Positions 1 through 64,000 of a stretch of 64,000 bases of DNA are shown here, piece by piece (the first letter of the stretch is position 1; every line of letters begins with the position of its first letter). The stretch covers positions 1 through 64,000 of the forward strand of contig NZ_FOAP01000029.1 in NCBI RefSeq assembly GCF_900109545.1, given 5' to 3'. This DNA is from Stigmatella aurantiaca. Lineage in GTDB: Bacteria; Myxococcota; Myxococcia; Myxococcales; Myxococcaceae. The notes under the pieces are model-generated. The model saw only the letters and a program-made list of their open reading frames with translations. It did not search any database and had not been told where the DNA came from. Both the position numbers and the translations under genes were made by a program.

Positions 1-689
1 GTGTTGGCCGCGTCCACCAGCGCCCGGTAGGTGTAGAAGCCGTTGCGGCTGGGGAACATGGAGTTGAAGGTGTCCTCGCTCAGGACCGAGGCGATTCCGT
101 TGCCCGTGGGGGGAGTCGTGCCGCCCCCGCTCACCTTGTCGAGGGTGAAGAGCTGGTTGTCGTAGGTGCTGTAGGGGTACTGGACGTAGACCGTCCCGTT
201 GTCCGCCGAGCCCCAGTACAGATCGATGGCCATGTCCGTGTGGCGCAGGTGGATGGTGAACCGATCGCCGCCCCGGTTCACGAACCGGAACTGCTGGTTG
301 GCCCCACCCACGTAGGACCACTGGTGAATCTCGGCGTTCTGATCGTAGCTCACGCCCTTGACGTCGAGCCCCTTGCCGCTGTTGACGTTGATGATCTTCC
401 AGTACCCATCCGACGTGGGCGAGATGTGGAACTTCTGGGCGTTGGTCCCGTTGCAGTCCCACTGCTGGACCTTCGTGCCGTCCGCGGTGCCGGACGCGGC
501 GATGTCCATACACTTGCCGGTCCGCGCGGAGCGGATGACATAGTCACCCTCGCTGATGCTGGTGACGTTGGCCTCGCCCTGGACCTGTCCAAGGTCTTCC
601 GCGGTCTCCAACGGCTCCGTGGCACAGCCACTCAGTCCACCCACGACACCCAGCAATGACAAACAACGGACCAGCTTCGTACGCAGCAT
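1..689 (-). CDS. GH19-family chitinase lipoprotein with ricin-B lectin domain (3' part outside window)
   Basis: Reading the minus strand from the ATG at 689 gives an open frame that runs off the window start, so only about 229 N-terminal residues are present. The first 22 residues are a lipoprotein signal with lipobox LSGC (Cys22). Residues about 40-165 form a ricin-B/CBM13 beta-trefoil with recurring Q-x-W/Q-x-F spacings (QQWDC, HQWSY, VQYPY). After a Gly/Thr/Pro linker, the segment from about residue 180 (GIASVLSEDTFNSMFP, then NGFYTYRALV) matches the start of family 19 chitinase catalytic domains, which hydrolyse beta-1,4-GlcNAc polymers. The likely role is an outer-membrane or secreted enzyme attacking fungal or insect chitin, as expected in a predatory myxobacterium. 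An AAGGAG ribosome site lies 7 nt before the ATG. The catalytic Glu residues lie outside the window, so activity cannot be judged. Confidence 0.85.
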   Translation of the reverse strand, partial: MLRTKLVRCLSLLGVVGGLSGCATEPLETAEDLGQVQGEANVTSISEGDYVIRSARTGKCMDIAASGTADGTKVQQWDCNGTNAQKFHISPTSDGYWKIINVNSGKGLDVKGVSYDQNAEIHQWSYVGGANQQFRFVNRGGDRFTIHLRHTDMAIDLYWGSADNGTVYVQYPYSTYDNQLFTLDKVSGGGTTPPTGNGIASVLSEDTFNSMFPSRNGFYTYRALVDAAN

Positions 690-785
690 GATGTGCTCCT
701 TGGGGGTGATGAAACGAAAGGGATTCGACGTCGCGTCCGATGAACGCGCTGCCGGACCGGACCCGAAGCATCCGGCGTGCCAAAC

Positions 786-815
786 CAGATACATCCCAGA
801 CAGACCTGTTTTCAA
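786..815 (-). promoter_or_regulatory. Sigma-70-like promoter of the chitinase gene
   Basis: On the minus strand, TTGAAA (815-810) and TATCTG (791-786) are separated by 18 nt, about 90 nt upstream of the chitinase start codon. The -35 is a good match and the -10 is weaker, so this is a plausible but unproven promoter. Confidence 0.4.
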
Positions 816-841
816 GGCTTTAGTAGCTTGGCGGGCCAAAT

Positions 842-885
842 CCCCTGGTGACAACGTTTCGCCCCTGGTGACAGCCGTCACCAGG
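842..885. promoter_or_regulatory. Direct plus inverted repeat, candidate operator
   Basis: CCCCTGGTGACA occurs at 842-853 and again at 862-873, exactly 20 bp apart. The second copy forms a 9-bp inverted repeat with GTCACCAGG at 877-885 (4-nt spacer). The block sits about 30 bp upstream of the predicted chitinase -35 and within the otherwise gene-free interval 690-1092. Spacing of two helical turns and the dyad suggest a regulator binding site. No cognate regulator gene is visible nearby. Confidence 0.45.
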
Positions 886-1092
886 CAGGGCGGGGTTCAC
901 GGGGCGCCCCGCGCCGGACGAGCGTTCTCCAGGTGACGGAACCACTGCCTGCCGAGCCCCAGTGCCCGGTACCCATCATTCCGCCGGGCGGTTGTATCCG
1001 ATGGTCGGCAAACGCGGGGGCCCCTCCCTGGTGGGCAAAGTGGCCAGGCCGCGGCTCCGTGAGACACTCCCGCGTCCGGGAGGAGGGGCGGC

Positions 1093-1428
1093 ATGATGCA
1101 GAAGCTGCGGTTTACCTGGGATCAGCGCGGGGATGCGACAGTACTGGCGGAGCCACCACATGACGTGCTTGCCGGGTACCTGTCGGAGGAACTGCAAACG
1201 AACGCACCGGTCTGCAGGCGCGTGCTCGATACCATCCAGTCCCTGAGGGTGGGCCGGCGTTCCTCCTGGGACACCGAGGGCCAGGCGTGGAGCGTGAGCC
1301 TCAACCGGGCCCGTGCGGCCATCGTGAGCGAGTACGCGGTTCCAGGCCGCTCGCTGGATCTGACACTGGAAGAGTTCGAAGAGGCCGTGGGCTCGTGGCT
1401 CCGCTTCATCGAACTCTCGCGCGCGTGA
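1093..1428 (+). CDS. YacL/UPF0231-like small protein
   Basis: This 111-residue soluble protein has no signal peptide or membrane segment. The overall plan resembles the enterobacterial YacL (UPF0231) family: an N-terminal beta strand with a short Asp-rich turn, a central segment with paired Leu/Val helices, an SW-x-x-x-G-x-x-(W/Y) stretch, and a C-terminal acidic helix ending near W-L-R-F-I-E-L. That family has no established biochemical function. The start is supported by AGGAGG at 1081-1086, six nt before the ATG; a second ATG follows immediately. It is a single-gene unit between the chitinase promoter region and a lipoprotein gene. The assignment is by pattern memory, not alignment. Confidence 0.6.
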   Translation: MMQKLRFTWDQRGDATVLAEPPHDVLAGYLSEELQTNAPVCRRVLDTIQSLRVGRRSSWDTEGQAWSVSLNRARAAIVSEYAVPGRSLDLTLEEFEEAVGSWLRFIELSRA

Positions 1429-1445
1429 GCATCTCCGCGCGCGCG
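1418..1445 (+). terminator. GC hairpin at end of the YacL-like gene
   Basis: An 8-bp perfect alternating stem (CGCGCGCG at 1418-1425 and its complement within 1436-1445) spans the stop codon of the YacL-like gene. It lacks a T-tract, so it may be a weak or factor-assisted terminator or an mRNA-stabilising hairpin. Confidence 0.35.
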
Positions 1446-1671
1446 GTGTTACAACCATAGAAATCACAGAAATGTGAGTCCAGCACGCCTCCCGGCTGGG
1501 ATTCAGCGGTTGGCTCGATGAATGGCCTTTCCCCTTCTGAGGGGACACGTGGCCCGTCGGGCGGCCGGGCCCTTCCTGGAATGGCCGTGGCTTCGGTCAT
1601 GGCGAAGGAGACTTATCCTTCTTGGGCAGCAAGACGGCGCCGGCCCCGCTGCAATCGATAAGGAGCGCGTC

Positions 1672-2631
1672 TTGAATAAAATTCCATGTATCGCGATTGT
1701 TTCATGCCTGGTGATTTTTCTCAATGGGGGATGTGGTGGCGTGCAGGAGCCGGCTCCAGAGTCCCCTACGTCGAGCGTGCCTGTTCCCGCCCCTGGGACG
1801 ATACCTGGGGTGTCCGCGCCCGAGGTCGAGACCGCGGAGCCCCCGCCTGCCCCGGCAGAGGAGAAGGACGTCTTCGGCGTAACAATGCTTTACCCCTCCA
1901 AAGAGGGGGGAGAGTCCTGGTTCATGGGGGCGGAGCCCACCAAGGACGCGCGCTTTGATCCCCAGAGCAAGATTACCCTGAACACCGATGGCTCCTGGAA
2001 GATGAAATCCAACCAGGCCCGGATGTCTGTCTTCACCTCCGCGAGCCTCAAGGCCTTCCAGATTCCCACCTACGACCGGCAGGTGCTGGCGGAGCAGGGC
2101 TACATGGAATCGCCCAGCGACTGGAAGAACGTGGAGATGACGGGTTACGTCAAGCTCAACGCGTTCTCGGACGCCACGGACAACTTCGACTGGTACGCCC
2201 GCGGCGGCCGGCACTCGGACTCGGTGCCGTGCGAGGGCTCCTCCTACAAGGGCGCGCTGCACTACGACGGGCGCGTCCGCTGGCAGAAGGAGACATGGCA
2301 CGTCAGCTACGAGCAGGCGCCCTACAGAGACGCGGTGTCCCCGCTCAAGGGCCGCTGGGTGGGCCTGAAGGCCATCCTCCGCAACGTCGAGGTGGAGGGT
2401 GCCCAGGCCGTGCGGCTGGAGCTGTGGGTGGATGACACGGCCGACAAAGTCTCATGGAAGAAGGTCTACGACATGGTGGACGCCGGGGACTGGGGCGGGG
2501 ATGCCTCCGAGTGCGATGGCCTCGAGGACGCCATGCCCATCACCTGGGGCGGCCCCATCGCCGTCTTCCGGTGGGACAACGCCAAGGATGTGGACTTCAA
2601 ATGGATGAGTGTCCGGGAAATCCAGCCTTGA
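1672..2631 (+). CDS. Putative secreted lipoprotein, unassigned beta-rich domain
   Basis: The frame is open from 1522, but the convincing start is the TTG at 1672: AAGGAG lies at 1660-1665 (6-nt spacer), and translation from there gives a short positively charged N-terminus, a hydrophobic core and G-G-C, consistent with a lipoprotein signal (Cys about residue 20, atypical lipobox). A Pro/Glu-rich linker (about residues 25-65) precedes a roughly 250-residue domain rich in Trp, Asp and Gly with alternating beta-strand periodicity, ending in WGGPIAVFRWDN. This looks like a concanavalin-A-like or polysaccharide-lyase-type beta sandwich. I cannot name a family with confidence. Its neighbourhood (chitinase, polysaccharide operon) is consistent with carbohydrate binding. 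The 226 nt upstream (1446-1671) shows no other gene. Confidence 0.65.
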   Translation: MNKIPCIAIVSCLVIFLNGGCGGVQEPAPESPTSSVPVPAPGTIPGVSAPEVETAEPPPAPAEEKDVFGVTMLYPSKEGGESWFMGAEPTKDARFDPQSKITLNTDGSWKMKSNQARMSVFTSASLKAFQIPTYDRQVLAEQGYMESPSDWKNVEMTGYVKLNAFSDATDNFDWYARGGRHSDSVPCEGSSYKGALHYDGRVRWQKETWHVSYEQAPYRDAVSPLKGRWVGLKAILRNVEVEGAQAVRLELWVDDTADKVSWKKVYDMVDAGDWGGDASECDGLEDAMPITWGGPIAVFRWDNAKDVDFKWMSVREIQP

Positions 2632-2733
2632 TGGGTTTTAATGAACTTCGGGTTCCGACCCCAGGACACATGCCCGTGCGCTCGTAAGATTGCAGTCTTG
2701 CTAGCGCCGCAGGGCAGCCTGCGAGTGGTCACC

Positions 2734-2771
2734 GGCACTGGGGCAAGCTGCGCACGGCAGCTTGCGGTGCC
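2734..2771 (+). promoter_or_regulatory. Two-part hairpin in the leader of the MBL-Rieske gene
   Basis: GCAAGCTG (2743-2750) pairs perfectly with CAGCTTGC (2758-2765). Outside this, GGCAC (2734-2738) pairs with GTGCC (2767-2771), with a small internal asymmetry. The structure ends 20 nt before the ATG at 2792 and just before the G-rich ribosome site. It could modulate translation or end transcription of the upstream lipoprotein gene; there is no T-run. Confidence 0.4.
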
Positions 2772-2791
2772 CGTGTGGGGGGAACAGGTTC

Positions 2792-4402
2792 ATGCGGATC
2801 ACGTTTATCGGCCATGCTGGCTTTGTCGTTGAAACGTCCAGCGCCGTGGTGGTGATGGATCCCTGGCTGTCACCCAGGGGCGCATTCGATTCTGCGTGGA
2901 TGCAGTTGCCCAGGAACCATCACCTCGCGCCGCAAGTGCGCGAGCTGCTGGAGTCATCACCCAAGCAGCGGTACCTGTACATCAGCCATGAGCACCAGGA
3001 TCACTTCGATCCCGAGTTCCTCGAGACGTTGACGAAGCGGGACTTCTCGGTGCTCATTCCGAAGTTCCAGCGGTCCGCGCTGCGCGACACGCTCCAGGCG
3101 TACGGCTGCAAGCGGATCATCTCCTGCCGGGACGGGCAGGAGATCCCCGTGCCGGGAGGCGGCTACATCAAGCTGTTCCTCACGGAGTCCGGGACGAACC
3201 GGGACTCGGGGGTGTTGGTGAGGGGAGATGGACAATCCTTTCTCAACCTCAACGACTGCAAGATTCACGACCGGCTGGCGCGAATCGTGGAGTCCGAGGG
3301 CTCCATCGACTTCTTCTCCGCCCAGTTCTCGGGCGCCATCTGGCACCCCACCTGCTACGAGTACTCGCGCGAGGTGTACGAGGAGATCTCGCTCAAGAAG
3401 CGCGCCAGCAAGTTCGAGGCGGTGGCGCGGGCCATCCAGACGGTCAACCCCCGGGCCTTCCTGGCCGCGGCGGGCCCCGCCTGCTTCCTGGACCCCGCGC
3501 TGTTTCACCTGAACCTGGAGAAGGTGAACATCTTCCCCCGGGCCCCCGAGCTGTTCGCCTTCCTGAAGGACCGCTTGCCCCAAGTCTCGACGCGGTACCT
3601 CGAGCCCATGCCCGGCGACGTGCTGGAGGGGACGAGCCTGGAGTGGGTTCACCAGTCGCCCGAGCGCCTCACGGACGAGAACCTGCCGGACTACCTGCAC
3701 GCCTATGCCTCGGACATGGCGCACCTGTTCCGGGAGCGGCGCCGCAACATCCTCCGGGCCGAGGCGGAGGTGATTCACGGGCAGCTGCAGATGGAGCTGC
3801 GGCGCAAGCTGGACCGCCTGGAACTGCACGGACGGGTGGGGATGCCGCTGTACATGGGCCTGAACGAGCTGCCCGGACAATGGCTGCGGGTGGACTTCCG
3901 GCTGCGGCGCGTGGACATTGTTCCGGAAATCAAGGAGCGCAGCCGGTACACGATGAGGGTGGCGGCCCCGGACATCGCGCGTGTGCTGGAGCGCAAGCTG
4001 ACCTGGGAGGAGCTGTTGCTCTCGTTCCGGCACCGGATGAGCCGCACGCCGGATGTCTACGATCCCATCCTCCATGCCTTCCTGGGCCTGGAGATCGAGG
4101 ACGTGGGGGAGTTCTGCCAGGACTTGCTCGCCGCGGAGGCGCGGCGCGAGCGCACCGTGGTGACGGCCGGGGTGAAGCGCTACGCCATCCAGCGGTTCTG
4201 CCCGCACCAGGGCGCGGACCTGACCGAAGCCTGGGTCGAGGGGGGACGGTACCTCCTGTGCCCGCGGCACCGGTGGCAGTTCGATTTGCAGGACGGGGGC
4301 CGGTGCTCGGCCAACGGCCTGTCCATCGAGGCCAAGTGCCTGCCGGACACGGAGCGTGAGCGGCGGCAGCAGCCGGTCCGGGAGGCCCAGACCCAGCTCT
4401 GA
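2792..4402 (+). CDS. Metallo-beta-lactamase-fold hydrolase fused to a C-terminal Rieske [2Fe-2S] domain
   Basis: This 536-residue cytosolic protein starts at the ATG at 2792, which gives the canonical MBL first strand (MRITFIGHAGFVVE); the frame is open 30 nt further upstream without a better ribosome site. The N-terminal half is a UlaG-like metallo-beta-lactamase domain with the metal motif H66-E-H68-Q-D70-H71. The middle (about 200-440) is helical and unassigned. The C-terminus is a Rieske ferredoxin domain with C470-P-H472 and C490-P-R-H493, the Cys/His pairs that hold a [2Fe-2S] cluster. CMP-Neu5Ac hydroxylases combine the same two domains, but in the opposite order as I recall them. A redox-coupled hydrolase or hydroxylase on a sugar-nucleotide-like substrate is therefore possible but unproven. 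It converges on the lipoprotein gene ending at 4450. Confidence 0.8.
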   Translation: MRITFIGHAGFVVETSSAVVVMDPWLSPRGAFDSAWMQLPRNHHLAPQVRELLESSPKQRYLYISHEHQDHFDPEFLETLTKRDFSVLIPKFQRSALRDTLQAYGCKRIISCRDGQEIPVPGGGYIKLFLTESGTNRDSGVLVRGDGQSFLNLNDCKIHDRLARIVESEGSIDFFSAQFSGAIWHPTCYEYSREVYEEISLKKRASKFEAVARAIQTVNPRAFLAAAGPACFLDPALFHLNLEKVNIFPRAPELFAFLKDRLPQVSTRYLEPMPGDVLEGTSLEWVHQSPERLTDENLPDYLHAYASDMAHLFRERRRNILRAEAEVIHGQLQMELRRKLDRLELHGRVGMPLYMGLNELPGQWLRVDFRLRRVDIVPEIKERSRYTMRVAAPDIARVLERKLTWEELLLSFRHRMSRTPDVYDPILHAFLGLEIEDVGEFCQDLLAAEARRERTVVTAGVKRYAIQRFCPHQGADLTEAWVEGGRYLLCPRHRWQFDLQDGGRCSANGLSIEAKCLPDTERERRQQPVREAQTQL

Positions 4403-4414
4403 GGGCCCGCGAGG

Positions 4415-4442
4415 GCCGTGGCGTCTCATGGGGCGCCACGGC
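4415..4442. terminator. Hairpin between convergent genes
   Basis: A perfect 9-bp stem, GCCGTGGCG (4415-4423) with CGCCACGGC (4434-4442), and a 10-nt loop fill the 47-nt gap between the stop codons of two convergent genes. Position suggests bidirectional termination, but neither side has a strong T-tract. Confidence 0.5.
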
Positions 4443-4449
4443 GTGACGG

Positions 4450-5097
4450 CTAAGGCTGCTGGGTGAGCAACTCCAGCTCGAAGCGGCCGTTGTCCGTCCG
4501 CAGCCCCACGGGCCCCTCGAAGTCGAACGCCTCGGGGGGCAGGGTGCCTTCCCACGCCAGGACGCCATCCACCTGGACGCGCAAGGCCGGGCCCTCCCAT
4601 TCAGCGTAGAGCGTGTGTGAAGCGCCTGGGACGAGCTCGGGCACAGGGACTTCTCTTTGGGCCCGGACCCGCGTGTACCCCCGGTTTCCGCACTCGGCGC
4701 TCGTATGGTTTTTGGGGTTGGACTTCACCGAGACGTGGAGCCCGGCCTTGGGGCCCAGCCGCCACATGACGTAGACCACGTTGCATCCATCCTGGGCCCG
4801 CAGCTTCAGCCCGAGCTGCTGGCGGGACTCGCCGGAGGCGAGCGCTTTCTGCACCCGGGTGGGCCCCAGGTACGTGAAGCGCAGCTCGGCCGCGGTTGCA
4901 TCATCCAAGCCGGGGACCACGGCGCGGACCTTGGACACCTCGACGGCCAGTCTGCCATCGGCCGCCTCGCTCAAGACCCCTTGGGTCACGTGCAACTGAC
5001 GCAGGGCCGTGCGCGTGAGCGGGGGCCTCTCGCGCGTGCATGCAGGGTGCGAAGGGGCGAGCAAGGCGAGCGCCAGGAGCAGCAGGTTTCGTCTCAT
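4450..5097 (-). CDS. Periplasmic lipoprotein, last gene of the exopolysaccharide operon
   Basis: This 215-residue product starts at the ATG at 5097, which overlaps the stop of the preceding gene as ATGA, arguing for translational coupling. Residues 1-20 are a lipoprotein signal (hydrophobic Leu/Ala core, then H-P-A-C). The mature part contains paired beta strands and a C-terminal segment (WEGPALRVQVDGVLAWEG, then GPVGLRTDNGRFE) typical of LamG/concanavalin-A-like jelly-roll folds in carbohydrate-binding proteins. Operon position after a GT2 synthase, an adaptor and an outer-membrane-factor-like gene suggests a periplasmic or outer-membrane partner that binds the nascent glycan. No catalytic motif is evident. 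A longer in-frame extension to 5421 exists but runs antisense-like through the upstream gene and is rejected. Confidence 0.7.
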   Translation of the reverse strand: MRRNLLLLALALLAPSHPACTRERPPLTRTALRQLHVTQGVLSEAADGRLAVEVSKVRAVVPGLDDATAAELRFTYLGPTRVQKALASGESRQQLGLKLRAQDGCNVVYVMWRLGPKAGLHVSVKSNPKNHTSAECGNRGYTRVRAQREVPVPELVPGASHTLYAEWEGPALRVQVDGVLAWEGTLPPEAFDFEGPVGLRTDNGRFELELLTQQP

Positions 5098-6206
5098 GGG
5101 GCGGTGTTTCCGAGCAGGGCCCTGAGGGCCTCCAGGTGGGCCTGCAGCCAGGCCTGCTCGGCGCGCAGCCGCGCCACCTCCAGCACGAGATAGTCGCGGA
5201 AGCGGCGCACTTTCACCGTCTCCAGGGCCTGGACTTCCCGGAGCTGGCCCTCCAGGTCGCTGGTCAGCACGGACACCTCGCGCAGCCGTGTCTCCTCGAG
5301 CCGCTGGGTGGTGCGCAGGTCCTGGAGCATCCGCTCTACCCGCTGGGGAAAGCCTTCCACCTCCTCGGCCGAGGCCTGCTGGCGGGCGCTGCGAGCGCGG
5401 GCGTTGGCCTTGGCTTGCCACCCCCCGCCAAGGTTGTAGGAGACGGTCAGCACCCCGAAAAGGGGCACGTCCTGCCGCACGTCGATCAGCTCGTCGTAGC
5501 CGCCCCGGAGGCGGATGTCCCAGGCCGCGGCCCGGCGCAGCGTGCCGGTGAGCCGCTCGACCTCATCGTCCGCCGCGTGCAGCTCCTGGAGCAGGGCGGG
5601 GAGGGGCTGGCCCGAGGCCGGTGGCAGGTGGGCCAGGCGCTCCTGCTCACGGGCGGTGTCGTGGGCCAGGGCACGGAGTTGTTCCAGCCGGAGCTGCAGC
5701 CCGTTGAGTTCTTCCACGGTGGCCCGTCCCTCGCGGAGATCCGCCCGCAGCGATTCGAGCAGCCGGGCGCCTTCGGGGAGGGCGGCCTCGAGCACCGACA
5801 GGCGCGCCGCCAGGGCGGGGGCGGCGCCGAGGTCCGGCCCGGCCTGGAACACGCGCTGGAGCGCGGAGAAGGCCTTGTAGCGGCGGCACTCGGCCTCCGC
5901 GCGGCGGCGCAGGGTGACGCCCCGGTAGGCGCTCACGACGTTGTAGCCCAGGCCCGCGGTCAGCCGAAGGGTCTGGGTGCCGAGGGGCGTGTCGCCGGAG
6001 GCATCCCCCGCGTTCACCACGCCGGCGCTGCCGAAGATCTCGGGCGCCAGCAGCACCGCGGACTCGGCGGACGCCACGCTTCGCGTGAACTCGCACCAGG
6101 CGGGCGGGCCTGGGGTGCCTTCCGGAACGGAGGGGCTCGGCTGCGCGCTCGCCAGGTGCAGGGCGGCGAAGCAGGGCAGGACCCCCCATGCGATGGCTCT
6201 CTTCAT
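5094..6206 (-). CDS. Outer-membrane-factor (TolC-like) helical protein of the exopolysaccharide operon
   Basis: This roughly 370-residue exported protein has the signal peptide MKRAIAWGVLPC through LASA-Q. The ATG at 6206 was chosen over 6224 because AAGGAGG lies 5 nt upstream. The mature protein is dominated by long amphipathic alpha helices with heptad-like Leu spacing (about residues 95-215 and 265-365), broken by a beta segment with the aromatic/Gly pattern of outer-membrane strands (DVPLFGVLTVSYNLGGGW). This is the layout of TolC/OMF channel proteins, although the sequence is divergent. It lies 17 nt after the adaptor gene and overlaps the lipoprotein gene by 4 nt. A role as the outer-membrane conduit for the polysaccharide made by the GT2 enzyme is inferred from context. 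Confidence 0.65.
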   Translation of the reverse strand: MKRAIAWGVLPCFAALHLASAQPSPSVPEGTPGPPAWCEFTRSVASAESAVLLAPEIFGSAGVVNAGDASGDTPLGTQTLRLTAGLGYNVVSAYRGVTLRRRAEAECRRYKAFSALQRVFQAGPDLGAAPALAARLSVLEAALPEGARLLESLRADLREGRATVEELNGLQLRLEQLRALAHDTAREQERLAHLPPASGQPLPALLQELHAADDEVERLTGTLRRAAAWDIRLRGGYDELIDVRQDVPLFGVLTVSYNLGGGWQAKANARARSARQQASAEEVEGFPQRVERMLQDLRTTQRLEETRLREVSVLTSDLEGQLREVQALETVKVRRFRDYLVLEVARLRAEQAWLQAHLEALRALLGNTAP

Positions 6207-6223
6207 GCCTGCCTCCTTGAGCA

Positions 6224-7318
6224 CTACAGCAGCAGTGGGGGGTGGCCCAGGTGGAGCAGCTCTTCCTGGGCGGAGAGACCATCCTGCAGGTGGACTTCCA
6301 CCATCACCCCGCGCACGAAGTGCTGCCGGATGGGGTGTTTCACCGACACTTCACCTTCCTGGGCCTGGCCGACCACCCCCACCTGATGGCACCACACCAG
6401 CTTCGCCCTGCACGCATAGAGCGGGGTGCCGGGCGGGGACGCATCCAGGTTGTCATAGGGGACGAAGGCCACGGTCAGGTTGCCCTCGAAGGCGCGCAGG
6501 TAGGGGGAGTCGCGGAGAGTCTTGAGCAGCTGGTCATACCGGGCCACGGCTTCATCGAGCCCTTGCAGATCCTCTTTCAGGGCGGAGCGGGTGTTCTCCA
6601 CGCGCGCCTGCTCCAGCAGCGACCGGGTGTACTCGCGCTCCAGCAGCAGGGCCGCGGTGGTCACCTGCGGGCTCCGGGAAGGCCCCCGTGCCTGGACGCT
6701 GTCGAAGCCGAGCAGCTCGCGTTGCAGGCCCTCCAGCCGGTTCTCCAGGTCCACGGCGTGCTCGGCCAGGGTGAGCTGGCTCTGGGCCATCTGCGCGAGC
6801 TGGTGGTTGGAGGTGAGGTAGGCCTCCTGGTCGAGCATGCGGGCGCCGTGAAGGGTCTGGGTCCGGACGCGCGCCATGCCCGAGAAGGCCCGGGCGGATT
6901 CGGAGATCTCTCCCTGGGCGTGTTCATACTGGCGCCGCAGGGTGGAAAACCGCTGGAGGGCCTGAGCACGCGCTGCGCGCTCGCCCTTCAGGGCCTCCTG
7001 GAAGCGCTCCTGAAACGCTTGCTCGGCAAGGAGGGTCCGCTCGGCGTTCGCGAGCCGGGCCTGGACATCGCGCCGGTTCGCCATCAGCTGAGAGCGGGCG
7101 GCGGCCTGCTGGGCGATCTGCGAGTTGAGCTGGAGAATCTCCGGGTCCGTGGGGGCGATGACGGTGGGGACGACCCAGCCCTCGCTGACGAGGAAGAACG
7201 CCTGCATGCCCAGGTACGTGATGAAGCTCAGGAGGATGACCACCAGCAGGCAGGTTCCCAGGGCCTTGTAGGCGCTGACGGCCAGCGCGTTCACTTTGTT
7301 GGCGACCTGCTGGTTCAT
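6224..7318 (-). CDS. Inner-membrane-anchored periplasmic adaptor (HlyD/Alg44-like)
   Basis: This is a 364-residue protein. Residues about 20-45 form a single transmembrane anchor, followed by a short beta segment (WVVPTVIAPTDPEIL), a long coiled-coil hairpin (about residues 60-270, rich in Gln, Glu, Leu, Arg and Ala), and a C-terminal beta domain (about 280-350: LTVAFVPYDN, then LYACRAKLVWCHQVG). This matches membrane-fusion/adaptor proteins that bridge inner-membrane machines and outer-membrane channels. Its start codon overlaps the stop of the GT2 synthase gene as ATGA. Alginate systems likewise pair a GT2 synthase (Alg8) with an HlyD-like partner (Alg44). No PilZ c-di-GMP site (RxxxR...D/NxSxxG) is visible at the N-terminus, unlike Alg44. 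Confidence 0.7.
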   Translation of the reverse strand: MNQQVANKVNALAVSAYKALGTCLLVVILLSFITYLGMQAFFLVSEGWVVPTVIAPTDPEILQLNSQIAQQAAARSQLMANRRDVQARLANAERTLLAEQAFQERFQEALKGERAARAQALQRFSTLRRQYEHAQGEISESARAFSGMARVRTQTLHGARMLDQEAYLTSNHQLAQMAQSQLTLAEHAVDLENRLEGLQRELLGFDSVQARGPSRSPQVTTAALLLEREYTRSLLEQARVENTRSALKEDLQGLDEAVARYDQLLKTLRDSPYLRAFEGNLTVAFVPYDNLDASPPGTPLYACRAKLVWCHQVGVVGQAQEGEVSVKHPIRQHFVRGVMVEVHLQDGLSAQEELLHLGHPPLLL

Positions 7319-8559
7319 GAGAGGCCCCCTGCGGTCTGAGTGGGCAGCAGGGCGGTATCAGGCGGTGCCGGTGTGTCCGCGTTCGCGGACGGCGCGCCCC
7401 GCGTTTCCCAACTGCCCGAATCCAGCGTCAACAGCGCCAGTGGCGTGAAGAGGGCGTAGGTGACGGGCATCAACAGGGCCATGGGCAGGAAGCTCAGGCC
7501 CGGGACGCGCCGGTCCTCCGGCAGGTGGCGCGTCTCCCAGCGGTAGATGAAGCCCATGAGCCCCACCACGAGCACGTGTATGGCCAGGATGTCCCAGAAC
7601 TCCCCGGTCAACACGTTGTGGACGATGACGACGGGGTAGGCGAGCAACAGCCCGAGCTGCGAGACATAGTGGACCGCCACCACGGGGTGCAGCCGCCAGG
7701 CGTGGCTGAGCCCGCCCAGCATGTCCACCAGGTTGGAGCGGCGCCAGCGCAGCTGCTGCGCGAAGTACCCCGGCAGGTGGGTGGGGGCGGCGGTGAAGCA
7801 GACCGCGTCCGTGGTGTAGAGGGTCTCATAGCCCGCCTTGATGATCTGCCGGGTGAGGAAGCGGTCCTCGCCGTACTTGATGGCGACCCCGGCGATGGCC
7901 CGCGCCTCCAGGATGGGCTCGAGCTCCTCCAGCACATGGCGGCGATACGCCGTCAGACACCCGGACAGACACATCACCGAGCGGAATCCCCGCTCCAGAT
8001 CCTTGAGCCACTCCTGGGCGAAGTGAAACTTGATCTCGACCATCCGCGTGAGCCAGGTCTGGTGGCGGTTCGTCACATAGGTTCTCCCGCCCACCGCGGC
8101 GATCCGGGGGTGGAGAAACCGCCGGACGAGCTGCCGCACGGCGCCCCGGTCCACGATGACGTCCGAGTCCACCGAGACGACGACCTCCGAGCAGGTGGCG
8201 CGCACCCCCCGGTTGATGCCCTTGCGCTTGCCCATGTTCTCCGGGTTGCGCATCACCAGGACATTGGGGTGGTTCTCGGCGGCCTTCAGGGCCCAGGCAT
8301 GGCTGTCGTCCTTGGAGCAGTCATCGACCACGACAATCGACAGCTTGTCAGGGGGGTAGTCCTGTAACAGCAGGCTGTGGATGGCGTGGTAGATGCCTTC
8401 GCCTTCATTGAAGAGGGGAATAATGATGGCCACCGTGGGCTCGTAGTCATCATTCGTTGCATCGAACTGATCACCCCGGACCCGCCGCATCAAGGGACCC
8501 AGGATGTACCGGTTCATCAACACCACGAGGAACAGGATTTGAATGGGAAATAGCTCCAT
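7315..8559 (-). CDS. Processive family-2 glycosyltransferase (cellulose/hyaluronan synthase-like, CslA-like)
   Basis: This 414-residue membrane enzyme starts at the ATG at 8559 with AGGAG 5 nt upstream; GTG codons lie just before. It has an N-terminal membrane helix (about 5-24), a GT-A catalytic domain and three or more C-terminal membrane helices (about 290-380). The processive GT2 signature is complete: D79-D80, D131-S-D133, E231-D232 and Q268-Q-L-R-W272. It should polymerise a beta-linked glycan from a UDP-sugar while threading it through the membrane. It leads the operon with the adaptor, outer-membrane and lipoprotein genes. It is divergently arranged with a copper radical oxidase, as CslA is paired with GlxA in Streptomyces. 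Which sugar is used cannot be told from the sequence. Confidence 0.85.
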   Translation of the reverse strand: MELFPIQILFLVVLMNRYILGPLMRRVRGDQFDATNDDYEPTVAIIIPLFNEGEGIYHAIHSLLLQDYPPDKLSIVVVDDCSKDDSHAWALKAAENHPNVLVMRNPENMGKRKGINRGVRATCSEVVVSVDSDVIVDRGAVRQLVRRFLHPRIAAVGGRTYVTNRHQTWLTRMVEIKFHFAQEWLKDLERGFRSVMCLSGCLTAYRRHVLEELEPILEARAIAGVAIKYGEDRFLTRQIIKAGYETLYTTDAVCFTAAPTHLPGYFAQQLRWRRSNLVDMLGGLSHAWRLHPVVAVHYVSQLGLLLAYPVVIVHNVLTGEFWDILAIHVLVVGLMGFIYRWETRHLPEDRRVPGLSFLPMALLMPVTYALFTPLALLTLDSGSWETRGAPSANADTPAPPDTALLPTQTAGGLS

Positions 8560-8792
8560 CACCACTCCTGGAAGGGAAGGGAGCAGGCTGTCCCCAGGTT
8601 GCTAACCGCGCAAAACCTTGAACTCCAGAGGCCCAAGGGCAACCTGGCTGGAAGGGCGTGGGTGTGCTTGTCATTGAACGCTTCGGAGCGCGGCCTGGTG
8701 TCCTCTTCTTCGCAAGGCCAGGCACCCCAGGGAGGGTTGGCAGGGGAGCCCAGGCACTTAGGTTACGGCCCTGGGATATAAGGGAGAGCCCC
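8560..8792. promoter_or_regulatory. Divergent intergenic region between GT2 operon and copper oxidase
   Basis: This 233-nt gap contains no credible gene. A 9-bp inverted repeat, CCAGGTTGC (8594-8602) and GCAACCTGG (8639-8647), with a 36-nt spacer lies near the GT2 side. It may be a shared regulatory element for the two divergent units. I see no strong -35/-10 pair on either strand. Confidence 0.35.
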
Positions 8793-11024
8793 ATGGGAGT
8801 AATGGGCGTCAGGGCTGGATGGGTTGGGCTGTGGTTGGGATTGCAAGGCGGCCTCGCGGTGGCTCAACCCGCCGCTGAAGCCGGGCGGTGGTCACCGCTG
8901 ATGTCATGGCCCATCTCCGCCACACATACGCACCTGCTGCCCAGTGGCAAGGTGATGTTCTTCGGGGAGTTCGACGAGGGCAAACTATCCCCCCGGTTGT
9001 GGGATCCCGTGGCCAACACGCTCACGCCGCTTCCCGTGCCTCCGTTCAATATCTTCTGCGCGGGGCACTCCTTCCTCGAAGATGGCAGGCTGCTCATCAC
9101 GGGCGGGCACGTGGACAGCCACAACGGCTTGCCCCATGCCATCCTCTTCAATCCGAAGACGAATGGTTGGGACGCCGTGCCCGACATGAACGACAAGCGC
9201 TGGTACCCGAACAACACCACCCTGGCCAATGGCGAGGTCCTGGTGCTCTCCGGGGAGACGAACGGGGAGGGCTTGTTCAACGAGCTGCCCCAGCGCTACG
9301 TGCCTGGGTCCAACACCTGGGTGAACCTGTCCACGGCCCAGAGGAAGATTCCGTATTACCCTCACATGTTCCTGGCCCCCAACAACAAGCTCTTCTTCGC
9401 GGGGCCCTGGCGCTCCAGCCAGTGGCTGGACCCGGAGGGAACCGGCACCTGGTTCGAGGCGCCGTACAGCCAATTTGGCGGCAGATCCTACGGGGGAAGC
9501 GTCTACTTTGACGGAAAGGTGCTCTCCACGGGTGGCGGAAATCCTCCCACGAAAACCGTGGAGCTGATTGATCTCAACCTGCCATCGCCCAGCTGGAGCT
9601 ACCAGAGCCCCATGAGCATCGCCCGGCGGCAGCACAACACGATGTTCTTGCCGGACGGCAAGGTCCTCGTGACGGGCGGAAGCAGTCTGGAAGGGTTCAA
9701 CAACCCCGACGGCGCCGTCCGTCATGCCGAGGTGTGGGATCCGGAGACCAATGTCTGGAAGACCTTGGCCAGCAACAACGCCTTTCGCGGATACCATTCG
9801 ACCACGCTGCTGTTGCCGGATGGGCGGGTGCTGAGCGCGGGAGGCCGCAATGTGCGCACCGCGGAAGTCTTCGAGCCTCCCTACCTCTTCCTGGGGCCGC
9901 GCCCCACCCTCACCGCGGCACCGGATGAGCTCACGCCGGGAACGTCCTTTGACGTCGGCACGCCCAACGCGGGCCAGATCAAGAAGGTCACGCTGATTGC
10001 GTTGGGCTCCGTGACGCACGCCTTCGATTCGAACCTGCGCTTTCTCACGCTGCCGCACACCGTGACCCCGGCAGGCCTCACCGTCACCGCGCCCGAGAGC
10101 AACGTGATAGCCCCCCCGGGGCCCTACATGTTGTTTTTGATCAGCCAGGAGGGCGTCCCCTCGGTGGCGAAGGGGGTGATGGTCAAGAAGGTGGCGCCGA
10201 AGTTCTCCCGTACCCTCGCCTTCAGCGATGTGTGGAAGTACGACGACACCAACGTGGACCGGGGCACGGCCTGGCTCTCGGCCAGCTACGACGATTCGCA
10301 GTGGAAGTCCGGGCCCGGACAGCTGGGCTTTGGGGATGGAGACGAGGGGACGGTGCTCACCGCCACGGTGCCGTCGCAACCCTCCGTCTACTTTCGAAAG
10401 AAGTTCTCGCTGGCCAAACCCGTCTCGGCGGCCATGCTGGAGGTGCTCTTCGACGATGGCATCCAGGTGTGGGTCAACGAGGTGCCCGTCTTCTCCCGGA
10501 ACATGGCCAAGGGGCTCAACTTCGAGGCCTTTGCCTCGGGCTCGACGAACAACCAATACATCCGGGAGAAGCTGGCGCTCTCTGGTTCGCCCTTCCGGGT
10601 GGGGGAGAACCTCATCACGGTGATGGTGAAGCAGGTGGGAAGCAACTCGACCGACCTGACCTTCGCGCTGGGGCTGGAGGTGGAGAGCACCCCGGCGCCT
10701 GTCGAGGACGTGCTCCAGGTGCTGTCTCCGAACGGAGGAGAGTCCTGGGTGGGAGGAAGCCGGGTCAGCATCCGCTGGGTGCTCAAGAGCCCCTTGCCCG
10801 CGGTGGACCTCGCGTTCTCCTCGGATGGAGGGACCGTCTGGGTGCCCATCGCCTTCGAACTGCCGGCAAGCCAGGGCAGCTATCCCTGGCGGGTGCCGAA
10901 CATCGCCTCGTCCCGGATGCTGGTGCGCGTGTCGAAGGCCGGGGGAGGGGATTCGGACGTGAGCGATGCCGTGTTCTCGATCGTGCGCACGCAGCTCCAG
11001 GAGCACCCGCGAGAGGCTCCGTGA
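8793..11024 (+). CDS. Copper radical oxidase (galactose-oxidase/GlxA-like) with C-terminal beta-sandwich domains
   Basis: This 743-residue secreted protein has a signal peptide ending ...LAVA-Q. The start at 8793 has AGGGAG 6 nt upstream; the frame is open to 8658 without support. Residues about 35-340 form kelch-repeat blades (LPDGKVLVTGG-type repeats) and about 345-450 the DUF1929-like cap. The copper and cofactor residues are all present: C89 (thioether partner, in FCAGHS), Y138 (RWYPNN), Y334-H335 (YHS) and H409 (THA). This predicts a Tyr-Cys radical/Cu enzyme oxidising a primary alcohol or aldehyde, releasing H2O2. About 465-625 is a galactose-binding-like sandwich, and about 630-735 an Ig/Fn3-like domain (LSPNGGESW). 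The divergent GT2 synthase suggests that glycan modification during export is its job. Confidence 0.85.
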   Translation: MGVMGVRAGWVGLWLGLQGGLAVAQPAAEAGRWSPLMSWPISATHTHLLPSGKVMFFGEFDEGKLSPRLWDPVANTLTPLPVPPFNIFCAGHSFLEDGRLLITGGHVDSHNGLPHAILFNPKTNGWDAVPDMNDKRWYPNNTTLANGEVLVLSGETNGEGLFNELPQRYVPGSNTWVNLSTAQRKIPYYPHMFLAPNNKLFFAGPWRSSQWLDPEGTGTWFEAPYSQFGGRSYGGSVYFDGKVLSTGGGNPPTKTVELIDLNLPSPSWSYQSPMSIARRQHNTMFLPDGKVLVTGGSSLEGFNNPDGAVRHAEVWDPETNVWKTLASNNAFRGYHSTTLLLPDGRVLSAGGRNVRTAEVFEPPYLFLGPRPTLTAAPDELTPGTSFDVGTPNAGQIKKVTLIALGSVTHAFDSNLRFLTLPHTVTPAGLTVTAPESNVIAPPGPYMLFLISQEGVPSVAKGVMVKKVAPKFSRTLAFSDVWKYDDTNVDRGTAWLSASYDDSQWKSGPGQLGFGDGDEGTVLTATVPSQPSVYFRKKFSLAKPVSAAMLEVLFDDGIQVWVNEVPVFSRNMAKGLNFEAFASGSTNNQYIREKLALSGSPFRVGENLITVMVKQVGSNSTDLTFALGLEVESTPAPVEDVLQVLSPNGGESWVGGSRVSIRWVLKSPLPAVDLAFSSDGGTVWVPIAFELPASQGSYPWRVPNIASSRMLVRVSKAGGGDSDVSDAVFSIVRTQLQEHPREAP

Positions 11025-11058
11025 CAAAGGGGGCGGAGACTGCTTCGCTAAGGGCGCC

Positions 11059-11892
11059 ATGCCGACGTCCGCCCCCACGCCGCCGTTGTTGACGCTGCCA
11101 CCCGATGAGGTCCACGTCTGGATCGTTGAGCCCGAGCGCATCACCGATGCCGGATTGCTGGCGTCCTACCGGGCCTTGCTGGATGCGCCGGAGCGCGAGA
11201 AGCAGCAGCGGTTCCACTTCGAGAGGCACCGGTTGCAGTACCTGGTCTCCCACGCGCTCGTGCGCCTCACCTTGTCGCGCTATGCCCCGGTGGCCCCAGG
11301 GGCCTGGTCCTTCGTCGCCAACACGTATGGACGGCCGGAGATCCGCGGCGAGGAGAAGCCGTGGCTGCGCTTCAACCTCTCCCACACGGACGGAATGGCC
11401 CTCTGCGCGGTGGCCCGCGACGTGGATGTGGGCGCGGATGTGGAGGATGCCGAGCGGAAGGGAGAGACGGTGGGGATCGCGGACAGCTTCTTCGCCCCTG
11501 CGGAGGTGGCCGCGCTTCGAGCGCTTCCGGAGCATGCGCAGCGCGAGCGCTTCTTCGACTACTGGACCTTGAAAGAGGCCTACATCAAGGCCCGGGGCAT
11601 GGGGCTCTCCCTGCCGCTGGAGCAGTTCGCCTTCGAGCTTCCGGCGGGGCTTCCCGCCCGGATCTCGTTTGATCCTCGCCTGGTGGATGAGCCCTCTCAC
11701 TGGCAGTTCGTACGGTTCCGGCCTTCCACGCGGCACGCCGCGGCCCTGGCCGTGCGCCGTCCAGTGGGAGCCCCTCTCTCAGTGCGGTTCCAGCGAACCG
11801 TTCCCCTCCAGGGGGATGGCCCCGTGGAGTACCTCACCCAGGAGACGCGCCAACCGCTGCGCCTTCAGATGGCTGGGGCAGGGGAGAGCTGA
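11059..11892 (+). CDS. mtaA: Sfp-type 4'-phosphopantetheinyl transferase MtaA
   Basis: This 277-residue cytosolic enzyme converts apo carrier domains of the PKS/NRPS to their holo form using CoA. The family motifs are present: G125-A-D-V-E129 (the magnesium-binding GxDxE signature) and W169-T-L-K-E-A-Y-I-K177, with the N-terminal CoA-binding segment about residues 50-110 (RPEI, FNLSHTDG). Sfp-type length fits. The chosen ATG at 11059 follows AAGGG at 11050-11054; upstream in-frame codons overlap the copper oxidase. It lies 34 nt after that oxidase gene, so the two may share a transcript. The symbol follows the published myxothiazol cluster, where MtaA is the broad-range PPTase. Here it is separated from mtaB by 6.6 kb containing a tRNA and six opposite-strand genes. 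Confidence 0.85.
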   Translation: MPTSAPTPPLLTLPPDEVHVWIVEPERITDAGLLASYRALLDAPEREKQQRFHFERHRLQYLVSHALVRLTLSRYAPVAPGAWSFVANTYGRPEIRGEEKPWLRFNLSHTDGMALCAVARDVDVGADVEDAERKGETVGIADSFFAPAEVAALRALPEHAQRERFFDYWTLKEAYIKARGMGLSLPLEQFAFELPAGLPARISFDPRLVDEPSHWQFVRFRPSTRHAAALAVRRPVGAPLSVRFQRTVPLQGDGPVEYLTQETRQPLRLQMAGAGES

Positions 11893-11951
11893 CCGCAGGG
11901 CTCGTCCCACGCCTGGCGTTCACCCAGTACACAAGCCCGGCCTCTCACTCG

Positions 11952-11979
11952 TTGCGTGCCTCGAATCGCCTGCTATAAC
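11952..11979 (+). promoter_or_regulatory. Promoter of tRNA-Arg
   Basis: TTGCGT (11952-11957) and TATAAC (11974-11979) are separated by 16 nt and lie about 40 nt upstream of the tRNA 5' end. This is the best sigma-70-like promoter in the window. Confidence 0.6.
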
Positions 11980-12017
11980 GGGCGCCGTTAGAGAGGCGGT
12001 TCGCGCGCGAAATGCCT

Positions 12018-12091
12018 GGCCCCGTAGCTCAGTTGGATAGAGCGGCGGTTTCCTAAACCGCAGGCCACAGGTTCGATTCCTGTCGGGGTCA
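12018..12091 (+). tRNA. tRNA-Arg (anticodon CCU)
   Basis: This 74-nt cloverleaf was folded by hand. The 7-bp acceptor pairs GGCCCCG with CGGGGTC (one G-U); the D stem is GCTC/GAGC; the anticodon stem GCGGT/ACCGC holds loop TTCCTAA, giving anticodon CCT (reads AGG, Arg). The variable loop is AGGCC, and the T stem ACAGG/CCTGT has loop TTCGATT. The discriminator base is A12091. CCA is not encoded and must be added by the CCA-adding enzyme (a candidate is at 60679). The gene has its own promoter upstream and an intrinsic terminator downstream. tRNA genes are common integration points for mobile DNA, which matters because an unexplained gene cluster starts just downstream. Confidence 0.97.
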
Positions 12092-12094
12092 CTT

Positions 12095-12131
12095 GCCCTG
12101 CTTCCCAAGTACTCGGAAGTAGGGCGGTTTT
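12095..12131 (+). terminator. Intrinsic terminator after tRNA-Arg
   Basis: GCCCTGCTTCC (12095-12105) pairs with GGAAGTAGGGC (12115-12125) over 11 bp with one G-T wobble and a 9-nt loop, followed by GGTTTT. It begins 4 nt after the tRNA end. Confidence 0.8.
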
Positions 12132-12201
12132 CTGTCCGGTGGCGTTCAGTGACGTCAGGTGACGGCGGTGCACCTGGCGGTGGGTGCGGTGAGGCGCCCG
12201 C

Positions 12202-12819
12202 TCAGGGCCGCGCCTCGCCGGCCAGCGCCGCGCGGTGGATGGCCACCCAGAAGCCGGCGGCCCGCCGGGCCCCTTCGAGCAGCGGCTCCGGGTGCCCGGC
12301 CCCCAGCGCCGCGCAGAGCGCCTGGGCCCGCGCGCCGTGCTCCAGGTCCACGTCGAGGTGGACGAGGATGAAGCGCGTCTTCGCCCGCTCCAGCCCGAGC
12401 CGCCCCAGCCCCTGGCGGGCCTCGCCTCCCAGGTGCCGCGCCACGCCCTCCAGCACGCGCAGCGCGCCCAGGAAGGCGAGCTGCCGCTCCGGCCCGATTC
12501 CCTCCCAGAAGGCGTGGAAGCCGGCCACCTCGCGAGGCGTGTCGGACGAGGGCTCGCGCCCGAAGGCCGCGAGGTCCGCCTTGGCCAGCAGGTAGTGCGA
12601 CTGCTCGTCCCCCGCCAGCTCCGCGAAGAAGGCCTTCAGCTCGGGGAGCGTGGCGCGCTCGGCCGCGAGCCGCAGCCGGTCTCCGCTGCGCCGCGTGTAG
12701 TGGTACATCATGTCGAGGAACGCCACGTAGCGCTCTGGCGTCACCGCCGGCAGCCAGCTCGCGACCTGCCGCGCCATCCCGGCGGTGAGCGCCTCCAACT
12801 GCTCCTCAATCGACGGCAT
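12202..12819 (-). CDS. Haem-oxygenase-like diiron oxidase/oxygenase (HDO/TenA-like fold)
   Basis: This 205-residue all-helical protein starts at 12819, 2 nt after the CapA-like gene stop, and is the last gene of a six-gene overlapping minus-strand operon. Its residue pattern fits haem-oxygenase-like diiron (HDO) proteins: E72-Q-S-H75 (with E67 nearby), E124 in RVLEG, and the diagnostic H154-x3-D158-x2-H161 (HLDVDLEH). HDOs of the CADD/UndA/SznF group activate O2 to perform N-oxygenation, decarboxylation or C-C cleavage on small molecules; true haem oxygenases lack this metal triad. The substrate is unknown. The neighbouring desaturase, acyltransferase-like and methyltransferase genes suggest a lipid or amino-acid-derived product. 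Fold and metal binding are moderately secure; reaction is not assignable. Confidence 0.7.
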   Translation of the reverse strand: MPSIEEQLEALTAGMARQVASWLPAVTPERYVAFLDMMYHYTRRSGDRLRLAAERATLPELKAFFAELAGDEQSHYLLAKADLAAFGREPSSDTPREVAGFHAFWEGIGPERQLAFLGALRVLEGVARHLGGEARQGLGRLGLERAKTRFILVHLDVDLEHGARAQALCAALGAGHPEPLLEGARRAAGFWVAIHRAALAGEARP

Positions 12820-12821
12820 CC

Positions 12822-14051
12822 TCAGTCCCTCCGGTCCGAAAGCAGCGCGCCCAACGTCCGCCGAGCATGCGCGAGGTGCGGCGCCGCCCGCTGGGGGGGC
12901 AGCTCGTCCAGGCGCACCACGCCCGCGTCGAGGAACCCCTCCCCACCGAGTCCCCGTCCACAGGCGGTGGGCACCGCGCGCAAATCCACCGGCTGGAGCA
13001 CACCCCGCGCGTCCCGGGCGAGCGCGAGCTTCAGCACGGCCCCCGTCTGGCACGCCAGCGTGGGCATGATGCTCAGGAAGTTGCCCAGCGAGTACGCGAT
13101 GAGCCCCATCCGCGCGGGCCCGCCCCGGCGTACCTGCGTGGGGCATGTGGCGTCCGCGCCGTCGATGGACACCCACTCCACCGGCTGGAGGACATGCGGC
13201 GAGGAGCCCAGGAGGAGGTCCGCCCCGCGCTCGATGAGCCGGTAGGCGTGCTCGCGCTGGAGGGCCTCGGGCCAGTACTCGTACTCGAAGCCCCAGTGCG
13301 GCATCAGCACCACCAGGTCCGGCCCCACCGCGCGAGCGGCGTCGATGAGCGCGCCCAGCCGCTCCCAGTCCGGCGCGTGGAGGGGGCTGCCCAGCCGCGT
13401 CACCGGCACCCCGGCAGGCGGCGCCCCCACGAGGTGGTTGATGTCATACGTCACGGCGGCGATGCCCATCCGCACCCCGTCCACCTCCAGGGCGGCCACC
13501 GCGTCCTCCGGCCGGGGGCCTCCCACGCAGCGGTGCTGGGAGGAGGCCAGCACCGTCCTCCGGGTCCGCTCCAGCCCTTCGGCGTCCTGGTCAAGCGCGT
13601 GGTTGTTGCAGAGGGAGAAGACGCGGTGGCGCGCCGTGCCCTCCCAGGCCGCGAGGTAGTCCGGCGGGGCGTTGTAGTGGAGCGTCTCGTAGACGAGCCG
13701 GGGCACGGGCCGCGCCGGGTCCACTGGCGTCTCCAGGTTGGCGAAGGCCACCGCGTCTCCCGCCATCACCTCCCGGACGCCGGGAGAGAGGGCGCGGTGG
13801 AAGCCGCTGCGAATCCACATCATGTCGCCCACGGCGCTCAGCCGGAGCTCCGGCGCGCCCGCGTGCCGCCAGCTCCCCGAGGCGAGGTGCCGGGCGACGC
13901 GCGCGAAGTGCTCCCCGGTTTCGGCCGAGCGCGGCTCCGGCAGGTGCAGGAGGCTCTTGGTGATGTAGCGCAGGTTGAGGTCCCACCGGGACAGCGGCCA
14001 GCGGCCGTCCTCGTAGCGGATGTCCGCGTACAGCCGGCGCAGGGCGTTCAT
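12822..14051 (-). CDS. CapA-family (PGA_cap) metallophosphatase-like protein
   Basis: This 409-residue protein has a start at 14051 overlapping the desaturase stop as ATGA. After about 75 N-terminal residues, the CapA/PGA_cap pattern appears in order: SAVGDMMW (metal Asp), FANLETPV (N-x-E-T), C-N-N-H-A-L-D-Q-D with G-x-x-x-T, VLMPHWGFEYE (H-W-G), and G-A-D-L-L-L-G-S-S-P-H-V-L-Q. This calcineurin-like metal core is found in poly-gamma-glutamate synthesis protein CapA, where its exact chemistry is unsettled. Most CapA proteins are membrane-anchored or exported, but I see no signal peptide or membrane helix here, so it probably acts in the cytosol. Within this operon it could process or ligate a polar headgroup; that is inference only. 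Confidence 0.8.
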   Translation of the reverse strand: MNALRRLYADIRYEDGRWPLSRWDLNLRYITKSLLHLPEPRSAETGEHFARVARHLASGSWRHAGAPELRLSAVGDMMWIRSGFHRALSPGVREVMAGDAVAFANLETPVDPARPVPRLVYETLHYNAPPDYLAAWEGTARHRVFSLCNNHALDQDAEGLERTRRTVLASSQHRCVGGPRPEDAVAALEVDGVRMGIAAVTYDINHLVGAPPAGVPVTRLGSPLHAPDWERLGALIDAARAVGPDLVVLMPHWGFEYEYWPEALQREHAYRLIERGADLLLGSSPHVLQPVEWVSIDGADATCPTQVRRGGPARMGLIAYSLGNFLSIMPTLACQTGAVLKLALARDARGVLQPVDLRAVPTACGRGLGGEGFLDAGVVRLDELPPQRAAPHLAHARRTLGALLSDRRD

Positions 14052-15028
14052 GGGCGCTTTCGTTCCAGGGTGACGAGTCGCACATCCTCCTCCACCACCC
14101 TGGGGCCGGCCAGGAGGGCCCGCCACATGACGTGGAGGTAGCTGTCGAAGACGGGGGCCTCGCGCGCGAGCAGCTCGGGGCGCAGGCGCGCGTGCAGCCG
14201 CGCGAGGTTGTAGCCGGGCACCCGCGGGTAGAGGTGGTGGTCCAGGTGGTGGTTGAGGCCGTTCCACAGGAAGGTGACGAGCCGGGTGCTGCGCACCGTC
14301 GTCGCGGTGTGGAAGCGGTCGCCGCGCCAGACGTTGGCGTGGTGGTCGGAGATGGACTTGAGCCCGTTGAGGGGGCTGGCGAAGAGCACCGGCAGCAGCC
14401 AGCACTCCACCGCGCCCCCGAGGAGCCCGTGGCCCGCCAGGAGCCAGAAGAGCAGCGCGTAGAAGGCCCCGTAGCCGAGCAGCACCAGCGCATGGCGGCG
14501 CAGGCGGGCGGCGTCGAAGTGCTGCACCGGGTAGAGGACGTTGAAGTAGACGAGGCTGAGCGGCAGGCCCAGCAGCACGGTGGCGTAGAAGAGTGCCCAC
14601 AGCCCGGGCGAGCGGCGGCCCGCGTTGTAGGCGTCAGGGTCCTTCTCGGTGCGGTTCCAGCGGTGGTGCGCGAGGTGGCCGTGCCGCATCGGCTCGTAGG
14701 CGATGCCCACGAGCAGGCTGAGCCCGTTGCCGAAGAGGCGGTTCTGCCAGGGCCTCGGGAAGAGCGTGTCGTGCCACGCGTCGTGGTCGAGCTGGATAAG
14801 CCCCATGACGCCCTGGGCCGCCAGCAGCCACAGGGGCAGCTTCAGCCAGAAGCCGCTGACGTGCGCGAGCCCCACGCCGGCCAGCCCCCACACGCCCAGG
14901 TGGAGGGCCGCCATGCCCAGAGCCCGCGCGGGGCGGATGCGCAGCAGCTCCACCAGCTCGTCGCGGGAGGGGCCCGGCCCGGCGGGGGCAGCGGGTGAAG
15001 CGGAGACGGGGGCGAGGGCGGGCTGCAT
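14048..15028 (-). CDS. Membrane fatty-acid desaturase
   Basis: This 326-residue integral membrane diiron enzyme carries all three His boxes: H82-D-A-W-H86, H118-L-A-H121-H122 (followed by RW), and HHLDHH near residue 270. Four or more hydrophobic segments surround them (about 38-58, 62-80, 145-165, 180-205). Members introduce double bonds or hydroxyls into acyl chains (acyl-lipid, acyl-CoA or acyl-ACP) using O2 and an electron donor. No cytochrome-b5 or ferredoxin domain is fused. It follows the ICMT-like gene by 6 nt and overlaps the CapA-like gene by 4 nt, so it is part of one transcription unit. The N-terminal 25 residues are Ala/Pro rich and probably disordered. Substrate is unknown; the context suggests tailoring of a specialised lipid. 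Confidence 0.88.
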   Translation of the reverse strand: MQPALAPVSASPAAPAGPGPSRDELVELLRIRPARALGMAALHLGVWGLAGVGLAHVSGFWLKLPLWLLAAQGVMGLIQLDHDAWHDTLFPRPWQNRLFGNGLSLLVGIAYEPMRHGHLAHHRWNRTEKDPDAYNAGRRSPGLWALFYATVLLGLPLSLVYFNVLYPVQHFDAARLRRHALVLLGYGAFYALLFWLLAGHGLLGGAVECWLLPVLFASPLNGLKSISDHHANVWRGDRFHTATTVRSTRLVTFLWNGLNHHLDHHLYPRVPGYNLARLHARLRPELLAREAPVFDSYLHVMWRALLAGPRVVEEDVRLVTLERKRP

Positions 15029-15034
15029 GGGGCC

Positions 15035-15646
15035 TCAGAAGTAGCGGGGGACGCGCTGGCGGTAGCGCGCGTAGGCCTCGCCGAGGCGGGCGGAGAGGTA
15101 GCGCTCCTCCTGGAGCACCAGCCCGTGGAACAGCCCCCCCAGCACCGCGCACGCCCCGAGCGTCACCAGCGACGGAGCCCAGAGCGAGGCGCCCACGAGG
15201 TACAGGTAGGAGAAGACGTAGATGGGGTTGCGCGAGGAGCGGTGGAGTCCTCTCTCGTGCAGCACGGGCGGGGCCTCCCCCGCGTCCACGCCGATGCGGA
15301 ACGTCGCGCCCATGCCGTACTGCGCCGCCAGCATGCCCACCAGCCCGAGCACGCCCAGCGCCCAGCCCACTTCCGGCGGAAGGGCCAGCAGGGGCCGGCC
15401 CCAGGGCAGCTCGGACCAGCGCGGCCAGAGCGCCGCCGCCACCACCGAGCCAGCCCACACCAGCGAGGCGCCGCTGATGCGCCGCGTGAGGCGCGTGTGG
15501 GCGGAGTCGGCCCCGGTGCTCCGGTAGGCCAGCGGGCTGCGGCCGAAGCGCAGGCGGTAGACGAGGCTGGAGCCCAGGTGCCCCAGCAGCAGGTGCAGCG
15601 AGATGAAGCCCAGGTAGAGCGCGGGCGCGTCGCGAAGCCCCTTCAT
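15035..15646 (-). CDS. ICMT/PEMT-family integral membrane methyltransferase
   Basis: This 203-residue protein has about five hydrophobic segments and a C-terminal signature typical of isoprenylcysteine carboxyl methyltransferase-like proteins: a His-x-x-S-R-N-P-I-Y motif (LHRSSRNPIY), then EERYL-x-x-x-x-G-x-x-Y-x-x-Y and a terminal V-P-R-Y-F. Bacterial relatives use S-adenosylmethionine to methylate lipid or small hydrophobic substrates, often at a carboxylate or amine. The start at 15646 overlaps the stop of the upstream acyltransferase-like gene (ATGA). In this operon it could methylate the product of the acyltransferase/desaturase steps. It is shorter than eukaryotic ICMT but normal for the bacterial family. 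Confidence 0.75.
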   Translation of the reverse strand: MKGLRDAPALYLGFISLHLLLGHLGSSLVYRLRFGRSPLAYRSTGADSAHTRLTRRISGASLVWAGSVVAAALWPRWSELPWGRPLLALPPEVGWALGVLGLVGMLAAQYGMGATFRIGVDAGEAPPVLHERGLHRSSRNPIYVFSYLYLVGASLWAPSLVTLGACAVLGGLFHGLVLQEERYLSARLGEAYARYRQRVPRYF

Positions 15647-16929
15647 GGTCCCACCACCTCCGCAGGAAGCCCGAAGCCCGAGGACGCCCAGCCCGCAAGC
15701 TGCTCGGTGAAGTCGCGCAGCTCGCCCCGGGTCCACAGTCCCTCGAACGTCGCCGTGTTGATGTTGAGCGTGTCGCCAAAGCCCAGGCCCGTCGCGCCCC
15801 AGGTGGCCGTGTGGCTGCGCATGGAGTGGATGCGGAAGGCCGCGTCCACGAAGTGCTTGTCGAGCCGCCCCAGGTAGGTCGCCACCAGCGTGTTGGTGCG
15901 GGGCTCGGCCACCAGCCCGGGGCGTGCGTTGCGCCGCAGCACGGGCCCCGGGGCGAGCCGCGCCACCGCCATGCACTCCAGCGCCGTCGTCCAGTGCACG
16001 CCCTCGTCGAGCACGCGCCGCAGCGCCTCGCGCACCAGCGCCGCCAGGGCGGGCGCGTCCTCCAGCCGGGCGCGGACCTCCCGCAGGGGAAGCTCCAGCG
16101 GCACCGTCGAGCAGCCGTTGCCCAGCATCCGCCCCAGCCCCAGCCTGCGCCGCAGGTCCACCGGCACCCGCAGGCGGATGAGCCCGTCCTTCGTGGGCTC
16201 GCGCAGCGCGACGCCCGCCAGCAGCGCGGCGAAGAAGACCTCCGAGGCCTGGACGTCCGTGCGGCCAGCCGGGAGTGTCAGGCGCGCCGTCGCCATCAAC
16301 GAGCGGCCCGCGGTGTCTCCACTGCGGCGCAGGCCCAGGCCCCGCTGCGCGAGGAGTCGGCGGCGGGGGCTCGCGAGGCCCAGCACCCGGCCCGGCCCGC
16401 GCAGCGCCGCGAGCAGCACCTTGCCATCCGTCAGCGTCGAGGGGCCCAGCGGGGGCGACTCCGACGCGCGCCCCGCGCAGTGCAGCCAGAGCCGCTCCAG
16501 CAGGTGGGCGAGCGCCTTGGCATCCCCAATCGCGTGGTGGAGCTGGATGGCGAGCAGCCACGGGCCCGGCGCGCCATCGGCCAGGGGGTGGAGGTGCAGC
16601 CGCAGCGGCACGTCCCTCGCGAGGTCCACCCGGGTGTTGATGACCCGCGTCACCGCCTCGGGCTCGTCCAGCGGCTCGGCGCCTTCCAGCAGGGCCGCGT
16701 CCACCGCCTCGTCCGTGCGCGGCGCGGGCACCCACGCACCGCGCGCGTCGTCCCAGGCTACGTTGAGGCGCTCGCTCTCGCGCACCAGGGCGCGCAAGGC
16801 CCCGCGCAGCCGCGCCACGTCGGGCCGCGCGTCGATGCGCAGCAGCACCGTGGCCCAGATGGTGGCCACCTCGCCGTCCAGCCGCGCGAGGAGCGTGTCT
16901 ACGAAGTTCGCGCGCATCGCTCCACCCAT
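15643..16929 (-). CDS. Condensation/WS-DGAT-like acyltransferase
   Basis: This protein of about 428 residues belongs to the CoA-dependent acyltransferase (condensation, wax-ester synthase/DGAT) fold. It has the catalytic motif LHHAIGDAKAL (H-H-x-x-x-D) at about residue 140 and a second-half core containing IRLRVPVDLRRR and LGNGCSTVPLELP, which resembles the solvent-channel segment of this superfamily. Such stand-alone domains join an acyl thioester to an alcohol or amine. Start choice is uncertain: ATG at 16929 or 16917, both inside the 3' end of the preceding gene. I chose 16929 for its GGAG. Its stop overlaps the ICMT-like start. The second D-motif residue is followed by Ala rather than the usual Gly. 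Confidence 0.65.
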   Translation of the reverse strand: MGGAMRANFVDTLLARLDGEVATIWATVLLRIDARPDVARLRGALRALVRESERLNVAWDDARGAWVPAPRTDEAVDAALLEGAEPLDEPEAVTRVINTRVDLARDVPLRLHLHPLADGAPGPWLLAIQLHHAIGDAKALAHLLERLWLHCAGRASESPPLGPSTLTDGKVLLAALRGPGRVLGLASPRRRLLAQRGLGLRRSGDTAGRSLMATARLTLPAGRTDVQASEVFFAALLAGVALREPTKDGLIRLRVPVDLRRRLGLGRMLGNGCSTVPLELPLREVRARLEDAPALAALVREALRRVLDEGVHWTTALECMAVARLAPGPVLRRNARPGLVAEPRTNTLVATYLGRLDKHFVDAAFRIHSMRSHTATWGATGLGFGDTLNINTATFEGLWTRGELRDFTEQLAGWASSGFGLPAEVVGP

Positions 16930-17948
16930 CCGCTCCACAGGGCCCGGGCCGCCTCGCCGTCCAGCCGCGCCCGCCCCACCGCCTCGCGCGCGCGCTCCGG
17001 CGCCGGCAGGTGCTGGAAGACGATGTCGTCGGGCGCGTCCAGGCGCGGGCGGAGGCTCGTCGGCAGGTAGCCCGCCGCGAGGAGCACGGGCGTGGCCTCG
17101 GCCACCCGCTGGGGCTCGCCCATGGACAGGTGGACGAGGTCCACGCGCGCCCGCGAGGACGGGAGCGCCGGGGCCCCTTGCCCTTCCCCGGCAGGCCCCA
17201 CCAGCTCCCGCCGTTCGAGCCGCAGGGACTCGTTCCAGTCGAGCGGGCGCAGCACGAGGCCCCCAGCGCGAGGGCGGCGCTCCAGCGGCGTCAGCTCCAC
17301 CGTCCCCGGCAGGCCCGAGGCGGCGAGGATGGACGCGAGCCACTCCCCCCACGGCCCCGCGGGCAGGAAGCGCCGGCGCGGAGGCAGCGGCGCGAGCACC
17401 GTCGTCATCGCCAGCGCCTGCATCGGCAGGCCCGAGCCCTCCACTCCCACCAGCGTCTCCCCCTCGGTGTAGTCGACGATGAGGCCCACCGGCACGGCCC
17501 GCATGAAGCGCGACGCGTAGCGCTGCGCCATGAGGTGCAGCGTGGACGTCTGCTGGTGCAGGAAGCCCACGCGCGCCTTGAGCAGCTCCAGGAGGTGGCT
17601 CCACAGCCGCTCGTGCTCGGAGCGGTCCATGGCGGTGCGCCGGCTGGGCAGGGCCATGGAGAGCCCCGAGTCCAGGGAGTCCCGCCCCGGCTTGCACCAC
17701 AGCCCCGTGTGCCAGAGGAGCGTGCCCTGGGCGTCGAACTCCCCCAGGCTGAGCAGCGCGCCGGCCCTCCAGAGCCGCGAGGCCCCTCCGGGCTCATGGA
17801 GGAAGCGGTAGGAGTAGCTCCCGGCGTAGCGCGCGTGGAGCAGCTCGCGCAGCGCGGGCTCATCGGGCTCCGCCAGCCAGCGGGCGTGCTCGCTGGGCTG
17901 GGCGGCACGAAGGCCGTCAAAAGGGGGGGCGGCGCGTTCCCGGCACAT
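16899..17948 (-). CDS. Uncharacterised protein, possibly GNAT-like N-acyltransferase; first gene of the minus-strand operon
   Basis: This 349-residue protein starts at the ATG at 17948; no clear ribosome site precedes it, so the start or leaderless translation is uncertain. There is no signal peptide or membrane segment. Residues about 20-110 (short helices, LLSLGEFDAQGTLLWHTGLWC strands) and the C-terminal part (ATPVLLAAGYLPTS) carry the beta-alpha rhythm of acyl-CoA N-acyltransferases, but I cannot find the R/Q-x-x-G-x-G/A acetyl-CoA loop, so the family call is weak. Its 3' end overlaps the condensation-like gene by about 30 nt. As the lead gene of the operon it might prime the acyl transfer carried out by the next gene. 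This is the least understood member. Confidence 0.45.
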   Translation of the reverse strand: MCRERAAPPFDGLRAAQPSEHARWLAEPDEPALRELLHARYAGSYSYRFLHEPGGASRLWRAGALLSLGEFDAQGTLLWHTGLWCKPGRDSLDSGLSMALPSRRTAMDRSEHERLWSHLLELLKARVGFLHQQTSTLHLMAQRYASRFMRAVPVGLIVDYTEGETLVGVEGSGLPMQALAMTTVLAPLPPRRRFLPAGPWGEWLASILAASGLPGTVELTPLERRPRAGGLVLRPLDWNESLRLERRELVGPAGEGQGAPALPSSRARVDLVHLSMGEPQRVAEATPVLLAAGYLPTSLRPRLDAPDDIVFQHLPAPERAREAVGRARLDGEAARALWSGWVERCARTS

Positions 17949-18508
17949 GGCGTGTGAGCAATGCACCAACGGGGCCAGCCGGGAAGCCCCCCTCCTTCCG
18001 AGGGGATGGGCTCGGCCGCCGCCCCGCGCCCCCACCGGGGTGTGCAGCCCGCTACACAGGGTGGAGTGCAGCCTGAAGATGGAGCTGGTCCACATACGCA
18101 GCTTCCGGACGCGCGAGGAGGCGAAGCTCGCGCTGTTCGTGACAGTGCCGAGGCGTGGGAGTTGATCCGCCAGCCGGGCGCTTGCGTCACGGTCTGGTGA
18201 AGGCCCGCCCGCCTGCCCTCCAGGCAGCATCCTTGTGAGGTTGGGAAGACGGGAAGACCCGGTCAGTCCTGTCCGCTCTGATCAGCTTTGTGCTAACCAG
18301 TGAACGATGACTCGATGTTGTTGTCGATACGCCTGTTGTCCCCCGCGGGGCCTCCTTCTCCACAAGGGCCACCGGTTCGCGGCCGGGCAGATGGACATCT
18401 AAGTCGTTGACCAATGAGTTCTCGCGCGCCGGGCGAGCCTCATGGGCCGCCCAGCGCCTTGCGAGCACACGGACCGTGTGTTGACCCAGGACGGATGCGG
18501 CGGGGCAG
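17949..18508. promoter_or_regulatory. Divergent intergenic region upstream of mtaB
   Basis: This 560-nt gap between the minus-strand cluster and the plus-strand assembly line contains the IS3-type transposase scrap (18061-18141) and a tandem GGGAAGAC pair near 18243-18258. It should hold the promoter for the whole mtaB-G unit, but I find no convincing -35/-10 pair; TTGACC at 18407 and 18480 lack matched -10 boxes. A small plus-strand frame (17947-18165) is not a gene. Confidence 0.5.
18061..18141 (+). pseudogene. Remnant of an IS3-family transposase (OrfB/rve C-terminal part)
   Basis: The translation at 18061-18141 reads SLKMELVH-x-RSFRTREEAKLALF, which matches the stretch just after the last catalytic Glu in IS3-family OrfB integrases (typically ...FFxSLKxELVHxRxFxTRxEAxxxIFxYIE). 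Nothing recognisable precedes it (the catalytic DDE region is missing) and the frame ends at 18163-18165 without the usual C-terminus, so this is a decayed fragment. It marks past insertion-sequence activity between mtaB and the divergent cluster. Confidence 0.65.
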
Positions 18509-21500
18509 ATGTCGATAGAGCAAGGTGAAGGTGCTGGCAAGGTTGTCCGAAGTATCCCTCAACTTCGGGAATGGCTGGTCCAGCAGGTGGCGTCCCAGGT
18601 CGGGATCGAGGCGCGCGCGGTAGGGACGGCCGAGCCTTTCTTCGCCCTAGGCATGGGTTCTGTCTTCGCCACGAAGCTGATCGCCGAGCTCGCACGCTGG
18701 CTCGATCGGCCCCTCTCTCCCACGCTGGTGTGGGAGCACCCCACCATCGACAAGCTCGCCCGCCATCTCTCGGGTGCGGACGCGCCGAAGGTGGACCTCC
18801 AGGCTCAGAAACTGGAAGCGGGCGTAGACGAAGCTGAGCCGATCGCGATCGTGGGTCTGGCCTGCCGTTTCCCCAACGCCCCCGACGCGGGGGCTTTCTG
18901 GCGGGTGCTTCAGGAAGGCCGCGATTGTGTCACCGAGGTTCCGGGTGATCGCTGGGATGCCAGCCTTTATTATGATCCGGAGCCAGGCACTCCCGGGAAG
19001 ATCGTCACGCGCTATGGCGCGTTCCTCGACTCCGTCGATCGCTTTGATCCCACCTTCTTCGGAATTTCTCCCCGGGAAGCGGGGCAGCTGGATCCACAGC
19101 AGCGCTTGATGCTGGAGCTGTCCTGGGAGGCCCTGGAGGACGCTGGCATCGCTCCGCAGCGGCTGCGTGGATCCCGGACCGGCGTGTTCACCGGCATGGT
19201 CTGGCGCGACTACGCCGACCTGCAGACGATCCACAATGCGGCGCCGACGCTGCATACCTGTACCGGCCACGCGGGTGGCATCCTCGCCAACCGGATCTCC
19301 TATGCCCTCGGTCTGGAAGGGCCGAGCCTGGCGATCGACACGGCCTGCTCCTCCTCGCTCGTGGCCATTCACGAGGCCTGCCGCAGCCTGCGCTCTGGGG
19401 AGTCGGCCATTGCCCTTGCGGGCGGTGTCCAGCTCAACCTGTCGCCCCGGACCTTCATGGCGGTGTCGGCCTTCGGGGCCCTGGCGCCCGATGGGCGATG
19501 CAGAACGTTCGATGCACGGGCCAGTGGGTACGTGCGCGGTGAAGGCGGCGGCGTGCTCGTGCTCAAGCCGCTGTCCCGGGCGCTCGCCGATGGCGACACC
19601 CTCTACTGCGTGATTCGCGGCAGCGCGGTGAACAACGACGGCGCGAGCAACGGCCTCACGGCCCCGAACCCGAAGGCCCAGGAGCGGCTCCTGCGTGACG
19701 CCTATGCGGCCGCGGGCATTGATCCGGCCCAGGTTCAGTACGTCGAACTGCACGGCACGGGAACGCCTCTGGGCGATCCGATCGAGGCCGGAGCGCTGGG
19801 TACGGTCCTGGGCTCGGCGCGGGAGGTGGAACGTCCCCTCCATGTCGGCTCGGTGAAGACCAACATCGGGCATCTCGAGGCCGCCGCGGGGATTGCTGGC
19901 GTCATCAAGGTGGCGCTGTCGATCCGGCACCAGCAGCTTCCCGCGAGCCTGCACTTCGAGCAGCCCAACCCGCGCATCGCATTCGATGACCTGCGGCTGC
20001 GCGTCCAGACTCAGCTTGGCTCCTGGCCTGTCGCGGACGCGCCCGCGGTCGCTGGCATCAGCGCCTTCGGCTTTGGTGGGACGAACTGTCACATCGTCGT
20101 CGAAGAGCACCGTGCTGGGCGCCGTCCGTCCACCGTGCCGGTGAGCCCGCCCCAGACGCAACCGGCGGCGGCCCCGAAGACCGCATTCCTCTTCGCGGGG
20201 GCTGGGTCGTCCTGGTGGGGAATGGGGCGGGAGCTTCTGGGGACCGAGCCGGTCTTCCGGTCTCGCTTCGAGGAGTGTGATGCGGCATTCCGGCCCCTGG
20301 GGGGCTGGTCCCTGGTCGAGACGCTCTTGTCTTCCCAGGCGCGTTCACGCTTTGGGAAGGGGGAGATCCAGCTGCCCCTCGTTCTGGCGTTCCAGATCTC
20401 CCTCGCGGCCTTGTGGCGCTCCTGGGGCATCGAGCCGTCCGCGACCCTGGGCTACAGCGTGGGAGAGTGGTCCGCGGCGCAGGTAGCGGGAATCCTCACC
20501 ATCGAGGAGGTCTTCGCGCTCGCCCACCACTACATCCAGGTGCAGAAGGGTGTGGCCGGTGGGGTGGGCATGGCCGTGGTGGGCCTGTCTGGCGCCGAGG
20601 CGGCGGAGCGCATCGCTCCCTATGGCGGACGGATCTCCATTGCCTCCGAGAATGGCCCTCACTCCACGGGGCTGGGGGGCGAGGCGGCGGCACTCCGGGA
20701 CTTCACGGCGAGCATGACGGCGGAGGGAGTCTTCGCGCGTCTGGTGGAGATCGACTTCTACGCCCACATTCCGGAAGTCGAGCCGCTCAAGCAGCTCTTC
20801 CTTCAGACTTGCCCGGCGCTGCGTCCGTTGCCAGGCCGGATCCCCATGGTGTCGACGGTCTCGGGCACCTTCGTCGAGGGGAACACCCTCGGTCCGGCGT
20901 ACTGGGCGGACAACTTCCGCGAGCCCGTGCGCTTCGCCTCCGCCGTGAAGACGCTGCTGGACAGCGGGCACGATGTCTTCCTGGACGTCAATCCCCATCC
21001 CATTCACGAGCACTCGGTCCTGGAGAACTTCCGGGCTGGCACCACACGCGCCGCGTTCATCGCCAGCATGCGCCGTGGAGAGCCCAGCCTGCAGGGGCTT
21101 CACCGGGCGCTGACCCAGCTCTCCGATTCTGGAAGCCCGGTCCGTTGGGATCGAATCCTGCCGGGGATGGCCACGGGAGCGTCCTCCCCCGCCAAGGCTG
21201 AACTGTTCGTCGCTTCGGCGAGGACGGAGCAGGCACTCCGGGAGCACGCGGAGCGCATTGCCGGGCAGCTTCGCCGCGATGCTTCCGCCTCGCTCACGGA
21301 TCTCTGTTACACGGCGGGGGTCCGCCGCAGCCACCACGAGCACCGGCTCGCGCTGGTCGCGGAGACGCGCGCCGCGCTGGAAGAGGGGCTGTCTGCCTTC
21401 GCCCGTGGGGAGATCCGGCAGAACCCGTCTCAAGGGGTGGTCCGCGCCAGTGAAGCGCCCCGGATCGGCTTCGTGTTCTCCGGTCAGGGCTCCTTCCCGC

Positions 21501-24500
21501 TGGGCTCGAGCGTTCAGCTCTTCGAGGAAGAGCCGCGTTTCCGGGAGGCGTTCGAGCGCTGTGAGCAGGTGTTCCGGTCGCAGACCGGCGCCTCCCTCAT
21601 CGAAGCGCTCAAGGCCGAGCGGGAGAACCCGCACCCGCCGCGCACGGAGACCGAGCAGCCGCTCCTGTTTGCCTTCCAGGTGGCGCTGGCCGCGCTCTGG
21701 GAGTCCTGGGGCATCCGTCCGGCCGCCGTGGTGGGCCACAGTGTGGGGGAGATCAGCGCCGCCCACATCGCGGGGGTGCTCTCGCTGGAGGAGGCCGTTT
21801 CCCTGGTCGTGAGCCGGAGCCGCCTCATGGGCCGTGCGGCCGGGCAGGGGGGCATGGCAACGGTCGAGGCGCCCCTGGCGAAGGTCGAGCCCCTCCTGGC
21901 GGAGTACGGGGCCGAGCTCGCCATCGCGGCGGTCAACGGGCCGGGCAATGTGGTCGTCTCCGGAGGACTCGCGGCCCTGAATGCCCTGCGAGACCAGCTC
22001 ACGGGACAAGGCGTGCGGGTCCGCCTGCTGAACGTCAACTACGCCTTTCACAGCGCGCAGATGGCCCCCTACCTGGGGGACCTCGATGCCGTTCTCCGGG
22101 AGCTCAAGCCCCAGTCTCCGCGCATCCCTCTCTACTCCACCGTGCGTGGGAGCTTGGCGTCCTCCTCGGATTTCGGCGCGGACCACTGGCGCGCCAATGT
22201 CCGGGAGCGTGTCCTGTTCGCGCCCGCGGTCGAGGCGATGCTGGCCGATGGGCATGGCATCTTCGTCGAGATTGCTCCGCACCCGGTGCTGTTGCAGCCC
22301 CTGAGCCGCATCCTGGAGGCATCGCCGTCCAAGGACGCGGTTGCGGTGTTCTCGACGCGCCGGGATCGCGCCCCCCGGTCCGCGCTGCTTGGCAGCCTGG
22401 GAACGCTCTACACGCTGGGCCATGAGCCTTCGTGGAAGGGCGTCTTTCCTGACGGAGGCCGGGCGGTGGAGTTGCCGTCCTATCCGTGGCAGCGGCAGCG
22501 GTACTGGTTCGATGCCGCCCCCGGCTCGGCCCCCGAGCCGGTCCACCCGCTGCTCGGGCGCCGGGTGGAAGCCCCCTCCGGCCAGTACGCCTTCCAATCC
22601 ACGTTCCGCAGCGATCGCCTGCAGCTGCTCAGCGACCACCGGCTCTACGGCACGGTGGTGGTGGCTGGCGCCAGCATGCTCGGCATGATGCTGGTGGCCG
22701 CCCGGCAGATCTGGGGAGAGGCGCGCTGCGTCCTGCAGGATGTGCTCTTCCTCCAGCCCCTCGTTCTGGGGGATACGGAGGAGCGGACCGTCCAGGTTTC
22801 GATTGCCGCCGATGGCGCGTTCCGGATCTTGAGCCGGGCCGGGCAGGAGAGCGAAGGCGCTTCCTCCTGGACCGAGCACGCCACGGGCAGGCTCGAGCGG
22901 GGGGCTGCGGACGAGGCCGAGGCGGAGCGCGAGCAACTCTCCGCGCTCGAAGCACGGTTCCAGCCGCTCGCATCCGCCGGGAGCTTCTACGAGGGCATCG
23001 CCCGGCAGGGCCTGGATCTGGGCCGGCAGTTCCGGTGGCTCGAAGCGCTGTGGCAGGGCGAGCGTGAGGCTCTGGGCCGGTTGCGTGCCGCGGAGCCCGC
23101 GGATGGGGCCGGGGACTACCGGTTCCATCCGGGGCTCATTGATTCATGCTTCCAGGTGCTTGGCGCCGTCGCGGGGTTCACCTCCATCGAGGGGCTGGCC
23201 TTCGTGCCCATTGGGGTAGGCCGCTTCGCGGTTCGTGGCGAGCCGCGTCCCCCGCGCTTCTGCCACCTGGTGCTTCGCAGTGGCTCGGGCAAGGTCAACG
23301 AAGCGTCGAGCGTGGACTTGCGCCTGCTCGATGAGTCGGGCCTGGCCGTGGCCGAAGTGTCGGGGCTGGTGATTCGCAGGGCGCCCCGGGAAGTCATGTT
23401 GCGCCGTGAGGTGACGGCACCGTCGCTCGTGCTTCGGACGGAGTGGCAGCCCCAGTCTGTGCCCGCCGTGTCCCCGGCGGCGCCGGCGGCTTGGGTGCTC
23501 CTCGCGGATCGCGGTGGGCTGGCCTCCCGGCTGGCTGAGCAGCTCACGTCCCGGGGGGGCCGTGTCGAGGTGCTCGCGCCTGGCGAAGGAGCGAACAGCC
23601 TTCCGGGATGTCTCGATGCCTTCGATGCCGCGGGCACGGCCTGTACGGGCATCGTGGATCTTCGCGGTCTCGATGCGGGTCCTTCGCTGGATGCAGTCCA
23701 GGGGGCGCTCAGGCTGGTGCAGCAGGTCATCGCGCGCCGGACCCCGGCAGCGCCCCGGCTGGTTCTGGTCACGCGTGGCACCCAGGTCACTGGGAGCAAT
23801 GACGGGCCCATCGCCTTCGAGCAGGCACCGCTCTGGGGGCTTGGCCACGTCATTGCGTTGGAGCACCCCGAACTGAGCTGTCAGCGGATTGACCTGGATC
23901 CGTCGGATACGACGGCAGCAGGGGCCCAACTGGCCGCGGAGCTCGCGGCACCAGGGCGCGAGGATCGCGTGGCTTTCCGAGCGGGGCGCCGTCTGGTGTC
24001 CCGGCTTGCGCGCACCAAGCTCCCTCCGGCCGTGCGTCCTCTCCCGCTGACGGGGGAGGCCACGTATCTCATCACGGGTGGGTTGGGAGGCATCGGCCTT
24101 GAGCTCGCCCGGTGGATGGTGGAGCGGGGGGCGCGTCACCTGGTCCTGATGGGCCGGAGTGCTCCGGGGGCCCGTGCTCAAGAGGCCCTGGAGGCGTTGA
24201 GGGGCGCAGGCGCCAAGATCGTCGTGGCCTTGGGCGACGTGGCGGAGCGGGAGCCGCTGGCCCGGGTGCTCGGCGAGGCGCGTGCCTCCATGCCTCCGCT
24301 GCGGGGTGTCCTGCACGCGGCCGGAGTTCTCGACGATGGGCTGCTGGTCCGCCAGAGCGAGGAGCGGATCGCCCGCGTGCTCGCCCCGAAGATCCTGGGA
24401 GCGATGAACCTCCACCGTGAGACGCTGGAGGATCGCCTCGACTTCTTTGTTCTGTTCTCTTCGGTCAGCTCGGTCTTCGGAACCTCGGGCCAGGCTGGGT

Positions 24501-27500
24501 ACGCGTCCGCCAACGCCTTCCTGGATGCGCTGGCGCATCACCGGCGTGCCCAAGGGTTGACGGCGCTGTCCGTGAACTGGGGCCCCTGGGCCGACGTGGG
24601 CATGGCGGCACGCCTCCCGCCCGAGGCTGGCAAGGCTTGGTCCTCCTTCGGCCTGGGACTGCTGACCCCCAGCGCGGGCCTCGCGGCACTGGAGCGCCTC
24701 CTCTGCTCCGAGACCGCCCAGGTGGTGGTCGCGGGGGCCTCCGAAGCAGAAGTGAAGGGGGACTTCGCTCCCTTCTTCGAGGTGCTGTCCTCCAAGAAGC
24801 CCGAGGCGGCCCGTCCTGCTTCCGTGGGGGGGACGCTCGCGGGCGCTTCGCCTCGTGAGTACCGCACCCGTCTGCGCGCGCTGTTGCAGGCGCAGGCGGC
24901 CACGGTGCTGGGCGTGCCTCCCTCGGTTCCGGTGGATCCCCGCCGTCCGTTGCAGGAACTGGGGCTTGATTCGCTCATGGCGTTGCAGTTCCGCAACAGC
25001 CTCGCGGCGAGCCTTGGCCGCTCGCTTCCCGCCACACTGCTCTTCGATCACCCGACGATCGAGAAGCTCTTCGAGTTCCTCACGCGGGATCTCGCTCCCG
25101 TGGAGGAGGCGGCCTCTGCTCCGTCCCGTCGCCCCGTCAAGCCCGCGGTGGCGAGCAATGGGGCGGCGGAGCCCATCGCGGTGGTGGGCATGTCATGCCG
25201 GTTGCCCGGCAGCGTGAAGAACCCTGACGACTTCTGGCGGCTGCTCGCCCATGGCGTCAACGCGGTGCGCGAGGTTCCCAAGGACCGCTGGAGCCTCGAC
25301 ACCTGGTACGACCCGGATCCCGAGGCGCCGGGCAAGATGTACTCCCGGCATGGAGGCTTCCTCGACGAGGTGGATCCGTTCGATGCCTCGTTCTTCGGCA
25401 TCTCCGCGCCGGAGGCCCGGTCGATGGATCCGCAGCAGCGGATCCTGCTCGAGCTGGGGTGGGAGGCCCTGGAGAGCGCGGGCCTCGCGGTGGATCAGCT
25501 CAAGGGCAGCCCTACCGGGGTGTTCCTGGGCATCTGCCTGAGTGACTACGCCCTCCTGGAGCTCAACTCTCCTGATCCGACGGGCATCAATGCCTACTCC
25601 GGCTCGGGCGGTGTGCTGAGTGTGGCCGCGGGGCGCATCGCCTATGCGCTCGGCCTGGAAGGGCCCACTCTCGCCGTCGATACGGCCTGTTCCTCGTCGC
25701 TGGTGGCCGCGCACCTCGCCTGCCAGAGCCTGCGCAACGGGGAGTGCAATCTGGCCCTGGTTGGTGGCTCGAACTTGCTGCTCTCGCCGCGGATGTCGGT
25801 CTACTTCTCGAAGTTGAAGGCCCTGGCGCCCGATGGTGCCTGCAAAGCCTTCGACAGCTCCGCCAACGGGTATGTGCGCGGCGAGGGAGCGGGAGTCCTG
25901 GTCCTGAAGCGGCTGTCGGATGCCATCGCCGATGGAGACCCGATCCTGTCCGTGATCCGCGGAACGGCCGTCAACCAGGATGGCCGCTCGAATGGCCTCA
26001 CGGCGCCCAGCCGCGCGGCGCAGGAGCGGGTCATCGAGAGCGCACTTCGCCAGGGCGGCGTCTCGCCCCTCGACGTCAGCTACGTCGAGGCCCACGGCAC
26101 GGGCACGTCGCTGGGGGATCCCATCGAGGTGCAGGCGCTCGCCGCCGTCCTGGGCAAGGACCGCCCGCGCTCGATGCCCCTGGGCATTGGCTCGGTCAAG
26201 ACGAACATCGGGCACCTGGAAGGCGCTGCGGGCGTCACCGGCCTGATCAAGGCGATCCTGGCGCTGCGGCACCGGGAGCTGCCCCGGAGCCTGCACTTCA
26301 AGAATCCAAGCCCGCACATTCCCTGGGAAGAGCTGCCGGTCGAGGTGATCGCCGAGCACCGGCCGTGGACCGTCCCGGAGGGCAAGCGCCGCATCCTGGG
26401 GGTCAGCTCCTTTGGGTTCAGTGGGACCAACGCCCATGTCATCCTGGAAGAGGCCCCGGCGGAGACCCGCTCGGAGGCTCCCGGTACCGGAGAGCGTCCC
26501 GAGCTGCTCGTCCTGTCGGCCCGTGCGCCCCAGGCGCTCCAAGAGGTGGCGATGCGCTTCTCGGCCCAGCTGTCGGGCCGGGCAGGGGACAGCGCCGCGC
26601 CCCTGCATGACGTGTGCTACTCGGCGAACTGTAGGCGGAGCCACCACGAGCATCGGCTCGCCGTGGTGGCTCGGTCCCGGTCTGAAGCGGCATCGGCCAT
26701 TGACGCCTTCCTGAGTGGTCTGGCGCATCCCGATGCTCAGTCGGGTTACGCGCTTCCCGGCGCGGTGCCTCGGGTGGTGTTCCTGTTCACCGGACAGGGC
26801 GGACAGTGGCCGGGGACGGGCCGGGCCCTCCTCGAGGAGGAGCCTGTCTTCCGCAGTGCCCTCCAGGCCGCGGATGAAGTGCTCAAGGGCCTCGCGGGGT
26901 GGTCGGTCATCGAGGAGCTCCAGCGGGAGACGCCTCGCTTCGATCAAGCCGCCATCTCGCAACCCGCGCACTTCGCGCTCCAGTCCGCGCTGCTGGCGCT
27001 GCTGCGCTCCTGGGGAATCGAGCCCGATGCGGTCGCCGGTTCCAGCATTGGCGAGGTGGCTGCCGCCTACGCTGCGGGCGTCCTGTCGCTCGAAGAGGCG
27101 ATGCGGATCACCGTGGCGCGAAGCCGCATCCTCCATGCCGTCGCTGGCAAGGGCGCCATGGCCCTCGTGGAGCTCTCCGAGGACGAGGCCACCGAGGCGG
27201 TGGCCGGTTACGCCCAGCGGCTGTCGGTCGCGGCGATCAACAGCCAGAAGTCCACGCTGCTGTCCGGAGAGGCGGCGGCGATGGAGGAGCTGCTGAATGC
27301 CCTCACCGCGCGTGGGGTCTCCAGCCGCCGGATCGGGCTGGATTACGCGTCGCACAGCCCTGCGGTCGAACCCTACATCGATGACCTGAAGCAGGCACTC
27401 CAGGGGCTTCGTCCCCGGTCCGCCACGCTTCCCATCTACTCGACCGTCACGGGCCGCCTCGCGGAGGACGGGGATTTCGACAGCGGCTACTGGGCGCGGA

Positions 27501-30500
27501 ACCTCCGCCAGCCCGTGCGCCTGGCACCTGTGCTCACCACGCTCGCCACGGAGGGCTACACGCTCTTCGTGGAGCTGGGGCCCAACGCCGTCATGGCACG
27601 CCCCGTTCAGCAGTGCTTCCAGGCGGCGGGCAAGAGCGCGGTGGTGCTGTCGACGCTTCGCCGGGGAGAGCCGGAGCGGCACACCCTCCGGAGCCTTCTG
27701 GGCGGCCTGTTCGTGGCCGGTATCACCCCCACGTGGAACCGCCTGTTCTCCGAGGGTGGAACGCTGGTGCCGCTGCCGTCCTACCCCTGGCAGAAGGAGC
27801 GGTACTGGATCTCGAACGCCGCGTCCGCTGCCCGTCCGCAAATCTCCGCGCCGGGTCAGGGCGCGCTCCATGGGCGCCGTGTGCGCTCCCCGCTGGCGGA
27901 GAGCCTGTTCGAGACGGACCTGTCCGTCGAGAAGATGCCCTTCCTGCGCGAGCACCTGCTCCATGACGCGCTGGTGGTGGCGGGAGCGGCCCATGTCGCC
28001 CTGGCGATCTCGGCGCTCCGGGAGTTGCGTGGTACCTCGCCGGTGCGCCTTGCGGACATCGTCTTCCCGCGCCCGCTGGTCTTGAAGGAGGGCAGTGAGA
28101 ATCCCGTCTCGGTGGTGGTGGGACGGGAGCAGGGTGGCCGTGCCCCGCTTCGCATCCAGAGCCCTCAGGGCAATGAGGCGGAGTGGTTGACGCATGCCGA
28201 GGGGTGGGTTCTGCCCGCCTCGTCACGGCTCGAAGAGCCCGCGCAGGTGCCCCTGGCGGAGCTGCGTGCCCGTTGTCCGAACGGACTCGACGTGTCCCCG
28301 GTCTACCGGGCCATGGGCGCCGAGGGGATTGGGCTGGGGCGCCGCTTCCAGTGGGTCGAGCAGCTCTGGCAGGGCGATGGAGAAGCCCTGGGACGGATGC
28401 GGGCTGCCGAGTCCGCGGATCAGCACCCCAGTGCACCGCTTCATCCGGGGCTCATTGACTCCATCTTCCACGTCCTGCGTGCCGTTCCCGGCATCGGCCG
28501 GGGCGATGGCGTTCCATACATCCCCATCGGGATTGAGGGGATGTGCTTCCTGACGCCGCCCCAGGGGAGTCTCTGGGCTCACGTGAAGCTGAGGCCCGAA
28601 GGTGGCCGCGACGGGGAGACGCTGAGCGCCGACTTCCGCCTCTTCGAGGAGAGCGGCAAGACGGTCGCCTGGATCGATGGGTTGATCGTCAAGCGTGCCC
28701 CCCGCGAGGCCTTCCAGCGCCAGGAGGGACGGGACCTGGACGACAAGTTGTTCCAGGTGCGCTGGCAGCCCGTGCCCATGGCCGCGGCGGTCCCCGGGAA
28801 CGGCCCGTGGCTGCTCGTGGCAGGCCAGGAAGCCCTGGGGGCGGAGCTGGCCACGCGGCTCAAGGCCCAGGGCAAGGTGTGTCAGGTTCTCGCGGCGCCC
28901 GCGCAGGCGGAGTCTGGCGAAGCGTTTGTCCGGAGGCTGGAAGAGGCCCTGGCCTCGGACGCCTATCAAGGCGTGGTCTATCTGCCAGCGTTTGGAGCGG
29001 AGCCGAAGTCACCGGAAGGGACATCCCAGGCTGCCCTGGAAGGGCTGTCCGGCGCCGTCCAGGTGCTTCAGTCCTTGGCGAAGACGGAACGTGGGACGCC
29101 ACCTCGCCTCTGGCTGGTCACCCGGGGAGCCCAGGGTGTGGAAGAGAGCCCCCGGCCGCTTGAGCTTGCGCAGTCGCCTCTCTGGGGACTTGGACTCGCC
29201 ATCCGGGATGAGCATCCCGAGCTTCGCTGCACCCTCGTCGATCTGGATCCCGATCCGGCGGTGGAGGCGGCAGAGTGCTTGCTCCGCGAGCTCCTGAATC
29301 CGGACAGTGAAGACCGGCTCGCCTGGCGCGGAGGAGCCCGGCTCGCGCAGCGGCTCTCGGCGCTCGAAGTGGTGCCGGAGCCCGGCGCTGCCCCGGTTTC
29401 CCCCGAGGGCACCTACCTCATCACGGGAGGCCTGGGAGGCATCGGACTGCGCTGTGCCCGGTGGCTCGTGGACGCGGGCGCCCGGCATCTGGCACTGCTC
29501 GGCCGGAGCGCGCCCTCCGCCGAGGTCCGCGCCGTCCTGGGTGCCCTGGAAGCCGAAGGCGTCACGGTGCGAGTGCTCCAGGCGGACGTTGCTGTCCAGG
29601 AGGAACTCTCCAAGGCCCTGGCTGCCCTCCGCGCGGACATGCCCCCGCTTCGGGGTGTCCTCCATGCGGCAGGCTTGCTCGATGATGCGCTGCTGGTCCG
29701 CCAAGACCGCGGCCGGCTCCAGCGCGTCCTTCGCCCGAAGGTCACGGGTGCGCTGAACCTGGACTTGGAGACGCGCGGTGATCCGCTCGACTTCTTCGTC
29801 CTGTTCTCCTCGATCGCCGCGATGGTCGGAGGCGAAGGCCAGGCCAACTACAGCGCCGCGAATGCCTTTCTGGATGCGCTGGCCTTCGAGCGGCGTGCTC
29901 AGGGCCTTCCCGCGCACTCCCTGGCCTGGGGTCCTTGGGCCGAGGTGGGCATGGTGGCGGCGCGCTCCGAGCGAAGCGCGCACCTCGCCGCCTCGGGAAT
30001 CGAGACCCTCGCGCCCGACGAGGGGGTGGCCATCCTCGGAAGGCTTCTGCGCGGCTCGGCCGCCCACGTGGGCATCTTCCGGATCGACTGGGCCCGGTGG
30101 CAGCAGAACCGCTCCGAAAAGGCCGTCCCGCTGCTCGCGGGAATGCTCAAGCAGCAGGCCGCGAGCCCAGTGCCGGATGCCTCCGAGGGGGTGCCCGATC
30201 TCCAGGCGCTGATCCGTGCCACCCCGGAGGAGCGCCGCAAGCAGGCCGAGGCCTTCCTGCGGCGTGAGGTGACCCGGATCCTGGACCTTCCCCGGCCCCT
30301 GGCCGATGGGCGCCTCCCGCTCGTCCGCTTCGGCTTCGACTCGCTCATGAGCTTGAAGCTCAAGGCCCGGCTCGAGGCGACGCTCGGCCTGTCCATCTCG
30401 GCCGCCAAGCTCTTGAGCGGCCTGAGTCTCGACAAGCTCGTGGACCTCGTCCTCGAACGCATCGAGACCCTGCAGCCCGCCCCGGTTTCTACTGACGATC

Positions 30501-30523
30501 AAATGGAGGATTTCCGGTTTTGA
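18509..30523 (+). CDS. mtaB: MtaB: type I PKS, loading ACP-KS-AT(load)-AT-DH-KR-ACP / KS-AT-DH-KR-ACP
   Basis: This 4004-residue, two-module modular PKS starts the myxothiazol chain. Domains by approximate residue: loading ACP 15-90 (Ser in GMGSV); KS1 110-535 (Cys280 in TACSSS); loading AT 560-845 with variant active site G-Y-S-V-G-E-W near 648; extender AT 985-1275 (GHSVGE, YAFHS, malonyl type); DH1 1345-1600 (H-x3-G-x4-A, DSCFQ); KR1 1850-2030 (TGGLGGIG, LDD); ACP1 about 2154. Module 2: KS2 2221-2640 (TACSSS); AT 2756-3050 (GSSIGE, YASHS, methylmalonyl type); DH2 3120-3380 (H-x3-D-x4-A, DSIFH); KR2 3635-3810 (LDD); ACP2 about 3945. It loads a branched starter and makes the methylated diene. 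The acidic C-terminus (DDQMEDFRF) probably docks on MtaC. Its TGA overlaps the TTG start of mtaC. The ribosome site before 18509 is weak. Confidence 0.9.
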   Translation: MSIEQGEGAGKVVRSIPQLREWLVQQVASQVGIEARAVGTAEPFFALGMGSVFATKLIAELARWLDRPLSPTLVWEHPTIDKLARHLSGADAPKVDLQAQKLEAGVDEAEPIAIVGLACRFPNAPDAGAFWRVLQEGRDCVTEVPGDRWDASLYYDPEPGTPGKIVTRYGAFLDSVDRFDPTFFGISPREAGQLDPQQRLMLELSWEALEDAGIAPQRLRGSRTGVFTGMVWRDYADLQTIHNAAPTLHTCTGHAGGILANRISYALGLEGPSLAIDTACSSSLVAIHEACRSLRSGESAIALAGGVQLNLSPRTFMAVSAFGALAPDGRCRTFDARASGYVRGEGGGVLVLKPLSRALADGDTLYCVIRGSAVNNDGASNGLTAPNPKAQERLLRDAYAAAGIDPAQVQYVELHGTGTPLGDPIEAGALGTVLGSAREVERPLHVGSVKTNIGHLEAAAGIAGVIKVALSIRHQQLPASLHFEQPNPRIAFDDLRLRVQTQLGSWPVADAPAVAGISAFGFGGTNCHIVVEEHRAGRRPSTVPVSPPQTQPAAAPKTAFLFAGAGSSWWGMGRELLGTEPVFRSRFEECDAAFRPLGGWSLVETLLSSQARSRFGKGEIQLPLVLAFQISLAALWRSWGIEPSATLGYSVGEWSAAQVAGILTIEEVFALAHHYIQVQKGVAGGVGMAVVGLSGAEAAERIAPYGGRISIASENGPHSTGLGGEAAALRDFTASMTAEGVFARLVEIDFYAHIPEVEPLKQLFLQTCPALRPLPGRIPMVSTVSGTFVEGNTLGPAYWADNFREPVRFASAVKTLLDSGHDVFLDVNPHPIHEHSVLENFRAGTTRAAFIASMRRGEPSLQGLHRALTQLSDSGSPVRWDRILPGMATGASSPAKAELFVASARTEQALREHAERIAGQLRRDASASLTDLCYTAGVRRSHHEHRLALVAETRAALEEGLSAFARGEIRQNPSQGVVRASEAPRIGFVFSGQGSFPLGSSVQLFEEEPRFREAFERCEQVFRSQTGASLIEALKAERENPHPPRTETEQPLLFAFQVALAALWESWGIRPAAVVGHSVGEISAAHIAGVLSLEEAVSLVVSRSRLMGRAAGQGGMATVEAPLAKVEPLLAEYGAELAIAAVNGPGNVVVSGGLAALNALRDQLTGQGVRVRLLNVNYAFHSAQMAPYLGDLDAVLRELKPQSPRIPLYSTVRGSLASSSDFGADHWRANVRERVLFAPAVEAMLADGHGIFVEIAPHPVLLQPLSRILEASPSKDAVAVFSTRRDRAPRSALLGSLGTLYTLGHEPSWKGVFPDGGRAVELPSYPWQRQRYWFDAAPGSAPEPVHPLLGRRVEAPSGQYAFQSTFRSDRLQLLSDHRLYGTVVVAGASMLGMMLVAARQIWGEARCVLQDVLFLQPLVLGDTEERTVQVSIAADGAFRILSRAGQESEGASSWTEHATGRLERGAADEAEAEREQLSALEARFQPLASAGSFYEGIARQGLDLGRQFRWLEALWQGEREALGRLRAAEPADGAGDYRFHPGLIDSCFQVLGAVAGFTSIEGLAFVPIGVGRFAVRGEPRPPRFCHLVLRSGSGKVNEASSVDLRLLDESGLAVAEVSGLVIRRAPREVMLRREVTAPSLVLRTEWQPQSVPAVSPAAPAAWVLLADRGGLASRLAEQLTSRGGRVEVLAPGEGANSLPGCLDAFDAAGTACTGIVDLRGLDAGPSLDAVQGALRLVQQVIARRTPAAPRLVLVTRGTQVTGSNDGPIAFEQAPLWGLGHVIALEHPELSCQRIDLDPSDTTAAGAQLAAELAAPGREDRVAFRAGRRLVSRLARTKLPPAVRPLPLTGEATYLITGGLGGIGLELARWMVERGARHLVLMGRSAPGARAQEALEALRGAGAKIVVALGDVAEREPLARVLGEARASMPPLRGVLHAAGVLDDGLLVRQSEERIARVLAPKILGAMNLHRETLEDRLDFFVLFSSVSSVFGTSGQAGYASANAFLDALAHHRRAQGLTALSVNWGPWADVGMAARLPPEAGKAWSSFGLGLLTPSAGLAALERLLCSETAQVVVAGASEAEVKGDFAPFFEVLSSKKPEAARPASVGGTLAGASPREYRTRLRALLQAQAATVLGVPPSVPVDPRRPLQELGLDSLMALQFRNSLAASLGRSLPATLLFDHPTIEKLFEFLTRDLAPVEEAASAPSRRPVKPAVASNGAAEPIAVVGMSCRLPGSVKNPDDFWRLLAHGVNAVREVPKDRWSLDTWYDPDPEAPGKMYSRHGGFLDEVDPFDASFFGISAPEARSMDPQQRILLELGWEALESAGLAVDQLKGSPTGVFLGICLSDYALLELNSPDPTGINAYSGSGGVLSVAAGRIAYALGLEGPTLAVDTACSSSLVAAHLACQSLRNGECNLALVGGSNLLLSPRMSVYFSKLKALAPDGACKAFDSSANGYVRGEGAGVLVLKRLSDAIADGDPILSVIRGTAVNQDGRSNGLTAPSRAAQERVIESALRQGGVSPLDVSYVEAHGTGTSLGDPIEVQALAAVLGKDRPRSMPLGIGSVKTNIGHLEGAAGVTGLIKAILALRHRELPRSLHFKNPSPHIPWEELPVEVIAEHRPWTVPEGKRRILGVSSFGFSGTNAHVILEEAPAETRSEAPGTGERPELLVLSARAPQALQEVAMRFSAQLSGRAGDSAAPLHDVCYSANCRRSHHEHRLAVVARSRSEAASAIDAFLSGLAHPDAQSGYALPGAVPRVVFLFTGQGGQWPGTGRALLEEEPVFRSALQAADEVLKGLAGWSVIEELQRETPRFDQAAISQPAHFALQSALLALLRSWGIEPDAVAGSSIGEVAAAYAAGVLSLEEAMRITVARSRILHAVAGKGAMALVELSEDEATEAVAGYAQRLSVAAINSQKSTLLSGEAAAMEELLNALTARGVSSRRIGLDYASHSPAVEPYIDDLKQALQGLRPRSATLPIYSTVTGRLAEDGDFDSGYWARNLRQPVRLAPVLTTLATEGYTLFVELGPNAVMARPVQQCFQAAGKSAVVLSTLRRGEPERHTLRSLLGGLFVAGITPTWNRLFSEGGTLVPLPSYPWQKERYWISNAASAARPQISAPGQGALHGRRVRSPLAESLFETDLSVEKMPFLREHLLHDALVVAGAAHVALAISALRELRGTSPVRLADIVFPRPLVLKEGSENPVSVVVGREQGGRAPLRIQSPQGNEAEWLTHAEGWVLPASSRLEEPAQVPLAELRARCPNGLDVSPVYRAMGAEGIGLGRRFQWVEQLWQGDGEALGRMRAAESADQHPSAPLHPGLIDSIFHVLRAVPGIGRGDGVPYIPIGIEGMCFLTPPQGSLWAHVKLRPEGGRDGETLSADFRLFEESGKTVAWIDGLIVKRAPREAFQRQEGRDLDDKLFQVRWQPVPMAAAVPGNGPWLLVAGQEALGAELATRLKAQGKVCQVLAAPAQAESGEAFVRRLEEALASDAYQGVVYLPAFGAEPKSPEGTSQAALEGLSGAVQVLQSLAKTERGTPPRLWLVTRGAQGVEESPRPLELAQSPLWGLGLAIRDEHPELRCTLVDLDPDPAVEAAECLLRELLNPDSEDRLAWRGGARLAQRLSALEVVPEPGAAPVSPEGTYLITGGLGGIGLRCARWLVDAGARHLALLGRSAPSAEVRAVLGALEAEGVTVRVLQADVAVQEELSKALAALRADMPPLRGVLHAAGLLDDALLVRQDRGRLQRVLRPKVTGALNLDLETRGDPLDFFVLFSSIAAMVGGEGQANYSAANAFLDALAFERRAQGLPAHSLAWGPWAEVGMVAARSERSAHLAASGIETLAPDEGVAILGRLLRGSAAHVGIFRIDWARWQQNRSEKAVPLLAGMLKQQAASPVPDASEGVPDLQALIRATPEERRKQAEAFLRREVTRILDLPRPLADGRLPLVRFGFDSLMSLKLKARLEATLGLSISAAKLLSGLSLDKLVDLVLERIETLQPAPVSTDDQMEDFRF

Positions 30524-33500
30524 ACGCTCCAGCACTTATCTCCGAACTGACCCGCATCGGCGTGGAGCTCAAGGTCGAGGACGAACACCTCCGGGTTCGC
30601 GCCGCGCGGGGCGTCCTCACGCCGGAACTCCAGAAGCTCATCGCCACGCACAAGGCGGAGATGATTCAGCTGTTGCGGCCGGCCGTCGCCACGCCCAATG
30701 CGTCGCTCCAGTTCGAGCCGTTTCCGCTGACCGATATCCAGGAGACGTACTTCGTCGGCCGCGGAATGGACTTCGGTCTCAGCGGGATGTCGTGCCACCT
30801 GTACCATGAGCTCGACACCCGGGGCCTGGACGTGGCCCGGCTCTCGCGGGCCTGGCAGCGCCTCATCGAGCAGCACGTGATGCTGCGCTCCGTGGTGCTG
30901 CCCTCGGGTGAGCAGCGGGTGCTGGAGAGCGTTCCCCCGTTCTCCATTCCCGTGCTGGATCTGCGCGGACAGGCCTCCACCGTGGTGGATGCGAAGCTCG
31001 CGGAGATCCGGAAGGAACTCTCGACGCGCTCCACGCCGCCGGGCCAGTGGCCTACCTTCGAGCTGCGCGCGACGTTGCTCGATGATGGGCGGACCCGCAT
31101 CCACTTCGACTTCGACGCCATCACCGCGGATGCTTCCGCCGTGCTCACGCTCCTCGAGGAGTGGCGTGAGTTCTACCTGTCGCCGGACCGGCCCCTCAAG
31201 CCGGTGCCCATCACCTTCCGCGACCACGTGCTCGCGGAAGAGGCGGCGCGGGACACGGATTCCTTCCGGCAGGCGCAGGCCTACTGGATGGAGCGGCTCA
31301 AGACGATGCCGGATGCGCCGGCACTGCCCATCGCCACCGAGCCCGAGCGCTTGATGCGTCCCTCCTTCGGGCGCCTGAGCGGCCGCCTGGATGCGGCGCG
31401 CTGGGCACGGCTGAAGGAGCACGCGGCCAACGCGGGGCTGACCGCCTCGGGTGTCGTCTGCGCGGCCTTCTCGGAGGTGCTGGGCACCTGGAGCGAGACG
31501 CCTCACTTCACCCTCAACCTCACGCTGTTCCGCCGCCTGCCGATCCACCCGGAAGTGGACCGGCTCCTCGGAGACTTCACCACCAACGTGCTGCTCGAGG
31601 TGGATCGAAGCGGGGAGTCCTTCACCGCCCGGGCCGTGCGCCTGCGTGATCAGCTCGCCGAGGATCTCGAGCACACCCACTTCAGCGGGGTGCGGGTGAT
31701 GCGCGAGCGCGCCCAGATGAAGAAGGGCAACGGGGCCATCATGCCCGTCGTCTTCACGAGCCTCCTCGGACACCGGTCCCGGGTCCCGGGCGGGGGCTCG
31801 CCGTTCAACTGGTTGGGCGAGGTCGTCTACGCCATCACCCAGACACCGCAGATGTGGCTGGATCACCAGGTTCGCGAGGAGTCCGGAGCGCTCTACTGTC
31901 ACTGGGACAGCCCGGAAGGGCTCTTCCCGCAGTCGATGCTCGAAGGGGCCTTCGAGGCCTACATGGACCTCCTGGGCCGGCTCGCCGATGACGGTGCCTG
32001 CTGGGAGCAGAGCACCGTGGTGCGGCTCCCCGCGTCGCAGCGGGCCCAGCGCGAGGCCTTCAATGCCACCGCGGCCCCCATTCCCGAGTCCCGCCTGGAC
32101 ACGCTCTTCCTGGCTCAGGCAGAGCAGGGGCCCCAGCGGGCAGCCATCCTGGAGTCCTCCGCGAAGATCACCTACGGGGAGCTGCTGGGCCAGGCGGGTT
32201 CTCTCGCGGCGCACCTCGTCGAGCTGGGCGCGAAGCCCAATGAGCTGACCGCGGTGGTGCTGGAGAAGGGGTGGCGGCAGGCCGTCGCGGTGATGGCCGT
32301 TCATCTGGCGGGTTCCGCGTATCTCCCGCTGGATCCCGCGCTACCCGAGGAGCGCCGCCGCCTGTTGCTGGAGGAGGGCCAGGTCAAGGTGGTCCTCACC
32401 GAGAGCCACCTGGCGCAGCGGCTGTCGTGGCCCGAGGGCATCCGGGTCGTGGCCATCGCCGACGCGGCCCGGGGGACCCCGCCGCGCTTGCCCGCGCGTG
32501 CCACCTCGGACCTGGCGTACTGCATCTACACGTCGGGTTCGACGGGCCGCCCCAAGGGCGTGATGATCGAGCACCGGGCCGCGGCGAACACCCTCCTCGA
32601 TCTCAACGAGCGCTTCGGCGTGGGCCCGTCGGACCGCGTCTTTGCCCTCTCGGCGCTCGGCTTCGACCTGTCGGTGTACGACATCTTTGGAAGTCTGGCC
32701 GCCGGGGCCGCGATCGTCATGCCCCAGCCCGAGGCCTCGCGGGATCCCGCGCACTGGCTGCAGATGATCCGCGAGCAGGGCGTGACCATCTGGAACTCGG
32801 TCCCGACGCTGATGGAAATGCTCGTGGACCTGGTCGAGTCCCGGGGCGAGATGCTTCCTGCATCCCTGCGCCTCGTGCTGATGAGCGGCGATTGGATTCC
32901 CGTGACCTTGCCGGACCGGATCCGCAAGCTGTCCCCGCACATCAAGGTCATCAGCATGGGCGGGGCGACGGAAGCGTCGATCTGGTCGATCATCCACCCG
33001 ATTGGCCGGGTCGATCCCTCCGCACGGAGCATCCCGTACGGCCGGCCCATGTTGAACCAGCGCTTCTACGTGCTTGATGAGAGGCTGGCGCCGCGCCCGG
33101 ACTACGTGCCGGGCGACCTCTACATCGGGGGTGTCGGGCTGGCGCAGGGCTATTTCCGCGATGAGGAGACGACGCGGGCGCGCTTCATCGCGCATCCCCA
33201 GACCGGTGAGCGCCTCTACCGGACGGGCGATATGGGCCGGTTCCTTCCGGAAGGGGAGATCGAATTCCTCGGCCGCAAGGACTTCCAGGTCAAGATCGCC
33301 GGACACCGCATCGAGCTGGGAGAGATCGAAGCGGCGCTCGTGCGTCATCCGTCGATTCGCGAGGCGGTGGTCGCGGCCCCGGGGGAGCGGACCTCGCGGC
33401 GGCTCGTGGCCTATCTCGTTCCCGTCGAAGGGCAGGAGCCCCCTTCGGATGAGGCACTGCGGGCTTTCCTGGGCGCGGCGCTGCCGCAGTACATGGTGCC

Positions 33501-34533
33501 GGCCGTCTTCGTCCGCCTGGAGCAGCTGCCCCTGTCGTCCAACGGCAAGGTGGACCGCAAGGCCCTGCCAGAGCCCGTGCTTCAGCCCACCCGCACCTCG
33601 AGCCTCACGGATGCCCGGGGAGGGAAGATCCTCGCGACCGTCATGCGGCTGGTCGCCGAGGTGCTGAAGCGTCCGGAGATCGAGCCGGGTGCCGGTCTTC
33701 TCCAGATGGGCGCCACTTCGGTCGAGCTCATCAAGCTCGCGATGCTGCTCGAGCAGGAGTTTGGAAGCCGTCCCACCATCACGGAGATCCTCTCGCTTCG
33801 GAATGCCTCGGAGATCGCGGGCTATTACGTCGAGCGCCAGCCGGTGGAGGAGACTCCCGAGAGCAAGGCGGCGGAGCCGAGTCCCGCGGGCATCCGACGC
33901 TTCGATTCGGGGGCCGTGACCGCGCAACTGGCCTCGCCGCCGGAGGATGACGAGCGGCGGCAGCGCTACTTCAAGCGGCTCAGCCACCGGACCTTCTCCG
34001 CGGAGCCCCTCGACGCTCAGGTGCTGGGCCGGTTGCTGTCCTGCCTTGCTCCCCTCAAGGTGGAAGGGCAGCTCAAGTACCAGTACGGCTCGGCAGGCGG
34101 AATCTACGGCGTCCAGACCTACCTCTTCATCGGCGCAGGGCGTGTCCGGGGGCTCGAAGCAGGCGCCTACTACCATGATCCCCTCCGGCACACGCTCGTT
34201 CACCTGGGAGGCGCGGGCACATCTGGAGCGGCGTTGCACACGGCTGCCAATGCCTCCATGGCCGAGCGCTCGGCGTTCTCGCTTTTCCTCGTGGGTGACC
34301 GGCGGGCCATTTCCCAGCGTTACGGGGACAAGTGGCGGGATCTGGCGCTGATCGAAACGGGTTTGATGGCTCAGCTTCTCGAGACGAGCGCGGCGGAGGC
34401 CGAGCTGGGGCTCTGCCAGCTGGATGAAGTGCGCTTCGAGGAGCTGCGCAAGGTGCTCCGGCTGGAAGAGGAGCACGTGTATCTCCATGGCCTCGTGGGT
34501 GGCGGCATCGCGTGGGAGGAAGGGTCCCTATGA
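30520..34533 (+). CDS. mtaC: MtaC: NRPS, docking-Cy-A(Cys)-PCP-Ox
   Basis: This 1337-residue subunit makes the first thiazole. Residues 1-55 form a TubC-type N-terminal docking domain. The heterocyclisation domain (about 65-500) starts with FPLTDIQETY and has the D-x4-D motif in DFDAITAD instead of HHxxxDG. The adenylation domain (about 530-1035, TSGSTGRPKG near 670) has pocket residues D-L-Y (FDLSVYD), N (WNSVP), L-S (LMSGD) and I-W (SIW), the cysteine code. The PCP (about 1040-1115) carries its Ser in GATSVEL, not the usual GGHS/GGDS. The C-terminal FMN-dependent oxidase (about 1145-1330) dehydrogenates thiazoline to thiazole. The start is TTG at 30520 inside TTGA with GGAGGA at 30505-30510; an ATG start is not available. 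The tail WEEGSL likely docks on MtaD. Confidence 0.92.
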   Translation: MNAPALISELTRIGVELKVEDEHLRVRAARGVLTPELQKLIATHKAEMIQLLRPAVATPNASLQFEPFPLTDIQETYFVGRGMDFGLSGMSCHLYHELDTRGLDVARLSRAWQRLIEQHVMLRSVVLPSGEQRVLESVPPFSIPVLDLRGQASTVVDAKLAEIRKELSTRSTPPGQWPTFELRATLLDDGRTRIHFDFDAITADASAVLTLLEEWREFYLSPDRPLKPVPITFRDHVLAEEAARDTDSFRQAQAYWMERLKTMPDAPALPIATEPERLMRPSFGRLSGRLDAARWARLKEHAANAGLTASGVVCAAFSEVLGTWSETPHFTLNLTLFRRLPIHPEVDRLLGDFTTNVLLEVDRSGESFTARAVRLRDQLAEDLEHTHFSGVRVMRERAQMKKGNGAIMPVVFTSLLGHRSRVPGGGSPFNWLGEVVYAITQTPQMWLDHQVREESGALYCHWDSPEGLFPQSMLEGAFEAYMDLLGRLADDGACWEQSTVVRLPASQRAQREAFNATAAPIPESRLDTLFLAQAEQGPQRAAILESSAKITYGELLGQAGSLAAHLVELGAKPNELTAVVLEKGWRQAVAVMAVHLAGSAYLPLDPALPEERRRLLLEEGQVKVVLTESHLAQRLSWPEGIRVVAIADAARGTPPRLPARATSDLAYCIYTSGSTGRPKGVMIEHRAAANTLLDLNERFGVGPSDRVFALSALGFDLSVYDIFGSLAAGAAIVMPQPEASRDPAHWLQMIREQGVTIWNSVPTLMEMLVDLVESRGEMLPASLRLVLMSGDWIPVTLPDRIRKLSPHIKVISMGGATEASIWSIIHPIGRVDPSARSIPYGRPMLNQRFYVLDERLAPRPDYVPGDLYIGGVGLAQGYFRDEETTRARFIAHPQTGERLYRTGDMGRFLPEGEIEFLGRKDFQVKIAGHRIELGEIEAALVRHPSIREAVVAAPGERTSRRLVAYLVPVEGQEPPSDEALRAFLGAALPQYMVPAVFVRLEQLPLSSNGKVDRKALPEPVLQPTRTSSLTDARGGKILATVMRLVAEVLKRPEIEPGAGLLQMGATSVELIKLAMLLEQEFGSRPTITEILSLRNASEIAGYYVERQPVEETPESKAAEPSPAGIRRFDSGAVTAQLASPPEDDERRQRYFKRLSHRTFSAEPLDAQVLGRLLSCLAPLKVEGQLKYQYGSAGGIYGVQTYLFIGAGRVRGLEAGAYYHDPLRHTLVHLGGAGTSGAALHTAANASMAERSAFSLFLVGDRRAISQRYGDKWRDLALIETGLMAQLLETSAAEAELGLCQLDEVRFEELRKVLRLEEEHVYLHGLVGGGIAWEEGSL

Positions 34534-37500
34534 ACACGTCCGAATTCGTCGTTTACCTCCAGCAGAAGGGCATCGAGCTCTGGCTGGAGGGGGACGTGTT
34601 GCGCTTCCGCGCGCCTCCTGGCCACCTCACGCCGGAGCTGCGCACGGCGTTGAAGGACAAGAAGGAGCAGCTCGTGGCGCACCTGCGCTCCGCGAGCCGC
34701 GCCGCGAACCTTCAGGCCGCGGCGAGCCCGCAGCCGGTGGAGTCCTCGCGCTTTGCTCCGTTCCCTCTCACCGACATCCAGAATGCCTACTGGGTGGGCA
34801 GGCAAGGTGCATTCGATACGGGCAACGTCGCGGCCCACAGCTACCTCGAGCTCGCGTTCGACTCGCTCGATCTGCCGCGCCTGGAGGGTGTCCTCCAGCG
34901 CCTCATCGAGTACCACGACATGCTCCGCATGGTGGTGCTCCCGTCGGGCGAGCAGGTGGTGCTGGAGACGGTGCCGCCCTTCACCCTCACCGCGTATGAC
35001 CTCGCCGGAGCGCCAGCCCGTCAGGCCGAGGCGCATCTCGAGACCATTCGCGCGGAACTCTCCCATCAGGTGCTTCCGGCGGACCGGTATCCCCTGTTCG
35101 ATGTCCGGGCCACGAAGGTGGCCGGTGGACGGGTTCACCTGCACATCAGTTTCGATCTCCTCACGGCCGATGCCTTCAGCGTCCAGATCCTGATCGAACA
35201 GTGCGCTTCGCTGTACTTGAATCCCGGCGCGCCGCTGGTGCCGTTCAAGAAGACCTTCCGGGATTACTGCGTCCAGTCCGCTCAGCGCACCGACCCGAAC
35301 TCCCGGGCGTATCAGAACTCGCTGGCGTACTGGCGGGACCGCCTCGAGAAGATGCCCAACGCCCCCGATTTGCCGCTCGTGAACGACACGGACGTGAAGG
35401 GGCAGCACCACTTCGTGCGCCGGAAGGCGGGGTTGGATCAGGCCTCCTGGCGCGCTTTCCGGAGCCATGCGAAGGCCGCGGGCATCACGTCGTCCATGGC
35501 CCTGGCCGCCGCCTATGGTGAAACGCTCCGGGCCTACAGCCGGAGCAACCGGCTCACGCTCAACCTGACGCTCTTCAACCGGCTGCCCCTGATCGAGGAT
35601 GTGGAGCGAATCGTCGGGGACTTCACCTCGGGCATCCTGCTCGAGCTGGATGGCTCGAAGCCCGAGTCCTTCGCCGACAGGGCGCGGCGGCTCCAGCGGC
35701 AGTTCCTCAACGACCTGGAGCACTCGGCCGTATCGAGCGTGAAGGTCCTGCGGGAAGCGATGCGTCTGGGCCGCTGGGACGCGGGGACCGCCATGCCCTA
35801 CGTCTTCACGAGCCTGATCTCGGAGACGGGGCGCTCGTTGAGCATGTCCGAGGGCGTGAAGATCGTCGACGTCATCTCCCAGACGCCCCAAGTGTGGCTC
35901 GACCACCAGGTCTTCGAGCTGGATGGCGGCATCTATTACAGCTGGGACTCTGTCGATGCGCTCTTTCCAGCGGGCCTGATCGACGCTGTCTTCGAGAGCT
36001 ACGGGCGGCTCCTCCGCCGCCTTGCCGATGATGCCTCGGCGTGGGAGGCGCTCTCACAGCAGCCGCTCGTGCCTGCGCAGCAGGCGAGCCGGGCCGAGTA
36101 CAACGCCACCGAGCGGCCCGTGCCATCCGAGCGGATGGAGTCGCTCTTCCTTCGCCAGGCTGAGCGGCAGCCCAGCGCGGCCGCGGTCATCTCCGGCGAT
36201 CAGGTGCTCTCGTATGGGGAGATCGAGCGCCGGTCGGCCCGGGTCGCGGCATGGCTGCTCGCCCAGGGCGCCAAGCCCGGCCAGCTCGTGGCAATCGTCG
36301 CGGAGAAGGGGCTGGAGCAGGTGGTCGCCGCGCTCGCCATTCTTCGTGCGGGAGCCGCCTACCTGCCGCTGTCTCCATCCCTTCCTCCCGAGCGGCTCCA
36401 CGGCCTGCTGGAAGAGGCCCAGTCCAGCATCGTCCTCACGCAGTCCGCCCTGGAGACGTCGCTGCGCTGGCCCCAGGGGACCCGCTGCCTCGCGGTGGAC
36501 CGCGATGCACTTCTCGAGTCTCCCAAAGCCGCACTGCCGCCGGTTCAGGGCAATGGTCTTGCCTATGTCATCTACACCTCGGGTTCGACGGGCCGTCCCA
36601 AGGGCGTGATGATTGATCACCGGGGAGCGGTGAACACGCTCCTCGACATGAACGAGCGCTTCAACGTGGGTCCCCAGGACCGGATCCTGGCGCTCTCGTC
36701 CCTCAGCTTCGACCTGTCGGTCTACGACATCTTCGGGGCCCTGGCCGCGGGTGGCGCCATCGTGATGCCGGAGCCTGGCACGTCGCGCGATCCCGCCCGG
36801 TGGCAGGCGCTGCTGGAGAAGACGGGCGTCACGATCTGGAACTCGGTCCCCGCGCTGATGGACATGCTGGTCGAGTACTCCGAGGGAAGCGGGCTGCGCT
36901 TGCCGGACTCGCTGCGCCTGGTCCTGATGAGTGGTGACTGGATCCCGGTCACACTTCCCGGACGCATCCGTGCGCTGTCCAAGAACGTGGAGCTGATCAG
37001 CCTCGGTGGCGCGACCGAGGCCTCCATCTGGTCCATTCTGTACCGGATTGGGGACGTGGGCGCCGGCTGGCGCAGCATTCCGTACGGCCGCCCGATGGTG
37101 AATCAGCGCTTCTACGTGCTGGATGAAGCGCTGGAGCCTTGCCCGGACTGGGTCGCGGGCCAGATGTACATTGGCGGTATCGGCCTCTCGCTCGGCTATT
37201 ACCGGGATCCGGTCCGCACCGCCGAGCGGTTCATCACCCATCCCAGGACGGGCGAGCGCCTGTACGCGACGGGCGACCTGGGCCGCTTCATGCCCGATGG
37301 GAACATCGAGTTCCTCGGCCGCGAGGACTTCCAGGTCAAGATCCAGGGCTATCGCATCGAGCTCGGTGAGATCGAGGCCGCGCTCGATTCGCATCCCTCG
37401 GTGCGCTCCTCGGTGGTCAATGCCGTTGGGAAGCCTGGGGGTACCCGGCGCCTCGTGGCGTATGTCGTTCCCGGTGAAGGGGAGGCGAGTGCTTCCCCGG

Positions 37501-40500
37501 CGAGTGCTCCTCCGGCGAGCGCCCCGTCCTTGGCGTCTGCTCCGAAGCTGGTTCACGAGTACAGCGTTCTGGAGAGCCAGGGACCTGGGCTGATCACCGA
37601 TGCAGTGGAGCGCCTGGAGTTCAAGCTGAAGCAGCACAACCTGCGCCCGGACTCGGGCAGCCGGACGTCGGTTCCGCTCCAGAAGCCCGAGCTTAACGAG
37701 GCCTTCCGCAAGAAGTACATGGAGCGGCAGAGCGCCCAGTCCTTCCTCTCCGAGCCTGTGTCTCTGGAGCGGCTCAGCGAGTTGCTGAGCAGCCTGATGC
37801 CGATCTCGCTGGAAGACTCCATGATGCCCAAGTACCGGTATGCATCGGCCGGTGGGCTCTATCCGGTACAGGTCTACCTGCACGTCAAGCCGGGGAGGGT
37901 CGGAGGCCTCGCGGGCGGCACTTACTACTATCACCCGAAGCGTCACGAGCTCGTGCTGCTGACCGCGGATGCGGCCCTGGATCCGAGCCAGCACGCGTCC
38001 CGGAACCAGCCTGTCTTCGAGGCCGCTGCGTTCTCCGTCTTCCTGGTCGGGAAGCTGAGTGCCATCGAGCCGTTGTACGGGACCATGGCGCGGGACTTCT
38101 GCATGCTGGAGGCGGGCTACATCGCCCAGCTCCTCATGAGCGCGGCCCCCTCCCACAAGCTGGGGTTGTGCCCGATCGGAGTGATGAACTTCGAGCCCCT
38201 GCGCGCGCAGTTCGCGTTGGATGAGCACCACGTGCTCCTGCACAGCTTCGTGGGCGGTGGGGCAGGGATTGCTGCCACGGTGGCCGCTCCGGCTCCCAAG
38301 GCCGTCTCCGCTTCGCTGGCGGACGAGCTGCGGCGCTATCTGGCGTCGAAGCTGCCGGAGTACATGGTTCCCTCGTCGTTCGTCATGCTGGAAGCCCTTC
38401 CGCTGACGTCCAACGGCAAGGTGGACCGGGGGGCGCTCCGCCCACCGGCCGAGCCGGTGGAGGCGGCGCAGCCCGTTCGCCGTACACCGGGCTCGGACGT
38501 GGAGCGCTCGCTGGCGGCCATCGTTCAAGAGGTGCTCCACCTGGACGAGGTGGATGTCCACCGCAACTTCTTCGATCTGGGAGGCACGTCCGTTCACATC
38601 GTGCAGATGCATCGCAGGATGAAGGAGCGGCTCAAGACCGACATCCCGATCGCGCAGATGTTCCGGTACACCACCATCAGCGCGCTGGCGGAGTTCATCA
38701 ACAGTCAGCGCGCTCCGGCAGCTCCCACCGTGGCCGTTTCACCTCCACCGGCGCCCGTGGTGAAGGCTGCGGTGGTGCCTGCTCCAGCCATCCGTGAGGA
38801 GGCCGCTCCTCGGGCTCCGAGTGTGTCTGCCGTTCCCACGGCGCGCGAGACGGCGCTCACGCCTTCCACGGGACGGCAGGAGCCGATTGCCATCGTCGGC
38901 ATGTCTGGCAGGTTCCCGGGTGCAAAGAACCTTGGGGAGTTCTGGCGGAACCTGCGCGACGGCGTCGAGTCGGTCTCCTTCCTGACGGAGAAGGAGCTGC
39001 GGCAGTCGATGGATGACCCCTCGATGCTGCGCGATCCCAACTACGTCCGGGCGAGCAGCGCTCTCGAAGACGTCGAGTTCTTCGATGCGGACCTGTTTGG
39101 CTTCATGCCGAAGCAGGCACGGATCACCGATCCGCAGCACCGCATCTTCATGGAGTGTGTCTGGGAGGCCATCGAGGATGCGGGCTACAACCCGCGCAAG
39201 CTCGACAAGCTGGTGGGCGTCTACGCGGGTGCCATCATCAGCAACTACCTCCTGTTCAACCTCGGCCCTTCGGTGGGCCGGGAGGGGGCGGTGCGGGACC
39301 TGCAGACCTTGATCGGGAACGACAAGGACTATCTGGCCACCCACGTGTCCTACAAGCTGGGGCTGAAGGGGCCCAGCCTCAGCGTTCAGTCCGCTTGCTC
39401 CACCTCGCTCGTGGCGGTCCACCTGGCGTGCCAGGCGCTGGCGAACAAGGAGTGCGACATGGCGCTGGCCGGCGGCGTGTCCGTGCGGCTGCCGCAGAAG
39501 TCGGGGTACCTCTATGAGCAAGGAGGCATCCTGTCGCCCGATGGGCACTGCCGTGCGTTCGATGCGAACGCCCAGGGAACCATTTTCGGCAGCGGCGCGG
39601 GCGTGGTGGTCCTCAAGCGCCTGTCGGACGCGTTGGCGGACGGCGACAGCATCCGGGCGGTGATCCGGGGCTCGGCCATCAACAACGATGGCTCGCTGAA
39701 GATCGGTTACACGGCTCCCAGCCAGGATGGTCAGGCCGCGGTGATTTCCGCCGCTCTGGCCGCGGCTGGCGTGAGCCCATCGACCCTCGGTTACATCGAG
39801 ACGCACGGAACCGGGACGCCGCTGGGAGATCAGATCGAACTCTCCGCGCTCCAGCAGGTCTTTGGTTCCAGCACCGGTGCGGATGGCCGCTGTCCCATCG
39901 GCTCGGTGAAGACCAACGTGGGGCACCTGGAGGTCGCCGCCGGCATCGCGGGGTTGATCAAGACCGTGCTGAGCCTGCAGCACCGCCGGTTGCCGCCCAG
40001 CCTCCACTTCAAGAAGCCCAACCCGCAGCTCGAAGCTGGATCCAGCTCCTTCTACGTCAACACCCAGCTCTCCGAGTGGCCTGCGGGACAGCATCCCCGC
40101 AGGGCGGGCGTGAGTTCCTTCGGCATTGGCGGCACGAACGCGCACGTGGTGCTGGAAGAGGCTCCTGCGCATGGGCGTCCCGTGGCGGAGCGGGAGCGGC
40201 CCCTGCACGTGCTGAGCCTGTCGGCGCGCAGCGAGGTGGCACTGAAGGCGTTGGCAGGCCGGTACGCGCAGCACCTGGCGTCGTGTGGTCCCGTGAACCT
40301 GGCGGATGTGTGCCACACGGCGAACACCGGCCGTGCGCAGTTCAATCACCGGCTGGCCCTGGTGGCGGAGTCCCCCGCGCAGTTGAGCCAGCAATTGGCC
40401 CTGTTCGCCGAGGGAAGTGAGGCGGGGCAGGCCGTGGTGGGCCAAGCGCCCAGTGCTGGCAAGACGGAAGTGGTGTTCCTGTTCACGGGACAGGGGAGCC

Positions 40501-43500
40501 AGCACGAGGGGATGGGCCGTGAACTGTACGAGACGCAGCCGACGTTCCGGGCGAGCATTCAGAAGAGCGATGAGCTGCTGAAGCCGGTGCTGAAGGAGTC
40601 GCTGGTGGAGGTGCTGTACGGAGGGAAGGGGCACCTGCTGGAGCAGAGCGGGGTGTCGCAGCCGGCACTGTTCGCGGTGGAGTACGCACTGGCACAGCTG
40701 TGGATGAGCTGGGGGGTGAAGCCGGCGGCGGTGATGGGCCACAGCCTGGGAGAGTACGTGGCGGCGTGCGTGGCGGGGATGTGCACGCAGGAGGAGGGGC
40801 TGAAGCTGGTGGCGGCGAGAGGCCGGCTGATGCAGCAGCTGCCAGAGGCGGGGGAGATGGTGGCGGTGCTGGCGGCGGAAGGGAAGGTGAGGGAGGCACT
40901 GGCCGGGTACGAGCAGAGCGTGTCGGTGGCGGCGGTGAATGGCCCCGAGGAGACGGTGGTGTCGGGCCGAGCGGCGCAGGTGGAGCAGGTGGTGTCGAAG
41001 CTGAAGGAGAAGGGAGTGGAGTGCCGGAAGCTGAAGACGACGCACGCGTTCCACTCGCCGCTGATGGAGCCGATGCTGGAGGCGTTCGAGAAGGAGGCCG
41101 GGCAGGTGAAGTGGAAGCGGCCCGAAATCGAGCTGGTGTCGAACGTGAGTGGCGGGCAGGTGAAGGGGGAGGAGGGGTTGAAGGGGGAGTACTGGAAGAA
41201 GCACATCCGGCAGCCGGTGAAGTACTGGGAGGGGCTGAAGGGGCTGTACGAGAAGGGGTACCGGGTGTTCGTGGAGGTGGGCCCGAAGCCGACGCTGGTG
41301 AACGTGGGAAAGAGGAGCCTGCCAGGGGGTGAGGCGGAGTGGTTGGGGTCGTTGAAGCAGGGAAGCAACGAGTGGCAGCAGATGCTGGGGAGCGTGGGGA
41401 AGCTGTACGTGAAGGGAGTAGGGGTGGACTGGGCGGGGTTCGACCAGGACTACCCGAGGGCCAAGGTGGCGCTGCCCACCTATGCCTTCCAGCGGGAGCG
41501 CTACTGGATTGAACGCAGCCGCAGGACGGCCGCGAGCGCAGTGTCCAGCCCGGGCGCTCGCCAGTTGCTGGGACGGCGCGTGTCGTCTCCCACCCTCAAG
41601 GAGACGGTGTTCGAGTCCTTCGTGAGCACCCGTGCGTTCCCCTTCATCGAGGATCACCGGGTGAATGGCGCTGCGGTGCTTCCGGCCACCATCTACATGG
41701 AGATGGCCCAGGCTGCCGCCGGGGAGCTGTTCGGTGCTGGGTGCCACACCGTGGAAGGCCTGCTCATTCAAGAGGCACTCGTCCTGCAGGACGACGCGGA
41801 GCGCGCGCTGCAGCTCGTCCTCTCCTCCAGCGGAGACGACGCGTTCTCCTTCCAGATCTTCAGCGCACAGGCCGGTCCCGCCGAGCCGCAGCGTGAGGCG
41901 TCCTGGACGCTTCATACGGCGGGGACGATCCGCAAAGCCCAGAAGGGCGCTTCCGCGCCGCAGCCGCTGTCCGTCGAAGGCTTGCTGTCCTGGTGCCGGC
42001 AGACGGTGCCAGTCACGGCCCTCTACGAGAACTTCGAGGCCCGGGGCATCTCTTACGGCGAAACCTTCCGGGGCATTCAGAAGCTCCACATCGGCCGCAA
42101 GGAAGCGTTGGCCTGGGTTCAGCTCCCCGAGTCCCTGGACTCGGACGCGGCCCTGGCTCCCATTCACCCGGCGCTGCTCGATGCCTGCCTCCAGGTCTGT
42201 GGCGCGACGCAGCTGGAGGAGGGCGTTCCAGCACAGGAGGACGTGCTCTACCTGCCCGTCGGAATGAAGAGGTTCCAGCTTTGGCGCGCGCCCGGCACGG
42301 CGTGCTGGAGCCACGTCTCGATTCAGTCCCAGGACGCAGCATCCGACAAGACCTTGACCGGAAGCGTGCGCCTCCTGGATGCCACTGGCGCGGTGTGCGC
42401 CGAGATCGAAGGGTTGCAGTTCCGGCAAGTGAGCCGCGCCGCGCTGAACCGGGCTCTTCAGACGGGGCGCGAGTGGACCTACGAAGTGAAGTGGGAGCAG
42501 CGTCCGCGCACCGGCATTCTGGAGGATGCGGTTCTGGAGGGCACCTGGTGGGTGCTGGCGGATTCGGCCGGTCTCGGAGCGGGACTGATCGAGTCCCTGC
42601 AAGAGCGAGGCGCACGGTGTGTGGTGGTGCATCCTGGATCGGCCTATGAGGCCCGGGGAGACCGGACGTTCACCGTCAACCCGGCGCGAGCGGAGGACTT
42701 CGAGCGCCTGCTCGTGGATGCTCAGGGTCCGGCCCAGTTGCCCTGCCGCGGCATCCTCCATCTGTGGGGACTCGACGAGGGATTGCCGGTGGAGGAGGCG
42801 CAGGCGCTGGGATGCCGAAGTGTTCTGAACCTTGTCCAGGCACTCGGTAAGAGCCGCGTCGAAGTGTCACCGCAGCTCTGGATCCTGACGCGCGGCACCC
42901 AGCGCACGGGACACGAGACCCAGCCTCCCTCGCTGACCCACTCGGCCCTGTGGGGTCTGGGCCGCACGCTCGGGATCGAGCACCCCGAACTCTCGGTTTC
43001 GTTGGTGGACCTCGACGTGGGCTCCCGTGACCCGTCCCTGCTGATGGAAGAGTTGCTCCTCGGGCCAGACGGAGAGCAGGTCGCTTTCCGCAATGGGCAG
43101 CGCTACGTCTCGCGCCTCGCCCGCTGTGCGGCCCCGAACACCCAGTCCCCGGCCGTCCGGTTGAGGGACGACGTGAGCTACCTGCTCACGGGCGGGTTGG
43201 GGGCCATTGGTCTCCAGGTTGCCCAGTGGATGGTCGAGCGGGGCGCCCGGCACCTCGTCGTGATGGGACGCAAGGAGGCGGGCAGTGCGGCGCAAGAAGC
43301 GCTGAAGCCGCTGAAGGAAGCCGGGGCGCAGATCCGGCTGGAGCAGGGGGACGTCTCCCAACCCGGCGATGTGGCCCGGGTGCTCGCCACCCTCGCCCAG
43401 AGCGGTCCGCCGCTGCGGGGCGTGATGCACCTGGCCGGTGTGGTGGAGGACGGCATGCTGCAGCAGCTGGACTGGGCCCGCTTCCAGCGGGTGCTCGCTC

Positions 43501-44387
43501 CCAAGCTGCAGGGAAGCTGGAACCTGCACGCGCAGACGCAAGGGATGGACCTGGACTTCTTCGTGCTGTTCTCGTCCTCGTCCTCGTTGATGGGCGCCGC
43601 GGGCCAGGGCAACTACGCCGCCGCGAACGCCTTCCTGGACTCGCTCGCGCACCACCGGCGGGCGCTGGGGCTCAAGGCGGTGAGCATCAACTGGGGCCCC
43701 TGGAGTGGCAGTGGCATGGCGGCGGCCTTCGTGGGCACGGATCAGCGGCGCTGGGCGGACTTCATCGAACCTGCGCAGGGCCTGGAGCTGCTGGGCTGGG
43801 CGATGAGCGCAGGACAGGCGCAGGTGGCGGTGCTGCCCGTCGATTGGGCCAAGTACTTCCAGCGTTTCGGAGACACCGGCGCGACGAAGTTCCTGTCGAG
43901 GATGCTGGAAGAGACGCGGGGCGGCGCGGCCCGGACGCGGGAGCCCAAGCTGGTGGAGCGCCTCAAGGGGCTGACGCGCAACAGGCAGCAGGACGTTCTG
44001 CTGGAGTACGTCTACCACCAGGTCACCCAGGTGCTGGGCTTGGACGCCTCCCGGCCGCTCGCGGGCAACCAACGGCTGTTCGACGTGGGCATGGACTCAC
44101 TCCTGGCCGTCGAGCTGCGGAACCGGTTCCAGTCGACCCTGGGCGTGGAGCGTCCCTTGTCCTCCACCCTGGTCTTCGACCATCCGAGCGTGGACGCACT
44201 CACCACGCATCTGGCGGCCGAGTGGCTTCAGCTGGAGCCCTTGACGCCGTCTGCTGGACAGAAGCCAGAGGGGGAGGAGGCCGCGGCTCAGACGCTCGCG
44301 AACCTCGAACAGCTCCCACAGAAGGAGCTGGGTTCGCTCCTCGATGAGAAGCTCGCGTTGCTCGAAAAACTGATGGGAGAGAGCTGA
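34530..44387 (+). CDS. mtaD: MtaD: NRPS-PKS hybrid, docking-Cy-A(Cys)[Ox]-PCP / KS-AT-DH-KR-ACP
   Basis: This 3285-residue subunit makes the second thiazole and the first tail ketide. Domains: docking 1-55; Cy about 70-510 (FPLTDIQNAY, DLLTAD); A about 540-1310 with Cys code (FDLSVYD, WNSVP, LMSGD, SIW); Ox about 1010-1250 embedded between the A8 region and A10 (NGKVDRG near 1295), unlike MtaC where Ox follows the PCP; PCP about 1350 (GGTSVH); KS of the NRPS-accepting hybrid type about 1452-1870 (SACSTS); AT about 1985-2280 (GHSLGE, HAFHS, malonyl); DH about 2345-2600 with full H-x3-G-x4-P and DACLQ; KR about 2885-3060; ACP about 3190 (GMDSL). The C-terminus is a docking helix (LLDEKLALLEKL). 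Its ATG overlaps the mtaC stop (ATGA). The AT is almost identical to the MtaF AT. Confidence 0.92.
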   Translation: MNTSEFVVYLQQKGIELWLEGDVLRFRAPPGHLTPELRTALKDKKEQLVAHLRSASRAANLQAAASPQPVESSRFAPFPLTDIQNAYWVGRQGAFDTGNVAAHSYLELAFDSLDLPRLEGVLQRLIEYHDMLRMVVLPSGEQVVLETVPPFTLTAYDLAGAPARQAEAHLETIRAELSHQVLPADRYPLFDVRATKVAGGRVHLHISFDLLTADAFSVQILIEQCASLYLNPGAPLVPFKKTFRDYCVQSAQRTDPNSRAYQNSLAYWRDRLEKMPNAPDLPLVNDTDVKGQHHFVRRKAGLDQASWRAFRSHAKAAGITSSMALAAAYGETLRAYSRSNRLTLNLTLFNRLPLIEDVERIVGDFTSGILLELDGSKPESFADRARRLQRQFLNDLEHSAVSSVKVLREAMRLGRWDAGTAMPYVFTSLISETGRSLSMSEGVKIVDVISQTPQVWLDHQVFELDGGIYYSWDSVDALFPAGLIDAVFESYGRLLRRLADDASAWEALSQQPLVPAQQASRAEYNATERPVPSERMESLFLRQAERQPSAAAVISGDQVLSYGEIERRSARVAAWLLAQGAKPGQLVAIVAEKGLEQVVAALAILRAGAAYLPLSPSLPPERLHGLLEEAQSSIVLTQSALETSLRWPQGTRCLAVDRDALLESPKAALPPVQGNGLAYVIYTSGSTGRPKGVMIDHRGAVNTLLDMNERFNVGPQDRILALSSLSFDLSVYDIFGALAAGGAIVMPEPGTSRDPARWQALLEKTGVTIWNSVPALMDMLVEYSEGSGLRLPDSLRLVLMSGDWIPVTLPGRIRALSKNVELISLGGATEASIWSILYRIGDVGAGWRSIPYGRPMVNQRFYVLDEALEPCPDWVAGQMYIGGIGLSLGYYRDPVRTAERFITHPRTGERLYATGDLGRFMPDGNIEFLGREDFQVKIQGYRIELGEIEAALDSHPSVRSSVVNAVGKPGGTRRLVAYVVPGEGEASASPASAPPASAPSLASAPKLVHEYSVLESQGPGLITDAVERLEFKLKQHNLRPDSGSRTSVPLQKPELNEAFRKKYMERQSAQSFLSEPVSLERLSELLSSLMPISLEDSMMPKYRYASAGGLYPVQVYLHVKPGRVGGLAGGTYYYHPKRHELVLLTADAALDPSQHASRNQPVFEAAAFSVFLVGKLSAIEPLYGTMARDFCMLEAGYIAQLLMSAAPSHKLGLCPIGVMNFEPLRAQFALDEHHVLLHSFVGGGAGIAATVAAPAPKAVSASLADELRRYLASKLPEYMVPSSFVMLEALPLTSNGKVDRGALRPPAEPVEAAQPVRRTPGSDVERSLAAIVQEVLHLDEVDVHRNFFDLGGTSVHIVQMHRRMKERLKTDIPIAQMFRYTTISALAEFINSQRAPAAPTVAVSPPPAPVVKAAVVPAPAIREEAAPRAPSVSAVPTARETALTPSTGRQEPIAIVGMSGRFPGAKNLGEFWRNLRDGVESVSFLTEKELRQSMDDPSMLRDPNYVRASSALEDVEFFDADLFGFMPKQARITDPQHRIFMECVWEAIEDAGYNPRKLDKLVGVYAGAIISNYLLFNLGPSVGREGAVRDLQTLIGNDKDYLATHVSYKLGLKGPSLSVQSACSTSLVAVHLACQALANKECDMALAGGVSVRLPQKSGYLYEQGGILSPDGHCRAFDANAQGTIFGSGAGVVVLKRLSDALADGDSIRAVIRGSAINNDGSLKIGYTAPSQDGQAAVISAALAAAGVSPSTLGYIETHGTGTPLGDQIELSALQQVFGSSTGADGRCPIGSVKTNVGHLEVAAGIAGLIKTVLSLQHRRLPPSLHFKKPNPQLEAGSSSFYVNTQLSEWPAGQHPRRAGVSSFGIGGTNAHVVLEEAPAHGRPVAERERPLHVLSLSARSEVALKALAGRYAQHLASCGPVNLADVCHTANTGRAQFNHRLALVAESPAQLSQQLALFAEGSEAGQAVVGQAPSAGKTEVVFLFTGQGSQHEGMGRELYETQPTFRASIQKSDELLKPVLKESLVEVLYGGKGHLLEQSGVSQPALFAVEYALAQLWMSWGVKPAAVMGHSLGEYVAACVAGMCTQEEGLKLVAARGRLMQQLPEAGEMVAVLAAEGKVREALAGYEQSVSVAAVNGPEETVVSGRAAQVEQVVSKLKEKGVECRKLKTTHAFHSPLMEPMLEAFEKEAGQVKWKRPEIELVSNVSGGQVKGEEGLKGEYWKKHIRQPVKYWEGLKGLYEKGYRVFVEVGPKPTLVNVGKRSLPGGEAEWLGSLKQGSNEWQQMLGSVGKLYVKGVGVDWAGFDQDYPRAKVALPTYAFQRERYWIERSRRTAASAVSSPGARQLLGRRVSSPTLKETVFESFVSTRAFPFIEDHRVNGAAVLPATIYMEMAQAAAGELFGAGCHTVEGLLIQEALVLQDDAERALQLVLSSSGDDAFSFQIFSAQAGPAEPQREASWTLHTAGTIRKAQKGASAPQPLSVEGLLSWCRQTVPVTALYENFEARGISYGETFRGIQKLHIGRKEALAWVQLPESLDSDAALAPIHPALLDACLQVCGATQLEEGVPAQEDVLYLPVGMKRFQLWRAPGTACWSHVSIQSQDAASDKTLTGSVRLLDATGAVCAEIEGLQFRQVSRAALNRALQTGREWTYEVKWEQRPRTGILEDAVLEGTWWVLADSAGLGAGLIESLQERGARCVVVHPGSAYEARGDRTFTVNPARAEDFERLLVDAQGPAQLPCRGILHLWGLDEGLPVEEAQALGCRSVLNLVQALGKSRVEVSPQLWILTRGTQRTGHETQPPSLTHSALWGLGRTLGIEHPELSVSLVDLDVGSRDPSLLMEELLLGPDGEQVAFRNGQRYVSRLARCAAPNTQSPAVRLRDDVSYLLTGGLGAIGLQVAQWMVERGARHLVVMGRKEAGSAAQEALKPLKEAGAQIRLEQGDVSQPGDVARVLATLAQSGPPLRGVMHLAGVVEDGMLQQLDWARFQRVLAPKLQGSWNLHAQTQGMDLDFFVLFSSSSSLMGAAGQGNYAAANAFLDSLAHHRRALGLKAVSINWGPWSGSGMAAAFVGTDQRRWADFIEPAQGLELLGWAMSAGQAQVAVLPVDWAKYFQRFGDTGATKFLSRMLEETRGGAARTREPKLVERLKGLTRNRQQDVLLEYVYHQVTQVLGLDASRPLAGNQRLFDVGMDSLLAVELRNRFQSTLGVERPLSSTLVFDHPSVDALTTHLAAEWLQLEPLTPSAGQKPEGEEAAAQTLANLEQLPQKELGSLLDEKLALLEKLMGES
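40206..41509 (+). repeat. Long direct repeat, copy A (AT region of mtaD)
   Basis: Post-KS linker plus whole AT domain of mtaD. It matches 51722-53022 in mtaF with one codon of length difference in the linker. From 40470 to 41509 the copies differ at only about fifteen bases by eye, all apparently silent, giving the same protein. Codon choice here (GGG, GTG, GAG, AAG runs) differs from the flanking PKS DNA. Confidence 0.95.
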
Positions 44388-44445
44388 CGCGCGCCTGAGG
44401 TGAGGCCGCCGCACTCCCGAAATTGATCATGAGAGGCATGACACG

Positions 44446-47400
44446 ATGAGCAGCCCCGTGGAGCAACACGAGCACAGTGCTCGCCTGGCGCGCGCGTTGG
44501 TGGCGCTGGAGAAGATGCAGGCCAAGCTCGAGGCAAGCGAGCGCGAGAAGCGGGAGCCCGTGGCCATCGTCGGCATGGCGTGCCGTTTCCCGGGCGGTGG
44601 CAATGATCCGAAGGCGTTCTGGGACCTGCTGCGCGAGGGCCGGGACACCATCGTCGAGGTCCCTCCCGACCGGTGGGATCTCAATGAGTATTACGATCCG
44701 GATCCCGATGCCCTGGGGAAGATGTACACCCGGTGGGGCGGGTTCCTGAAGGACGTGCGGCTCGATGAGCTGGATGCCAGCTTCTACGGCATCGCGCCCC
44801 GCGAGGTGGCGAGCATGGACCCCCAGCAGCGCCTGATGCTGGAGGTGACCTGGGAAGCGCTCGCCAATGCAGGCCAGGTTCCCGAGCGCCTCGCGAACAG
44901 CCTGACCGGTGTGTTCGTGGGCGTCATGCTCAACGACTACGCTCAGCTCCAGATGAAGCAGGCGGATCCCGCCTTGCTGGATGCCTATATGGCGCTCGGC
45001 AATGACTCCAGCTTCATGGCGGGCCGCATCTCCTACATCCTGGGCGCCCAAGGGCCCAGCATGGCGGTCAACACGGCGTGCTCCTCCTCGCTCGTGTCGG
45101 TCCACCTGGCGTGCCAGAGCCTGCGCTCCCGCGAGTGCAACATGGCCATCGCGGGCGGCGTGAGCGTCATCCTGGCGCCGGATGGGCACATCGTCTCGTC
45201 CCGGCTCCGCTCGCAGTCGCCTCACGGGCGCTGCAAGACCTTCGACGCCTCCGCGGATGGCTATGTCCGGGGAGAGGGCTGTGGCGTCGTGGTGCTCAAG
45301 CGGCTCTCGGAGGCCATCGCCGACGGCGATCCCGTGCTCGCGGTGATTCGCGGGGGCGCGGTGAACCACGATGGTCCCAGCGGCGGCTTGACCGTTCCCA
45401 GCGGGCCTGCCCAGGAGGCGGTGATCCGCCGGGCGCTCGCCAGCGCGGGCGTGGAGCCCTCCCAGGTGAGCTACGTCGAGGCCCACGGGACGGCCACCCC
45501 CCTGGGTGACCCCATCGAGATCCGGGCCCTGCAGCGCGTCTTCGAGGAAGGGCGGACCCAGGCCCAAGCGCTCACCATTGGGTCCGTCAAGACCAACGTC
45601 GGTCACCTGGAGGCCGCGGCGGGGATCGCCGGGCTGATCAAGGTGGTGCTGATGCTTCAGCACCGCGAGATTCCGCCCCATCTCCACCTGACGAAGCCCA
45701 CCCCGGCCGTTCCCTGGAGCCAGCTCCCCATCACCATCCCCACGAAGTTGCAGTCCTGGGCCGGTGGCTCCGGGCAGCGGGTGGCGGGCATCAGCTCCTT
45801 CGGCCTGAGCGGCATCAACGCCCACCTTGTGGTCGAGGAAGCACCCGAGCAGGCCATGCGTCGCCCGGCGGAGCCGTCCTCGGCGCGTCCGGCCTATCTC
45901 CTGCCACTGTCGGCGCGCAATGCTCCGGCGCTGCAGGCCCTTGCCCGCTCCTACCAGGCGTTCCTGGGCAGTGAGGGGGGAGGGGCGATCCTCCGGCTCG
46001 AGGACATCTGCTACACGGCCAGTGCCCGGCGCAGCCATTACGAGCACCGGCTGGCCGTGACCGGCAGCACGCGCGAGGCGCTCGTGGAGCACCTGGGCGC
46101 GTTCCTCAAGGGCGAGCCGCATCCTGCGGTCTCGTCCCGCGAGGCGTCCCTGCGCCGGCCGAAGGTGGTGTTCGTGTTCTCCGGTCAGGGCTCCCAGTGG
46201 ACCGGGATGGGCCGGGAGCTGCTCCGGACCTCGCCGGTGTTCCGCAAGGTCATCGAGGATTGCGACCAGGCCTTCCGGGCCCATGGGAACTGGTCCCTCC
46301 TGGAGCAACTGGGTGCGGACGAGGCCTCATCCCGGATGGGGGACATCGACGTCCTGCAGCCGGTGCTGTTCGCTGTCTCGGTGGCGCTTGCCGCGCAGTG
46401 GCGCTCCTGGGGCATCGAGCCGGATGCCGTGGTGGGACACAGCATGGGCGAGGTGGCCGCCGCCTATGTCGCGGGCGTGCTCAGCCTGGAGGATGCTGCG
46501 AAGGTCATCTGTCTGCGCAGCGCGCTGCTCCGGCGGATCCGCGGCCAGGGCGCGATGGCGCTCGCGGAGCTCTCCCTGGTCCAGGCGCGGAACGCACTGG
46601 CGGGCTACGAGGACCGGCTCTCCATCGCGGCCAGCAACAGCCCGACGTCCACGGTGCTGGCGGGTGACCCTCAGGCCCTGCAAGAGGTGATGGCCCACCT
46701 GCAGCGGCAGAACATCTTCTGCCGCAACGTCAAGGTGGACGTCGCCTCGCACTCTCCCCAGGTGGAGCCGCTGCTCGCCGAGCTCAAAGAGGTGCTGAAG
46801 GACCTGCGTCCCAAGGCGGCGAGCGTGCCCGTGTACTCCACGGTCACGGGCAAGGCGACGGATGGCACGGACTGGGGCGCCGCCTACTGGCAGCGCAACC
46901 TCCGCGAGCCGGTTCTGTTCTCGCCCGTCATCGAGCAGCTCCTCTCCCAGCAGCACCAGGTCTTCCTGGAGCTGAGCCCCCATCCCATCCTGCTGCAGTC
47001 CGTCGAGCGGACCGTGCGTGCCGCCCAGCAGCCGGGCATCGCGCTGCCGTCCCTGCGGCGTGAGGAGGCGGAGGTGGAGGTCATGTTGCAGGCGCTCGGC
47101 GCCCTGCACACGGCGGGGCACCCGATCGACTGGCGGGCGCAGTATCCCGAGGTCCGTCAGAGCGTCTCCCTGCCGGCCTACCCCTGGCAGCGCTCCCGGT
47201 TCTGGGTGGACTTGAAGCGGGTTGCGGACTTCCGTCCCGCCGGGGCCCGGGCGCATGCCACGGAAAGTGCCCTGGTGCCCGCGCTCCAGCGCGCCTCGCA
47301 GTCCGATGCGGCGCAGCCCGAGCATGCCGATGGGACGCCCTCGCGCTTCTACGATGACTCCGTGGAGCGCGAGCGGGTGCTCAAGCCGGACGAGGTCTAC

Positions 47401-50289
47401 CTGACCTTCGGCATCCTGCGGCAGAAGCTCCCCGGCTTCTCCTGGATCATGAGCGTGTACGGCCTCTCGGAGCGCGAGGAGCACACCGAGGTGCTGGTCA
47501 ACGGCCAGCGAGGGTTGCGCTCGGTGCTGTTCCGGGGCGTCGACTGGTCCTCGGTGCGCAAGGTGCTCGACTTCGGCTGCGGGTATGCCTCGGACCTGAT
47601 CTCGCTGGGCAAGAAGCACCCGCACCTCACCCTGCACGGCTACACCATCTCGGCCGAGCAGGCCGCCATCGACGCGGAGCGGGTCCGTGCGCGGGGGCTC
47701 CAGGACCGCATCCGCGTCTTCGCGCGGGACAGCGCCAAGGATGAGTTCCCGGACCGCTACGATCTGATCTTCGGGTTCGAGGTCGTCACCCACATCGCCG
47801 ACAAGGTGGCGCTCTTCTCGAACATCTCCCGGAACCTGCAGAACGGTGGGTTCCTGCTCCTCGCGGACTTCATCGCCAACAGCGTGTCGGCGATCAACGT
47901 CGAGGAGACCGCCTCCTACAACGTCAACGCCGAGGAGTGGGCGGACCTGCTGGCCCGGCACAACCTGCGGGTGGTGGAGAGCGTCGACATCAGCCAGGAG
48001 GCCGCGAACTTCCTGGAGGACCCCGGGTTCGACGGCCACCTCGACACCATCTCCCAGCGCTTCGGGCTGACCGAGCTGGTGCGGCGCAACTTCGACGCCA
48101 TGCGCAACTTCGGCAAGGCGCTCGAGAAGGGGCTGATGAGCTACGCCCTGATCATCATCCAGAAGGATGACTTCGCCAACAGGCCGTACCTCAAGCGCGC
48201 CAACCGGGCGAAGCTGGGCGCCCTGACGCCGCTCACGGAGTTCGAGGATGGGGGCGCCTGGGCAGCTCCCTCGGAAGGCGCGGATCTCGAGCATGTGGCG
48301 CCGCAGGCGCTGCGCGAGTGGGTGTACGAGGTGGCCTGGCCGGAGAAGAAGCATGCCTCCCGGCCTGAGGCACAGGCCCCGGGCACGGAGGCGGGCCCGT
48401 GGTTGATCCTGGCCGACGCTCACGGCTTGGGCGATGCGCTGGCCACACGGCTGCGGGACCAGGGCACGCCGTGCACGGTGCTCCGCGCGGGAGCGGGGGC
48501 TTCAGGCCCCGGCCAGCTCAGCGTCAAGCCGGAGGATCCCGCGGATTGGCAGCGGGTGCTTGGCAAGCTCGAGGCCGAGGGCCCCTTCCGGAACGTGGTG
48601 CACCTGTGGAGCCTGAACGCTGGAGGCCAGACGGCTCCCAGTGTGGCCATGCTGGAGGACACGCTGCGGCTGGGCTGTGGCAGCCTGCCCGCGCTGGTGC
48701 AGCGGCTCAGCCGGGGCTCAGGCCAGAAGGCCAAGCTGTGGCTGGTGACCCGGGGCGCTCAGGCCGTGGGGAAGGAGGCGGTCTCCGTGGCGCAAGCGCC
48801 CCTGTGGGGCGCGGGGCGCGTGCTCGCCCTGGAGCACCCCGAGCTGTGGGGGGGACTGGTGGATCTCTCGCCGGACGCTCCCGCCCATGAGCTCGAAGCG
48901 CTCTGGCAGGAGCTGCGGATGCCGGACGGGGAGGACCAGATCGCCTACCGCGGGGCCAAGCGGCACGTGGCCCGGCTGGTGCGCGGCGATGTGTCCGCCG
49001 AGAGTCCCGCCACGTGGCGAGAGGACGGGGCCTACCTCATCACCGGAGGCCTGGGCGCGCTGGGGCTTCAGGTCTCCCGGTGGTTGGTGTCCAAGGGCGC
49101 CCGCCACCTGATCCTGGCCAGCCGCAGTGGGCTTCCCGATGCAAGCCAGTGGAGCAGCTTGCCCGAGGGCAGCCCCCTCCGCGCGCAGGCCGAGGCGGTG
49201 CAGGCGCTTCAGGCGATGGGCGCCTCGGTGCAGATCGTCCGCTGCGATGTCGGCGAGCAGGCCCAGGTGGCCTCGCTGATCGAGGGGATTCGCAAGGGGG
49301 CCGTGCCCCTGGTGGGCATCTTCCATGCGGCGGGTGTCTCGACGCACCGGAGCTGGCAGGAGACGGATTCAGAGCTGTTCGCGTCGGTGTTCCGTCCCAA
49401 GGCCGCCGGGGCCTGGCTGTTGCACGAGTACACCCGGGACCTGCCGCTCTCGTGCTTCGTCATGTTCTCCTCGGCCTCGGCCGTGTGGGGCGCGCAGGGA
49501 ATGGCCGCCTATGCCGCGGCGAACCACTCCCTCGACGCGCTGGCCCACCTGCGCCGGTCGCAGGGGCTTGCCGCGACGAGCATCAACTGGGGCCGGTGGA
49601 CCGAAGGCGGAATGGCAGGCTCCGAGGAGGCCAAGCGGTTCTTCTCGCAGATCGGTCTGGAGGCCATGCCCACCGAAGCGGCGCTCGCCATCCTGGGGCG
49701 CCTCGCCGGGACCAAGGCCGCCCAGCGGGTGGTGGCCTCCGTGGAGTGGAGCCGCTTCAAGCCCCTGCAGGAGGCCAAGCGGCAGCGGCCCTTCCTGGAG
49801 AACATCGTCACGGCGCAGCCCGTGCAGAAGGCGCCCGCCGGGAACGCCCGCTCTGAGCTGTTGCTCCGCCTGGAGGAGGCGCCTTCCAGCCGGCGGCGCG
49901 TGCTCCTGATGGAGTATGTGCAGAAAGAGGCCGCGCGCGTCCTGGGCGCGGATCCCTCCCGGCTGGAGCCGCAACAAGGCTTCTTCCAGATGGGCATGAA
50001 CTCCCTCATGTCCATCGAGCTGAAGAAGCTCCTGGAGACGAGCCTGCGGCACGGGCTCCCCTCCACGATTGCCTTCGAGTACCCCACCGTCGAGGCGTTG
50101 ACGGGCTTCCTGGCCAAGGAGGTGCCCGCGCTCGCGGCGCTCCTCTCTGCGCCCGTGGAAGCATCCCGTGAGGACGCAGCCCTGGTGGACAGCGACATTC
50201 TTGATCTGTTGGGTGAAGCGGGACGGCTCTCTGAATCCGAGCTTAGCGACCTCGCCCACTCTTTCCCTGGAGACGGTTCACATGAGTGA
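44446..50289 (+). CDS. mtaE: MtaE: PKS module KS-AT-MT-KR-ACP
   Basis: This 1947-residue single module adds the methylmalonate that becomes C4-methyl/C5-methoxy. Residues 1-35 form a coiled-coil docking helix, partner of the MtaD C-terminus. KS about 38-460 (TACSSS near 210); AT about 576-870 (GHSMGE; VASHS, methylmalonyl type); SAM-dependent methyltransferase about 980-1250 with LDFGCGYASD (motif I) and HLTLHGYTIS, interpreted as an O-methyltransferase; KR about 1529-1720 (TGGLGALG; no LDD motif in HAAGVSTH, A-type-like); ACP about 1850 with GMNSLM, Asn replacing the usual Asp before the Ser. There is no DH or ER, matching a retained, methylated hydroxyl. A 58-nt gap separates it from mtaD, the only real gap inside the mtaB-G unit. 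Its stop overlaps mtaF by 8 nt. Confidence 0.9.
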   Translation: MSSPVEQHEHSARLARALVALEKMQAKLEASEREKREPVAIVGMACRFPGGGNDPKAFWDLLREGRDTIVEVPPDRWDLNEYYDPDPDALGKMYTRWGGFLKDVRLDELDASFYGIAPREVASMDPQQRLMLEVTWEALANAGQVPERLANSLTGVFVGVMLNDYAQLQMKQADPALLDAYMALGNDSSFMAGRISYILGAQGPSMAVNTACSSSLVSVHLACQSLRSRECNMAIAGGVSVILAPDGHIVSSRLRSQSPHGRCKTFDASADGYVRGEGCGVVVLKRLSEAIADGDPVLAVIRGGAVNHDGPSGGLTVPSGPAQEAVIRRALASAGVEPSQVSYVEAHGTATPLGDPIEIRALQRVFEEGRTQAQALTIGSVKTNVGHLEAAAGIAGLIKVVLMLQHREIPPHLHLTKPTPAVPWSQLPITIPTKLQSWAGGSGQRVAGISSFGLSGINAHLVVEEAPEQAMRRPAEPSSARPAYLLPLSARNAPALQALARSYQAFLGSEGGGAILRLEDICYTASARRSHYEHRLAVTGSTREALVEHLGAFLKGEPHPAVSSREASLRRPKVVFVFSGQGSQWTGMGRELLRTSPVFRKVIEDCDQAFRAHGNWSLLEQLGADEASSRMGDIDVLQPVLFAVSVALAAQWRSWGIEPDAVVGHSMGEVAAAYVAGVLSLEDAAKVICLRSALLRRIRGQGAMALAELSLVQARNALAGYEDRLSIAASNSPTSTVLAGDPQALQEVMAHLQRQNIFCRNVKVDVASHSPQVEPLLAELKEVLKDLRPKAASVPVYSTVTGKATDGTDWGAAYWQRNLREPVLFSPVIEQLLSQQHQVFLELSPHPILLQSVERTVRAAQQPGIALPSLRREEAEVEVMLQALGALHTAGHPIDWRAQYPEVRQSVSLPAYPWQRSRFWVDLKRVADFRPAGARAHATESALVPALQRASQSDAAQPEHADGTPSRFYDDSVERERVLKPDEVYLTFGILRQKLPGFSWIMSVYGLSEREEHTEVLVNGQRGLRSVLFRGVDWSSVRKVLDFGCGYASDLISLGKKHPHLTLHGYTISAEQAAIDAERVRARGLQDRIRVFARDSAKDEFPDRYDLIFGFEVVTHIADKVALFSNISRNLQNGGFLLLADFIANSVSAINVEETASYNVNAEEWADLLARHNLRVVESVDISQEAANFLEDPGFDGHLDTISQRFGLTELVRRNFDAMRNFGKALEKGLMSYALIIIQKDDFANRPYLKRANRAKLGALTPLTEFEDGGAWAAPSEGADLEHVAPQALREWVYEVAWPEKKHASRPEAQAPGTEAGPWLILADAHGLGDALATRLRDQGTPCTVLRAGAGASGPGQLSVKPEDPADWQRVLGKLEAEGPFRNVVHLWSLNAGGQTAPSVAMLEDTLRLGCGSLPALVQRLSRGSGQKAKLWLVTRGAQAVGKEAVSVAQAPLWGAGRVLALEHPELWGGLVDLSPDAPAHELEALWQELRMPDGEDQIAYRGAKRHVARLVRGDVSAESPATWREDGAYLITGGLGALGLQVSRWLVSKGARHLILASRSGLPDASQWSSLPEGSPLRAQAEAVQALQAMGASVQIVRCDVGEQAQVASLIEGIRKGAVPLVGIFHAAGVSTHRSWQETDSELFASVFRPKAAGAWLLHEYTRDLPLSCFVMFSSASAVWGAQGMAAYAAANHSLDALAHLRRSQGLAATSINWGRWTEGGMAGSEEAKRFFSQIGLEAMPTEAALAILGRLAGTKAAQRVVASVEWSRFKPLQEAKRQRPFLENIVTAQPVQKAPAGNARSELLLRLEEAPSSRRRVLLMEYVQKEAARVLGADPSRLEPQQGFFQMGMNSLMSIELKKLLETSLRHGLPSTIAFEYPTVEALTGFLAKEVPALAALLSAPVEASREDAALVDSDILDLLGEAGRLSESELSDLAHSFPGDGSHE

Positions 50290-53200
50290 TGTCATGGAGA
50301 AGTTGGTTCGTGGTCTTTCCCCTGAGAAGCGCGTGAGCCTGGCGAAGATGCTTCTTCGCTCCGCGGGTGAGACCGTCCCTGAGCAGAAGATGGCGGAGCC
50401 CATCGCCATCGTTGGCATTGGCTGCCGGTTTCCGGGTGGCGTGAACGGACCCGAGGCGTTCTGGAAGCTGCTGAGCGAAGGCGTGGATGCCGTCAAGCAG
50501 GTGCCGGGCAGCCGCTGGGACATCGACAAGTATTACGATGCTGATCCCGCTGCCCCGGGCAAGATGTACACCCGGAACGGGGCGTTCCTGGAGGATGCGG
50601 ATCAGTTCGATTCCTACTTCTTCGGGATTCCTCCCCGCGCCGCGGCCAACCTGGATCCGCAGCACCGGCTGTTGCTGGAGGTGAGCTGGGAGGCCCTGGA
50701 GCACGCGGGCATCGCACCCCAGAGCATCGCGGGCAGCAAGACCGGCATCTTCATCGGCGGCTCCACCGGCGAGTACACCCAGCTCGTCCAGGCGGCCAAG
50801 GGGGCGGACAACATTGACGCCACCTTCCTCACCGGCAGCTTGCTCACGTTCGCGACCGGCCGTCTGTCGCACTTCTTCGATCTGCAAGGCCCCAGCCTCG
50901 CGGTCGATACGGCATGTTCCTCGTCCCTCGTCGCGGTCCACCTGGCCTGTCAAAGCTTGCGCACGGGTGAGTCCTCGATGGCCCTCGTGGGCGGCGTGAA
51001 CCTCATCCTGGCCCCCCAGGGGACGATCACGACCTGCAAGGCCCGCATGCTGGCCGTCGATGGCCGCTGCAAGACGTTCGATGCCGAGGCGGATGGCTAC
51101 GGGCGCGGCGAGGGGTGCGGCATCATCGTGCTCAAGCGCCTCTCCGATGCCCAGAAGGACGGGGACAACGTCCTGGCCGTCATTCGCGGCACGGCGACGA
51201 ACCAGGACGGTCACAGCAGCGACCTCACGGTCCCCAACGGGCTCGCGCAGCAGGCGGTGATCCGCCAGGCCCTGGAGAACGCCGGGCTCGAGCCCGGGCA
51301 GGTGGACTACGTGGAAGCCCACGGCACGGGCACCGCGCTGGGCGACCCCATCGAGCTGCGCGCCATTGGCGCCGTCTTCGGCAAGAAGCAGGAGCGGGAG
51401 CAGCCCCTGCTGGTGGGCTCGGTGAAGACCAACTTCGGCCACCTGGAGTACGCCTCGGGCATCGCGGGCTTGATCAAACTGGCGCTCTCGCTGAGCCATG
51501 GCCAGATCCCCGCCCACCTTCACTTCAAGCGGGGCAACCCCTACATCCCCTGGAATGAGCTGCCCGTGGAGATCCCCACGCAGCTGACCCCGTGGAAGGC
51601 GAAGAAGGACAAGCGCATCGGCAGCGTGAGCTCGTTTGGCGCCAGCGGCACGAACGCGCACGTGGTGCTGGAGGAGGCGCCGAAGCAGGGCCGTCAGACG
51701 TCGGATCGCGAGCGCCCGGCACACGTGCTGAGCCTGTCGGCGCGCAGCGAGGTGGCGCTGAAGGCGCTGGCGGGCCGGTACGCCCAGTATCTGGCGTCGT
51801 GTGGTCCCGTGAACCTGGCGGATGTGTGCCACACGGCGAACGCCGGCCGCGCGCAGTTCAAGCACCGGCTGGCCCTGGTGGCCGAGTCCCCCGCGCAGTT
51901 GAGCCAGCAATTGGCCCTGTTCGCCGAGGGCAAGCCCGCCGAGGTGCTGGTGGGCCAGGCCCCTGGCAACGGCAAAGCGGAGGTGGTGTTCCTGTTCACG
52001 GGACAGGGGAGCCAGCACGAGGGGATGGGCCGTGAGCTGTACGAGACGCAGCCGACGTTCCGGGCGAGCATCCAGAAGAGCGATGAGCTGCTGAAGCCGG
52101 TGCTGAAGGAGTCGCTGGTGGAGGTGCTGTACGGAGGGAAGGGGCACCTGCTGGAGCAGAGCGGGGTGTCGCAGCCGGCACTGTTCGCAGTGGAGTACGC
52201 ACTGGCACAGCTGTGGATGAGCTGGGGGGTGAAGCCAGCGGCGGTGATGGGCCACAGCCTGGGAGAGTACGTGGCGGCGTGCGTGGCGGGGATGTGCACG
52301 CAGGAGGAGGGGCTGAAGCTGGTGGCGGCGAGAGGCCGGCTGATGCAGCAGCTGCCAGAGGCGGGGGAGATGGTGGCGGTGCTGGCGGCGGAAGGGAAGG
52401 TGAGAGAGGCACTGGCCGGGTACGAGCAGAGCGTGTCGGTGGCGGCTGTGAACGGCCCCGAGGAGACGGTGGTGTCGGGCCGTGCGGCGCAGGTGGAGCA
52501 GGTGGTGTCGAAGCTGAAGGAGAAGGGAGTGGAGTGCCGGAAGCTGAAGACGACGCACGCGTTCCACTCGCCGCTGATGGAGCCGATGCTGGAGGCGTTC
52601 GAGAAGGAGGCCGGGCAGGTGAAGTGGAAGCGGCCCGAAATCGAGCTGGTGTCGAACGTGAGCGGAGGGCAGGTGAAGGGGGAGGAGGGGCTGAAGGGGG
52701 AGTACTGGAAGAAGCACATCCGGCAGCCGGTGAAGTACTGGGAGGGGCTGAAGGGGCTGTACGAGAAGGGGTACCGGGTGTTCGTGGAGGTGGGGCCGAA
52801 GCCGACGCTGGTGAACGTGGGAAAGAGGAGCCTGCCAGGGGGTGAGGCGGAGTGGTTGGGCTCGTTGAAGCAGGGAAGCAACGAGTGGCAGCAGATGCTG
52901 GGGAGCGTGGGGAAGCTGTACGTGAAGGGAGTGGGGGTGGACTGGGCGGGGTTCGACCAGGACTACCCGAGGGCCAAGGTGGCGCTGCCCACCTATGCCT
53001 TCCAGCGGGAGCGCTACTGGATCGACTCGCTCATCCCCAACTCGGATACCCTGGTGTCCTTCTACCGGGCCGTCGCGCAGATGCTGGATGTCACCACGGT
53101 CCAGGAAGGCCCCTCGCTGCGCTTCGCCACGCTGCGCGAGGCCGTTCCGGGGTTCTCGTGGATCTCGCTCTACAAGGCCGAGCCGTCGGACATGGCGGGC

Positions 53201-54376
53201 TTCCAGAAGTATTACGACCTCGCCGTGCAGGCCAACCGGGAGATGTCCCAGACCATCTTCCGGGGACTCCCGTTCCAGAACTTCTCGCGCGTGCTCGACA
53301 TCGGGTGCGGCCACTCGGCCGACCTGATTGATCTCGCGATGAAGCACTCCCACCTGCAGCTGCACGGGTGCAACATCTCGCCCGACCAGATCGCGGTGGG
53401 GCGGCAGCGCATCCGGGGTCTGGGGCTCGATGAGCGCATCACGCTGCACTACCAGGACAGCTCGCGGGATCCGTTCCCCTCGACCTACGATCTGGTCCTC
53501 GGCTTCCAGGTCATCCACCACATCCGGAACAAGGCGGACCTCTTCGCCAACATCAGCCGCAGCCTGCGCAATGGCGGCTACATGGTCATGGCCGAGACCA
53601 TCTCGAACATGGTCACTCCGATCGAGCACCCGGAGTCGACGACCCTCTTCGTGCCGCAGGCCGAGTGGGTCGAGATCCTCGCGCGCAACCAGCTCCGGGT
53701 GGTCCAGGCCGTCGAGGCCACGCAGGAGATCGCCAACTTCCTGTACGACCCCCAGTTCAACGAGAACTTCGAGCGGGTGACGCGGGACTCGGACGACGTG
53801 ACCAAGAAGCACCTGCACGGCATCCACATGCTGGGAGAGCTGCTGCAGCGCCGGCTGGCCGCCTATCTCCTGTTCACGGTGACCAAGGACGAGTCGATGG
53901 ATGTCGACACGCTCCGGCGCATCAACGCCGATCGGCTGAGTGTGCGCCTTCCCTACGCGACGGCGTTCCAGCAGGTCCAGGAGGGCACCTTCGTGCTCCC
54001 CACGTCCGTGGAGGACATGGGAGCTCAGGGCGCCACATCGGCGGCGAGTACCTTCGCCAACACGCTGCTCGGCGCGGAGCCCAGCCAGCGTGGCCAGCTC
54101 TTCAGCAGCTATCTGTGCGAGCAGGTGGCGAACCTGCTGAAGATGCCCGTCGCCAAGCTTGACCCGGAGCAGCCGCTGAACAGCATGGGCTTGGATTCGC
54201 TCCTGTCGCTCGAGCTGAAGCACAAGATCCACGCCGAGACGGGCATGGACGTGCCTCTGGATGAGGTGCTCCAGGGCGCCAGCATCGCGCACCTGTCGGT
54301 GCGGCTCGCGGAGCGGATGGGCAGCGGCCAGGCGCCCGCGGCCGTGGCCAGGTCCTGGGAGGAAGGCGAGCTGTGA
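50282..54376 (+). CDS. mtaF: MtaF: PKS module KS-AT-MT-ACP without ketoreductase
   Basis: This 1364-residue module adds the last malonate and forms the beta-methoxyacrylate. The ATG at 50282 overlaps the mtaE stop; the open frame reaches further upstream into mtaE but without support. A short helical docking segment (LSPEKRVSLAKMLL) precedes KS about 40-460 (TACSSS), AT about 570-870 (GHSLGE, HAFHS, malonyl type), methyltransferase about 930-1220 (LDIGCGHSADL), and ACP about 1305 (GLDSLL). No KR, DH or ER is present, so the beta-keto group stays and the methyltransferase should O-methylate its enol, giving the 3-methoxy-acrylate that makes myxothiazols bind the Qo site of cytochrome bc1. The C-terminus WEEGEL resembles that of MtaC and likely docks on MtaG. 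Confidence 0.92.
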   Translation: MSDVMEKLVRGLSPEKRVSLAKMLLRSAGETVPEQKMAEPIAIVGIGCRFPGGVNGPEAFWKLLSEGVDAVKQVPGSRWDIDKYYDADPAAPGKMYTRNGAFLEDADQFDSYFFGIPPRAAANLDPQHRLLLEVSWEALEHAGIAPQSIAGSKTGIFIGGSTGEYTQLVQAAKGADNIDATFLTGSLLTFATGRLSHFFDLQGPSLAVDTACSSSLVAVHLACQSLRTGESSMALVGGVNLILAPQGTITTCKARMLAVDGRCKTFDAEADGYGRGEGCGIIVLKRLSDAQKDGDNVLAVIRGTATNQDGHSSDLTVPNGLAQQAVIRQALENAGLEPGQVDYVEAHGTGTALGDPIELRAIGAVFGKKQEREQPLLVGSVKTNFGHLEYASGIAGLIKLALSLSHGQIPAHLHFKRGNPYIPWNELPVEIPTQLTPWKAKKDKRIGSVSSFGASGTNAHVVLEEAPKQGRQTSDRERPAHVLSLSARSEVALKALAGRYAQYLASCGPVNLADVCHTANAGRAQFKHRLALVAESPAQLSQQLALFAEGKPAEVLVGQAPGNGKAEVVFLFTGQGSQHEGMGRELYETQPTFRASIQKSDELLKPVLKESLVEVLYGGKGHLLEQSGVSQPALFAVEYALAQLWMSWGVKPAAVMGHSLGEYVAACVAGMCTQEEGLKLVAARGRLMQQLPEAGEMVAVLAAEGKVREALAGYEQSVSVAAVNGPEETVVSGRAAQVEQVVSKLKEKGVECRKLKTTHAFHSPLMEPMLEAFEKEAGQVKWKRPEIELVSNVSGGQVKGEEGLKGEYWKKHIRQPVKYWEGLKGLYEKGYRVFVEVGPKPTLVNVGKRSLPGGEAEWLGSLKQGSNEWQQMLGSVGKLYVKGVGVDWAGFDQDYPRAKVALPTYAFQRERYWIDSLIPNSDTLVSFYRAVAQMLDVTTVQEGPSLRFATLREAVPGFSWISLYKAEPSDMAGFQKYYDLAVQANREMSQTIFRGLPFQNFSRVLDIGCGHSADLIDLAMKHSHLQLHGCNISPDQIAVGRQRIRGLGLDERITLHYQDSSRDPFPSTYDLVLGFQVIHHIRNKADLFANISRSLRNGGYMVMAETISNMVTPIEHPESTTLFVPQAEWVEILARNQLRVVQAVEATQEIANFLYDPQFNENFERVTRDSDDVTKKHLHGIHMLGELLQRRLAAYLLFTVTKDESMDVDTLRRINADRLSVRLPYATAFQQVQEGTFVLPTSVEDMGAQGATSAASTFANTLLGAEPSQRGQLFSSYLCEQVANLLKMPVAKLDPEQPLNSMGLDSLLSLELKHKIHAETGMDVPLDEVLQGASIAHLSVRLAERMGSGQAPAAVARSWEEGEL
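51722..53022 (+). repeat. Long direct repeat, copy B (AT region of mtaF)
   Basis: Partner of 40206-41509, same orientation, about 11.5 kb downstream. Identity falls off immediately after the RERYWI motif at the AT end, where mtaF continues into its methyltransferase and mtaD into its dehydratase. It is the same G-rich codon style as copy A. Confidence 0.95.
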
Positions 54377-57300
54377 GCCCAGAAGAACTCATGGCAGAGC
54401 TGTCCAAGCAGGACGTCACGCTCTGGGTGGAAGGCGAGCGGTTGAAGTACAGGGCTCCGAAGGGGGCCCTGTCGCCGGAGACCCTGAGCCTGCTCTCCAC
54501 CCACAAGGCGGCGCTCCTGCCGTACCTCCGCCGCCTCGCGGCGGAGGGGGAGTCCGTTCATCCGCTCTCCCATGGGCAACAGGCGCTCTGGTTCGTGCAC
54601 CAGCTGGCGCCGGACAGCTCCGCGTACAACACGGCGCTGTCCATTCGCGTTGTCTCCGAGCTGGACGTCCCCGCGTTGCGGCGCGCCTGCCAGGCGCTCA
54701 TCGATCGCCATGGCGCGCTGCGGACGACGGTGGCCACCCACCAGGGGCAGCCGATCCAGAAGGTCCGCCAGCGGGCCGAGGTCCACTTCGAACAGGTGGA
54801 CGTTCCGGGCATGGAGCTGGATGCCCTGAAGCAGCTGGTGACGCGGACCTACCAGGCGCCGTTCGATCTGGAGCGGGGCCCGCTGATTCGCGTTCACCTG
54901 TTCACGCGGGGTCCCAAGGACCACGTGCTGCTGCTCTCCATCCACCACATCGTCTACGACGGGTGGTCGCTGATCGTGCTCGGCGACGAGCTTCTGCGGC
55001 ACCTCTACGCTGCGGAGAAGGCGGGGGTTCCCTCGAACCTTCCGCCTCCGCCGGTGACGTACGTGGACTATGTCCGCTGGCAGTCCGAGATGCTCGCGGG
55101 CCCCGCGGGACAGCGGCTGTGGGAGTACTGGTCCAAGCAACTGGCGGGCTCTCTGCCGGTGCTGAACCTGCCCTTCGCGCGTCCCCGGCCCGCGGTGCAG
55201 GGGTACTCGGGTGCCTCGATTCTGGTCTCGCTGAACGCGGCGCTGACCCGGAATCTGAAGACGCTCTCCGAGCGCGAGGGCTCCACGCTGTACACCACGG
55301 TCCTCGCGGCGTTCATGGTGCTCATGCACCGCTACACGGGCGAGGAGGACATCCTGCTGGGTTCGCCGACGCTCGGACGGACGCAGCCCCAGTTCTCACG
55401 GGTCGTGGGCAACTTCATGAACATGATTCCCCTGCGGGGGAATCTGTCCGGCAACCCCACGTTCCGGGAGTTCCTCGGGCAGCTCCGGCAGACGGTGGTC
55501 GGTGGGTTGGCCCACCAGGACTTCCCGTTCCACCTCCTCGTAGAGAAGCTGAACCCGGAGCGGCACTCCAACAGCTCCCCCATCTTCCAGTCCGTCTTCA
55601 TGCTGCAGCCCGCGCAGCAGGGGAACATCTACGCGGGAGATGAGGCCAACCCCGCGATGCCGGGGGGGCTCGTGCTGAGGCCCTTCGAGATTCCGCAGCA
55701 GGAAGGGCAGTTCGACCTGATCCTGGAGCTGACGGAGACGGACTCGGGCCTGAACGGCATGCTGAAGTACAGCACCGATCTGTTCGACGCCGCGAACGCC
55801 CAGCAGATCCTCGGCAACCTGGAGACCCTGCTGGAGAGCATCGTCGAGGGGCCCGGGAAGCGCCTGTCCGAGCTGTCGGTCCTGAAGCCCTCCGAGCGGC
55901 ATCAGGTGCTCGCGGCCTGGAACGACACGGCCGGAGACTTCTCCCGGGACGCGTGCATTCACGAGACGTTCGAGGCGCAGGTTCAGAAGGCCCCGGATGC
56001 CATCGCGCTGGTGTCCGGGAACAAGACGCTGACGTACCGCGAGCTGAACGAGCGCGGGAACCGCCTGGCCCACCGCCTGCGTGCGCTGGGGGTGGGGCCC
56101 GAGGTCCGGGTGGGGCTCTGTGTCCACCGGGGCCTCGACATGGTCATCGGCATGATCGGCATCCTGAAGGCAGGGGGCGCCTATGTGCCGATGGACCCCA
56201 CGTACCCGGCCGACCGGCTGGCATTCATGCTCACGGACTCGCAGGCGCCGGTGGTGCTCACCGAGTCGCGGCTCCAGCAGCGCTTGCCGGACACTGGGGC
56301 GAAGGTGGTGTGCCTGGATGCTCCGGAGGAGGGGACTTCAGGAGCGCTGGACACTCCGAAGAGTGGGGTGGGGGCCGGCAACGTGGCCTACACCCTCTAC
56401 ACCTCGGGCTCCACGGGACGCCCCAAGGGCGTCATGGTGTGCCACCGGAACGCGGAGAGCTTCTTCGCGGCCATGGATGCTCCCCTGGACAGCCAGACGC
56501 GGGGGACGTGGCTCGCGACGACGAGCATGTCGTTCGACATCTCCATTCTGGAGATCCTGTTCTCGCTGACCCGTGGCTTCCAGGTCGTCATTCGCGGAGA
56601 GCAGGGCGCGGGCTTGCCCGTCAGTGACAGCCACCGCAAGCCGCCCGAGTTCAGCCTGTTCTACTTCGCCAGCGATGAGCGGGAGAGCGTCAACGGCAAG
56701 TACCAGCTCCTGCTGGAGGGGGCGCGGTTCGCGGATCAGCACGGCTTCACCGCCGTCTGGACGCCCGAGCGGCATTTCCATCCCTTTGGCGGAATCTTTC
56801 CGAACCCGTCCGTCGTCAGCGCCGCCCTCGCGGCCACGACCCGGAACATCCGGATCCGCGCGGGCAGTGTCGTGCTGCCGCTCCACAGCCCCATCCGCGT
56901 CGCCGAGGAGTGGTCCATCGTGGACAACCTCTCGAATGGGCGCGTCGATCTCTCCTTCGCCTCCGGGTGGCACCCGAACGACTTCGTGCTGGCCCCCGAG
57001 CGCTATGCCGATGCGCGCAGCGGCCTGGCCGGTCAGATCGAGACGTTCAAGAAGCTGTGGCGCGGCGAGCAGGTGAACTTCCGCAATGGGATAGGCAAGG
57101 ACGTTCCGGTCCAGTCCCTTCCCCGGCCCGTTCAGCCCGACGTCGCGGTCTGGCTGACCGCCGCGGGAAATCCCGAGACCTTCCGCGCCGCCGGCGAGCT
57201 TGGGACGAACATTCTCACCCACCTGCTCGGCCAGAACCTCACCGAGCTGGCGAAGAAGATCCAGATCTACCGGGATGCGTGGAAGGCGGCGGGTCATGGC

Positions 57301-59643
57301 CCTGGAGAAGGCCACGTCACCCTCATGCTGCACACGTTCGTGGGAGACGATGCCGCCGAGGTCCGTCAGAAGGTGCAGGGGCCGCTCCGGCAGTACCTGA
57401 AGAGCTCCGTGGGCCTGCTGAAGACCGTCGTCGGGCCGCTGGCGCACGGTGCGGATTTCGACTCGCTCAGCGAAGCGGACATCGATCTGCTGCTGACGCG
57501 GGCGATCGAGCGGTACCAGGATCAGATGGGCCTGTTCGGCACCCCCGAGAGCTGTCTGCCCATGGTCGCCAAGCTCCGGGACCTCGGCGTGGACGAGATC
57601 GCCTGCCTCATCGACTTCGGTGTGGACCGCGAGTCGACGTTGGCGGGGCTCCGTCACCTGAACGAGCTGCGTGAGCGGAGCACCCAGCAGGCGCAGCCCG
57701 AGGAGATCCCAGCGCTGGTGGCCCAGCACGGGGTGACGCACTTCCAGTGCACCCCCTCGATGCTGCGCATGCTCCTCCTGGAGCCGGGAGGCACCGAGGC
57801 GCTCCGGCCGCTGAAGAAGCTCCTCATCGGTGGCGAGGCCTTCCCCGCGGCGCTGGGGCGGCAGGTCCGGCCCCTGGTGGGCGGCGAGATCCTCAACATG
57901 TATGGGCCGACCGAGACGACCATCTGGTCGTCCTTCCACCGGCTGCAGCCGGATGAGGCCACGCTGCCCATTGGCCGCCCCATCCGGAACACCCGGATGT
58001 ACCTGCTGGATCGCCACCTGCAGCCCGTTCCCGTGGGCGTTCCCGGGGAGCTGCTGATTGGCGGCGAAGGGGTGGCCCGCGGCTACCTCGACCGTCCCGA
58101 GCTGACGGCCACCCGGTTCATCCCCGATCCCTTCGGCTCCGAGCCAGGGGCCCGCCTGTACCGGACCGGCGATCTCGCGTGCTACCTCCCGGATGGGCGC
58201 ATCGAGTTCCTGGGCCGCATGGACCAGCAGGTCAAGGTCCGTGGGGTTCGCATCGAACCCGGCGAGATCGAGTCCGCGCTGCGCCTGCACCCGGACCTCC
58301 GCCAGGTGGCGGTGGTGGCCCGGGCGGATGCGGCGGGCGAGGCGAGCCTGGCCGCCTATGTCGTGGCGGGCCCGGAGGCCCAGGTGGCCCCATCGGATCT
58401 GCGGCGCTTCCTCAAGGACAAGCTGCCGGTCACGATGATCCCGGACCACTTCATCCGCTTGGAGGCGTTGCCGCTGACGCCCAACAAGAAGCTGGATGTC
58501 CGGGCGTTGCCTGCACCCGATGCGCCTCCGGCGGAGCTCTCGGTGGCGTACGTGGCGCCGCGGGATGCGCTGGAGCTGGAGCTTGTCGCGCTCTGGGAAG
58601 AGCTGTTCGATCTGCGCCCCATCGGCGTGGCCAGCAGCTTCTTCCAGTTGGGTGGGCACTCCCTGCTGGCGGTCCGGCTGATGTCCCGGCTGCGCGCGAA
58701 GTTCGGCCGGCAGCTGCCCGTCTCGATGCTGTTCCAGGCCGACACCATCCAGCGCTTGGCGTCGGTGCTGCGCCAGGAGGGGGTGGCCGGGGCCCGCTCG
58801 CCGCTCGTCCGCATTCAGGAGACGGGCGATCAGCCGCCCCTGTTCTTCATGCATCCGACCGGTGGTGACGTGCTCTGTTACGCGCCCCTGGCGCGGCAGC
58901 TCGGCCCCAAGCAGCCGTTCTATGCGCTGCAAGCGCTGGCGGATCAGGAGGCCGATTCGATCGAGGCGATGGCGGCACGTTACCTGGAAGAGGTTCGCAA
59001 GGTTCGTCCCCAGGGGCCGTACCGCCTCGGGGGTTGGTCCACGGGAGGCATTCTCGCGCAGGCCATGGCCCGGCAATTGGAGCAGGCCGGAGAGCAGGTC
59101 GAGCTGCTCATGCTGCTGGAGACGTGGTCTCCCACGGTCTACCAGCGGACGGAGGGGGCTCCGGCCCTCATGGCTTGGTTCGCCACGGATCTGCTCGGAG
59201 GCGCAGCCGCATCGCAGCTCGAGGCTTCGAAGCTCGAGACGCTCGATGAGGCGGCGCAGCTCGACTACCTGTTCGATCGAGCCAATGCCCTGGGCGCGCT
59301 GCCCGGGGTGGATCGCTCCGAGATGGAACAACGGTTCCAGATCTTCGCGAAGAACGCCCGGGCCCTGTCGCGGTACCAGGCGGACGCCTACCGGGGCAAG
59401 GTCCTCTTCCTGCAAGCCGAGGAGGCGGCCACGCCTTCGGCGGACGCGCTTCCGGAGCCGAAGGCCAGCTGGGGTCCGGCCCTGGAGCAGGTGCAGATGT
59501 TCCGGATGCCGGGGAACCACTACACCATGCTGCAGAGCCCCCACGTGCGCGCGGTCGCGGACCGGATGGCGAGCGCCCTGGCGCAGCTCAGCGCGGCCAC
59601 CGAGCCGTCACAAGGTGTTGCCCGGGCCGCGTCCGCGCGGTAA
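54373..59643 (+). CDS. mtaG: MtaG: NRPS, docking-C-A(Gly)[monooxygenase]-PCP-TE
   Basis: This 1756-residue termination subunit makes the terminal amide. Residues 1-55: TubC-type docking; C about 62-490 (HHIVYDG, the H-H-x3-D-G motif); A split in two: about 531-750 (TSGSTGRPKG near 676; FDISILE) and about 1110-1400 (HFQCTPS, LLIGGE, YGPTETTIW). Pocket residues D-I-L-Q-L-G-M-I-W are the glycine code. Between them, about 755-1105, lies a luciferase-like flavin monooxygenase (FYFASDE, WTPERHF, ASGWHPND). PCP about 1425 (GGHSLL); TE about 1489-1735 (GWSTGG; His in GNHYTML). Hydroxylation of the glycyl alpha carbon and its breakdown leave a primary amide, as proposed for myxothiazol. The usual TE Asp position reads LLE. 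GTG start overlaps mtaF stop (GTGA). Confidence 0.92.
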   Translation: MSPEELMAELSKQDVTLWVEGERLKYRAPKGALSPETLSLLSTHKAALLPYLRRLAAEGESVHPLSHGQQALWFVHQLAPDSSAYNTALSIRVVSELDVPALRRACQALIDRHGALRTTVATHQGQPIQKVRQRAEVHFEQVDVPGMELDALKQLVTRTYQAPFDLERGPLIRVHLFTRGPKDHVLLLSIHHIVYDGWSLIVLGDELLRHLYAAEKAGVPSNLPPPPVTYVDYVRWQSEMLAGPAGQRLWEYWSKQLAGSLPVLNLPFARPRPAVQGYSGASILVSLNAALTRNLKTLSEREGSTLYTTVLAAFMVLMHRYTGEEDILLGSPTLGRTQPQFSRVVGNFMNMIPLRGNLSGNPTFREFLGQLRQTVVGGLAHQDFPFHLLVEKLNPERHSNSSPIFQSVFMLQPAQQGNIYAGDEANPAMPGGLVLRPFEIPQQEGQFDLILELTETDSGLNGMLKYSTDLFDAANAQQILGNLETLLESIVEGPGKRLSELSVLKPSERHQVLAAWNDTAGDFSRDACIHETFEAQVQKAPDAIALVSGNKTLTYRELNERGNRLAHRLRALGVGPEVRVGLCVHRGLDMVIGMIGILKAGGAYVPMDPTYPADRLAFMLTDSQAPVVLTESRLQQRLPDTGAKVVCLDAPEEGTSGALDTPKSGVGAGNVAYTLYTSGSTGRPKGVMVCHRNAESFFAAMDAPLDSQTRGTWLATTSMSFDISILEILFSLTRGFQVVIRGEQGAGLPVSDSHRKPPEFSLFYFASDERESVNGKYQLLLEGARFADQHGFTAVWTPERHFHPFGGIFPNPSVVSAALAATTRNIRIRAGSVVLPLHSPIRVAEEWSIVDNLSNGRVDLSFASGWHPNDFVLAPERYADARSGLAGQIETFKKLWRGEQVNFRNGIGKDVPVQSLPRPVQPDVAVWLTAAGNPETFRAAGELGTNILTHLLGQNLTELAKKIQIYRDAWKAAGHGPGEGHVTLMLHTFVGDDAAEVRQKVQGPLRQYLKSSVGLLKTVVGPLAHGADFDSLSEADIDLLLTRAIERYQDQMGLFGTPESCLPMVAKLRDLGVDEIACLIDFGVDRESTLAGLRHLNELRERSTQQAQPEEIPALVAQHGVTHFQCTPSMLRMLLLEPGGTEALRPLKKLLIGGEAFPAALGRQVRPLVGGEILNMYGPTETTIWSSFHRLQPDEATLPIGRPIRNTRMYLLDRHLQPVPVGVPGELLIGGEGVARGYLDRPELTATRFIPDPFGSEPGARLYRTGDLACYLPDGRIEFLGRMDQQVKVRGVRIEPGEIESALRLHPDLRQVAVVARADAAGEASLAAYVVAGPEAQVAPSDLRRFLKDKLPVTMIPDHFIRLEALPLTPNKKLDVRALPAPDAPPAELSVAYVAPRDALELELVALWEELFDLRPIGVASSFFQLGGHSLLAVRLMSRLRAKFGRQLPVSMLFQADTIQRLASVLRQEGVAGARSPLVRIQETGDQPPLFFMHPTGGDVLCYAPLARQLGPKQPFYALQALADQEADSIEAMAARYLEEVRKVRPQGPYRLGGWSTGGILAQAMARQLEQAGEQVELLMLLETWSPTVYQRTEGAPALMAWFATDLLGGAAASQLEASKLETLDEAAQLDYLFDRANALGALPGVDRSEMEQRFQIFAKNARALSRYQADAYRGKVLFLQAEEAATPSADALPEPKASWGPALEQVQMFRMPGNHYTMLQSPHVRAVADRMASALAQLSAATEPSQGVARAASAR

Positions 59644-59660
59644 CCCCACGAGGTTTTGCC

Positions 59661-60635
59661 ATGGGAATTCATGTCGCGAGGTTCAAGGCCGGGGACACGG
59701 AGCAGTGGGGATGGGTTCGGCAGGAGGAACTCCTCCCCATTCCTGGCCAGTACGCCTCGCTGGCCGAGTTCCTGGGCGAGGGGGCCGTCCGGGCCCGGGA
59801 AGTGGCCGCGTCGGGCAAGGGCGAGGCCATTCCCCTGAGCCAGGTGGAGCTGCTCTCGCCCGTCACGGCGCCCTGCAACATCGTCTGCCAGGGGCAGAAC
59901 TACCGCAGCCACATGCTGGAAGTCGGGCAGGACCCGGACGCGAAGAACTTCAACCAGTTCTTCCGCAAGGCCTCCTCGGCGCTGACCTCGGCCCGGGGCG
60001 ACATCATCAAGCCGTCGCGGACCGGGATGCTGGATTACGAGATCGAACTCGGCCTCATCATCGGCCGTCCCATCACCGGACCGGTGCAGGTGACGCGCGA
60101 GCGCCTGCACGAGTTCATCGCGGGGATCGTCATCTGCAACGACGTGTCCGCCCGCGACCTGCAGCTCTCCGAGGGGCAGTGGTACAAGGCCAAGAGCTTC
60201 CGGACCTTCTGCCCCGTGGGCCCGTACGTCTATCTGCTGGACCCGGAGGACTCCGCGAAGCTGATGAACCTCCAGCTCGTGCTCTCCGTGAACAATGAGG
60301 TCCGCCAGGACTCGAACACGGGGGAGATGATCTTCCCCCCCGAGGCGACCCTCACGGAGCTGTCCGGCGTCATGGATCTGTTTCCGGGAGACCTCCTGCT
60401 CACGGGGACGCCCCGGGGCGTGGCGGCGGGCCACAACGCCACGAAGTCGCCCAAGTGGGTGCGGAATCTCGTCACCCGCTTCCTGTCCGCCCAGGAGCTC
60501 ACACAGCTCGTCTTGAAGATGCAGGCCCGCAACACCGCCTACCTGAAAGCGGGCGATGTCGTCCGCGCCTCCATCTTCAGTCCGGATGGCGCCATTCACC
60601 TGGGGACCCAGGAGAACCGCGTCGCCTCGCCCTGA
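59661..60635 (+). CDS. Fumarylacetoacetate hydrolase (FAH)-family protein at the end of the mta operon
   Basis: This 324-residue cytosolic protein has the FAH C-terminal fold: metal-site segment DYEIELGLIIG (E-x-E with preceding Tyr), NDVSARDLQ, the K-S-F-x-T-F-x-P-x-G-P-Y motif, and GDLLLTGTPRGV. The first 80 residues resemble the N-terminal cap of short FAH proteins. Members hydrolyse, decarboxylate or isomerise beta-keto/enol acids with a divalent metal. It starts 17 nt after mtaG on the same strand, so is very likely co-transcribed. A role on a released by-product or on the beta-methoxyacrylate tail is conceivable but unproven. The published cluster is said to include an mtaH; I cannot confirm that this is that gene. 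Confidence 0.82.
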   Translation: MGIHVARFKAGDTEQWGWVRQEELLPIPGQYASLAEFLGEGAVRAREVAASGKGEAIPLSQVELLSPVTAPCNIVCQGQNYRSHMLEVGQDPDAKNFNQFFRKASSALTSARGDIIKPSRTGMLDYEIELGLIIGRPITGPVQVTRERLHEFIAGIVICNDVSARDLQLSEGQWYKAKSFRTFCPVGPYVYLLDPEDSAKLMNLQLVLSVNNEVRQDSNTGEMIFPPEATLTELSGVMDLFPGDLLLTGTPRGVAAGHNATKSPKWVRNLVTRFLSAQELTQLVLKMQARNTAYLKAGDVVRASIFSPDGAIHLGTQENRVASP

Positions 60636-60678
60636 GGGGGAGATTGAATCCGGAGCGAGGCTCTCCTAAACCGGGGGC

Positions 60679-61950
60679 ATGACGCTCGAGCAGCTCCACC
60701 GCGCGGACATTCCGCGTCCCATCCTTGATGTCCTCCACCAGCTGCGGGAGCGGGGCTTCGCCGTCTTCCTCGTGGGCGGCTGTGTCCGCGACATCCTCCG
60801 GGGGGTTGCTCCCAAGGACTTCGACGTGGCCTCCAGCGCGCTTCCCCAGGAAGTCCAGGGCGCGTTCAAGAAGGTCATCCCCACCGGCATCCAGCATGGC
60901 ACCGTGACGGTCGTCATCGGGGGGAACCATGTGGAGGTGACCACCTTCCGCAGTGAGGGGGACTACCTCGACGGGCGCCGCCCCAGCTCGGTCACGTTCG
61001 AGCGCGACATCACCCGGGATCTGTCCCGCCGGGACTTCACCATCAACGCCATGGCTTATGATCCCATCGGCCGTGAGCTGGTGGACCCCTTCGGGGGCAT
61101 GGCGGATCTCCAGGCGAAGCTCATCCGGTGTGTCCGCAGCCCCCTGGAGCGCTTCTCCGAGGATGGGCTCCGGCCCCTGAGGGCCGTGCGCTTCGCGGCG
61201 GTGCTCGGCTTCTCGCTCGATCCCGCCACCCGGGACGCGATTCCGCCCACGCTCCCCATCTTCAAGAAGGTGGCCCTGGAGCGGGTCCGGGAGGAGTTCG
61301 TCAAGCTGCTCCTGTCTCCCCGGGCCGAGCTGGGTCTGACGCTGCTTCAGGAGACGGGGCTCCTGGAGGTCTTCCTGCCGGAGCTCGCGGGGGCAGGGGA
61401 GGACGCCGCCCGTCTGGCCCGTGCCGCGGCCCAGGCGGCTCCGGCCGAGGTGGAGATCCGGCTGGCGGCCCTGCTGGCGGATCTCGTGCGAGGCGCCCCC
61501 GCCCGCGACATCGCCCTCCGGCTCAAGTTCCCCACCAAGACCGCCGACACCCTCGGGGTGCTCACCGAGCATGCCTTCCTGGAGAACCGCACCGGGGATT
61601 CTGATCCCTCGCTCCGGAGGGTGCTGGCCCAGGTGGGCCCCGCGTTGCTGGAGCCCCTGCTCGCGGCCGCGAAGGCGCGGGTGGAGGTCCGGCAGCCAGA
61701 CCGGCTCCCGGCCTTCTTGGGCCTCCAGGATCGGCTGCGGGCCCTGCTGGCCGCGAAGCCTCCGCTGACCACGAAGGAGCTCGCGCTCTCGGGCAAGGAC
61801 ATCATGACCACCCTGGGGATCGGTCCTTCGCCTCAAGTGGGCGAGGCGACCCGGTTTCTGTTAGAGGCCGTGCTGGATGACCCCACCCTCAATGAATCCG
61901 AGCGGTTGAAGGGGCTCCTGAAGACCTGGCAAGCAGGGAAGGGCGCCTGA
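60679..61950 (+). CDS. cca: CCA-adding enzyme / poly(A) polymerase family nucleotidyltransferase
   Basis: This 423-residue class II nucleotidyltransferase has VGGCVRD (nucleotide grip), K-D-F-D-V-A-S (catalytic Asp pair), [10 protein letters not shown], and [12 protein letters not shown], followed by a helical neck/body and a tail domain. It would repair or add the 3' CCA of tRNAs, fitting the tRNA-Arg in this window that lacks an encoded CCA. Poly(A) polymerase activity cannot be excluded by eye, since the two are hard to separate. It follows the FAH gene by 43 nt and precedes mnmA, forming a tRNA-maturation pair that marks the return to housekeeping DNA downstream of the mta cluster. Confidence 0.85.
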
Positions 61951-62008
61951 GAGGACGTGGGGGCACAACCCCTCAACTCCCGGCGGCTCCTGGGATAGGA
62001 AGGACGTC

Positions 62009-63055
62009 ATGCGAGTTGTCGTTGCCATGAGCGGCGGGGTGGATTCCTCGGCCGCCGCCGCCCTCCTCAAGGAGCAGGGCCACGAAGTCATTGGCATCAC
62101 CCTGCGGGTCTGGTCCTACGAGGGCAAGGCCCAATGTGGCAGTTGCTGCAGCCCGGATGACATCGAGGATGCCCGGGCCGTGGCCCAGAAGCTCGACATC
62201 CCCTTCTACGTGGCCAACGCGGAGGAGATCTTCAAGGACCGCGTCATCAACCCCTTCGTCCAGTCGTACCTGGGCGGACGGACGCCCATCCCCTGCGTGG
62301 CCTGCAACCGGGACGTGAAGTTCAACTTCCTCCTCAAGCGGGCCCGGGCCCTGGGCGCCCAGCTGGCCACCGGCCACTACGCCCGCGTCGAGCGCGAGGG
62401 GGACCGCCACGTCCTGCGCCGCGCCGTGGACCTGGCCAAGGACCAGAGCTACTTCCTCTTCACGCTGGGGCAGGCGGAGCTGGCCGACGTGCACTTTCCC
62501 GTGGGCGGGATGACCAAGGCCGAGGTGCGCGCCGTCGCCGAGCGCCACGCCCTTCCCACCAGCCAGAAGCCCGAGAGCATGGAGATCTGCTTCGTGCCGG
62601 ATGGCGACTACGCGGGCTTCGTGGAGAAGGTGGCGGGGCCCCAGCCCTCCGGCGACATCGTCGACACCGAGGGCCAGGTGCTGGGCAGCCACGGGGGCAT
62701 CCACCGATTCACCGTGGGGCAGCGGCGCGGGCTGAACCTGGGCGGCGGCGAGGCCCGCTACGTCCAGCGCCTCGAGCCGGAGACGAACCGCGTCGTCGTG
62801 GGCACGGCCTCCGCGGCGGGGCGCGATGCCTTCGGGCTGCTCCAGCCGCACTGGGTCGATGCGCCGCCCCCGCCGGATCAGACGGTGGAGGTCCGCATCC
62901 GCCACCGCCACGCGGGCGTGCCCGGCAAGGTGGAGATCTCCGCGCACGGCCTGGTGTCCGTGCGGCTGGAGGCGCCCGCCCGCGCGGTGACGCCGGGACA
63001 GGCCGCCGTGGTGTATTCGCAGGATCGCGTGCTCGGGGGCGGCTGGATCGTCTGA
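62009..63055 (+). CDS. mnmA: tRNA-specific 2-thiouridylase MnmA
   Basis: This 348-residue enzyme thiolates U34 of tRNAs for Lys, Glu and Gln with ATP and sulfur relayed from a persulfide carrier. The N-terminal PP-loop is [20 protein letters not shown] carries the first catalytic Cys; TGHYAR, KDQSYFL and the second Cys in [11 protein letters not shown] follow in order. The C-terminal third is the usual beta-barrel ([15 protein letters not shown]). Length and order are normal. The ATG at 62009 follows AGGAAGGA at about 61997-62004. It is 58 nt downstream of cca. Confidence 0.95.
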
Positions 63056-63184
63056 TGTGGGCGTAGGGGGGCCGTGAATTTGACCCGCCTGGGAGCGGGG
63101 CGTACCTTCCGCGACGTTGGCGCTACAGGCCGCAACACGGGATCAGCCCGGCCGGAGCGCCCGCGCACGAGGAACACCACGACC

Positions 63185-64000
63185 ATGCGGGACGCCCATC
63201 GGATGAAGGAGAAGTTCGACGTCTCTCTCGACAACCGGCAGATCGTCAGCCTGTTGATCGCCGGCATCATCGTGATGGGCGCCGTGTTCGTGCTCGGCGT
63301 GGTGGTGGGCAAGAATCTCGCGGGCAACGCCCAGACCGCCGGGGCCCCGGATCTGCTGTCCGCCCTCGATGCCAACGCGCAGGCGCTCCAGGAGGTTCAG
63401 AAGGAGCCGCCGCTGACCTTCCAGGATGAGCTGACCCGCAAGGCCGCCGAGCCCGTGGCGCCGCCTCCCGTGCCCAAGCCTGCCCCCAAGCCCGCTCCCG
63501 CCAAGCCCGTGGCCGTGGCCCCCACGCCGGCCCCGGCCGAGCAGCCTGCCCCCGCGGCGGAGACCGGGGAGGAGGTGGCCGCCAACGCCGCCGATGACGA
63601 GCTGGCCGCGCTGGCCGCCAAGCCTTCGCCTGCCGCCCCGGCCGCCCCTGTGGCCAAGGCGCCCGCTCCGGCCCCGGTGCCCGCGGGCAAGGTCGAGCAG
63701 GAGCCCACGCCCACCCGGACCGCCACGCCGCCCGTGGGGAGCCTCAAGGAGGCCATTGCCCGGGCCACCCAGCCGCCAGCCGAGGCCGTGAAGGGCGGAG
63801 CGTTCACCCTTCAAATCTCTGCCTTCCAGTCCCGCGAGGATGCAGACCGGTTCGCGGCCCGGTTGCGTGACCGGGGTTATGCCCCGTATATCCTCGCCGC
63901 GGAGGTGCCCAACAAGGGCACCTGGTACCGGGTGCGCATGGGGAGCTTCCCCTCGAAGGAAGCGGCCTCGCGGTACCTGGCGGACTTCAAACGTGAGACC
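63185..64000 (+). CDS. Inner-membrane SPOR-domain protein (3' end outside window)
   Basis: 272 residues are present and the frame is still open at the window end. A short cytosolic N-terminus, one transmembrane helix (about residues 22-43, IVSLLIAGIIVMGAVFVLGVVVG) and a long Ala/Pro/Lys-rich periplasmic linker lead to a SPOR domain (about 205 onward: FTLQISAFQSREDADRFA, then TWYRVRMGSFPSKEAA). SPOR domains bind denuded septal peptidoglycan, so this is probably a cell-division or envelope protein of FtsN/DedD layout. The ATG at 63185 is 12 nt after an AGGA; a second in-frame ATG is at 63203. The preceding 129 nt show no other gene. Confidence 0.88.
   Translation, partial: MRDAHRMKEKFDVSLDNRQIVSLLIAGIIVMGAVFVLGVVVGKNLAGNAQTAGAPDLLSALDANAQALQEVQKEPPLTFQDELTRKAAEPVAPPPVPKPAPKPAPAKPVAVAPTPAPAEQPAPAAETGEEVAANAADDELAALAAKPSPAAPAAPVAKAPAPAPVPAGKVEQEPTPTRTATPPVGSLKEAIARATQPPAEAVKGGAFTLQISAFQSREDADRFAARLRDRGYAPYILAAEVPNKGTWYRVRMGSFPSKEAASRYLADFKRET

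What the first reader, a model, noticed from the sequence alone, without database searches (positions are those of the whole stretch)
7315..11024. CslA-GlxA-like pair in a Gram-negative predator, wired to an envelope-spanning exporter
A processive GT2 synthase with all catalytic motifs is divergent from a copper radical oxidase with all five cofactor residues (C89, Y138, Y334, H335, H409). In Streptomyces the adjacent cslA and glxA make and oxidatively modify a glycan at hyphal tips. Here the synthase operon adds an HlyD-like adaptor, a TolC-like protein and a lipoprotein, the parts needed to cross a second membrane. A glycan oxidised during or after export would be new for myxobacteria as far as I know.
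Basis: partly seen in the sequence, partly recalled or inferred. Interest (0 to 1): 0.75.

Follow-up and report, generated by a model that had tools for sequence, protein, structure and literature searches.

The report
Fruiting-body glycan synthase–oxidase locus with exporter
This stretch is the counterpart of a gene pair already reported to be needed for fruiting-body formation in Stigmatella aurantiaca (fbfA, a sugar-chain synthase, and fbfB, a copper oxidase); what looks new is that the synthase belongs to an operon encoding what appears to be a channel across both membranes, which recurs widely in myxobacteria.

Summary
It is not new for myxobacteria. It matches the published Stigmatella aurantiaca genes fbfA/fbfB, both reported necessary for fruiting, and a 2013 paper already related fbfB and its divergent glycosyltransferase neighbour to Streptomyces GlxA. 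"CslA-like" fails for the GT2: it scores nearer NodC than cellulose synthase, forms its own clade and lacks CslA features. The oxidase is optional: a listed match lies beside the GT2 in 18 of 60 genomes. The constant partner is the exporter: 59 of those 60 genomes encode the adaptor. The outer-membrane component has a TolC-type fold; the adaptor assignment is weaker; "lipoprotein" is unproven. The module also occurs in Myxococcus xanthus, where a 2020 survey reported no synthase-dependent pathway, in Sorangium, and partly on a Paraburkholderia plasmid. Best reading: a synthase-adaptor-TolC glycan secretion system with an optional secreted oxidase that modifies the glycan or matrix. Glycan and oxidase substrate are unknown.

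The parts
7315..8565 (-). FbfA-type processive GT2 synthase, 416 aa (likely start ATG at 8559)
   Evidence: Motifs DD, DSD, GED, QQLRW; Pfam GT2 and Chitin_synth_2; clade separate from NodC and PgaC
8793..11024 (+). FbfB/GlxA-type copper radical oxidase; propeller plus E-set to about residue 510 of the 788-aa ORF, then a domain at about 515-680 (beta-sandwich by guess, no family above cut-off) and an Ig-like domain at about 690-776 (weak); N-terminus looks like a signal peptide (read by eye)
8566..8792 (.). Divergent intergenic region between the two genes, largely conserved in four genomes of the genus (mean column identity 80%)
6224..7318 (-). Membrane-anchored coiled-coil protein, probable periplasmic adaptor; C303 and C310 invariant in 47 sequences
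   Evidence: AlphaFold2 pLDDT 93.9; Foldseek top hit EmrA E 9.8e-5; alignment
5094..6224 (-). TolC/OMF-type outer-membrane channel protein; C44 and C113 invariant in 41 sequences
   Evidence: AlphaFold2 pLDDT 90.7; 38 PDB hits with E <= 0.001, outer-membrane channel proteins; alignment
4450..5097 (-). Small secreted-looking protein of the operon (faint laminin-G-like signal in 2 of 34 members); lipoprotein status unproven
2792..4402 (+). Metallo-beta-lactamase-fold plus Rieske fusion, conserved neighbour converging on the operon; HEHQDH and CPH..CPRH motifs intact (start estimated)
1522..2631 (+). Putative secreted protein of unknown family, conserved neighbour
11059..11892 (+). 4'-phosphopantetheinyl transferase; outer flank used to judge presence or absence of the oxidase (start estimated; ORF listed from 10966)

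Best explanation
This is the fbfA-fbfB locus of a Stigmatella-type myxobacterium. FbfA is an inner-membrane processive GT2 that polymerises a beta-linked glycan, perhaps an N-acetylhexosamine polymer given its NodC/chitin-synthase affinity, and extrudes it into the periplasm. The membrane-anchored adaptor connects it to the TolC-type channel, giving a synthase-adaptor-OMF conduit through both membranes. FbfB is secreted separately and oxidises primary alcohols of that glycan or of the surrounding matrix to aldehydes, which could stiffen or cross-link fruiting-body material. Shown here: gene identities, cofactor residues, operon structure, conservation, OMF fold of the predicted model. From the literature: both genes are needed for fruiting in S. 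aurantiaca. Inferred: that fbfA is the gene beside fbfB, adaptor function, glycan export, glycan identity, and that FbfB acts on FbfA's product.
For: GT2 and oxidase assignments. Overlapping gene ends. Exporter tied to the GT2: GT2 match of 500 bits or more in 60 of 145 genomes, adaptor match in 59 of these 60; of 79 loci from another collection, 68 have the adaptor near the GT2, 52 adaptor and OMF, 48 also the small secreted protein (many contigs end nearby). OMF fold; adaptor topology with EmrA as best match. The 18 oxidase rows beside a GT2 all keep C, Y, Y, H, H, as do 52 of all 55 oxidases aligned. 17 of those 18 rows lie in one group of 21 (support 82/81). Genus mate G078 (oxidase 81%, GT2 90% identical) has a contig of 10,260,756 bases, the size I recall for S. 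aurantiaca DW4/3-1. Literature.
Against: Nothing tested shows export of a glycan or that FbfB acts on it. No listed oxidase match lies beside the GT2 in 41 of 60 genomes, and one is uncertain. The adaptor family shows no HlyD-type Pfam family among the 25 listed, its EmrA match has TM-scores under 0.3, and VIA-align mostly returned unrelated helical proteins. The OMF matches have TM-scores of 0.46 or less and P0004 itself is below the OEP cut-off (12.9 against 22 bits). In some loci with 6 kb visible on both sides the adaptor (3 of 39) or the OMF (10 of 39, these 3 included) was not found. The two fbf papers could not be opened. I recall, unverified, a smaller FbfB mass in the 1998 abstract than this ORF gives.
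Confidence: 0.6

Rival explanations
1. The oxidase does not modify the FbfA glycan. It acts on other alcohols or makes hydrogen peroxide in the matrix, and its position reflects shared developmental control from a divergent promoter.
For: A listed oxidase match lies beside the GT2 in only 18 of 60 genomes, and the gene is missing between GT2 and transferase in 18 of 28 loci. Related unlinked oxidases exist. The divergent region is conserved in the genus.
Against: The adjacency is found in two families (L196) and adjacent oxidases cluster in the tree.
Confidence: 0.25
2. The GT2-adaptor-OMF set makes and exports a short chito-oligosaccharide-like signal rather than a structural polymer.
For: Best NCBIfam match is NodC (178 bits). 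TolC-type channels usually pass small molecules or proteins (established knowledge).
Against: NodC score far below its cut-off of 550; separate clade; no NodB-type deacetylase recognised among the ten window proteins scanned (not every ORF was scanned).
Confidence: 0.15
3. It is a true CslA-GlxA-type complex in which the oxidase is a subunit of a cellulose synthase.
For: Homologous oxidase; both systems linked to morphogenesis; [quoted passage not shown]
Against: GT2 has GED not TED, no FXVTXK loop, 416 aa; CelA model 34.7 bits against NodC 178; oxidase lacks the stretch between residues 108 and 232 of chain 4unm in the PDB alignment; divergent genes; most GT2-bearing genomes show no adjacent oxidase.
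Confidence: 0.08
4. The two genes are unrelated neighbours.
For: Divergent orientation and variable presence.
Against: Same divergent arrangement in 18 genomes over two families; both genes named in fruiting.
Confidence: 0.02

Closest known systems
fbfA/fbfB of Stigmatella aurantiaca (Silakowski 1996, 1998, titles only; Liman 2013 PMC3543389)
   Same: Chitin-synthase-like GT2 gene, and a galactose-oxidase gene that is a GlxA ortholog beside a divergent glycosyltransferase gene; same-genus genome G078 has the same layout
   Different: Nothing in the passages read mentions the adaptor-OMF operon; the original papers were not available
Streptomyces CslA-GlxA (PMC11022532)
   Same: GT2 beside a copper radical oxidase; role in morphogenesis
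   Different: CslA is a cellulose synthase relative, coupled with glxA; here the GT2 is NodC/chitin-synthase-like and divergent, with an adaptor and OMF
Proposed cyanobacterial XcsA-XcsB-TolC system (PMC12430437)
   Same: GT2 synthase, HlyD-like adaptor, TolC-type channel
   Different: There a cellulose synthase with PilZ, not encoded in one operon with TolC, and unproven; here GT2, adaptor and OMF genes form one operon and the GT2 is of another type
Rhizobial BgsBA mixed-linkage glucan system (PMC9495663)
   Same: GT2 preceded by a HlyD-domain protein
   Different: Two-gene operon with a c-di-GMP-binding, cellulose-synthase-like GT2
NodC
   Same: GT2 similarity (about 33% identity)
   Different: Separate clade, below the NodC cut-off

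Membership tests
FbfA/FbfB pair | GT2 homologous to chitin synthases | tested here: met
   PF03142 62.8 bits, cut-off 27; the 1996 title calls FbfA homologous to chitin synthases
FbfA/FbfB pair | Galactose-oxidase gene next to a divergent glycosyltransferase gene | tested here: met
   description
FbfA/FbfB pair | Orthologous to the S. aurantiaca genes themselves | tested here: inconclusive
FbfA/FbfB pair | Needed for fruiting bodies | not testable with these tools
   Literature only
Copper radical oxidase (AA5/GlxA-like) | Cys-Tyr cross-link pair, axial Tyr and two His | tested here: met
   C134, Y183, Y379, H380, H454 of the ORF; aligned; roles of the residues recalled
Copper radical oxidase (AA5/GlxA-like) | Oxidase activity | not testable with these tools
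   No assay
GlxA proper (NF052501) | Score over the curated cut-off of 800 bits | tested here: not met
   234.9 bits
CslA-GlxA complex | Cellulose-synthase-type GT2 with TED and FXVTXK | tested here: not met
   GED, no FXVTXK; motifs of CslA; no CslA sequence was obtained for the tree
CslA-GlxA complex | Coupled, co-directional genes | tested here: not met
   Divergent
CslA-GlxA complex | Oxidase binds the synthase | not testable with these tools
   No interaction data
NodC | TIGR04242 cut-off 550 bits | tested here: not met
   178.4 bits
NodC | Groups with NodC in a tree | tested here: not met
   4 NodC rows form a separate clade (quick tree with long-branch warnings)
Synthase-dependent polysaccharide secretion | Processive GT2 motifs | tested here: met
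Synthase-dependent polysaccharide secretion | Outer-membrane beta-barrel protein as described for the classical systems | tested here: not met
   TolC-type fold instead; definition from PMC7484181
Synthase-dependent polysaccharide secretion | Secreted polymer | not testable with these tools
   No assay
Outer-membrane factor (TolC) | OMF fold | tested here: met
   38 PDB hits with E <= 0.001, outer-membrane channels by title except six rows titled only 'membrane protein from Pseudomonas aeruginosa' and one titled by efflux function, taken as such from recall; TM-scores 0.29-0.46
Outer-membrane factor (TolC) | Pfam OEP over cut-off | tested here: not met
   12.9 against 22 bits for P0004; 16 of 41 family members match at E <= 0.1, best 5.8e-8
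Periplasmic adaptor (HlyD/EmrA) | Adaptor fold | tested here: inconclusive
   EmrA best at E 9.8e-5 but TM-scores below 0.3; VIA-align list dominated by other helical proteins, with one MacAB-TolC chain at rank 48
Bacterial lipoprotein (4450-5097) | Canonical lipobox | tested here: inconclusive
   Non-canonical in window; crude pattern in 24 of 51

The most novel reading that the evidence does not exclude
Myxobacteria carry a previously unrecognised synthase-dependent glycan secretion system that uses an operon-encoded TolC-type channel instead of a porin. It is present even in Myxococcus xanthus, where no such pathway was found, and in some lineages a dedicated secreted copper radical oxidase oxidises its product to build fruiting-body matrix.
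Probability: 0.4. Interest if true: 0.7.

Novelty: new variant of a known kind. Interest (0 to 1): 0.45.

Why it matters
The pair itself is old knowledge (fbfA/fbfB), but the passages I could read leave its mechanism open. Tying FbfA to a conserved adaptor and TolC-type channel turns two fruiting mutants into a testable glycan export pathway. It also gives an operon-encoded case for the synthase-adaptor-TolC model, which in cyanobacteria is a proposal without experimental proof. The M. xanthus copy conflicts with a published survey that found no synthase-dependent pathway there, so the test can be done in a standard laboratory species. Natural presence and absence of the oxidase offers a ready comparison for what oxidation contributes.

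Tried and rejected
Rejected: novelty of the pair. Rejected: GT2 as CslA-like. Rejected: foreign origin of the pair from base composition; GC of the GT2 (0.651) and oxidase (0.645) is below the window's 0.687, but third-position GC (0.887, 0.856) is within the range of the ten genes tabulated (0.781-0.910), so the low-GC argument made for fbfB in 2013 is not supported here. Looked for remnants of the oxidase in 20 loci without it: no hit better than E 1.6.

Led nowhere: profile searches of the PDB for the adaptor, OMF, 1522-2631 and 4450-5097 families gave no match with E below 0.02. VIA-align on the adaptor listed mostly PI3K regulatory-subunit, SMC and chemoreceptor chains; one MacAB-TolC chain stood at rank 48. 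No Streptomyces CslA sequence was obtained: the oxidase regions of Streptomyces, Pseudonocardia and Embleya plasmids held no match to the GT2 profile at E 0.01, and three Streptomyces plasmid GT2 regions showed no oxidase gene of this kind in their annotation; those GT2s are in the tree, CslA is not. Paper searches for M. xanthus with NodC and for GT2, HlyD, TolC and polysaccharide secretion found 0 papers. The original fbfA and fbfB papers are not held; I saw their titles in reference lists and statements about fbfB in Liman 2013.

Rows dropped: the oxidase alignment of 55 leaves out repeats of loci fetched twice (L038-L067), identical domains and matches under 380 residues, among them the window genome's own shortened copy; the Embleya sequence is also not among the 55. 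The GT2 tree used a chosen part of the loci. Match tables are limited in length, so adjacency counts rest on the listed matches.
Full report
1. What is there. The GT2 gene is at 7315-8565 (-) and has the expected catalytic motifs. All five cofactor residues are present. The GT2 is followed by three genes whose ends overlap: 6224-7318, 5094-6224 and 4450-5097. Converging on them are a metallo-beta-lactamase/Rieske fusion and a further secreted-looking protein. Beyond the oxidase lies a phosphopantetheinyl transferase.

2. It is the fbfA/fbfB locus. Liman and colleagues (PMC3543389; passages and section 5 read) state that S. aurantiaca fbfB (STAUR_4011) is the glxA ortholog, lies next to a divergently transcribed glycosyltransferase gene, and that its mutation abolished fruiting-body formation. 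The title of the 1996 fbfA paper says fruiting depends on fbfA, homologous to chitin synthases (seen in reference lists). That fbfA is the gene next to fbfB is my inference. A genome of the same genus code, G078, has the same arrangement with 90% (GT2) and 81% (oxidase) identity; its contig has 10,260,756 bases, which I recall as the size of S. aurantiaca DW4/3-1, and a review lists that genome at 10.3 Mb in one contig (PMC8538405, passages). The window therefore probably comes from a Stigmatella relative.

3. Conservation in the order. Of 145 genomes, 60 have a GT2 match of 500 bits or more; 23 more have only weaker matches. A listed oxidase match is divergent within 434 bp of the GT2 match in 18 of the 60. 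In one more, G121, the GT2 ends at a contig end and the oxidase lies near another contig's end, followed by the flanking transferase gene. The adaptor is found in 59 of the 60, the exception being G092; it also occurs in G072, and weakly in G049, without a strong GT2 match. A profile search of 195 genomes of the phylum again found the adaptor in 61. Three genomes of the window's own genus code (G080-G082) have neither GT2 nor adaptor match at the limits used. In 28 loci where GT2 and transferase gene are both visible, the oxidase lies between them in 10 and is missing in 18. In 7 of those 18 the two matches are only 210-357 bp apart; in the other 11 the distance is 965-9373 bp with no oxidase match. 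No remnant was detected in 20 loci without the oxidase.

4. Wider module. Of 79 loci found with the GT2 in named records, 68 have the adaptor nearby, 52 adaptor and OMF, 48 also the small secreted protein, 5 the oxidase; of the 39 with at least 6 kb on both sides the figures are 36, 29, 26 and 4. They include Myxococcus xanthus AM003 (L112), Corallococcus, Archangium, Sorangium (L134) and Labilithrix (L137). In a number of uncultured members the exporter genes are divergent from the GT2, or only a shorter adaptor-like gene is seen. A Paraburkholderia plasmid carries adaptor, OMF and GT2 in one stretch (L191), and a contig labelled Hyphomicrobiales likewise (L181).

5. Trees. Oxidases (55 rows, careful tree): 17 of the 18 GT2-adjacent rows, the contig-end row and three unlinked duplicates from the same genus group together, with modest support (82/81). 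The adjacent row from the second family (L196) branches outside that group and outside a group of 12 unlinked, mostly shorter oxidases. The label 'adjacent' needs 4 changes on the tree, against 15.3 when shuffled, so one origin of the pairing is not shown. GT2 (60 rows, quick tree): the window's GT2 falls in a clade of 36 rows, the FbfA-like loci and the two non-myxobacterial ones (99*), apart from NodC, PgaC, 12 other myxobacterial GT2s, a Paenibacillus GT2, three Streptomyces plasmid GT2s and, by a long branch, BcsA and a pSymB GT2. Against the FbfA profile NodC scores 195-199 bits, other myxobacterial GT2s 174-212, the Paenibacillus GT2 248, PgaC 98-110, BcsA 40. Long branches and the missing CslA limit this.

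6. Exporter. The adaptor model (pLDDT 93.9) has a membrane helix, long helices and a C-terminal beta domain; EmrA is the best PDB match (E 9.8e-5), but TM-scores are low and a second aligner was not informative. The OMF model (pLDDT 90.7) has 38 PDB hits with E at or below 0.001, outer-membrane channel proteins by title or, for a few vaguely titled rows, by recall; TM-scores are 0.46 or less.

7. Relation to what is known. A 2020 study reported no synthase-dependent pathway in M. xanthus (PMC7484181, passages). The locus in M. xanthus AM003 would be a candidate, missed perhaps because its parts are distant from those used as queries there. A review describes a proposed but unproven cyanobacterial XcsA-XcsB-TolC route (PMC12430437, passages), and a rhizobial BgsB homologue has a HlyD-like domain (PMC9495663, passages). 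In the listings and passages of searches I saw no paper linking fbfA to this exporter, but the library lacks the original papers and most subscription journals.

8. Verdict. The pair is already known; the specific CslA comparison fails for the synthase; the oxidase comparison holds at family level, below the curated GlxA cut-off. The exporter and its distribution are the part worth follow-up.

Noticed in passing
L199, L222, L223 (unlinked second oxidase copies in three genomes of the same genus): All three have Gly in place of the cross-linking Cys, so they probably cannot form the cofactor; the window's own genome has a shortened copy of this second gene (G000 C4:40797-41972, 429-aa frame).
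   Followed up: partly
window 2792-4402: Metallo-beta-lactamase-fold and Rieske fusion with intact metal motifs; best PDB match is a non-heme diiron monooxygenase (E 4.7e-7). A conserved neighbour that might hydroxylate a sugar or its donor (speculation).
   Followed up: partly
window 1522-2631: Secreted-looking protein family; of four members scanned against Pfam only one gave a hit, insignificant (E 0.39). Conserved beside the module; a divergent relative sits beside the GT2 operon in L180.
   Followed up: partly
L197 6017-13830: In G043 two GT2 copies are separated by about 5 kb; the adaptor is beside one and the oxidase beside the other.
   Followed up: no
L210-L219: Shorter oxidases without the C-terminal domains form, with the longer one in L220, a separate unlinked clade of 12 rows.
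   Followed up: partly
L113: A record titled Comamonas sp. KCTC 72670 carries a Myxococcus-like copy of the locus and is probably mislabelled.
   Followed up: no
window 12822-14600 and 18509-30523: A PGA_cap-domain gene and a 4004-aa open frame (not analysed, possibly a large biosynthetic synthase) beyond the phosphopantetheinyl transferase.
   Followed up: no
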